34,241 nt of DNA, from contig REEA01000081.1 in assembly GCA_007695305.1 (NCBI GenBank), forward strand, positions 1-34,241. The letters run 5' to 3'. The notes beneath the pieces were generated by a model. The model worked only from the letters and a program-made list of their open reading frames with translations, made no database searches and was not told where the DNA came from. Shown here in pieces: positions 1 through 34,241 of this stretch (positions are counted from its first letter, which is position 1; the number at the start of each line of letters is the position of its first letter). Made by a program: the position numbers and the translations under genes. The DNA comes from Bacteroidia bacterium. GTDB lineage: Bacteria; Bacteroidota; Bacteroidia; Bacteroidales; UBA7960.

Positions 1-22
1 ACGTTTTCGCGATGTATTTTGC

Positions 23-57
23 CACAAAAGCACGAAAACACGAAAATGCACAAAACA
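23..57. repeat. Short-period (8 bp) tandem array, CACRAAAA-type
   Basis: Units read CACAAAAG, CACGAAAA, CACGAAAA (plus TG) and CACAAAA. The array is intergenic and belongs to the same general class of 7-9 bp degenerate arrays found at several other places in this window. Confidence 0.6.
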
Positions 58-98
58 CTCTTCAGCAAACACCTGAAGAGCATGCTTTAGGTAAGCAT
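58..98. other. Two adjacent small hairpins
   Basis: CTCTTCAG (58-65) pairs with CTGAAGAG (73-80) over a 7-nt loop. Immediately after it, ATGCTT (82-87) pairs with AAGCAT (93-98) over a 5-nt loop. Neither is followed by a T-run, so a classical terminator is not supported. They could lie in the 3' region of a gene left of the window. Confidence 0.4.
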
Positions 99-371
99 CC
101 AAATACATTAACACCGGTTGTATAACCCATTTCTCGATGAAGTGAGGAGCTGAAAGAACCAGGGGACAAGGCGAGGAGGAGATGTATGTATATGAATGCG
201 ATTTACCGGGTGACCGATTATTAATAAACAGGTATTTTGTATATTTGTATCTAAAAGGAATGATTTCTTTCACAGCTTTTGAAATAACTTTCGAGTATGT
301 TATTTGACACAGCCATCTTGCCGGAAAGATCCCATCCCTCCTGTCAATTCATTAAAACAACACCAACTAAC

Positions 372-3300
372 ATGATCAGATCAGCAGCTACAACCCGGTT
401 CATTTTTCTTATTTTTCTTTTATTTCCTCTGATGCTTCACGGGCAGAGCGACACTCCGGTGCAAAAAGCCATTGACGAAGCAGAGCAGGATGCATTGCAT
501 CGGCTTTGGGTAGAAACATCGGCCAGGTGGGAACTTAACAGGGAAAGGGTTTCCCTGTTTGAGGCTCGCCAGAGAGGGATGACCGAACTGCGTGACACCA
601 CCATGCTGGTCAAGTTGATGGGATTTAGTGACCGGGGAGAGCCCATTTACTATCAGACATTGAATTTATTTGCAGCCAAATCCCTCAACACCAATCGTTT
701 GTGGAGTGGTGGCAGTTCAGAGCTCAATTTGAATGGAGAAAATATTACGCTCAATATCTGGGATGGTGGCTCCATCAGGCATACCCACCAGGAGTTTGGT
801 GACCGTACGACCCAGATGGATGAAAATGCTGTGATGAACGGACATGCCACACATGTAGCCGGCACTATGGTGGCTGCAGGGATGGTTCCCACAGCAAAAG
901 GGATGGCACCTTCTGCTTTTCTGCATGCGTATGATTTCCAGGATGATGAGGTGGAGATGATCCAGGCTGCCGCCGATGGAGCCATTTTATCGAACCACTC
1001 TTACGGAAGGCCCACAGGCTGGCTTTTTCACATGAACCAATGGTGGTGGTATGGCGACACACGGGTAAGCAATGTGACCGACTACAAATTTGGCTTTTAC
1101 AGTGAAGAAACAAGGGTGCGTGATGAGATCACCTACCTGGCCCCTTTCTATCTGCAGGTGCACGCCGCCGGAAACGACCGCGGCACAGTAGGTCCTGATC
1201 CGGGCGAAGAGCACAATGTGTTTGATCATGATATCGGTCAATGGGTCAAGTCAACCGATTATCGCGAGCCTGACGGGGGTTACGAAGGTTATGACTGTAT
1301 TTCAACACTCGTGTTGGGAAAAAATGTGATCACCGTTGGATCTGTGCATGACGTGCCCGATTACACCGGACCGGAAAGTGTTGTGCTCAGTGACTTCAGC
1401 AATACAGGCCCCACCGATGACGGCCGCATCAAACCCGACGTGGTGGCCAACGGCCAAAGCCTGCTTTCTACATGGGTGGATACCAATACCAGTTACGTAA
1501 ACCTAACCGGCACCTCCATGGCTGCTCCCTCCATCACAGGATCATTGGGACTGATACAGCAGTTAAACAAACAGCTTTATGGCAGTTACCTGAGGGCGTC
1601 CACCCTGAAAGCGCTGATGATCCATACCACCAGAGAGGCAGGTGAACACCCCGGACCCGATTATCTGCACGGATGGGGACTGGCCGATATGGAGGCTGCC
1701 GCCAAAATTCTCCCCTACAAAGACAACACCACCATCATTCAGGAAAGAAACCTGGTTCAAACAGTGCTGCCAACCTATAGCAGAACTGTTTACGCACATG
1801 GTCAACAACCCCTGACAGCAACCCTGGCATGGACCGATGTACCCGGCACACCACCTGAACCTGCACTTAACGACCGCACACCTATGCTCGTTAATGACCT
1901 CGACTTAAGGATCATTCGCTTGTCAGACGATGAAGTGTTTTACCCCTGGAAACTCGACCCGGATAACCCATCGGCAGCGGCAACACAAGGAGATAATGTG
2001 GTTGACAATGTGGAAAAAATTGAGATCTTTTTCCCGGAACCGGGAGAATACCTGGTGCAGGTTTCCCACAAAGATTCCATTGTTGATCCCATTAACGCAA
2101 CAAACAAAAGACAGCCTTTCTCGCTGGTCATCTCCGGAATTGCCGAAAGAGCCATCGACCTTGCCATCGACAATGCATATATCCTGGATGCAGGTTGCAA
2201 CTTCTCTGAAGAAACACCGGCTCATATCGTTCTGGCAAACTTTGGACAGCAGGATGCAACAGACATTCCCGTGAGCTGGCAGGTAAAAAATGCTTCAGGA
2301 GAAGTGGTAGACAGCGACGAAATTGTGGTCGATGTCCTGGCTTCAGGAATTAATACGATACTGGAGGTTTTTCCCGACCTGACAGATGGCCTCCAGTTTG
2401 AATTCAAAGCCACAGTGACTTATCCGGGCGACCAACTGCCGGCCAACAACACATTTGTCAGAGATGTGGTATCTGTAAACTGGCCTGTAAGTGATGACGT
2501 ATTTCATACCGACTTTGATGAGATCCTGTATATTGAAGACCTTGGCTGGCATGTGGTTAACGCAAATGATAATGCATCCGGATGGATGCTGCGTATTGCC
2601 ACCGGGCCGAACCAGTTTGCCAGCAGCGGTTTTAATTCCATGCGTTATGGCAAACTTAACCCCGGCAATGATGGTGTGGAAACCATGGAAGATGCCGACG
2701 ACTGGCTGATCACTTCTTGTTTTTACTTGCTGGAAGGTGAAAACTACCGCCTGAGCTTTGATTATCGTGTGTGGAATGAAGACCACCCGGAGAGCATGCG
2801 CGTGTTGATCGGCACATCACCACATCATGAAGATTTCTCCATAGAACTCACCGACCTGGCCGATTTCGCCAACGAAGCGTTTGACAATGAACAGGTGCAA
2901 TTTACCGTGCCTGAAGAAGGGACCTATTACCTCGCATTCCATGTTTATAGTCCGGCCGACCACCGTTTTATTTACTTAGATAATATTTTTGTTGAACGTA
3001 TCCTGTTTGCCGATCTGTTACCCTCTGAAATTGTAGTGGATGCCCAGGGATGTGATTTCTCTGAAGAAACACCCGTAAACACCACTTTCCTGAACAACGG
3101 ACTGGACCCACAGCAGGATTTTGACGTGGAACTCATTGTAACCCACATTCCCACAGAAATGCAAAACAGTTATACTTACCATCATAACCAGGTGCTTGAA
3201 CCCGGTGCAACATACGATTATGAATTCCTTGCCGACCTGAGCCTGCATGGAACCTATTCCGTTATGCTGATAACCCATCTGACAGGTGACGAAAACCCGC

Positions 3301-6300
3301 ACAACGACAGTCTTGCGATCCATGTGAACAACAACAGCATCAACATGGCATACGAAAACTACTTCACCGATTTCAATAACGTGGGAAGTTTGCAGGAAAT
3401 GGGATGGGATGTGCATACCAACAGCGGGGGCAGCACAGGATGGCGGATGGGGCAACTTTCAGGGCATGCCCACAGCCCGCCGCAAAGCCTGAATATGTAC
3501 CGCTTTGAAGCCGACCCCGACGACTGGGCGTTTAGCAATTGTTTCGTGATGGAAGAAGGGGTGTACTATCGAATTCACTTCTATAAAGCCACCAAAGGAA
3601 CCAATACCCACGAAGAGTTTACGATCCATCTGATGGACGAACCAACACCGGAAGGATCCATCGCATTGTTGGATACGGTAATCGTCAATACCTTCGATTA
3701 TCTGCCCCACGAAATCGTGTTTCAGGTACCCTACAGCGGTGAATTCCATTTCGGTTTTTATACCGATTATACAGGGCCAAATACTTTTCAGATCTATGTG
3801 GATGACTTCGCTGTGGAATCGGTACTCAACCACGACGCAGCCGCGCTTGATATCATCCAGCAAACATGGGGTTGCAATGCCTTCACTGAACAAACATCCG
3901 TGCAGGTAGTCATCGAAAACAAAGGTGTGGAAGACCTGGCAAATGCACAGGTAGAACTCACCGTTAGCCATCCCGGTGCCGACACCCTTAGCTACACCCT
4001 CTTCTCTGACCAAACACTGCCACTCACCCAACGCGACACCCTGCAATTTTATGTGGACCTCAGTCAGCTCAATACCATCTTCGATTTACATGCAGAAGTG
4101 ATTTTAGCCGGTGATGAAAACCCTGATAACAATGTTTATCAAACCCAAATGCGCAATACAACCGTGGACCTTACCACAGGTGATGTTTATTTTAATGACT
4201 TTGAGATGGTACATGTTGATGGACACAGCGAATTGGTTGATCCCAAAACCGGATGGTGGTACGAAAACGCCAACGATGATTACAGCGACGACGGCACACC
4301 TATCACATGGTCGATGCGAAAACACGCCAATTTCGCCTTTAGCGGCGAAATATCCATGCGCAGTGGCCGAAGCATGGTCAACCCTGCCGACGACTGGCTG
4401 TTCTCCAACTGCCTGATCATGCAGGAAGGAGAAAACTACCTGCTGACCTTCTATTATACCGGTCGGACCACCAATGCTACTGAGAGAATGTCGGTTTACC
4501 TGGGTGATGATCAAAGCTCGGAGTCCATGGAGCAATTCCTGTGGCACGACACCTTCAGCACGGGCTTGAACTACCAGAAGGCGGTAGTGACTTTTGCTCC
4601 GCCTGCTGATGGCATATATTATATCGGTTTTCATGCCCATAGCGATGTCTATGAAGGATGGATATACATGGATGATTTCGAGATCAAAAGAAACCACGAC
4701 ATTGATGTGGCGCTGGACTTCATAGAGGTGATGGAAGATCCCTGCCATTTCTCTGACGAAACACCCGTGCATATCACATTCCGCAATTCCGGAAACCAGG
4801 CTCTTGATCACCCTGTAACCGTAGAATGGGAAGTGAGACAGCCCAACGGACAGATCAGCAGCTCGGGCCAGGAAACGGTGACGCAGTCAATGGCTGTTGG
4901 TCAAACAGCATATATTGAGATACCCGCCAACCTGCAGATGTACGGTAAGTATAAGATCAGCGCTTCCATCAGCCTCCCCCCTGAAGTAAACGAGCAGGAA
5001 ACAGGCAACAACCACGGTGAAATTGAATTCTTCGCCACACTAATGAATCCCGAGGCAGGCAATATTTATATCACGTTCGAGAAATACAGTGAGCTGGAGG
5101 AGACAGGCTGGACGGTAGTGGATGCCAACAACGATGGCTATACGTGGGATCTGGGTGTAAACTATACTGCCTTTTCCTACTCCGGGAACCGGATGATGTT
5201 TTATACCTTTAATCCGAATAGTGCAGCCGATGACTGGTTATTCTCCAGTTGTGCCTACCTTATGCCGGACACCGTGTATGTGGCCAGCTATTATTACCGT
5301 GTTTTCGACGGTGATTATGCCGAAAGCATGCGTTTTGGCATCGCTTCACAACCGCATCCCGATCACCTGGTGGAAGTGTTTGATGTGAAGGATGAGATAT
5401 ACAACTACCAATACCGGCGGGTGAGTTATGCTTTCACCGTGCCGGATGAGGGCTTGTATTACTTTGCTTTCCACGCCATCAGCGAACCCTATCGCAGGTA
5501 TATCTTCATGGACGACTTTGCACTGCGCAAGGCTCATGAAACTGACGGCTCGGTTTTTGCCATCCGCACCGATACAGATCCATGTCTCTTCAGCGAAGAA
5601 ACACCTGTCGTGGCCGTGATACAGAACCTCGGCAGCCAAACCCTCCCGGAATCCGTCCTGGAAATTGAAACAAGCGGTGTGGCTGAACCACAAAACATCT
5701 CCATCAACGTGCCTGAATTACCGGTGCTTGGAGAGGCAGAACTGACATTTAACCTTGACCTCACCACTTATGGACGTCATGTTTTGGATTATGCGCTGAT
5801 GGTGGATGGCGATGGAGACCTTTCCAACAACCAGGGTGTCCAACGGCTGTATGCCATTCGAATAGAACTGCCCGGCCCCGGTTTCTATTTTAATCAGGAT
5901 TTTGAAAACATATTCGCGTTGCGTGAAGCAGGGTGGACCAGCCACAATCTGAATAACGATAATCGCTACTGGGGTTTGCGTGTGAATGACCCCGGCTTGG
6001 CACACAGCGGTGGCAACTACGTGGTATACTTTACCGGAAATATGACGCAGGCCGCTAATGACTGGGTGATCAGCGGATGCTACACACTGGACCCAGGCAG
6101 GGAATACAAGGTTGCATTCTACAACCGGCTTGGATCAGGGTGGCATAACTTGCGGCTGGCAGCAGGGACCGCTCCATTTCCTTCGGAAATGAATCATGTT
6201 GTTTGGGAAGAAACAAGTATGACACAATCAGAATATGAGGGATACAATGCATTTGGCGGCATATTTGAAGCTGAAGATGCTGATTATCATTATTTTGGAA

Positions 6301-6866
6301 TACATCAGTTTAGCCCCCCCGGTCAGGGATCGTCTATTGCTGACGACCTTGTGGTTATTGCGCGACCAGATATTTTGCCCCTGGAAGACATTGAATGGGC
6401 CGTGGGTATGGAAGTCACCATCGAAGCCCTGGGAAGCGACTCTTTGCAATGGTTTGCAGATGCGGAACTCACCCAACTGCTGGGCTCCGGAAACATACTA
6501 AACTACGTGATCGAAGAAGAAGGCAGTATCAACATTTACGTAGCCGAAAACGTTTACGGCATCATGGGACCTGCCGATGTGGTGACCCTCGATGTTGCCG
6601 TCGGCATCCGGGAAGCAGCCGGACAATCAGCATTGACATTGTATCCAAACCCCGCACGGGACAAAATCTTTGTCACACTGACAGACCCATCCAAAGGAAA
6701 GCTGAGCATCCATGTGCTGAATATCATGGGCGAACCTGTAATACAAACCAGTCACTTGCATACAAATGCTTTTGAGCTGGATATTTCCGGCTTGCCAAAG
6801 GGAACCTACTTCCTGGTGATTCAGGACCGGGTGCAGCAATGGATAGCCAGGTTTGTCAGGATGTAG
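372..6866 (+). CDS. Secreted S8 (subtilisin-family) serine protease with T9SS sorting domain
   Basis: A 2164-residue extracellular protease. I chose the ATG at 372 because it opens directly on a signal peptide (MIRSAATTRFIFLIFLL...), while the ATG at 297 would put 25 unrelated residues before it. The S8 triad is visible: Asp131 in NIWDGG, His158 in GHATHVAG and Ser382 in GTSMAAPS; the oxyanion Asn is in HAAGND. A beta-sandwich follows the catalytic domain. Then come five ~280-residue modules, each opening with a C-x-F-S/T-E-E/Q-T-like motif (Cys609, 894, 1168, 1458, 1738) and containing a jelly-roll segment with DDWLFSNC-like motifs. Residues 2088-2164 (LTLYPNP start, GLPKGTYFLVI, end FVRM) form a type A T9SS C-terminal domain. 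Inferred: it is exported by Sec, moved across the outer membrane by T9SS and held at the surface or released. The modules probably bind substrate or act as a stalk; substrate unknown. Confidence 0.95.
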   Translation: MIRSAATTRFIFLIFLLFPLMLHGQSDTPVQKAIDEAEQDALHRLWVETSARWELNRERVSLFEARQRGMTELRDTTMLVKLMGFSDRGEPIYYQTLNLFAAKSLNTNRLWSGGSSELNLNGENITLNIWDGGSIRHTHQEFGDRTTQMDENAVMNGHATHVAGTMVAAGMVPTAKGMAPSAFLHAYDFQDDEVEMIQAAADGAILSNHSYGRPTGWLFHMNQWWWYGDTRVSNVTDYKFGFYSEETRVRDEITYLAPFYLQVHAAGNDRGTVGPDPGEEHNVFDHDIGQWVKSTDYREPDGGYEGYDCISTLVLGKNVITVGSVHDVPDYTGPESVVLSDFSNTGPTDDGRIKPDVVANGQSLLSTWVDTNTSYVNLTGTSMAAPSITGSLGLIQQLNKQLYGSYLRASTLKALMIHTTREAGEHPGPDYLHGWGLADMEAAAKILPYKDNTTIIQERNLVQTVLPTYSRTVYAHGQQPLTATLAWTDVPGTPPEPALNDRTPMLVNDLDLRIIRLSDDEVFYPWKLDPDNPSAAATQGDNVVDNVEKIEIFFPEPGEYLVQVSHKDSIVDPINATNKRQPFSLVISGIAERAIDLAIDNAYILDAGCNFSEETPAHIVLANFGQQDATDIPVSWQVKNASGEVVDSDEIVVDVLASGINTILEVFPDLTDGLQFEFKATVTYPGDQLPANNTFVRDVVSVNWPVSDDVFHTDFDEILYIEDLGWHVVNANDNASGWMLRIATGPNQFASSGFNSMRYGKLNPGNDGVETMEDADDWLITSCFYLLEGENYRLSFDYRVWNEDHPESMRVLIGTSPHHEDFSIELTDLADFANEAFDNEQVQFTVPEEGTYYLAFHVYSPADHRFIYLDNIFVERILFADLLPSEIVVDAQGCDFSEETPVNTTFLNNGLDPQQDFDVELIVTHIPTEMQNSYTYHHNQVLEPGATYDYEFLADLSLHGTYSVMLITHLTGDENPHNDSLAIHVNNNSINMAYENYFTDFNNVGSLQEMGWDVHTNSGGSTGWRMGQLSGHAHSPPQSLNMYRFEADPDDWAFSNCFVMEEGVYYRIHFYKATKGTNTHEEFTIHLMDEPTPEGSIALLDTVIVNTFDYLPHEIVFQVPYSGEFHFGFYTDYTGPNTFQIYVDDFAVESVLNHDAAALDIIQQTWGCNAFTEQTSVQVVIENKGVEDLANAQVELTVSHPGADTLSYTLFSDQTLPLTQRDTLQFYVDLSQLNTIFDLHAEVILAGDENPDNNVYQTQMRNTTVDLTTGDVYFNDFEMVHVDGHSELVDPKTGWWYENANDDYSDDGTPITWSMRKHANFAFSGEISMRSGRSMVNPADDWLFSNCLIMQEGENYLLTFYYTGRTTNATERMSVYLGDDQSSESMEQFLWHDTFSTGLNYQKAVVTFAPPADGIYYIGFHAHSDVYEGWIYMDDFEIKRNHDIDVALDFIEVMEDPCHFSDETPVHITFRNSGNQALDHPVTVEWEVRQPNGQISSSGQETVTQSMAVGQTAYIEIPANLQMYGKYKISASISLPPEVNEQETGNNHGEIEFFATLMNPEAGNIYITFEKYSELEETGWTVVDANNDGYTWDLGVNYTAFSYSGNRMMFYTFNPNSAADDWLFSSCAYLMPDTVYVASYYYRVFDGDYAESMRFGIASQPHPDHLVEVFDVKDEIYNYQYRRVSYAFTVPDEGLYYFAFHAISEPYRRYIFMDDFALRKAHETDGSVFAIRTDTDPCLFSEETPVVAVIQNLGSQTLPESVLEIETSGVAEPQNISINVPELPVLGEAELTFNLDLTTYGRHVLDYALMVDGDGDLSNNQGVQRLYAIRIELPGPGFYFNQDFENIFALREAGWTSHNLNNDNRYWGLRVNDPGLAHSGGNYVVYFTGNMTQAANDWVISGCYTLDPGREYKVAFYNRLGSGWHNLRLAAGTAPFPSEMNHVVWEETSMTQSEYEGYNAFGGIFEAEDADYHYFGIHQFSPPGQGSSIADDLVVIARPDILPLEDIEWAVGMEVTIEALGSDSLQWFADAELTQLLGSGNILNYVIEEEGSINIYVAENVYGIMGPADVVTLDVAVGIREAAGQSALTLYPNPARDKIFVTLTDPSKGKLSIHVLNIMGEPVIQTSHLHTNAFELDISGLPKGTYFLVIQDRVQQWIARFVRM

Positions 6867-6939
6867 GTCTTCCATACATAAACCATTGAACAATCGGTAA
6901 TTGCCGGAATAAACCATCATTCACAAAAAAAGAAAAATA

Positions 6940-7503
6940 ATGAAAGTGCTTTTTTTAATCATTTTAATGATACTGGCTTCTATGAAATCTTGTGATGAAG
7001 AAAAAGGACATGATGCAGAAAATGGGTATCATGCAGAAAATGGGATGGATGCAGACAGGTGGGTCAATAATGTACCGGCCTTGCTGACATACAATGAAAG
7101 CAAAATCACTATTTCAGAAGGGTTGGCCGGAACGGTCATTTTTATTGAAGGCAATTGCATGCCCATGATCAGCCCGGAGGGTAAACCTGTGGATGCATGC
7201 AAGCGTTATCCCGTTCGCAGAATGGTCCATATTCACAAATACACGCATCGTTCCCAGGCTGAACAAGCCGGTAGCGGTTTTTATACCCGTATTCATACCG
7301 AACGAGTGAGCTCGGTGGAAACTGACGCGACAGGATTTTTCCAGGTAAGCCTGCCTCCCGGAAATTATTCTTTATTTGTTGAAGAAGAGGAATCCTTGTA
7401 TGCCAACCTCTGGGACGGACATGGCGGCATACATCCTGTCAATATCCAAAAAGGAGAAGTGCTTGTCACCCGGCTGGAAATATCCTATGCGGCAACCTTT
7501 TGA
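6940..7503 (+). CDS. Small predicted lipoprotein with carboxypeptidase-regulatory-like C-terminus
   Basis: 187 residues. The N-terminus is a hydrophobic leader ending in ASMKSC (Cys18) followed by DEEK, which fits a Bacteroidota lipoprotein with acidic surface-export residues, although MKSC is a weak lipobox. Residues 23-40 are three 6-residue repeats (GHDAEN, GYHAEN, GMDADR) that look like a flexible linker. The C-terminal part (TDATGFFQVSLPPGNYSLFV) has the pattern of a CarboxypepD_reg-like beta-sandwich. It starts 73 bp after the S8 protease on the same strand, so co-transcription is possible. I do not recognise a specific family and assign no function. Confidence 0.8.
   Translation: MKVLFLIILMILASMKSCDEEKGHDAENGYHAENGMDADRWVNNVPALLTYNESKITISEGLAGTVIFIEGNCMPMISPEGKPVDACKRYPVRRMVHIHKYTHRSQAEQAGSGFYTRIHTERVSSVETDATGFFQVSLPPGNYSLFVEEEESLYANLWDGHGGIHPVNIQKGEVLVTRLEISYAATF
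7006..7059 (+). repeat. Three 18-bp tandem units inside the lipoprotein gene
   Basis: Units at 7006-7023, 7024-7041 and 7042-7059. The first two share CATGCAGAAAAT/ATGCAGAAAAT ends; the third has diverged. Each unit encodes six residues, so gain or loss keeps the reading frame and only changes the length of the post-Cys linker. Confidence 0.75.
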
Positions 7504-7594
7504 CAGGTAAAAATCTAAAACACCGGATTTTTTTTTCAAATGATTGTCTCATCATTACAAAAAATACCATAAAAAAACAGAAAGGAATTGCCAT

Positions 7595-8524
7595 ATGTCC
7601 ATCCTGATTGTTAGTCCCGGCAAAAAACTCAATCGTTGGAAAGATGCCCTGAAAGCTGTTGATCCATCGGTTGCCGTTTTCCTGCCGGAAGAGGTTAAAA
7701 ACCCCCTGGACATTACTTTTGCATTATCATGGAATCATCCCAAAAAGATGTTCAGAAAGTACCCCAACCTGAAATGCATATCATCGTTCGGGGCAGGTGT
7801 GGATCATTTACTGAGCGACACCCAGATCCCCATGCATGTAGAGATTGTAAGGATCATCGACCCATTGCTGTCAAAAGACATGTTTGAGTTTGCACTTGCC
7901 GTGGTGATGAAGCATCTTCGGAAGCTCACCCGCTATACCCGTTACCAGGAGGCTTCAATCTGGAAAAAACACGAATATCTGCGCATGCAGGATATTCAGA
8001 TCGGGATCATGGGGACGGGTATGATCGGGCACCATGTTGCCAGCGAGCTGCAACGTGTTGGTTTCAGGGTGGCGGGCTGGAACAGAACCGGCGGACAGCC
8101 AACATCCTATGATAAATACCATGGAACAGATCAACTCAATGATTTTCTGAAAGTATCGGATGTGCTGATCTGTTTGTTACCACTCACCCGGCAAACCAGG
8201 GGGATCATCAATTATTCATTGCTGAGGGAGTTGCCAGTGGATGCCTATGTGATCAATTTTGGCAGGGGCGCCCATGTAAATGAAAGGGATTTGATCCGTG
8301 CCATCGACGAGGGTCATATCTCAGGAGCCCATCTGGATGTTTTTGAAGAAGAACCCTTGCCGGAGAATCACCTGTTCTGGCAACAGCCGGGTATTGACAT
8401 CACCCCCCATGTGGCCAGCCTGACTGACCCCGATTCAATTGCCCCCCAGGTGATGGACAATTACCACAGAAGCCGAGAAGGCAGTCCTTTGAATAATTTG
8501 GTATCAAGGGATTTGGGTTACTAA
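7595..8524 (+). CDS. GhrA-like D-2-hydroxyacid dehydrogenase (glyoxylate/hydroxypyruvate reductase)
   Basis: 309 residues; the ATG at 7595 has an AAAGGA ribosome-binding site at 7581-7586, which decides the start over the upstream TTG at 7544. The Rossmann glycine motif is GTGMIG (140-145). Catalytic residues of the 2-hydroxyacid dehydrogenase family are present: Arg224 (NFGRG), Glu253 (EEEPLP) and His272 (ITPHVAS). The FGAGVD segment, the ITPHVASLTDP stretch and the final GY resemble E. coli GhrA rather than SerA or lactate dehydrogenase. Expected reaction: NAD(P)H-dependent reduction of glyoxylate to glycolate or hydroxypyruvate to glycerate, in the cytoplasm. It is followed after 41 bp by an aldolase whose predicted product is glyoxylate, which supports glyoxylate as substrate. 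The exact substrate is inferred. Confidence 0.88.
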   Translation: MSILIVSPGKKLNRWKDALKAVDPSVAVFLPEEVKNPLDITFALSWNHPKKMFRKYPNLKCISSFGAGVDHLLSDTQIPMHVEIVRIIDPLLSKDMFEFALAVVMKHLRKLTRYTRYQEASIWKKHEYLRMQDIQIGIMGTGMIGHHVASELQRVGFRVAGWNRTGGQPTSYDKYHGTDQLNDFLKVSDVLICLLPLTRQTRGIINYSLLRELPVDAYVINFGRGAHVNERDLIRAIDEGHISGAHLDVFEEEPLPENHLFWQQPGIDITPHVASLTDPDSIAPQVMDNYHRSREGSPLNNLVSRDLGY

Positions 8525-8565
8525 AGGCCGGGTATTACCGGGCAGTTTGCAGAAAAAATATTTTA

Positions 8566-9462
8566 ATGAAGAAAGAAATAAAAGGTATCATCCCGCCACT
8601 GACAACGCCTTTTGGGGAAAATGAGGCTTTGGACACAGATAATCTACAGGCCAACATCCGTAAGTTGTGTGAGTTTCCCTTGGCGGGATTCCTGGTGCTG
8701 GGATCTAACGGTGAACTGGTCATGCTATCAGAATCGGAGTGTACCCAAGTACTGCATGCTGCCAGGGCGGCCATTCCAAAAGACAGGATCATGCTTGCAG
8801 GAACAGGGTGCCAATCCACAGGTGCTACCATCGCTTTGACACAGCAGGCTGCCAGGGCCGGTGCCGATGCGGCCCTGGTTTTGAACCCCTCCTATTACAA
8901 AGGCCAGATGAGCAAAGACGTACTGGTAAGCCATTATCACCGGGTTGCAGATGCTTCCCAAATACCTGTACTGATCTATAACATGCCGTCGAATACCGGT
9001 CTGGATATGACCGCAGATACCATCCTGGAAATAGCATCACATCCCAATATCATCGGATTGAAAGATTCGGGGGGCAACCTCGCCAAGATGGGCAACATTA
9101 CCGGTGCCGCCGGAAAAGATTTCAGGGTTCTTGCCGGATCGGCCGGATTTCTTTTGCCTGCTCTCAGTATTGGTGCTTCAGGCGGCATCCTTGCCCTTGC
9201 AAACATTGCCCCGGAACAATGCTGCGCCATATATGACGGGTTTTTCACAGGCAAGTTGGAAGATGCGAAAGCTATGCAACAACGCATGATTCGTGCCAAT
9301 GCCCTGGTAACACGCCAATGGGGCGTTCCGGCACTCAAAGCTGCCATGGACATGCTCGGTTTTTATGGCGGGCCGTGCCGCAAGCCACTGCAAGCAATTT
9401 CACAAAAAGAAGAAAACATCCTGAAAGAGACCCTGCAGGCATCTGGCATACTGCCATCCTGA
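8566..9462 (+). CDS. DapA-superfamily aldolase, probable 4-hydroxy-2-oxoglutarate aldolase (HOGA1-like)
   Basis: 298 residues, a full-length class I TIM-barrel aldolase of the dihydrodipicolinate synthase superfamily. The Schiff-base lysine is Lys166 (GLKDSGG) and the catalytic tyrosine Tyr138 (IYNMPSNTGLD). The substrate loop reads GSNGE (46-50) where DapA has GTTGE. GSNGE, LAGTGCQST, GADAALV, VLAGSAGFL and FYGGPCRKPLQ closely match what I recall of animal HOGA1, which splits 4-hydroxy-2-oxoglutarate to pyruvate and glyoxylate. It lies just downstream of a GhrA-like reductase that could consume the glyoxylate. Alternatives are another pyruvate-dependent aldolase (KDG or N-acetylneuraminate type) or a divergent DapA; no lysine-pathway gene is nearby. 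Confidence 0.85.
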   Translation: MKKEIKGIIPPLTTPFGENEALDTDNLQANIRKLCEFPLAGFLVLGSNGELVMLSESECTQVLHAARAAIPKDRIMLAGTGCQSTGATIALTQQAARAGADAALVLNPSYYKGQMSKDVLVSHYHRVADASQIPVLIYNMPSNTGLDMTADTILEIASHPNIIGLKDSGGNLAKMGNITGAAGKDFRVLAGSAGFLLPALSIGASGGILALANIAPEQCCAIYDGFFTGKLEDAKAMQQRMIRANALVTRQWGVPALKAAMDMLGFYGGPCRKPLQAISQKEENILKETLQASGILPS

Positions 9463-9573
9463 AAAAAACAGGTTCTTACCCGGGTGCTGCTCACAAACCG
9501 CGTACCTCTCATGAAGCAAACATGACGGTCAGAGGAGTTATCTGCGGTCCACCTAAATGACTAATTGGTCAGA

Positions 9574-9604
9574 TTTGCCGTTTTTGTGATATTTTATACC
9601 TTTG
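9574..9604 (+). promoter_or_regulatory. Bacteroidota-type promoter for the M49-like lipoprotein gene
   Basis: TTTG (-33 element) at 9574-9577 and TACCTTTG (-7 element, TAnnTTTG) at 9597-9604 are separated by 19 bp, an exact match to the known Bacteroidota sigma-ABfr consensus spacing. Transcription would begin a few bases downstream, giving a leader of about 65 nt. Confidence 0.7.
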
Positions 9605-9620
9605 TAAAACATCGTCTTAA

Positions 9621-9648
9621 AAATGTTTTTTTAAAAGCAAAAACATTT
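9621..9648 (+). other. Perfect 10-bp A/T-rich hairpin in the 5' leader
   Basis: AAATGTTTTT (9621-9630) is the exact complement of AAAAACATTT (9639-9648) with an 8-nt loop. It lies between the promoter (9574-9604) and the start codon (9674), so it would be near the 5' end of the mRNA. Role unknown; it may affect stability or translation. Confidence 0.5.
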
Positions 9649-9673
9649 ATTTTAAAAACCAAACATAGTAACA

Positions 9674-11311
9674 ATGTACCGATTCAGATCGCTGATTACA
9701 GGCTTTATTTTCTTTACAATTATTTTAGTGGGATGTCAGCCGACAGACCGCGAATACCAGGAGCAGCTGCGTGAACGCATTGCACAGTATGAGGAAGTGG
9801 TTCTCACCACCGATTTGTCACACCTGACGGAACAGGAAAGAGATATGATTTCCTTTTTCATTTCGGCTGCTGACATTGTGGACAATATCTTCTGGATGCA
9901 GTCTTACGGCTCAAAGGAGCAGTTGATGGATTATATGACAGATCGATATGCGCGTGCTTATGCAAGGATTAATTATGGGCCCTGGGGACGTTTGGAAGGG
10001 CATACACCCTTTTACCCCGGATTTGAGGATAAGCCCCTGGGAGCAAACTTTTACCCGCCGGATATGGACAGGGAAGAATTCAACAACTGGGATCATCCTG
10101 ACAAGCGCAGCCCATATACCATGATCCGTCGTGCTACAGATGGTTCACTGGTGGCCATACCCTACGCTACTGCTTTTGCCGACTGGAATGAGGAAATTGC
10201 GGTGCATCTGAGATCGGCGGCAATTATTTCTGAATATAAGCCTTTCGCAAACTACCTGGATCAACTGGCTGACGCCTTACTAACGGACGATTACCGTGAG
10301 AGTGACATGGCATGGATGCAGATGCGCGACAACAATATCGACCTGGTATTGCGGCCACTGGACACGGGTGAAGACAGGAAGTTTGGTCATAAAGCGGCCC
10401 ATAGCGCATACATTGTAGTGAAGGATCATGAGCGCAGCGGTGACCTGAAGCGTTTTATCGGGATGGTGCCTGAGCTGCAAGCCCGCTTGCCGGTACCTGA
10501 CAGATATAAGCAGGAAGTTCCCGGAGATGACTCCGACATTGGGGTGTACGATGCCATTTATTATGCCGGTCATTGCAACGCAGGCCCCAAAATCATCGCG
10601 CTGCACCTGCCCCACAACCCGGAAGTCCAGCAAAAAATGGGCACACGCAGTATGCAGTTGAGCAACGTGATGGAGGCAAAATTTGATGGTATTCTGAAGC
10701 CCATCGGCAACATGATGATTCATGAAGACCAACGCGATTACGTGAGCTTTGATGCGTTTTTTCACCTCACGGCATTTCATGAGATCGCCGGTGGTTTAGG
10801 TATTTCCAATACCGTTACCGGTGAGGGAAGTGTGCGCGACGCCCTTCGGGAATATCATGGCGTCATTGATGCAACGGTATCAGATCTGATGGCTCTTTAT
10901 CTGATCACGCAATTGCAGGAAATGGGAGAACTGACGGAAGAAGAGTTGAAGCAGGCATATGTGACAGCCTTTGCCAGCGTGATGCGATCCAGTCGCTTTG
11001 GCACAGCCGGGGCACATGGTACGGCGGGCATGATCCGTTTCAACTTTTTTGCACGGGAGGAAGCATTCGCGCGTTGTCAGGATACCGACACCTATCTTGT
11101 AGATTTTGACAACATGCGTGCCGCTGTTGAAAAAGCCGTGGAAAAGCTCCTGATCATCCAGGGCGACGGCGACTACAATGCAGCACAGGAATTGATCACC
11201 AGCGATGGAGCCATGTCAGAGACCCTGCAGGGCGATATCGACCGCATCAACAATGAGAACATACCGGTGGATGTGGTATTTCTGCAGGGCTTACAACACC
11301 TGGATCTGTAA
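9674..11311 (+). CDS. M49 (dipeptidyl-peptidase III)-like lipoprotein with degenerate zinc site
   Basis: 545 residues. The signal peptide ends in a clear lipobox, LVGC (Cys21), so it is membrane-anchored. The C-terminal half matches the layout of peptidase family M49: a FHEIAGGLG stretch where the family has HExxH or HExxGH, then GSVRDALRE and, about 28 residues on, VIDATVSDLMALYLI where the family has EExxAD/E. Here the first His and Glu (His369, Glu370) remain, but the second zinc His is Gly (373 or 374) and the zinc-binding Glu of EExxAD is Ala400 (Asp399-Ala400). The reading frame is intact, so this is not an obvious pseudogene. I infer a catalytically dead or altered homologue, perhaps peptide-binding. 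It has its own promoter and is convergent with an M20 peptidase gene. Confidence 0.8.
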   Translation: MYRFRSLITGFIFFTIILVGCQPTDREYQEQLRERIAQYEEVVLTTDLSHLTEQERDMISFFISAADIVDNIFWMQSYGSKEQLMDYMTDRYARAYARINYGPWGRLEGHTPFYPGFEDKPLGANFYPPDMDREEFNNWDHPDKRSPYTMIRRATDGSLVAIPYATAFADWNEEIAVHLRSAAIISEYKPFANYLDQLADALLTDDYRESDMAWMQMRDNNIDLVLRPLDTGEDRKFGHKAAHSAYIVVKDHERSGDLKRFIGMVPELQARLPVPDRYKQEVPGDDSDIGVYDAIYYAGHCNAGPKIIALHLPHNPEVQQKMGTRSMQLSNVMEAKFDGILKPIGNMMIHEDQRDYVSFDAFFHLTAFHEIAGGLGISNTVTGEGSVRDALREYHGVIDATVSDLMALYLITQLQEMGELTEEELKQAYVTAFASVMRSSRFGTAGAHGTAGMIRFNFFAREEAFARCQDTDTYLVDFDNMRAAVEKAVEKLLIIQGDGDYNAAQELITSDGAMSETLQGDIDRINNENIPVDVVFLQGLQHLDL

Positions 11312-11425
11312 GAAGGATTTTTGGGGGTGACAATATGCCAGCAAGTGTTTTTATGCCGGACCATCCGTTTTTGGTAAAAAGGAACATAACCCAGGTGAAT
11401 TAAGTGAATTGACTTGAATGAAAGG

Positions 11426-12880
11426 CTACAGGCTGTTTATGTTTTTTACCAGCAAATAATAAAACCCGATGGCCTTCCTGAAATCCTCAATGCCAATCCG
11501 TTCGTCAAGGCCATGGATCCTGGCCAAATCTTCCTGGGTGACGGTTACAGGAATAAACCTGTAAATATTACTGCTTACCTCCACATAATGCCTGCTGTCA
11601 GTTGCTCCAAGCATCAGCATAGGGTTAACTACTACTTCAGGAAAAACCTGCCTGATGGTTTTGTGAATAATTCCGAAGCCTGGGGAGTTAATTGGCGATA
11701 CAGGAGATGGTTCTTGGTTTTGACCAACGATGGTGACTTTGACCCTGTCATCTGAAATTACCCTATGCACGTGTTGAACAACATCTTCGATTGTCTCTCC
11801 GGGAATGATCCTGAAATTTACCACTGCTTCAGCTTTTGTTGGGATCATATTGTCCTTTATACCGGCCTTGATAATCGTTGGTGCAGTTGTTGTCCTGATT
11901 GCGGCATTTCCAGCATTACTGCCCTCATAAATATTGATTATGAGAGGCTTGAACAACCATTGATTTGCAAAAATGATCCTGGGCAAAAACGGCATCTCAG
12001 GTCCGGTAAAACGCAAGAAGTCTTCTGTAGGGCCTGCTATATCTGCCCTCATCTGATTGTTGATCAAACGATGTAAGGCCCTGTTGAGTACTATAATGGC
12101 AGACTCCTTTTCCGGAGTGGAAGAATGCCCTCCGTCCATTTCAACTGTGAGAGACACTGATAAATACCCTTTTTCGGAAATTCCAATGGAAGCCACGGGT
12201 GTGCTGATCATGGGTACAATCCCTTTGCTGATCACCAGGCCTTCATCAAGCACAAACTCCGCCTCTACACCCCTTTCTTTGAGCGTGTTTGCAATGACCT
12301 TTGCACCCTGAAATCCGGATATTTCTTCATCGTGCCCGAAAGCAAGATAGATGGTTCGCTCGGGTACAAAATCCTCATCGATTAATCGCTCAACTGCTTC
12401 GAGAATAGCAATCAAAGAACCTTTGTCATCAAGCGTACCCCTTCCCCAAATAAAAGTTCCGTCGTTTTCCCCCGAGAATGGCGGTTTTTCCCAAGCGTCG
12501 GTTTCCCCGGCAGGCACCACGTCTATATGGGCCATCAGAATAATGGGTTTCAATTCCGGATCACTGCCTTCCCAGGTATATAAAAGGCTGAGCTCAGAAA
12601 ATACCTCTTTTTTCAGGTTGAAATGAATGAGCGGATAAGTATCGGCAAGAAACTGATGAAACTCCCGAAAGGCAAGGGTGTCGATGGGCAGGCCAATATC
12701 ATGCGAAATGGTAGGATAGGTTATTGCCTTTGAAAGGTTCGCCACACTCTCCATCCCGAAAACCGGCAGATTTACCGGTTCAACATCGATCTGCATGGAT
12801 CGGTATGTGATGGTCCTGATGATTAGAATCAGGACAAGGACAATAAAAAGCCCCAGAAAGATGCGCAGGAATTTTTTCAT
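11426..12880 (-). CDS. M20 family metallopeptidase, PM20D1-like
   Basis: 484 residues with an N-terminal hydrophobic anchor (roughly 4-26). Di-zinc M20 motifs are complete: His118 and Asp120 in MAHIDVVPA, bridging Asp151 in GRGTLDDKG, catalytic and metal Glu185/Glu186 in GHDEEISG, then VLDEG and a C-terminal RIHGLDERI. The dimerisation-domain pattern (DGGHSSTP, IRTTTAPTIIKAG, VNFRIIPGET) follows closely that of PM20D1, which hydrolyses and forms N-acyl amino acids. It probably cleaves an acylated amino acid or dipeptide in the periplasm; the real substrate is unknown. It is the last gene of a minus-strand run after mnmD and the NUDIX gene, with a 105-bp gap before it, so it may also have its own promoter. 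Confidence 0.9.
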   Translation of the reverse strand: MKKFLRIFLGLFIVLVLILIIRTITYRSMQIDVEPVNLPVFGMESVANLSKAITYPTISHDIGLPIDTLAFREFHQFLADTYPLIHFNLKKEVFSELSLLYTWEGSDPELKPIILMAHIDVVPAGETDAWEKPPFSGENDGTFIWGRGTLDDKGSLIAILEAVERLIDEDFVPERTIYLAFGHDEEISGFQGAKVIANTLKERGVEAEFVLDEGLVISKGIVPMISTPVASIGISEKGYLSVSLTVEMDGGHSSTPEKESAIIVLNRALHRLINNQMRADIAGPTEDFLRFTGPEMPFLPRIIFANQWLFKPLIINIYEGSNAGNAAIRTTTAPTIIKAGIKDNMIPTKAEAVVNFRIIPGETIEDVVQHVHRVISDDRVKVTIVGQNQEPSPVSPINSPGFGIIHKTIRQVFPEVVVNPMLMLGATDSRHYVEVSSNIYRFIPVTVTQEDLARIHGLDERIGIEDFRKAIGFYYLLVKNINSL

Positions 12881-12985
12881 GTTTGTTTTTTTGGTGAATC
12901 AAGAATCTTCAATCTGATGGTCAGTTCGTTTACAGCAAATATAGAAAAGATTTAGCTGTTAATTAGGATTTTTTGATCAAGGCAG

Positions 12986-13447
12986 CTACACACCCTGCTT
13001 CCCCTCCAGAAGCATGGCAACAACCTTCCTGTCGATGGGGAAAGTGACTGAGTCCTGGTTTAGGTCGTTCATGGGAATCCAGCGGCAGCGAATGGCTCCC
13101 TCTTTCTTTTCATAAAAATCATATGCTTCATCAGAAACAGCCAAAGCCGCAGGATCAGAAAGAGCAATGCGGTAATAAATGCTGATCAGCTGTTTGTCTG
13201 CAATAAAACGGGTAGCCTGAAAAAAATCAGTAGTATAAAAGTGGGAAAGCACCTCTACCTGCTGCCCCAGCTCCTCCATACATTCGCGTCGCAGACAATC
13301 AATGGTTCCCTCACCATATTCCATGCCTCCCCCGGGAAACTTTGTCATCAGGGTATCAAACCAGTATTCATCGCACACCAGGATCCTTTGATCATGAATG
13401 GCCAAACCATAAACGCGAATAATGAAAGGCTGCTGCTTAAGTGTCAT
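12986..13447 (-). CDS. NUDIX hydrolase
   Basis: 153 residues. The NUDIX box is present as G-x5-E-x7-RE-C-x-EE-x-G (GGMEYGE ... RRECMEELGQ); only the last hydrophobic position is Gln. The KFPGGGMEYGEG loop is typical of MutT/ADP-ribose-type members. These enzymes hydrolyse a nucleoside diphosphate linked to another group using Mg2+; the substrate cannot be told from sequence. The ATG at 13447 is the only sensible start. The gene lies 83 bp downstream of mnmD on the same strand. Confidence 0.9.
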   Translation of the reverse strand: MTLKQQPFIIRVYGLAIHDQRILVCDEYWFDTLMTKFPGGGMEYGEGTIDCLRRECMEELGQQVEVLSHFYTTDFFQATRFIADKQLISIYYRIALSDPAALAVSDEAYDFYEKKEGAIRCRWIPMNDLNQDSVTFPIDRKVVAMLLEGKQGV

Positions 13448-13530
13448 TCCAGATTTTTATTTCATCAATAATATGGACATTTTCAATTATTTCTTCTTTG
13501 GGAAAAGGGATTGATCAAGGGCCACGCTCA

Positions 13531-14253
13531 TCATATCTTTTGTGCACGGGTCATTTCCCTTTTGCCAGCAGGTCCGCCGGGATGCTCCAATCGAAAACCT
13601 GCCGCCCTGAGGGCTCTTTTTACATCACCCTTGGCGCTATAAGTCGTGAGCACCCCACCCGGCACCATGGCCGGGCAGATCTTCCTGAAAACCTTTACAT
13701 GCCACATTTCGGGCTGAAACTGCGGGGCAAAAGCATCGTGGTACACCAGGTGAAAGGATTCATTGCGAAAGGATACATCCTGAATACCCAGCTTCTTGAT
13801 GGTAAAAAAGAAGCCCGGCAAAATTTCCAGGCCAACGCCATCAGGAACAGCGTGCATTTGAAAAAACGCTTCCTTAAGTTTACCATCGGATACCTTATCG
13901 GGAATGTTAAGGGCCATTATTTCCTGCTCTGCCAGCGGAAACGGTTCAAGGGCGGTATATGCTACGCTAACCTCAAGCTGCAAAGCACGCTCCAGTGTCA
14001 ACAGGGCATTCAAACCGGTGCCAAATCCAACTTCCAGTACAGACAGTTTTCTCATCCCGCTTTCAGGAAAACCTTCAACCAAAGGAGGCAGCACATGACG
14101 CAGCGCATAATCAAACCCTTCCCTGATGAACACATGGCGGGATTCAGCCATGGCACCATGTAAAGAGTGATAATGTTCACCCCAGTCGGGCAGATGCAAT
14201 GTGTGCGATCCGTCGGCAGTCAGCCTCAGTTCCCTGTCAGGTAACTTCTTCAA
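13531..14253 (-). CDS. mnmD: tRNA (5-methylaminomethyl-2-thiouridine)-methyltransferase MnmD
   Basis: About 240 residues, the stand-alone form of the MnmC N-terminal (DUF752) domain. It would methylate nm5s2U34 of tRNA with SAM to give mnm5s2U34. Family signatures are present: DGSHTLHLP near the start, HYHSLHGAMAESRHVFI, the SAM-binding VLEVGFGTGLNALLT, HDAFAPQFQPEMW, and a C-terminal TTYSAKGDVKRALRAAGF followed by PGKRE-like residues. There is no FAD-dependent MnmC C-terminal domain. No in-frame ATG precedes the conserved core: the options are TTG at 14253 (giving MKKLPDRELRLT, the usual family start) or TTG at 14280. I prefer 14253; a TATTTTTG -7-like element at 14275-14268 on this strand would place transcription just before it. 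It heads the mnmD-NUDIX-M20 run. Confidence 0.88.
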   Translation of the reverse strand: MKKLPDRELRLTADGSHTLHLPDWGEHYHSLHGAMAESRHVFIREGFDYALRHVLPPLVEGFPESGMRKLSVLEVGFGTGLNALLTLERALQLEVSVAYTALEPFPLAEQEIMALNIPDKVSDGKLKEAFFQMHAVPDGVGLEILPGFFFTIKKLGIQDVSFRNESFHLVYHDAFAPQFQPEMWHVKVFRKICPAMVPGGVLTTYSAKGDVKRALRAAGFRLEHPGGPAGKREMTRAQKI

Positions 14254-14280
14254 GACATTTTTTTTATCAAAAATAAACAA

Positions 14281-14482
14281 AAACCATTGTTTTTACATTA
14301 TTACAATTGGCCGGCAGACAGAATGCCTGCCGTATCAGCTACTGTATAAAGCAGCGGGGTGGTTGAGGGAGCTGGGAGATGAAAGAGGGACCTTTAGTAA
14401 TTAGCAGGCAGTATGCAGTAAATAGTTTGGAAGACTTGTGCATTTTACATTTTGACATTTCACACATTAAAACAAACAAAAA
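14281..14482. repeat. Intergenic region with 7-8 bp degenerate tandem arrays
   Basis: Between divergent mnmD and the prenyltransferase. Contents in order: a hairpin CGGCAG/CTGCCG (14312-14317/14327-14332); a TTGAGGG, AGCTGGG, AGATGAA run of 7-bp units (14363-14383); an AGTAAATT, AGCAGGC, AGTATGC, AGTAAAT, AGTTTGG run (14396-14431); and TTTTACA, TTTTGACA, TTTCACACA (14444-14467), which ends 15 bp before the prenyltransferase start. The first and last runs resemble those at 32173-32209 and 32275-32306, in the same order. Confidence 0.6.
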
Positions 14483-15403
14483 ATGAAAAACCTACAGATA
14501 TGGCTGGCGCAGACCCGCGCCAATTTCCTGCTGCTGGCCGTTTTCCTGGTGGCTATTGGATTGGGTTATGCCGCGCTTTACCAGCCGCAAATGTTCAACT
14601 GGTGGCATGCCGTTCTGATCATGATTGGCACCATTGTGGCTCACATCTCGGTAAACCTGTTCAATGAGCTGTCGGACTACCAAACGAAAATAGATTTTAA
14701 AACCGAACGTACACCTTTCAGCGGGGGTAGCGGGATGATGGTCCAGGGACTCACTACTCCTTCGCAGGTCAGATTTGCTGCCTATTTAACACTATCAGTT
14801 TCAGCAGCCATTGGCGTTTACTTCACCCTCGTATCTCATTGGAGCATCGCAGTGATATCCATCATTGGCGGGATCGCCATTGTGTTTTACACAAACACGC
14901 TGGCCAAAATGCTTCTCGGGGAGCTTTTTGCCGGCCTGGCTCTCGGCTCGCTGGTGGTCCTTGGTGCATTCATCGCCATGATTGGAACACCTGGACAGGC
15001 CCTTAGCCAAATGGTTCCCCCGGAGGTTTGGCTGATTACCATCCCACCGGGAATACTCACCGCGTTGCTTCTGCTGCTAAACGAGTTTCCGGATGTTGAA
15101 GCAGACCGGAGCGGTGGACGAAAACACCTGGTGATCAAATACGGGAAAAAGACCTCGGCAAGACTTTACACTGCGGGTATGCTGGCCACTTTTGCCGTTA
15201 TCATAATGCTTCCTTTGATCGGAATATCCTCTTTCTGGCTGTACCTTGCATTGCTACCACTTCCTGTTGCGCTGAAAGCATGTCAGATAACGCTGCAGCA
15301 CGGTGATGACATGCAGAAACTTTTGCCGGCCTTGGGGATGAATGTGATGGTGGTTCTGGCAACAGACCTGCTGATCGCCGTTTCGGTATTCATTCAGCTA
15401 TAG
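14483..15403 (+). CDS. UbiA-family prenyltransferase, MenA-like
   Basis: 306 residues, an integral membrane protein with about eight or nine hydrophobic helices. The two Mg2+/diphosphate-binding aspartate motifs are seen: Asn61-x3-Asp65-x5-Asp71 (NELSDYQTKID) and Asn200-x3-Asp204-x3-Asp208 (NEFPDVEAD), followed by GGRKHL. This fits 1,4-dihydroxy-2-naphthoate polyprenyltransferase (MenA) and its relatives, the membrane step of menaquinone synthesis. No other men gene is present in the window, so the aromatic acceptor is not proven. Its stop codon overlaps that of the convergent methyltransferase gene. Confidence 0.85.
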   Translation: MKNLQIWLAQTRANFLLLAVFLVAIGLGYAALYQPQMFNWWHAVLIMIGTIVAHISVNLFNELSDYQTKIDFKTERTPFSGGSGMMVQGLTTPSQVRFAAYLTLSVSAAIGVYFTLVSHWSIAVISIIGGIAIVFYTNTLAKMLLGELFAGLALGSLVVLGAFIAMIGTPGQALSQMVPPEVWLITIPPGILTALLLLLNEFPDVEADRSGGRKHLVIKYGKKTSARLYTAGMLATFAVIIMLPLIGISSFWLYLALLPLPVALKACQITLQHGDDMQKLLPALGMNVMVVLATDLLIAVSVFIQL

Positions 15404-16159
15404 CCGTTCATTTTTCGGTAAATCCGTTTTCCTGGTCAAACAAGCGATATAATTGAGATTGTCGCTACTAAAGATGATCTCTGTAAGGAAGCCGCATTTT
15501 TCGGCAATATCCATCAGGTTATCTGCGTCCACAAACAGCCACGGGAAAGGTTTGCCCTGAATCCCATCATAAACAAGCCGGTATTCCAGCTCCCCGTAGT
15601 ATTTGTCCTGCATAGGTACCAAAAAAGAACCATCTTCTTCTTCGAACATGTATATCAAATCTGTAGATTCAAGGTATATTTTGCCATTGGCATTGAGTAA
15701 GTCTGCAGCATTTCTGAGCAGTAAATCAAGTCCTTCAAGCGTGGCCGCCATTCCGGCGCCATTCATCAAAAACAGAATGGTATCGAAACCCCCTTCTTTC
15801 AAATCAAAGAAGTCCACACACCTGGCATCGGCCACTCCCCGCCGGCGCATGGTTTCGACCGCTCCTGGCGAAACATCTACAGCACACACCTGCATGCCTC
15901 TGTCTTGCAACTCCAGGGCATGACTGCCTGCCCCTGCTCCCACGTCAAGCACACGGCCACGGCACCTGTCAATGACCAGCTGTTCCCACTCAGGCATCTC
16001 CTTATACGAGCGAAAAAAATATGAAACAGGCAAATCCTCAATCTCTGTCAGGCTTGTCTCAACCAGGATCACCCCATCTGTCTTTCCAGCCATATAGTCA
16101 TGAAAAGCACGTCCAAAAATATCCTTATCCATAGGTTCATTTATCTGATACCGGATCAT
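15398..16159 (-). CDS. Class I SAM-dependent methyltransferase
   Basis: 253 residues from the ATG at 16159; the ATG at 16132 (MDKDIFGRAF) is an equally plausible start. SAM-binding motif I is VLDVGAGAG (70-78), motif II the acidic AVDVSPGA, and TILFLMNGAG occupies the post-motif strand. The rest gives no clue to the acceptor. It follows the QueA-family gene by 38 bp and probably belongs to the same transcript. The 3' end overlaps the convergent prenyltransferase gene by 6 bp. Confidence 0.88.
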   Translation of the reverse strand: MIRYQINEPMDKDIFGRAFHDYMAGKTDGVILVETSLTEIEDLPVSYFFRSYKEMPEWEQLVIDRCRGRVLDVGAGAGSHALELQDRGMQVCAVDVSPGAVETMRRRGVADARCVDFFDLKEGGFDTILFLMNGAGMAATLEGLDLLLRNAADLLNANGKIYLESTDLIYMFEEEDGSFLVPMQDKYYGELEYRLVYDGIQGKPFPWLFVDADNLMDIAEKCGFLTEIIFSSDNLNYIACLTRKTDLPKNERL

Positions 16160-16197
16160 TCATCGTGATACCGGTCACCGCGTTACAACCATTGAAA

Positions 16198-17484
16198 TTA
16201 TCCATTGTATGACTTTTTTTCTTTGAAAAACAGGCAACTGTCACCGTAGCTCAGGAAGCGGTATTGCTGATCGATGGCATGCTGATAGACATTTTTCCAG
16301 GCATCACCGGCAAATGCGGCCACCAGGAGCAACAGTGTACTGCCCGGCTGATGAAAGTTGGTAACCAGGGCATCTGTAACCCGGAAAGGGTAACCCGGCA
16401 CAATGATGAGTGCCGTTTCGCCTTGCAATCGTTCCGTTTTATGCCGATCCATCCACCGCAGAAGTTCACCCAATGCTTCTTGTTTGCCGGGCAGTGGTTT
16501 CTTGTAATGATAGGGAAACCATTGTGGGAGAAAGAGAGGCCGGGCTTCGGGCGGTCTTTCCTCTTTCAATTGTATGCCAAGCCAGTAGAGACTCTCCAGT
16601 GTGCGCATACCGGTTGTGCCCACCGCGACCACCGCTTCCTTTTGTTCTATCAGTTTATGAATGACATCATAATGCACCGAAAACTGTTCGGCATGCATGG
16701 CATGTTGCCCGATGGTTTCCGATGTCACCGGTTTAAAAGTGCCTGCACCCACGTGAAGAGTCACAAATTCAGTGGTGATATCACGTTTTTTGAGGTTGTC
16801 GAAAACCCGGTCGGTAAAATGCAAGCCGGCGGTTGGGGCTGCCACAGATCCTTCATGCCTGGCGAAAACGGTTTGATAGGTTGCCTTGTCGCCTGCTTCG
16901 GCCTCACGGGTGATGTAAGGTGGCAAAGGCGTTTTGCCGATTGCTTCAAGTACTTCAGCGAAACTCAAATTATCAGGTTTCCAATGAAAATCAATAAGAT
17001 ATCCATCTTCCATTCTGCCTGCATTCACAGCGGTCAACACATAATCATTGCCGGGGTGACGGATCACCAGCGAACCGGATTTCCATTTTTTTGCATTGCC
17101 AACCAGGCAGTACCACCGGGAGGGAGACGGACTCCCAAGGGCAATGTGTACATCGATGAAAGGCTCTTTGGGGTGCAGGCAAAAGATTTCAATACGCGCC
17201 CCTGTTTCCTTATAAAACTCCAGGCGGGCCTGCACCACGCGGGTATTGTTGAAAACCATTAAAGCACGCGGTGGCAGGTGGTTATGAAGATCAGTGAACA
17301 TGGCGTCATGGATGCGGTTTTCGCGGCAAACCAGGAGCTTCGAGCTGTCTCTTTTTTGCAGGGGATAAGCAGCAATACGTTCCTCTGGCAAAGCATAGGT
17401 GTATGCATGCATGGGAATACGAAACACATCTGGTTTTTGGCTGCACATAGCTTTGTTCATAAGGCCGGCAAACATTGGAAGCAT
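16198..17484 (-). CDS. S-adenosylmethionine:tRNA ribosyltransferase-isomerase family protein (QueA-like)
   Basis: 428 residues. QueA motifs are clear: LMVFNNTRVVQARLEF, LPPYITRE, VAAPTAGLHF, LHVGAGTFKPV, AVGTTGMRTLES and LVTNFHQPGSTLLLLVAAFAG. QueA makes epoxyqueuosine in tRNA anticodons from preQ1-tRNA and SAM. This protein is longer than E. coli QueA (about 356 residues), mainly through an insertion of about 45 residues between the TTGMRTLES and VPGYPFRV segments, so it may be a divergent paralogue rather than the housekeeping copy. The start at 17484 overlaps the stop of the acyl-CoA ligase gene as TAATG on the minus strand, suggesting translational coupling; starts at 17460 or 17412 would trim unconserved N-terminal residues. 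Confidence 0.88.
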   Translation of the reverse strand: MLPMFAGLMNKAMCSQKPDVFRIPMHAYTYALPEERIAAYPLQKRDSSKLLVCRENRIHDAMFTDLHNHLPPRALMVFNNTRVVQARLEFYKETGARIEIFCLHPKEPFIDVHIALGSPSPSRWYCLVGNAKKWKSGSLVIRHPGNDYVLTAVNAGRMEDGYLIDFHWKPDNLSFAEVLEAIGKTPLPPYITREAEAGDKATYQTVFARHEGSVAAPTAGLHFTDRVFDNLKKRDITTEFVTLHVGAGTFKPVTSETIGQHAMHAEQFSVHYDVIHKLIEQKEAVVAVGTTGMRTLESLYWLGIQLKEERPPEARPLFLPQWFPYHYKKPLPGKQEALGELLRWMDRHKTERLQGETALIIVPGYPFRVTDALVTNFHQPGSTLLLLVAAFAGDAWKNVYQHAIDQQYRFLSYGDSCLFFKEKKSYNG

Positions 17485-19427
17485 TATTGCGGCTTTGACA
17501 GGGCCGCAATAGCTGCTTTGTTGGCATTATTATGTAAATCTTTGCCTTCCGGCGAATAGAGGTTTCCCAGTGTAACAGCATAGTGCTTATGGATGGCAGG
17601 ACGAACGATCTTCATGGTGCTGTTCATCAAACCATTGGCTTCAGAGAAGGCTTCGTTGAGCACGGCCACGGCAGCAGGCAGCCACCGGGGCGGAAACATC
17701 CCGCCAAACTCGCCGCCGGGCATAAAACGATCGATTTCTGCACCCAGCTTGCGTAAAGCTGCCCTTTGGCCTTCCTCAGTGGCCGGATCCTTTCCTTTGT
17801 CCGACAAATACTCCCTCATCATGGCTTTGTTGATCACAACAAGGGCAACGGTGTAGGGATTCTGATTGTTGTAAAGCATGACCTGATCGAAGAATGGTGA
17901 TTTTTCCATCATGGCTTCTTCAATCCCTTCCGGGCTGTATTTTTCCCCGTCGCTGCCAATAAGCAGGCTTTTTGAACGTCCGAGCACATAAAGATAGCCG
18001 TCATTGTCAAGGTATCCAAGGTCGCCGGTGTGCAGCCAGCCATTTTGTATGGTTTCGGTTGTTGCCCGCTCGTTGTTCCAGTATCCGGCCATGACATTTT
18101 CGCCGCGCACAACAATTTCGCCCTGTTCCCCCATAGGCTTTTCCAGGCCGTCTTCCCCACAGATCTTCAGATCGAGCCAGGGCACGACCTTCCCGGACGA
18201 CCCCAGCTTATGCCAATGGGGTGTATTGGAGGAAATCACGGGTGAAGCCTCTGTAAGCCCATAGCCTTGATACATGGGAATACCGATGGCGTAGAAAAAG
18301 CGCTGCAGCTCTATGTCGAGCAGGGCCCCTCCCCCAACAAAAAAGCGCAGGCGCCCGCCAAATCCTTCACGTATTTTTTTGAAGAGGATCAGATCAAATA
18401 ACCGCACCACAGGTTTTAACAAATTGCGAAACCCGCCGCCTTTGTTAAAGCCCTCACGATTGTAAGCATAAGCAGCCCGAAGGCCTGTTCTGAAAAGCCA
18501 CCAGGCAAGCTTGCCCTGCTCCTTTACACCCTTTTCAATATTTTTTCTGAAATTTTTGGCCAAAGCAGGAACGCTCAGCAAAAAGTAAGGACGCACTTCC
18601 CTGATGCAAACCGGGATATTTTTTATGGTCTCATTGGGTGTCTTGCCTATCTTTAATGATGCCAGACTTGCACCGTTGCGTATCAGCGCATAAATGCCCA
18701 CCGTATGGGCAAACGAATGATCCCACGGGAGAATGTGCAAAGACGTATAATCGGCAGGCACATCAAAAATGGCTGAAGCCTGCTCCACATTGTGTATATA
18801 ATTTTTGTGTGTGAGAATAATTCCTTTGGGATCAGCCGTTGTTCCAGACGTATAGCAAATATTGGCAAAATCGTCGGGCGTAAGGGAATCTTTTACTTTC
18901 TCGAGCATCCCCGAAAAGGTCTCCCCCATCTCATCCGCAGTCTGCCGCAGTTGATCCATGTATAATACAGTGACAGCCTGTTCATCAATGGCAATTTCAG
19001 CGGCTTCATCCAAAGGGTCCAGCACCACGATGAAAGCAAGCAGACCCAGTTTGCCCGCCAGGGGAAAAACCTTGTGCTGATGACTTCCTGAAACGATAAC
19101 TCCCTTACAGCCTGAATGTTGCAACCTAAAAAGCAGGTCTTCGGGTTCTTCTATTTTGACCGAAAGGGGAACACAGATACCACCGCCAAACAAAATCGCC
19201 AGCTCGCTGATTACCCAGTCATTACGGCCCTCAGAGATCAGGGCAACCCGGTCTCCTTTTTCCATGCCGGCACTGATCAACCCCCGGGCGGTTCGCCTCA
19301 CCTCCTTGTAAGCATCTGCATAGGTCGTCTCCGTATAGGATGTATGCCTTTTCTCCTTTAGAAAAACATGATCAGGAAACCTGTTTACACTTTCTTCGAA
19401 CAAATGCGGCAGGGTCTTATATTCCAT
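17484..19427 (-). CDS. Long-chain fatty acid-CoA ligase (AMP-forming)
   Basis: 647 residues, full length for the bacterial FadD15/FAA type. The adenylate-forming motifs are intact: ICYTSGTTADPKG (about 190-202) for ATP binding, YQGYGLTEASPVIS (A5), WLHTGDLGYLDNDGY (A7) and a lysine-containing C-terminal region with SDGEKYSPEGIEE. It activates fatty acids to acyl-CoA through an acyl-AMP, at the cytoplasmic membrane. It is the first gene of a three-gene minus-strand run and shares a TAATG overlap with the QueA-like gene. Divergent from the SulP gene across a 135-bp intergenic region. Confidence 0.93.
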   Translation of the reverse strand: MEYKTLPHLFEESVNRFPDHVFLKEKRHTSYTETTYADAYKEVRRTARGLISAGMEKGDRVALISEGRNDWVISELAILFGGGICVPLSVKIEEPEDLLFRLQHSGCKGVIVSGSHQHKVFPLAGKLGLLAFIVVLDPLDEAAEIAIDEQAVTVLYMDQLRQTADEMGETFSGMLEKVKDSLTPDDFANICYTSGTTADPKGIILTHKNYIHNVEQASAIFDVPADYTSLHILPWDHSFAHTVGIYALIRNGASLASLKIGKTPNETIKNIPVCIREVRPYFLLSVPALAKNFRKNIEKGVKEQGKLAWWLFRTGLRAAYAYNREGFNKGGGFRNLLKPVVRLFDLILFKKIREGFGGRLRFFVGGGALLDIELQRFFYAIGIPMYQGYGLTEASPVISSNTPHWHKLGSSGKVVPWLDLKICGEDGLEKPMGEQGEIVVRGENVMAGYWNNERATTETIQNGWLHTGDLGYLDNDGYLYVLGRSKSLLIGSDGEKYSPEGIEEAMMEKSPFFDQVMLYNNQNPYTVALVVINKAMMREYLSDKGKDPATEEGQRAALRKLGAEIDRFMPGGEFGGMFPPRWLPAAVAVLNEAFSEANGLMNSTMKIVRPAIHKHYAVTLGNLYSPEGKDLHNNANKAAIAALSKPQ

Positions 19428-19562
19428 GATGAGAATTATTTGCGTCTTACCCGGTAATCAATAAATTCAAAAAATATATTTTTGTACAATACAGCATTGT
19501 GCCTGTGTTATTTCTAAAATCGCGTCAAAGATATGTAATGTTGATCAAACGATAAGGCATTT

Positions 19563-21227
19563 ATGTTCGAACCGGTATTTTTCAACAGCATTAAAGACTA
19601 CAAAAGGAACAGCCTGATTTCTGACCTTACGGCAGGTGTCATTGTGGGTATTGTGGCCCTGCCGCTGGCCATCGCCTTCGCCATTGCATCGGGTGTGTCA
19701 CCGCAAACAGGTCTGATAACGGCCGTGGTAATCGGATTTTTTGTCTCCTTTCTGGGTGGCAGCAGGGTGCAGATTGGCGGACCATCCGGTGCACTGATAG
19801 TGGTAATCTTTGGCGTATCACAGCAGTTTGGGATGGAAGGGGTTGTTGTGGTATCCATGATGGCGGGATGCATGCTACTGGTGATGGGATTGCTGAGAGC
19901 AGGCACCGTTATCCAGTTTATGCCCTACCCTATCGTTGTTGGTTTCACTTCCGGCATCGCACTGATCATATTCACTTCACAGATACAGGATTTATTGGGC
20001 ATCACAGCAACCAGCTCCCCTCCCGACCCTTTGGGGAAATGGGTTTTTTACTGGAAAAATATTCGTGATGTCCATTTTATGACCGGGGTCATGGGGCTGC
20101 TGACCATCACCATCACCCTGGTCTGGCCAAGGATTTACAAACGTATCCCAGGCTCACTTATCGCCATTATCGTGGTATCCTTGCTGAACGCATTCCTCAA
20201 TCTTGAACTGGAGACTATCGGCAGCAAATTCGGCGACTTTTCTGCCAGCTTTCAGGTTCCGGGCTTTGCCGGTGTAAATATAGATATGATGCGCGAATTG
20301 TTTGTTCCTGCATTTACAATTGCCGCATTGATCTCCATTGAGTCACTTCTTTCGGCCATTGTTGCCGATGGTGCCACCGGTTACAGGCACCGGCCAAACA
20401 CGGAGCTGATGGCCCAGGGCTTCGCAAATATTTTGTCACCAATGGTAGGCGGAATGGCCGGATCAGGAGCACTGGCAAAAACCATGACCAATATCCGCAA
20501 TGGCGGAAAAACTCCTGTGGCCGGCATGTTTCATGCACTGATCCTTCTCATCCTGATGTTTTTTATGGGTTCACTGGCCGTAATGATCCCCCTCACGACA
20601 TTGGCGGGCATCCTGATAGTGGTAGCATACAACATGAGTGAATGGCGGTCTTTCAGAAGCATCGTAAAAAGCTCTAAGGGGGAAGCCACGGTCTTGATGG
20701 TAACTTTCCTGTTGACCGTTATCGTTGGCCTCAACTTCGCGCTGCCGTTCGGAATCATCCTGGCTATGGTGATGTTTATCAGCAGGGTAATGGAAACAAC
20801 CGACATTGAAGTCCTACGGCATGAAGTGGAGGACGAAAAATCCCATATTGCCGACGATTTTGAAACCCTCGATATTCCAAAAGGTGTGGAGGTGTTCCAG
20901 ATTAAAGGGCCATTCTTTTTCGGAATTGCCAATAAATTCGAAGAAGCTGAACAGGAAATCCGGGAAATCCCAAAGGTTCGTATTATCCGTATGCGCCGCG
21001 TTCCCTTTATTGACTCCACCGGTTTAAAAAACTTGCGCAGTTTCTGGCAGAGGTCTAAACAGCACAACACCCATGTGATCTTATCGGGGGTTGTACCCAA
21101 AACAAGAGAAGCACTGATTAAAGAAGGTTTGTATGAGGACATCGGCCCGGAGAATATTTGTGAAACCATTGAATGTTCGCTGATTAGGGCAAGGGAGGTC
21201 TTAAAGAAAGAAAAAGCAAAACCCTGA
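19563..21227 (+). CDS. SulP-family inorganic anion transporter with STAS domain
   Basis: 554 residues. The N-terminal two thirds is a polytopic membrane domain with SulP signatures (DLTAGVIVGIVALPLAIAFA near the start, GGSRVQIGGPSGA). The C-terminal third (about 440-545) is a cytoplasmic STAS domain with the IDSTGL loop (Asp484, Ser485), the position phosphorylated in anti-sigma-antagonist relatives. SulP members carry sulfate, bicarbonate or other anions, often with Na+ or H+. No carbonic anhydrase or sulfate-assimilation gene is adjacent, so the anion is open. Start ATG at 19563; single-gene transcript likely. Confidence 0.92.
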   Translation: MFEPVFFNSIKDYKRNSLISDLTAGVIVGIVALPLAIAFAIASGVSPQTGLITAVVIGFFVSFLGGSRVQIGGPSGALIVVIFGVSQQFGMEGVVVVSMMAGCMLLVMGLLRAGTVIQFMPYPIVVGFTSGIALIIFTSQIQDLLGITATSSPPDPLGKWVFYWKNIRDVHFMTGVMGLLTITITLVWPRIYKRIPGSLIAIIVVSLLNAFLNLELETIGSKFGDFSASFQVPGFAGVNIDMMRELFVPAFTIAALISIESLLSAIVADGATGYRHRPNTELMAQGFANILSPMVGGMAGSGALAKTMTNIRNGGKTPVAGMFHALILLILMFFMGSLAVMIPLTTLAGILIVVAYNMSEWRSFRSIVKSSKGEATVLMVTFLLTVIVGLNFALPFGIILAMVMFISRVMETTDIEVLRHEVEDEKSHIADDFETLDIPKGVEVFQIKGPFFFGIANKFEEAEQEIREIPKVRIIRMRRVPFIDSTGLKNLRSFWQRSKQHNTHVILSGVVPKTREALIKEGLYEDIGPENICETIECSLIRAREVLKKEKAKP

Positions 21228-21432
21228 CCGCAGTTTGATTAACAAACGCCTTTCTGCCTGCAGCGAATGTCACAAATTGTAAAAATATTTTTTGTATATT
21301 GTAACGGGAAAAACCGGAACACCCTCTGAGTAATCATCAAGTCTTGCCCGCTCATGAAAGGGCAATTGCAATATGTGGGTTTTGTATGATTTTTGCATCT
21401 GATGGTTTGTTCCCGGCAATTATTATTAAAAG

Positions 21433-24348
21433 ATGTACTCGTTGGTAAAAAATTCCGTCCTGATTCTTTTTATTTCGCTCATCTTTTCCCATTCTCACAG
21501 TCAGATTAAAGATGTGGGAAGTCCGATTATTGTCAATCACCCACGTTATAGCTACGCTGCAAGCTCACAGAACTGGTCAATTACACAAAGTGCCAGGGGG
21601 TTCATTTATTTTGCCAACAATGACGGAATCCTGGAATATGATGGCTCAAGCTGGACAACCTATCAGGTGCCCAATACCTCGGTGGTTCGATCTGTTCTGG
21701 CCGCAGGTGATACAATCTACGCTGGGGCTTTTGAGGAAATTGGGTTTCTGGCACCGGGTGACAAAGGCCGGCTGGTATGGCACTCCCTGAATCACCTGGT
21801 GCCTCCGGAGTTTACCCAATTTGATGAAATATGGAATATTTTCCAGCATGATGGAAGAATCATTTTTCAGTCATTTTATGTTTTGTTAATTCTTGAAAAC
21901 AATGCCATCAGTGTTATAGAACCTGTCGATAATTTTGGTTTTATGTTTAACCCTGATAATGATTTTTTTATTGTGGACAGGGCACACGGGCTTATGTCGC
22001 TGCAGGGAAACAATCTCACCCTGGTCTCCGGCGATCCGCTGTTTCTGACCAGTGAAATAAACACTATTTTGCCCCACAAGCGGGGGGAGTTGCTGATTGG
22101 TACATCCAATAAAGGTCTGTATTTGTGGAATGGACAAAACGTGTATCCCTGGGAAACCCCGATCAGTGAAAAAATGCGAAAATATGATCTGTTTTGCGGT
22201 ATAAAACTCTCTGACGGTAATATCGCCTTTGGCAGCATAAGCAACGGAGTGTATATCAGTGACCCGGAGGGAAATATTCTGCAGCATATGAACAGGTTAA
22301 AGGGTCTGCAGAATAATACTGTGCTGGCTTTGCTTGAGGATAACCGCGGTAATTTATGGACTGGACTTGACAACGGAATTGATTTTATTGAGATCCGGTC
22401 GCCACTGACATTGTTTGATTACAACTACAATATCGAAAGTACCTATGCAACGGTGGTGCATAATGAAATCCTTTATGTGGGTACGAACCAGGGGCTTTTC
22501 GCTAAACATACCGACAGCATTGGCAGCAGAAAACATAATCAGCAAGATTTTCAGCTGGTGGAAGGTACTGAAGGACAAGTATGGAGCCTGCAGGTTATTG
22601 ACAATACACTGCTTTGTGGCCACAACTTTGGCTGTTTCCAGGTGGATGGATTCAACGCGAGAAAAATTTCTGATATCCGCGGGTTTTGGTCATTCCTGTC
22701 GCCACCCGATAAAGAAAACCTCATAATTGCCGGAACATATACCGGACTTGTAAGGCTTGAAAAAAGAGGAAGTGATTGGCATTTCCTTGATGAAGTTAAA
22801 GGATTCAGGGAGTCAAGCAGGCATCTGTTTCTTGACAACAGAAATGATTTATGGATCTCCCACGGTTACCGGGGTCTTTTCAGGCTTTCTTTAACAGATG
22901 ACTATTCGCAGGTGGAAAATGTTCTATTGTATTTTGGTGATGCAGGTTTACCCCTGGACCTTCCTTATAACATTCATCACATTAATGATCGCATGATCAT
23001 TACCACCCATGATGGGATAAAATATTTTGACTACGACCAGAGCATCTTCCTGTCTGATCCACTATTTGAAAGCTTATTTGAAGGGAAAAACTTTATCAGT
23101 ATCATCCACCAGGATGCAAGAGGGAATCTGTGGTATTTCAAAGATGACCTGATGGGGGTTATGCGCAAACTGGAAGACGGATCGTATCGCGATATAACAT
23201 CCCCGTTTTCAAGGATCAACGATATGATGATCCACGCTTTCCAAACTATATTTGTTGATTTGCCGCATCATGTTTTTATCGGAACCCAAATGGGACTTAT
23301 CCATTATGATCCTAATATTGCTTATGATTATCATGGTGTTGAAGAGGTTTTTTTTACTGAAATATCCTTTTACGGAAAGTCGCAACCTGTCACTTATCAC
23401 GCATTCAGTGCAGAAATATCAGAAAACGTGCAACATATTCCCAAGCTTCCCCATGCGCTGAACTCCGTAATATTTCGATTTACCTCCCCCATGTTTGAGA
23501 ACCCGATGGCCATAAGATATTCTTATATCCTCGAGGGTTTTGATCTTACCTGGTCTGAATGGAGTGAATTAAACTTTAAAGAATATACAAACCTTCGGGA
23601 AGGTGAATATACCTTTAAAGTCAAAGCGCGAAATCCCTTTGGAATAGAAACGCCTGTCAGTTCATTTCAATTCCGGGTTGATCCACCCTTTCTGAGATCA
23701 GGAATAGCCTACGTATTATATGCCGTTATCGTGTTATTCATCATCTTGGGAAATGTTTACATGTTCAGGAGAAGAATGCTGAAAATCCGCCTCAGGGAAA
23801 AAATCAGGCATGAAAAAAAACTGGCACGTCGTGAACAGATATTCAGGGAACAAACCGCTCTAAGCGAAAAAGAGATCGTGCACTTGCGAAACGAGAGTCT
23901 GGCCAGTGAAATGCAGCACAAGAATAAGGAGTTGGCAAATGCCACCATGCACCTTATTCAAAAAAACAGGACGCTCACAGCACTAAAAAATGACCTGGGA
24001 AAAATGCTAAAAAACATCCCGGATGATAATCCGGAAAAACACAATATCTTTGGCCTGTTGAAAAAAATTCACAAAGAGCTGCGCAACGAAAAGCACTGGG
24101 AATTATTTGACAACTATTTCGATGAAGTTCACCAGGACTTTATCACCCGCTTAAAGTCGGCTTATGGGGACTTATCCCCGAAGGAGCTGCGCTTGTGCGC
24201 CTATCTCCGGATGAATCTTTCCACAAAGGAAATTGCACCGCTTATGAATATCTCCGTGCGGGGTGTGGAAATCAGTCGGTACAGACTTAGAAAAAAGTTA
24301 AAACTCGAACCCCATGAAAACCTGACAGACTATCTCATCTCCTTTTGA
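21433..24348 (+). CDS. Membrane-spanning propeller/Y_Y_Y sensor with LuxR-type HTH, likely regulator of the glucan locus
   Basis: 971 residues. Order of parts: signal peptide (about 1-24); a long periplasmic beta-propeller of two-component-regulator type (about 30-680, with repeats such as LLEDNRGNLWTGLDNGI); a triple-tyrosine (Y_Y_Y) domain (about 690-755, FDLTWSEWSELNFKEYTNL); one TM helix (757-779); a charged coiled coil (about 785-885); and a C-terminal HTH (about 905-971) with LSPKELRLCAYLRMNLSTKEIAPLM. No histidine kinase, ATPase or receiver domain is present, so unlike hybrid two-component systems it would signal straight from periplasm to DNA. It sits 267 bp upstream of the PKD lipoprotein gene with the locus promoter between them, so control of the glucan genes is a strong inference. 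Confidence 0.88.
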   Translation: MYSLVKNSVLILFISLIFSHSHSQIKDVGSPIIVNHPRYSYAASSQNWSITQSARGFIYFANNDGILEYDGSSWTTYQVPNTSVVRSVLAAGDTIYAGAFEEIGFLAPGDKGRLVWHSLNHLVPPEFTQFDEIWNIFQHDGRIIFQSFYVLLILENNAISVIEPVDNFGFMFNPDNDFFIVDRAHGLMSLQGNNLTLVSGDPLFLTSEINTILPHKRGELLIGTSNKGLYLWNGQNVYPWETPISEKMRKYDLFCGIKLSDGNIAFGSISNGVYISDPEGNILQHMNRLKGLQNNTVLALLEDNRGNLWTGLDNGIDFIEIRSPLTLFDYNYNIESTYATVVHNEILYVGTNQGLFAKHTDSIGSRKHNQQDFQLVEGTEGQVWSLQVIDNTLLCGHNFGCFQVDGFNARKISDIRGFWSFLSPPDKENLIIAGTYTGLVRLEKRGSDWHFLDEVKGFRESSRHLFLDNRNDLWISHGYRGLFRLSLTDDYSQVENVLLYFGDAGLPLDLPYNIHHINDRMIITTHDGIKYFDYDQSIFLSDPLFESLFEGKNFISIIHQDARGNLWYFKDDLMGVMRKLEDGSYRDITSPFSRINDMMIHAFQTIFVDLPHHVFIGTQMGLIHYDPNIAYDYHGVEEVFFTEISFYGKSQPVTYHAFSAEISENVQHIPKLPHALNSVIFRFTSPMFENPMAIRYSYILEGFDLTWSEWSELNFKEYTNLREGEYTFKVKARNPFGIETPVSSFQFRVDPPFLRSGIAYVLYAVIVLFIILGNVYMFRRRMLKIRLREKIRHEKKLARREQIFREQTALSEKEIVHLRNESLASEMQHKNKELANATMHLIQKNRTLTALKNDLGKMLKNIPDDNPEKHNIFGLLKKIHKELRNEKHWELFDNYFDEVHQDFITRLKSAYGDLSPKELRLCAYLRMNLSTKEIAPLMNISVRGVEISRYRLRKKLKLEPHENLTDYLISF

Positions 24349-24459
24349 CAAACACCACATCAAATAAAAAAGATTGTTTGTGATTATGTTGACAATTAGA
24401 AACCGATAATTAACTGGGGAAAAAACATATATACCTGAATATCAAATTAAAAAAAATCA

Positions 24460-24479
24460 CATGATGTATTCATGATGTA
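24460..24479 (+). promoter_or_regulatory. Direct repeat, candidate operator of the glucan locus
   Basis: CATGATGTA occurs at 24460-24468 and again at 24471-24479, an 11-bp period that puts both copies on the same face of the helix. The repeat ends 40 bp upstream of the -33 element at 24520. That is a usual activator position, and LuxR-type HTH proteins often bind as dimers to repeated sites. Binding by the adjacent regulator is inferred. Confidence 0.45.
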
Positions 24480-24519
24480 GTTAAAATGACCCCTGCTGTA
24501 ATATTGCTGTATTTGAATA

Positions 24520-24551
24520 TTTGTAATACGCGTGATTTGCAACTATGTTTG
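24520..24551 (+). promoter_or_regulatory. Bacteroidota-type promoter of the glucan utilisation operon
   Basis: TTTG at 24520-24523 and TATGTTTG (TAnnTTTG) at 24544-24551 with a 20-bp spacer match the Bacteroidota consensus. The predicted start of transcription near 24555 gives a leader of about 60 nt before the ATG at 24616. It also argues against the longer reading frame that begins at 24532. Confidence 0.7.
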
Positions 24552-24615
24552 CCCGATAATATGTTTTAAATCAACTATTCTCGTTTCAATGTTAACCAAC
24601 CAAAAAAACATCACT

Positions 24616-26103
24616 ATGAAAAAAAGCATCAAAAAAAAGCATTTCATTCAGGCATTTCTGCTTGTGGGCGTTTTTGCCTTCTTTGCCTTGGCATCCTGCA
24701 GCAAGGATGATGATCCGGCAGAAGACCCCATTGCAACTTTCCAGTATGAAATCAGTGAAGATAACTATCTGACAGTTATCTTCACAAACTTCTCCCAGAA
24801 TGCCGAAACCTACAATTGGGACTTCGGCGACGGAAATACCTCAACGGAGGAAAATCCCATCCACACTTATGATGGTCCCGACACGTATGAGGTTGTCCTT
24901 ACAGCTACCAATAAGGATGGCGTAAGCAGAAGCTTCTCCGAGATCATCGTGCTTGACGATCCGGATTATTTACTTTCCTTACTGGCCGGTGAAACTTCCA
25001 AAACATGGAAACTATACCGTATTGAAACCAGCATGGGTGTAGGTCCCAGCGTGGATAGTCCGAGAGATTGGTGGTTCCTGGAGAACGACGGCAGCAGGCC
25101 TTGTAAGTATTTCCATGAATTTACCTTCCACAGGAATGGTGATTATGTTTTTGACGACAAAGGTTATATGTGGGGTGAAGGCGGCGTGTTCCACGAAGAC
25201 TTCGTGGGCGAATGTATCGAAGCCATCCCTGCCAATATGGTAGGCCCGGATGGAGAGGATCTCAGTCCGTGGCTGGGAGGAACCCACGCTTTTGAGTTTA
25301 ACCCCAACACCATGCAAGTTACCTTGACAGGATTAGGTGCCTGGATTGGAGTCGTAAAGGTAGGCACCCCTGGCGAAGTAACCGTACCACAAAGCAGCGT
25401 ATCGTTCATCATCGATATCGAAGAACGCGATGGATATGATTATATGCACGTACTCTTTGTTTACGACTGGGGTGTATGGTCATTCTCCTACGCTCACTAC
25501 CATGATCCTGCACAAGAACCTGATGTGGTAGAAGAGGTAGATCCGATAGATCCACTGGATGAATTAACACCCACAGAAATGTTCAATACTTTTGCTTCAA
25601 CAAGTGATGAAGATGTTCAAATTCTGGTCCCAACAGAATCAACTGTCGAATTAACTGTTGGTGTGGATGATCCTGCTGATCCTGACGGAGTAAAGGTTGG
25701 GCAGTATCACAGGATTGCTACCGAATGGCAGGAACTTCAGTTTGCCACCGAGTACTATATCCAGTTTGATAACTTTACCACTGTTTCCCTTGATGTATAT
25801 ATTCCCAGTGATAATGATTTTTCAGGTGGCCTGACAAAAGACATTGCCATCGTTATTGCAAATTCGCATGATAACGCAGAATGGTGGAACCATCACCTGC
25901 AGTATGATGTAAATCCTGATGACGTTGTACTTGATGAGTGGCAAACCTGGACTTTCCAGTTAGGTGAGCCGACCAGTGGGCCCGGCATACCTGACGGTAC
26001 TCCGCTCGAGCGTGGCGATCTCAACTTCTTTGCCATCTCCATTGGTGGTGCCGGACACCCTGATCCAGGAACCTTCTATATCCGAAACTTTATTTTTGAA
26101 TAG
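24616..26103 (+). CDS. PKD and CBM-like surface glycan-binding lipoprotein
   Basis: 495 residues. The leader ends in LASC (Cys28) followed by SKDDD, a good surface-lipoprotein export signal in Bacteroidota. Residues about 40-115 are a PKD domain (WDFGDG at 68-73, NPIHTY). The middle part (about 120-310, TWKLYRIETS, W/Y-rich) is a beta-rich domain that I do not recognise with confidence. The C-terminal ~160 residues look like a jelly-roll carbohydrate-binding module (YYIQFDNFTTVSLDVYI ... GTFYIRNFIFE). No catalytic motif is seen. By position and make-up it should be the surface glycan-binding protein (SusE/F role) that feeds SusCD. The ATG at 24616 is chosen because it directly begins a Lys-rich signal peptide and lies after the promoter. 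Confidence 0.88.
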   Translation: MKKSIKKKHFIQAFLLVGVFAFFALASCSKDDDPAEDPIATFQYEISEDNYLTVIFTNFSQNAETYNWDFGDGNTSTEENPIHTYDGPDTYEVVLTATNKDGVSRSFSEIIVLDDPDYLLSLLAGETSKTWKLYRIETSMGVGPSVDSPRDWWFLENDGSRPCKYFHEFTFHRNGDYVFDDKGYMWGEGGVFHEDFVGECIEAIPANMVGPDGEDLSPWLGGTHAFEFNPNTMQVTLTGLGAWIGVVKVGTPGEVTVPQSSVSFIIDIEERDGYDYMHVLFVYDWGVWSFSYAHYHDPAQEPDVVEEVDPIDPLDELTPTEMFNTFASTSDEDVQILVPTESTVELTVGVDDPADPDGVKVGQYHRIATEWQELQFATEYYIQFDNFTTVSLDVYIPSDNDFSGGLTKDIAIVIANSHDNAEWWNHHLQYDVNPDDVVLDEWQTWTFQLGEPTSGPGIPDGTPLERGDLNFFAISIGGAGHPDPGTFYIRNFIFE

Positions 26104-26112
26104 TAATAACCC

Positions 26113-26148
26113 TTTGAAAATGGCCGGCAAAAGCCGGCCATTTTCAAA
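26113..26148 (+). other. Perfect 16-bp intergenic hairpin between PKD lipoprotein and GH16 genes
   Basis: TTTGAAAATGGCCGGC (26113-26128), loop AAAA, then the exact complement GCCGGCCATTTTCAAA (26133-26148). It starts 10 bp after the stop of the lipoprotein gene and ends 15 bp before the GH16 start. The GC-rich top and lack of a following T-run argue for an mRNA-stabilising or partial-termination element inside the operon rather than a full terminator. Confidence 0.75.
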
Positions 26149-26163
26149 CTGTATCATACAACC

Positions 26164-27285
26164 ATGACTGTATTTCGACTCATGGGATATTTATTCTTGC
26201 CGGTGATGGCGATACTTATGATTTCCGCTTGTGAGAGTGACGACCTCATCAATACGGGAGATCCTGCGAATCTGGTAGTGGAAGTTGAAATCGCAGATGA
26301 TGGCAGCGGCTATGTCTTTATTCAGGCAACTGCCGATTATGCCGTTGAATATCAATTGCGGGTTGGCACGGTTGATGAACCCGTTGAAACCAATATCACC
26401 GGAACATTTACATACCAGTTTGTTCAGCCAGGCACCTATGAGCTGGACGTAAGGGCATATGGGTCCTCCGGCAGATACCTGCGCAGGGTCATACCTGTTA
26501 CCATTGTGATAGGAGGTCAGGACGTATCTCCTGATCAGGGTTATACCACTCCCTTGCATTATGACGGATGGGAGCTTGTCTGGCACGATGAATTTGAGGG
26601 CAATACCATCAATCCTCAAAACTGGGTTTTTGAAATTGGTGACGGGTGTCCACATCTATGTGGATGGGGTAACAATGAGCTCCAATACTACCGTGAGCAA
26701 AATGCTTGGGTCGAAGATGGTATACTAACCATCGAAGCCCGGAACGAAAACTTTGGCAACCGGCAATACACCTCCACCAGGATGAAAACACAGGGCAAAC
26801 AATCATTCCAATACGGACGCATTGATATCAGGGCCTTGCTTCCCGCCGGTCAGGGTTTATGGCCGGCACTGTGGATGCTGGGTAATGATATCACATCCGT
26901 GGGATGGCCCAAATGCGGTGAAATTGATATTATGGAAATGATTGGAGGAAGTGGAAGGGAAAATACCGTGCATGGCACAGTACATTGGGATCTGGGCGGG
27001 CACGTGCAGGCAGGTGGCAGCTACACCTTGCCGGCAGGTACTTTCGGCGACGAATACCATGTATTTAGCATTATATGGAACGAGAATACAATCACATGGT
27101 TTGTCAATGACATCCAGTACTATTCCATTGATATTACACCCGGCCACATGACAGAGTTTCATCAGGAGTTTTTTTTCATTTTCAATGTTGCTGTAGGTGG
27201 TAACTGGCCTGGCAGCCCAAATGAAACCACTGTCTTTCCCCAGCAAATGCGCGTAGACTATGTGCGCGTTTTTCAGCTCATTTAA
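26164..27285 (+). CDS. GH16 family endo-beta-1,3-glucanase (laminarinase-type) lipoprotein
   Basis: 373 residues. Lipobox ISAC (Cys23) followed by ESDD indicates a surface lipoprotein. Residues about 30-125 form a small PKD-like beta-sandwich. The GH16 beta-jelly-roll covers about 135-373, with the catalytic motif GEIDIMEMIG: nucleophile Glu253, Asp255 and acid/base Glu258. The extra Met between Asp-Ile and Glu is the form seen in laminarinases and other beta-1,3-glucanases, and distinguishes them from lichenases. Also WPALWMLG, ITWFVNDIQYYS and FFFIFNVAVGGNWPG, which bind beta-1,3-glucan in characterised relatives. It would cut laminarin or mixed-linkage beta-glucan at the cell surface. Co-transcribed with the gene before and with SusC (55 bp later). 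Confidence 0.93.
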   Translation: MTVFRLMGYLFLPVMAILMISACESDDLINTGDPANLVVEVEIADDGSGYVFIQATADYAVEYQLRVGTVDEPVETNITGTFTYQFVQPGTYELDVRAYGSSGRYLRRVIPVTIVIGGQDVSPDQGYTTPLHYDGWELVWHDEFEGNTINPQNWVFEIGDGCPHLCGWGNNELQYYREQNAWVEDGILTIEARNENFGNRQYTSTRMKTQGKQSFQYGRIDIRALLPAGQGLWPALWMLGNDITSVGWPKCGEIDIMEMIGGSGRENTVHGTVHWDLGGHVQAGGSYTLPAGTFGDEYHVFSIIWNENTITWFVNDIQYYSIDITPGHMTEFHQEFFFIFNVAVGGNWPGSPNETTVFPQQMRVDYVRVFQLI

Positions 27286-27340
27286 ACAGCTAATCGTACA
27301 ATTATTCTTCAAAAAAAAACCATACCAAAAACAAACAAAG

Positions 27341-30300
27341 ATGAAGAACACTTTACTTTTTCTACTGTTGATGATCCCCGGATTCATCAATGGTGGTCTG
27401 CTGCATGCCCAAACCCTTGAGGGCATTGTGACCGACCGGGTTTCCGGCGAATCGCTGCCGGGAGCCACAATCATGGTAAAAGGAACTACCCAGGGTACGG
27501 TAACGGGCATTGACGGCGATTATCGCCTTAGCCTGCAAGCCGGATCACATGTTATTACATTTAGTTATGTGGGTTACATGCCATTTGAAATTGATATCAG
27601 CATTGAATCCGGCGAAACGATTGTCCGCAATGTTCAATTGCAACCTGATATTACCACCTTTGAGGAGTTCGTGGTGGTGGGTTATGGTACACAACAGAAA
27701 AAAGTTGTTACCGGAGCCATTGCCAGTGTAGATGCCGAAGCAATTACTTCAACACCGGTACTTCGGGTTGAACAAGCCATGCAGGGCAGGGCTGCCGGTG
27801 TGCTGGTAACCAACCTTTCGGGGCAGCCCGGTGAAGCACCCACGGTCCGTATCCGGGGCGCGGGAACCACCGGTAACGCAGAACCACTATACGTGGTGGA
27901 TGGAATGGTCGTAGGTGGAATCGATTTTCTGAACCCCGGCGACATTGAATCCATTGATGTGCTTAAAGATGCGGCCTCTGCGGCCATATATGGTGCACGA
28001 GCGGCCAATGGCGTTGTGCTTATTACAACAAAAAGTGGCGTAAAAGGAGATTTAAGCTTAAATTATTCCTATTATCAAGGTGTTCAAAACGTTGCCAGGT
28101 ATGTTGATGTGCTCGATGCTGAGCAATACATGATGATGATGAATGAGGGTGCAAGAAATGCCGGACAACCGGAACCTTTTGACCCAAATGAAATACCACT
28201 GCACAATACCAACTGGCAAAAAGAACTGTTTGAGAGCAATGCACCCATCGCAAACCATGAACTGTCGGTTAGCGGGGGCTCTGAGCGATCAACCTATGCT
28301 TCCTCTCTTTCCTATTTCACACAACAGGGAATCATCGGGGGAGACCGGTCGCAATTTGACCGTCTCACTGCGCGACTAAATACCCGTCATCAGGTCAATG
28401 ACTTCATCCACTTCGGAAATAACCTGGCCTATTCACATATAATCAGAAGAGGGATTGCCAGTAATGCTTCATTTAACGCAGCCTACAGCAGCGCTCTCAA
28501 CATTGACCCCCTGACACCCGTCTTTCAAGATGACGAAGCCATACTTTCACAACCCCCCTATTCCAATCAACCTGTCGTAACCAACGGTAACGGAAAAATA
28601 TATGGCATTTCTGAACACATAGGTGCTGAAATTGTAAATCCACTGGCATTATTGGAAATTCAGACGGGTGAAACACGGGTGGACAAGATCGTGGGAAATG
28701 TTTTCGGAGAAATTGAACCACTGGAAGATCTGAAATTCAGGACAACTTTGGGTATTGATTTAGCCTATGTTCTGGGTGACTCTTATCAACCATTGTATTA
28801 TCTTAATGGGGCCCAGTATAATTTGAACAAAACCTCCGTCCAGAAAAATATTGACAGGTATTACACCTGGCAATTCGAGAATACACTCACCTATTCAAAA
28901 CAAATTGACGACCATAACTTTTCGGCGCTTTTGGGTACCACTGCCAGCAAAACCAATTTTGAGAATCTTTATGGTTTTAATGCCGACGTGGATGTGAGCA
29001 ACCCTGACCATGTTTACCTCAATATGGCAACAGATACGGTTTGGCAGGCTTTTGGAGGAGCATATCATGAAGCCCTTTTGTCAGTGTTCGGACGTGTATC
29101 ATACAACTACCTGGCCAGATACGCTTTTGACGCCACTGTTCGGAGAGATGGCTCATCAAAGTTTGGTCCCAATAATCGCTTTGGTACCTTCCCTTCCTTT
29201 GGCGTCACCTGGATGATCAGCGAAGAAAATTTCTTCCCATCATTAGGCCCGCTGGAAGTGGTTAAATTAAGGGCTTCCTGGGGGATTAACGGTAACCAGG
29301 AAATTGGCAACTATCAGTTTATCTCCACCATCGACAGGAGCAGAGGATACATTTTTGGCGGCGGAAGGGCATTCGGTGCCTCACCGTCATTCATTGCCAA
29401 CCGGGATATCCGGTGGGAGGAATCGGAGCAGATCGACATTGCCATTGACTTTGGGGCTTATGACAACCGGCTCACCGGTACTGTTGACTATTACGTCAAA
29501 ACAACCAAAGGATTGCTTGAAGTGATACCCATCCCCGGTCATGTGGGCAACGACCCGCCGGTGGCCAATGTTGGAAGTGTAGAAAACAGAGGTGTGGAGA
29601 TGTCACTTAACTGGCGTAACTACCAACCGGACTTCCGCTATTCCCTTGGTGTAAACGCAGCTTACAACAAAAACGAGATGACTAAAATCGGGAATGCAGA
29701 AGGTATTCTTCCCGGTGCAAACTGGGCAGTGGCGGGTATGGTAACACGCACTGAACTGGGGTTGCCAATTGCCTATTTTTATGGTTATGTTACCGATGGC
29801 ATATTCCAAAACTGGGCTGATGTCTACCAGCATGTTAATAAGAATGGTCAAATGCTTCAACCCAACGCCCAGCCGGGTGATGTCCGTTTTGTGGATGTAA
29901 ATGGTGACGGTGTAATTAATTCAGATGACCGCACGATGATCGGCAAACCTACACCAGATTGGACTTTTGGTATGAACGGAAATTTTGAGTACAAGCAATT
30001 TGATTTAGGCTTTCTCATCATTGGAACCTACGGAAATGATGTTTTCAATGGTATCAGGAGACGCGACCTGAACAACACCAACCTTTCAACGGATATGTTA
30101 GATCGCTGGACAGGCGAAGGAACATCCAACACCATACCACGTTTCACCTTTAGCGACACCAACCAGAACAACAGGATATCTGACCTGTACATTGAAGATG
30201 CATCATTCCTTCGACTGAAAAACATCCAGATTGGATACACCATTCCTGCAAGCGTACTGAACAGAATCAATGCCAGAAGCTGGCGGGTTTATATTTCAGC

Positions 30301-30439
30301 AGAAAACCTGATCACACTCACCAGATATACTGGAGCTGACCCGGAAATTGGAGCACTTAGTTCATTCGACATTGGAATAGACAGGGGTATATATCCTCAG
30401 GCAAGAACGTTCCGCCTGGGTACAAGCATTTCATTCTAA
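27341..30439 (+). CDS. SusC/RagA-family TonB-dependent outer-membrane transporter
   Basis: 1032 residues. The start at 27341 opens on a signal peptide (MKNTLLFLLLMIPG...); the reading frame is open back to 27260 but that part lies inside the GH16 gene. A CarboxypepD_reg-like domain (about 25-100, LEGIVTDRVSGESLPGATI) is followed by a TonB-box-like FEEFVVVGYGT (107-117), the plug (about 120-235, VRIRGAGTT, SAAIYGARAANGV) and a beta-barrel ending in Phe (TFRLGTSISF). It imports beta-glucan oligosaccharides using TonB energy, with SusD as lid. It sits between GH16 and SusD in one operon. Confidence 0.96.
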   Translation: MKNTLLFLLLMIPGFINGGLLHAQTLEGIVTDRVSGESLPGATIMVKGTTQGTVTGIDGDYRLSLQAGSHVITFSYVGYMPFEIDISIESGETIVRNVQLQPDITTFEEFVVVGYGTQQKKVVTGAIASVDAEAITSTPVLRVEQAMQGRAAGVLVTNLSGQPGEAPTVRIRGAGTTGNAEPLYVVDGMVVGGIDFLNPGDIESIDVLKDAASAAIYGARAANGVVLITTKSGVKGDLSLNYSYYQGVQNVARYVDVLDAEQYMMMMNEGARNAGQPEPFDPNEIPLHNTNWQKELFESNAPIANHELSVSGGSERSTYASSLSYFTQQGIIGGDRSQFDRLTARLNTRHQVNDFIHFGNNLAYSHIIRRGIASNASFNAAYSSALNIDPLTPVFQDDEAILSQPPYSNQPVVTNGNGKIYGISEHIGAEIVNPLALLEIQTGETRVDKIVGNVFGEIEPLEDLKFRTTLGIDLAYVLGDSYQPLYYLNGAQYNLNKTSVQKNIDRYYTWQFENTLTYSKQIDDHNFSALLGTTASKTNFENLYGFNADVDVSNPDHVYLNMATDTVWQAFGGAYHEALLSVFGRVSYNYLARYAFDATVRRDGSSKFGPNNRFGTFPSFGVTWMISEENFFPSLGPLEVVKLRASWGINGNQEIGNYQFISTIDRSRGYIFGGGRAFGASPSFIANRDIRWEESEQIDIAIDFGAYDNRLTGTVDYYVKTTKGLLEVIPIPGHVGNDPPVANVGSVENRGVEMSLNWRNYQPDFRYSLGVNAAYNKNEMTKIGNAEGILPGANWAVAGMVTRTELGLPIAYFYGYVTDGIFQNWADVYQHVNKNGQMLQPNAQPGDVRFVDVNGDGVINSDDRTMIGKPTPDWTFGMNGNFEYKQFDLGFLIIGTYGNDVFNGIRRRDLNNTNLSTDMLDRWTGEGTSNTIPRFTFSDTNQNNRISDLYIEDASFLRLKNIQIGYTIPASVLNRINARSWRVYISAENLITLTRYTGADPEIGALSSFDIGIDRGIYPQARTFRLGTSISF

Positions 30440-30458
30440 CAAAAACAAGAAAATAGTC

Positions 30459-32015
30459 ATGAAAAACATAATAATCAAATCATTACAGGCTTTTCTCGTT
30501 GCCATATTATTATTTGGATGCAACGATGATTTTCTTGATCTTGAACCTTTGGATCAGGTGGTAAGCTCCAACTTTTACCAAACCGAAGAAGACGCTTTCC
30601 AGGCTTTGGTATCAGTTTATGATGTACTCACTTATATGTCAACACCGGGTGTCAGCTGGGCTCCCTTCGTAACAGTGGCTGATGTGCTTTCCGACGATGC
30701 ATTTGGCGGCGGATCTGATGCCAACGATGGCCTGAATTTTAACCAGTTGAACATCCATAATATTCCCGCAACCAACCCTGTTGTGCACGCTACCTGGATT
30801 CGGAATTATATCGGTATTTACCGGGCAAACCTCTACCTGGAGATCATAGAAAACATTGATGCGTCTGATAGCTTCAAAAAGCGGACAATTGCCGAAGTGA
30901 AGTTCATGCGTGCCTATTTCTATTTTGAACAGGTTCGTTTCTTTGAAAATATTCCGCTGCTGACCAGAACACTATCAGGACCTTCGGAGTACAGCCAGGA
31001 GCAGAATACACCCAAAGAGGTGTATGATCAAATTGCCCTGGATCTCGTGGAAGCCATCGCTGATTTGCCGGAATCAGTATCCGCAGCAGAAACCGGAAGG
31101 ATCAGAAAATGGGCTGCACAAGGATTACTGGCAAGGGTGTATCTGTTTTATAACGGTGTTTACGGTGCCGAACTTGATGCAGCCGGCACAACTGTTAACC
31201 GGGCATACGTGCTTGCCGAGCTGGAAGACCTGATCGCCAACAGCGGACACGATCTGCTGGATGATTATTCCCATAACTTTAGCCTCGCAGGTGAGTTTGG
31301 TGTGGAATCGGTTTTCGAAATCGCACACGGCGATTCCCCCACATGGTGGGACTGGGGATATCCGCGAGGAGGCGCCGGCAATCTGGCTGCCCAGATGCAA
31401 GGACCTAGGGTAACCGGATCCACCAACTGGAACAGGGGATGGAGCTTCGCTACCGTAAACCATAAACTTGCCCTGTTTATGCAGGATGACCCGCGTTTTG
31501 AACATACCATCCTCCTGGAAGAGGAACTGGATGGTACCCTGAGCAAAGGTTATCAGCATACAGGTTATTTTTCCAAAAAATATTCCTCGGATGCAGAACA
31601 CTGGGGAAGTGCCGGACAGTTTGAACTGAACCGCACTGCCAACTTCCGCGTGATACGCTTCTCAGATGTACTGCTGATGGCTGCTGAACTTGACAGCCCC
31701 AACAAACAGGAATACCTCGACAGGGTTAGAGAAAGAGTCGGACTGGAATCAGTGCCGGCAACCTTCGAAAACATCTGGAAAGAAAGAAGACTGGAACTCT
31801 CACTGGAAGGAATCCGGTATTTCGACGTGTTGAGACGCGGAATGGACTATGCCAGCCAGGAATTATCCCACTCAGGCATACGTGGTCCCAACTATGTGGG
31901 TGAACAACCCATATTTGACGTTACATTCAATCCGGCAACCAAAGGATTCCTGCCCATACCACAAACAGAAGTCGACCTGTCGGCTGGTGTGTTTAATCAA
32001 AATGCAGGTTATTGA
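30459..32015 (+). CDS. SusD/RagB-family glycan-binding outer-membrane lipoprotein
   Basis: 518 residues. Lipobox LFGC (Cys21) followed by NDDFLDLEP, the usual SusD opening. SusD landmarks are present: FYQTEEDAFQALVSVYDVL, RAYFYFEQVRFFENIPLLT, KWAAQGLLARVYLFYNG and the C-terminal WKERRLELSLEGIRYFDVLR and GFLPIPQTEVDLS. It binds the glucan and closes over SusC. It starts 19 bp after susC. Trp-rich segments (SPTWWDWGYP, STNWNRGWSF) may form the sugar platform. No terminator with a T-run was found after the stop. Confidence 0.95.
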   Translation: MKNIIIKSLQAFLVAILLFGCNDDFLDLEPLDQVVSSNFYQTEEDAFQALVSVYDVLTYMSTPGVSWAPFVTVADVLSDDAFGGGSDANDGLNFNQLNIHNIPATNPVVHATWIRNYIGIYRANLYLEIIENIDASDSFKKRTIAEVKFMRAYFYFEQVRFFENIPLLTRTLSGPSEYSQEQNTPKEVYDQIALDLVEAIADLPESVSAAETGRIRKWAAQGLLARVYLFYNGVYGAELDAAGTTVNRAYVLAELEDLIANSGHDLLDDYSHNFSLAGEFGVESVFEIAHGDSPTWWDWGYPRGGAGNLAAQMQGPRVTGSTNWNRGWSFATVNHKLALFMQDDPRFEHTILLEEELDGTLSKGYQHTGYFSKKYSSDAEHWGSAGQFELNRTANFRVIRFSDVLLMAAELDSPNKQEYLDRVRERVGLESVPATFENIWKERRLELSLEGIRYFDVLRRGMDYASQELSHSGIRGPNYVGEQPIFDVTFNPATKGFLPIPQTEVDLSAGVFNQNAGY

Positions 32016-32172
32016 TCCGGTAAACCGGAACGATACGCCCGGAAGGATTCAGAAGAAGAATTAACTGGTGGAGCCGGTAATACGGATTACCACACACATT
32101 GGCTAAGAGTCTCTCAGTATGAGAAAACACGGCCCTAAGCGTATAACCTGGAAAAGATGTCGCATGATAGAT

Positions 32173-32209
32173 TTGAGAGCCGGGAGTTGAGAAGCTGAGA
32201 ACTGAGATA
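32173..32209. repeat. Degenerate 7-8 bp tandem array, TTGAGAA/GCTGAGA type
   Basis: Units read TTGAGAG, CCGGGAG, TTGAGAA, GCTGAGA, ACTGAGA. The TTGAG-GCTGAGA section resembles TTGAGGG-AGCTGGG at 14363-14376. Confidence 0.55.
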
Positions 32210-32222
32210 GATATTTCAGGAA

Positions 32223-32306
32223 GGATACGAGGATGCGAGGATGTGATGATGCGAAATTATAACGTATTTTTTGATTTTGACATTTCCACATTCTCACATT
32301 CTCACA
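32223..32306. repeat. Inverted pair of octamer arrays (4 units + 20-bp spacer + 4 units)
   Basis: Left arm: GGATACGA, GGATGCGA, GGATGTGA, TGATGCGA (32223-32254). Spacer: 32255-32274. Right arm: TTTTGACA, TTTCCACA, TTCTCACA, TTCTCACA (32275-32306), whose complement TGTGAGAA is a rotated form of the left unit. With a small register shift about two thirds of positions are complementary, so the 84-bp block could fold as a long imperfect hairpin. Confidence 0.65.
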
Positions 32307-32446
32307 TTAGGTGTAATCAGTGGATATCTTTGAGTGGCCCCAATTTTTTTCCTCGCAAAGGTCGCAAAAGAGAGAAACAGTAAGTTTTTTATTATGAAAA
32401 ACACGCAGCTTAAAACTGATAAAGAACCATTAAGAAACAGATTTCT

Positions 32447-34015
32447 ATGAATCAAAAACTTTATACTGTTTTTATCAGCCTGATTGTTGCACTGGGAGGG
32501 TTCCTCCTGGGATTTGACAGTGCTGTCATATCCGGTGCGACTCCCTTTTATCGCGGCACCTTCGGACTGGACTCCGGTTCAATGCTGATAGGCTTTTCCG
32601 TGAGCTCGCTCATCCTGGGCGCTATCGGTGGAAATATCATCGCAGGCCGCATGGCTGACAGATTTGGCCGGCGAAATATATTAAAACTCACGGCTGTTTT
32701 ATTTACCCTGAGTGCCATTATCACGGCCCTGGCGTTCAACATCGGAATATTTCTTTTTGCCCGTATTCTGGGTGGGCTGGGTGTAGGGATGGCTATATTG
32801 GTTGCACCAATGTATATAGCAGAGATAGCCCCAAAAAACCTGCGCGGAAGGTTGGTTACCTTTAATCAGCTGAACATCGTGCTGGGGATATCCATCGCTT
32901 ATTTTTCCAATTATTATTTTCAGCAAACCATTGCCGATCCCGACCTGAAATGGCGGGTTATGCTTGGTGTGGAAGCTGTGCCGGCCCTGATCTATCTCAT
33001 ACTGCTGTTTCTGGTGCCAAGGAGCCCGCGCTGGCTCATGCAAAAGGGCAGAAATGAGGAAGCACTTTCTGTGTTGGCAAAAATCAATGGTAAAGCCCGG
33101 TCACTAATTGTATATAAAGAAATCGAAGCAAGTCTCCACGAAGAAATCAATAAGGATAAAGCACGATGGGCGGATGTGTTTTCAAGGCGAATGAAAACCG
33201 TGTTGATAATAGGCTTCGGCATTGCTTTCTTTCAACAAATAACGGGCATCAACGCCATATTCTATTATGCTCCGATGATTTTCGAAATGGCCGGCGGTGG
33301 GAAAGACGCTGCCTTCCTTCAAGCGGCAATCCTCGGGGTTACCAACGTGGTGATGACTATCGTAGCCATGCTGCTCATTGACAAGTTTGGCCGAAAACCA
33401 TTGCTGTATATGGGTGCCGCCGGTATTTGTATCTCCATGCTGATTGTGAGTTTCTCTTTTTTGAATGCCAAATATACCATTGATGAGCAATCCATGGAAA
33501 AACTAATGGCTGAGGTTCAGGAAATGCAGGCAGATACATACCACCTGAATAATATCAGCACCCTCTCTGAGCTACAAGATCAGGCATTCGAAAGCGAAGT
33601 GGCTTTTTTCAGCCTCGTAAAAGAAAAAGTGGGTCAGGATACCTATAACAATTTCAAGGAAATTATCCTGAAGCACTCCATCAGTATCCATTCAATATGG
33701 GTTCTGATTGGACTATTGATGTTTGTGGCATCCTTTGCCATATCCCTCGGTCCTGTGATGTGGGCACTGCTCTCGGAGATATTCCCAAATAAGCTGCGCG
33801 GTCTGGCCATATCAATCATGGGGTTCTGGAACTCTATCGTCAGTTTTTCGGTGGCAACCGTATTCCCCGTGCAACTGGAATATTTGGGATCAGCCGGAAC
33901 ATATCTGATATATGCCATATTTGGATTGCTAACCTTTATATTTGTCTGGCGTTTTGTGCCGGAAACCAAAGGGAAATCGCTGGAAGAGCTGGAAGAGGAA
34001 CTGATTGTCGATTGA
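32447..34015 (+). CDS. MFS sugar porter (XylE/GLUT type) inner-membrane transporter
   Basis: 522 residues with 12 predicted TM helices. Sugar-porter signatures: GFDSAVISGA in TM1, GRMADRFGRRN after TM2, PRSPRWLMQKGR after TM6, QQITGINAIFYYAP in TM7, DKFGRKPL after TM8 and PETKGKSLEELEEEL after TM12. It should bring a monosaccharide, probably glucose from the glucan, across the inner membrane with H+. An insertion of about 70 mostly polar residues (about 340-410) lies between TM9 and TM10, making it longer than E. coli XylE (491). The last codons and the TGA stop lie inside a heptamer array. Linked to the glucan genes by position, after a 431-bp gap. Confidence 0.92.
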   Translation: MNQKLYTVFISLIVALGGFLLGFDSAVISGATPFYRGTFGLDSGSMLIGFSVSSLILGAIGGNIIAGRMADRFGRRNILKLTAVLFTLSAIITALAFNIGIFLFARILGGLGVGMAILVAPMYIAEIAPKNLRGRLVTFNQLNIVLGISIAYFSNYYFQQTIADPDLKWRVMLGVEAVPALIYLILLFLVPRSPRWLMQKGRNEEALSVLAKINGKARSLIVYKEIEASLHEEINKDKARWADVFSRRMKTVLIIGFGIAFFQQITGINAIFYYAPMIFEMAGGGKDAAFLQAAILGVTNVVMTIVAMLLIDKFGRKPLLYMGAAGICISMLIVSFSFLNAKYTIDEQSMEKLMAEVQEMQADTYHLNNISTLSELQDQAFESEVAFFSLVKEKVGQDTYNNFKEIILKHSISIHSIWVLIGLLMFVASFAISLGPVMWALLSEIFPNKLRGLAISIMGFWNSIVSFSVATVFPVQLEYLGSAGTYLIYAIFGLLTFIFVWRFVPETKGKSLEELEEELIVD

Positions 34016-34044
34016 CGATTGTCGATTGCCGTTCGACGATTGTC
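34003..34044. repeat. Heptamer tandem array GATTGNC overlapping the MFS stop codon
   Basis: Six units of exactly 7 bp: GATTGTC, GATTGAC, GATTGTC, GATTGCC, GTTCGAC, GATTGTC. The stop TGA (34013-34015) is inside unit two, so the array encodes the C-terminal residues (IVD) and the stop. Confidence 0.8.
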
Positions 34045-34103
34045 GCTGCAGAACATAAAAATCTGAAGGAAGAAAAAGCAATTGCATTTCCCTTGAGTGA
34101 TGG

Positions 34104-34136
34104 GCCCCCATATCCCCTGGGAAAGGGGCCGGGGGC
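34104..34136 (+). other. GC-rich nested hairpin downstream of the MFS gene
   Basis: Outer stem GCCCCC (34104-34109) with GGGGGC (34131-34136), inner stem CCCC (34114-34117) with GGGG (34125-34128). It begins 89 bp after the MFS stop and lacks a T-run; it could act as a transcript end or be a dispersed intergenic repeat. Confidence 0.45.
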
Positions 34137-34207
34137 GAGCGCCGGCGAATGAATGCTGATTAATCACTGTAAACACAGGGAGACGATTATCCAGGCGCTG
34201 ATGAAAC

Positions 34208-34241
34208 GAGGATGTGAGGATAAGAGGATAAGAGGATGCGA
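34208..34241. repeat. Octamer tandem array at the right window edge (GAGGATNN)
   Basis: Units GAGGATGT, GAGGATAA, GAGGATAA, GAGGATGC, then GA at the window end, so the array probably continues. The unit is the same family as the left arm at 32223-32254. Confidence 0.75.

Follow-up and report, generated by a model that had tools for sequence, protein, structure and literature searches.

The window, a 34,241-bp stretch of a contig from a Bacteroidales genome, encodes a lipoprotein that descends from the M49 peptidases (dipeptidyl peptidase III, DPP III) and has lost two of the three zinc ligands of these enzymes. We favor, as the probable explanation, that it is a pseudopeptidase that is dead as a DPP III and has been retained as a ligand-binding protein of the cell envelope. 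Research on DPP III, in organisms ranging from bacteria to humans, has dealt with it as a zinc peptidase, and peptide binding is measured in the laboratory with inactive point mutants made for that purpose. A long-kept DPP III without these zinc ligands offers a clean natural test of the fold without catalysis, for which the closest canonical paralogues, encoded by the same genomes, serve as controls; it also warns that a protein called DPP III on the basis of homology is not necessarily a peptidase.

The coding sequence (positions 9674 to 11311, forward strand) was characterized using phmmer, AlphaFold, and Foldseek. The frame is open throughout and encodes 545 residues, which confirms the intact frame reported in an earlier reading of the DNA (the sequence-only reading). 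The M49 homology proposed there was likewise borne out by full-length phmmer matches to solved DPP IIIs: residues 12 to 534 aligned with the enzyme of Caldithrix abyssi (6eom; E value, 4.9e-94) and residues 32 to 534 with that of Corallococcus (5zum; E value, 4.9e-73). The protein is, by descent, an M49 (DPP III) homologue. The Pfam profile for M49, PF03571, did not match the window protein, while 28 of the 37 aligned relatives matched it at an E value of ≤1 (best, 7e-16); annotation based on PF03571 would therefore miss this protein. At the N-terminus (9674 to 9736, forward strand), a signal peptide ends in the lipobox LVG-C21, and its cysteine is present in 26 of 26 members of the clade described below. 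Judged from these features, the protein is a lipoprotein with an envelope anchor. Structure prediction, which the sequence-only reading had put forward as a check, gave an AlphaFold model with a mean pLDDT of 92.3 and a pTM of 0.89 (37 sequences), and the top Foldseek matches of the model were DPP IIIs (5zum, TM score of 0.89; 6eom, TM score of 0.82). Thus, the two-lobed DPP III fold is predicted to be kept.

In the structure of the Caldithrix DPP III, zinc is bound by both histidines of H379EISH and by the second glutamate of E411ECKAD (PMC5805324); residue numbers of this enzyme are marked Ca here. Based on alignment to the DPP IIIs with crystal structures, Gly373 of the window protein (codon GGT) takes the place of the second zinc histidine (Ca His383) and Ala400 (codon GCA) that of the zinc glutamate (Ca Glu412). 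The first zinc motif reads HEIAGG (residues 369 to 374; 10778 to 10795, forward strand) where the canonical motif is HEVAHG, so that the first histidine and the catalytic glutamate are kept and the second histidine is not; the second motif reads DATVSD (residues 399 to 404; 10868 to 10885, forward strand) where EEAKAD is canonical. The kept residues are His369, Glu370, and His448, the equivalents of Ca His379, Glu380, and His460. The window protein has neither of the motifs of an active DPP III (HExxGH or HExxH, and EExx[RK]A[DE] with the zinc glutamate), and a scan of the whole protein for HExxH, HExxxH, or EExx[AS][DE] elsewhere found none. The alignment therefore agrees with the sequence-only reading that two of three zinc ligands are lost while the first histidine and the glutamate remain, and the loss stands after the search for an intact HExxH/EExxAD pair elsewhere that this reading had suggested. 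Its description of the first motif as an altered HExxH/HExxGH needs one refinement: the motif is indeed altered, but the relevant relatives carry the pentapeptide HExxH, which makes residue 373 the ligand that was lost.

To place these changes in the family, relatives were drawn from 59 genomes near the window genome, 47 genomes of the family, and the GTDB contig collection, and a tree was built from those sequences that were long enough, with the motif columns removed. In this tree, 26 sequences formed one clade with support of 100/100, and this clade lay inside a set of paralogues from the same Bacteroidales family that have the canonical HEVAHG/EEAKAD motifs. Histidine at 373 and glutamate at 400 were each found in 0 of 26 clade members and in 64 of 64 intact relatives, which were defined as intact by the presence of both zinc ligands. 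Clade members instead carry Gly, Ala, Glu, Ile, or Met at 373 and Ala or Val at 400; Glu373, a possible ligand, occurs in two members only, both of which lack His369. His369 is kept in 24 of 26 members and replaced by Tyr in L058 and L063, while Glu370 (26/26), Asp404 (26/26), and His448 (25/25) are conserved. The sequence-only reading had raised the question of whether a clade shares these changes; the loss of both ligands turned out to be common to the whole clade, with 400 being Ala or Val and 373 variable. A sequencing or assembly error was ruled out, as the same loss is present in 26 sequences from separate assemblies. On the deepest branch (L067 and L068), both ligands are already lost, while Glu230, Asn311, and Lys402 (the KAD of the EEAKAD-type motif) are still present; this supports that the zinc ligands were lost early and some other residues later. 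When 295 genomes of the class were surveyed, each of the 30 best matches was intact. We note that a histidine at position 350 (10721 to 10723) is present in most of the altered clade and in its nearest canonical paralogues (L032 and L033), in agreement with their sister placement in the tree.

Clade members are almost all metagenome-assembled Bacteroidales, and relatives carry CSSed-type sample codes, which we take to refer to Cock Soda Lake sediment. Among the 21 genomes of the window's genus, the altered copy is present in 16 and a canonical copy in 1 (G002), while the canonical copy is present in 22 or 23 of 26 genomes of the family's other genera; both copies occur together in 13 genomes of the family. 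Partial copies (e.g., in G016, G020, and G061) were assigned by identity, and incomplete assemblies blur single absences but not the overall copy pattern. Four of the 21 genomes of the genus had no match, and a further genome, G007, has a broken remnant of the altered gene bearing a stop codon as well as large deletions (contig C23 [L047], approximately 353 to 1189), indicating that the gene is dispensable. In the 94%-complete window genome, we found neither a second M49 match of the short-form type nor a long-form M49 (PF03571), and on this basis rejected the idea that another M49 protein of this genome supplies the enzyme. A search of viral contigs and plasmids identified no relative, and a mobile or viral origin was rejected on this basis.

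Simulations of the Caldithrix enzyme identified Glu240, Tyr242, Glu254, Asp310, Asn321, Asn324, and Glu326, among others, as substrate contacts (PMC5805324). In the window protein, residues 228 to 236 (PLDTGEDRK; 10355 to 10381, forward strand) correspond to the canonical P-I-E-N-Y-E-D, with Ca Glu240 replaced by Asp and Ca Tyr242 by Gly; residue 232 is Gly in 26 of 26 clade members and Tyr in 64 of 64 intact relatives. Residues 297 to 315 (YAGHCNAGPKIIALHLPHN; 10562 to 10618, forward strand) correspond to the canonical YAGDCNAG.KTIAxNLPND and carry His300, adjoining Cys301, for Ca Asp310, His311 for Ca Asn321, and His314 for Ca Asn324. Residues 438 to 449 (RSSRFGTAGAHG; 10985 to 11020, forward strand) retain His448 and have Gly446 in place of Ser. 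In addition, Ca Glu254 is Ser. Of the residues that hold substrate in active DPP IIIs, Glu240, Tyr242, Asn321, and Asn324 are therefore absent, with Asp, Gly, His, and His in their place; across the clade, His, Asn, or Tyr is found at Ca Asn321, and Ca Asn324 is variable. Among positions that are ≥92% conserved in the intact relatives, 11 of 15 active-site positions, as listed from one published structure, versus 20 of 141 others were changed in the clade (Fisher P = 3e-6, a value that is overstated and indicative only because 3 of the 15 sites are the clade-defining zinc-motif sites and the sequences are related). While positions 373, 314, and 402 drift, new residues have become fixed: Gly232 (26/26), His300 (25/26), Gly446 (25/25), and His110 (26/26). 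The fixation of several replacements points to a remodeled cleft, and this pattern of residues suits a new cleft function better than decay. The sequence-only reading had suggested retained peptide binding; that suggestion did not hold up in its DPP III form, since the contacts to the substrate N terminus and in S1/S2 are largely replaced. Binding of peptides in the manner of DPP III is disfavored given the loss of the known substrate-holding residues, and a peptide held as in the ancestral DPP III is an improbable candidate for the putative ligand.

The same reading had described the gene as retained rather than decaying, and the selection analysis bears this out. dN/dS was 0.04 to 0.11 across seven clade pairs, indicating strong purifying selection, versus 0.02 to 0.09 for the intact paralogues, with overlapping ranges; the seven pairs were those with measurable synonymous divergence, and because the nearest pairs of the window protein itself were saturated, other clade pairs were used. 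Frames are intact in nearly all clade members. Evolution in the clade has been approximately threefold faster than in the intact paralogues (1.20 versus 0.40 changes per site since the common node), and part of the change is thus relaxation. Two hallmarks of pseudoenzymes were found, i.e., loss of catalytic residues in a conserved clade and purifying selection after that loss.

Compared with the short-form DPP IIIs 6eom and 5zum, the window protein is alike in fold, first zinc histidine, catalytic glutamate, His448, and many structural residues, but the second zinc histidine, the zinc glutamate, and Ca Tyr242, Glu254, Asp310, Asn321, and Asn324 are replaced; unlike these two enzymes, it is a lipoprotein. 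The canonical lipoproteins of the family (e.g., L074, L076, and L032) are 48% to 54% identical to the altered protein and share its length and lipobox, but all 25 keep all three zinc ligands, and the substrate residues are present in all 25 or almost all of them. A weaker Foldseek match (TM score of approximately 0.4; 10% to 12% identity) was to PolE (DUF6421), an Fe/pterin oxidase (L-Ile desaturase) with a DPP III-like structure and an HE/DxxH...Glu metal triad (PMC12614342). In PolE, the DPP III-like fold has been put to another use with the metal triad kept, while the clade is without the second histidine and the glutamate.

A second group of intact M49-like frames without zinc ligands was found at L109 (8356 to 9978), L111 (5843 to 7516), L120 (8011 to 9645), and L121 (7492 to 9159), all on the forward strand, with YEIADAxV and INSLKAD-type motifs. 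Each is followed on its strand by an intact DPP III gene, approximately 10 nt away in L109 and L111 and approximately 300 nt away in L120 and L121, and dN/dS was approximately 0.02 to 0.06 in the one pair tested, consistent with purifying selection. These proteins differ from the window protein in their separate origin in the tree, in the tandem arrangement with an intact copy, and in having also lost the first histidine; they are 33% to 42% identical to it. Based on the sequences of both groups, M49 catalysis has probably been lost with retention of the gene at least twice in Bacteroidota. A limited search of the literature turned up no earlier description of an M49 clade without zinc ligands. 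Three further M49-like proteins with altered zinc motifs, L042 (HEMAVG/LNEVKAE), L045 (FEISEG), and L118 (YELVAA), are on long branches.

We propose that a DPP III gene was duplicated within this Bacteroidales family, as the tree suggests, with import of a copy as the alternative. One copy lost two zinc ligands on the single ancestral branch that the clade defines, while keeping the predicted two-lobed fold and the lipoprotein anchor seen in its sequence. The inter-lobe cleft was rebuilt, with Gly232, His300, and Gly446 becoming fixed and the old substrate contacts disappearing, and strong purifying selection has held the altered copy afterwards, as the dN/dS values indicate. We infer that catalytic zinc binding in the DPP III manner and dipeptide cleavage were lost and that the protein may now act as an envelope binding protein, its lobes closing on a ligand in the remodeled cleft. 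Still, Glu370, His448, and, in 24 of 26 members, His369 have been kept, although a pure binding protein would not need them. A tentative idea is that the DPP III fold has taken on another role in this clade, in which an envelope-anchored protein with a rebuilt cleft (His300-Cys301, Gly232, and Gly446 together with Glu370, Asp404, and His448) would bind or transform a nonpeptide ligand and would have replaced the ancestral peptidase in one genus. Less likely than the binding protein, in our estimation, is a neofunctionalized enzyme that performs a different reaction in the cleft, perhaps with another metal or none, through Glu370, His448, Asp404, and the new His300 next to Cys301. The invariance of Glu370 and Asp404 (26/26) and His448 (25/25), the replacement of Asp by His300 in 25 of 26 members, and the precedent of PolE (PMC12614342) speak for such an enzyme, but the PolE metal triad is not kept in the clade, and with Tyr for His369 in L058 and L063 and variation at His311, the alignment suggests no evident invariant three-residue metal site.

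Alternatively, the fold could have been kept so that the protein can pair with another peptidase, such as an active DPP III, or titrate it. The 13 family genomes with both copies and the second group, in which the pseudo copy lies upstream of the intact copy in tandem, would fit such a regulator, but we consider it improbable: of the 21 genomes of the window's genus, 16 have the altered copy and only 1 has an intact copy, a long-form M49 is missing from the window genome, and M20 and S8 peptidases are not conserved neighbors. That an inactivated duplicate is being lost under relaxed selection is disfavored and very unlikely; the faster evolution, the remnant in G007, and the absence from four genomes of the genus are as expected for decay, but the dN/dS values of the seven pairs, the near-universal intact frames, the fixed new residues, and a ligand loss that predates the divergence of several genera are not. 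We give the least weight of all to a persisting zinc dipeptidyl peptidase in which His369 and substitute ligands hold the metal. Most members do have the first histidine and the catalytic glutamate, but 373 and 400 are mostly nonligand residues, the two members with Glu373 lack His369, the substrate contacts are gone, and the protein has no alternative HExxH.

The sequence-only reading had also given the gene its own consensus promoter and placed it among peptidases (S8 and M20). A Bacteroidota-type promoter is present in the window (9574 to 9604, forward strand), with TTTG at 9574 to 9577, a 19-nt spacer, and TACCTTTG at 9597 to 9604; its position 70 to 100 bases upstream of the start supports separate transcription of the gene. 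When the 250 nt were shuffled by mononucleotide, 0.25% of the shuffled sequences had a full match by chance; a scan for the sigma-70 consensus was uninformative. The promoter is not general in the clade, with a full match in just 1 of the 25 other members (L048). The S8 and M20 genes do lie in the window, but among the orthologous loci, many of which are on short contigs, we found no M20 gene, and an S8 gene in two loci only. Within the genus, the loci lie near the same genes (a 2-hydroxyacid dehydrogenase, a DHDPS family protein, a NUDIX protein, an MnmC2-like protein, a MenA-like UbiA protein, and QueA), while loci from outside the genus have other flanking genes, frequently on the opposite strand; no conserved operon partner hinting at the ligand was found among these loci. 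A role in an operon or peptidase cluster was rejected because of the absent M20, the two S8 loci, and the often opposite strands of the flanks outside the genus. The S8 gene of the window (297 to 6866, forward strand) encodes a subtilase of 2,189 residues that carries a C-terminal sorting domain for type IX secretion. Farther downstream, on the forward strand, the window has a Y_Y_Y/LuxR-type regulator (21433 to 24348), a PKD protein, a GH16 gene (26164 to 27285), and a TonB-dependent receptor and SusD pair (27260 to 32015); the group from 21433 to 32015 is likely a polysaccharide utilization locus.
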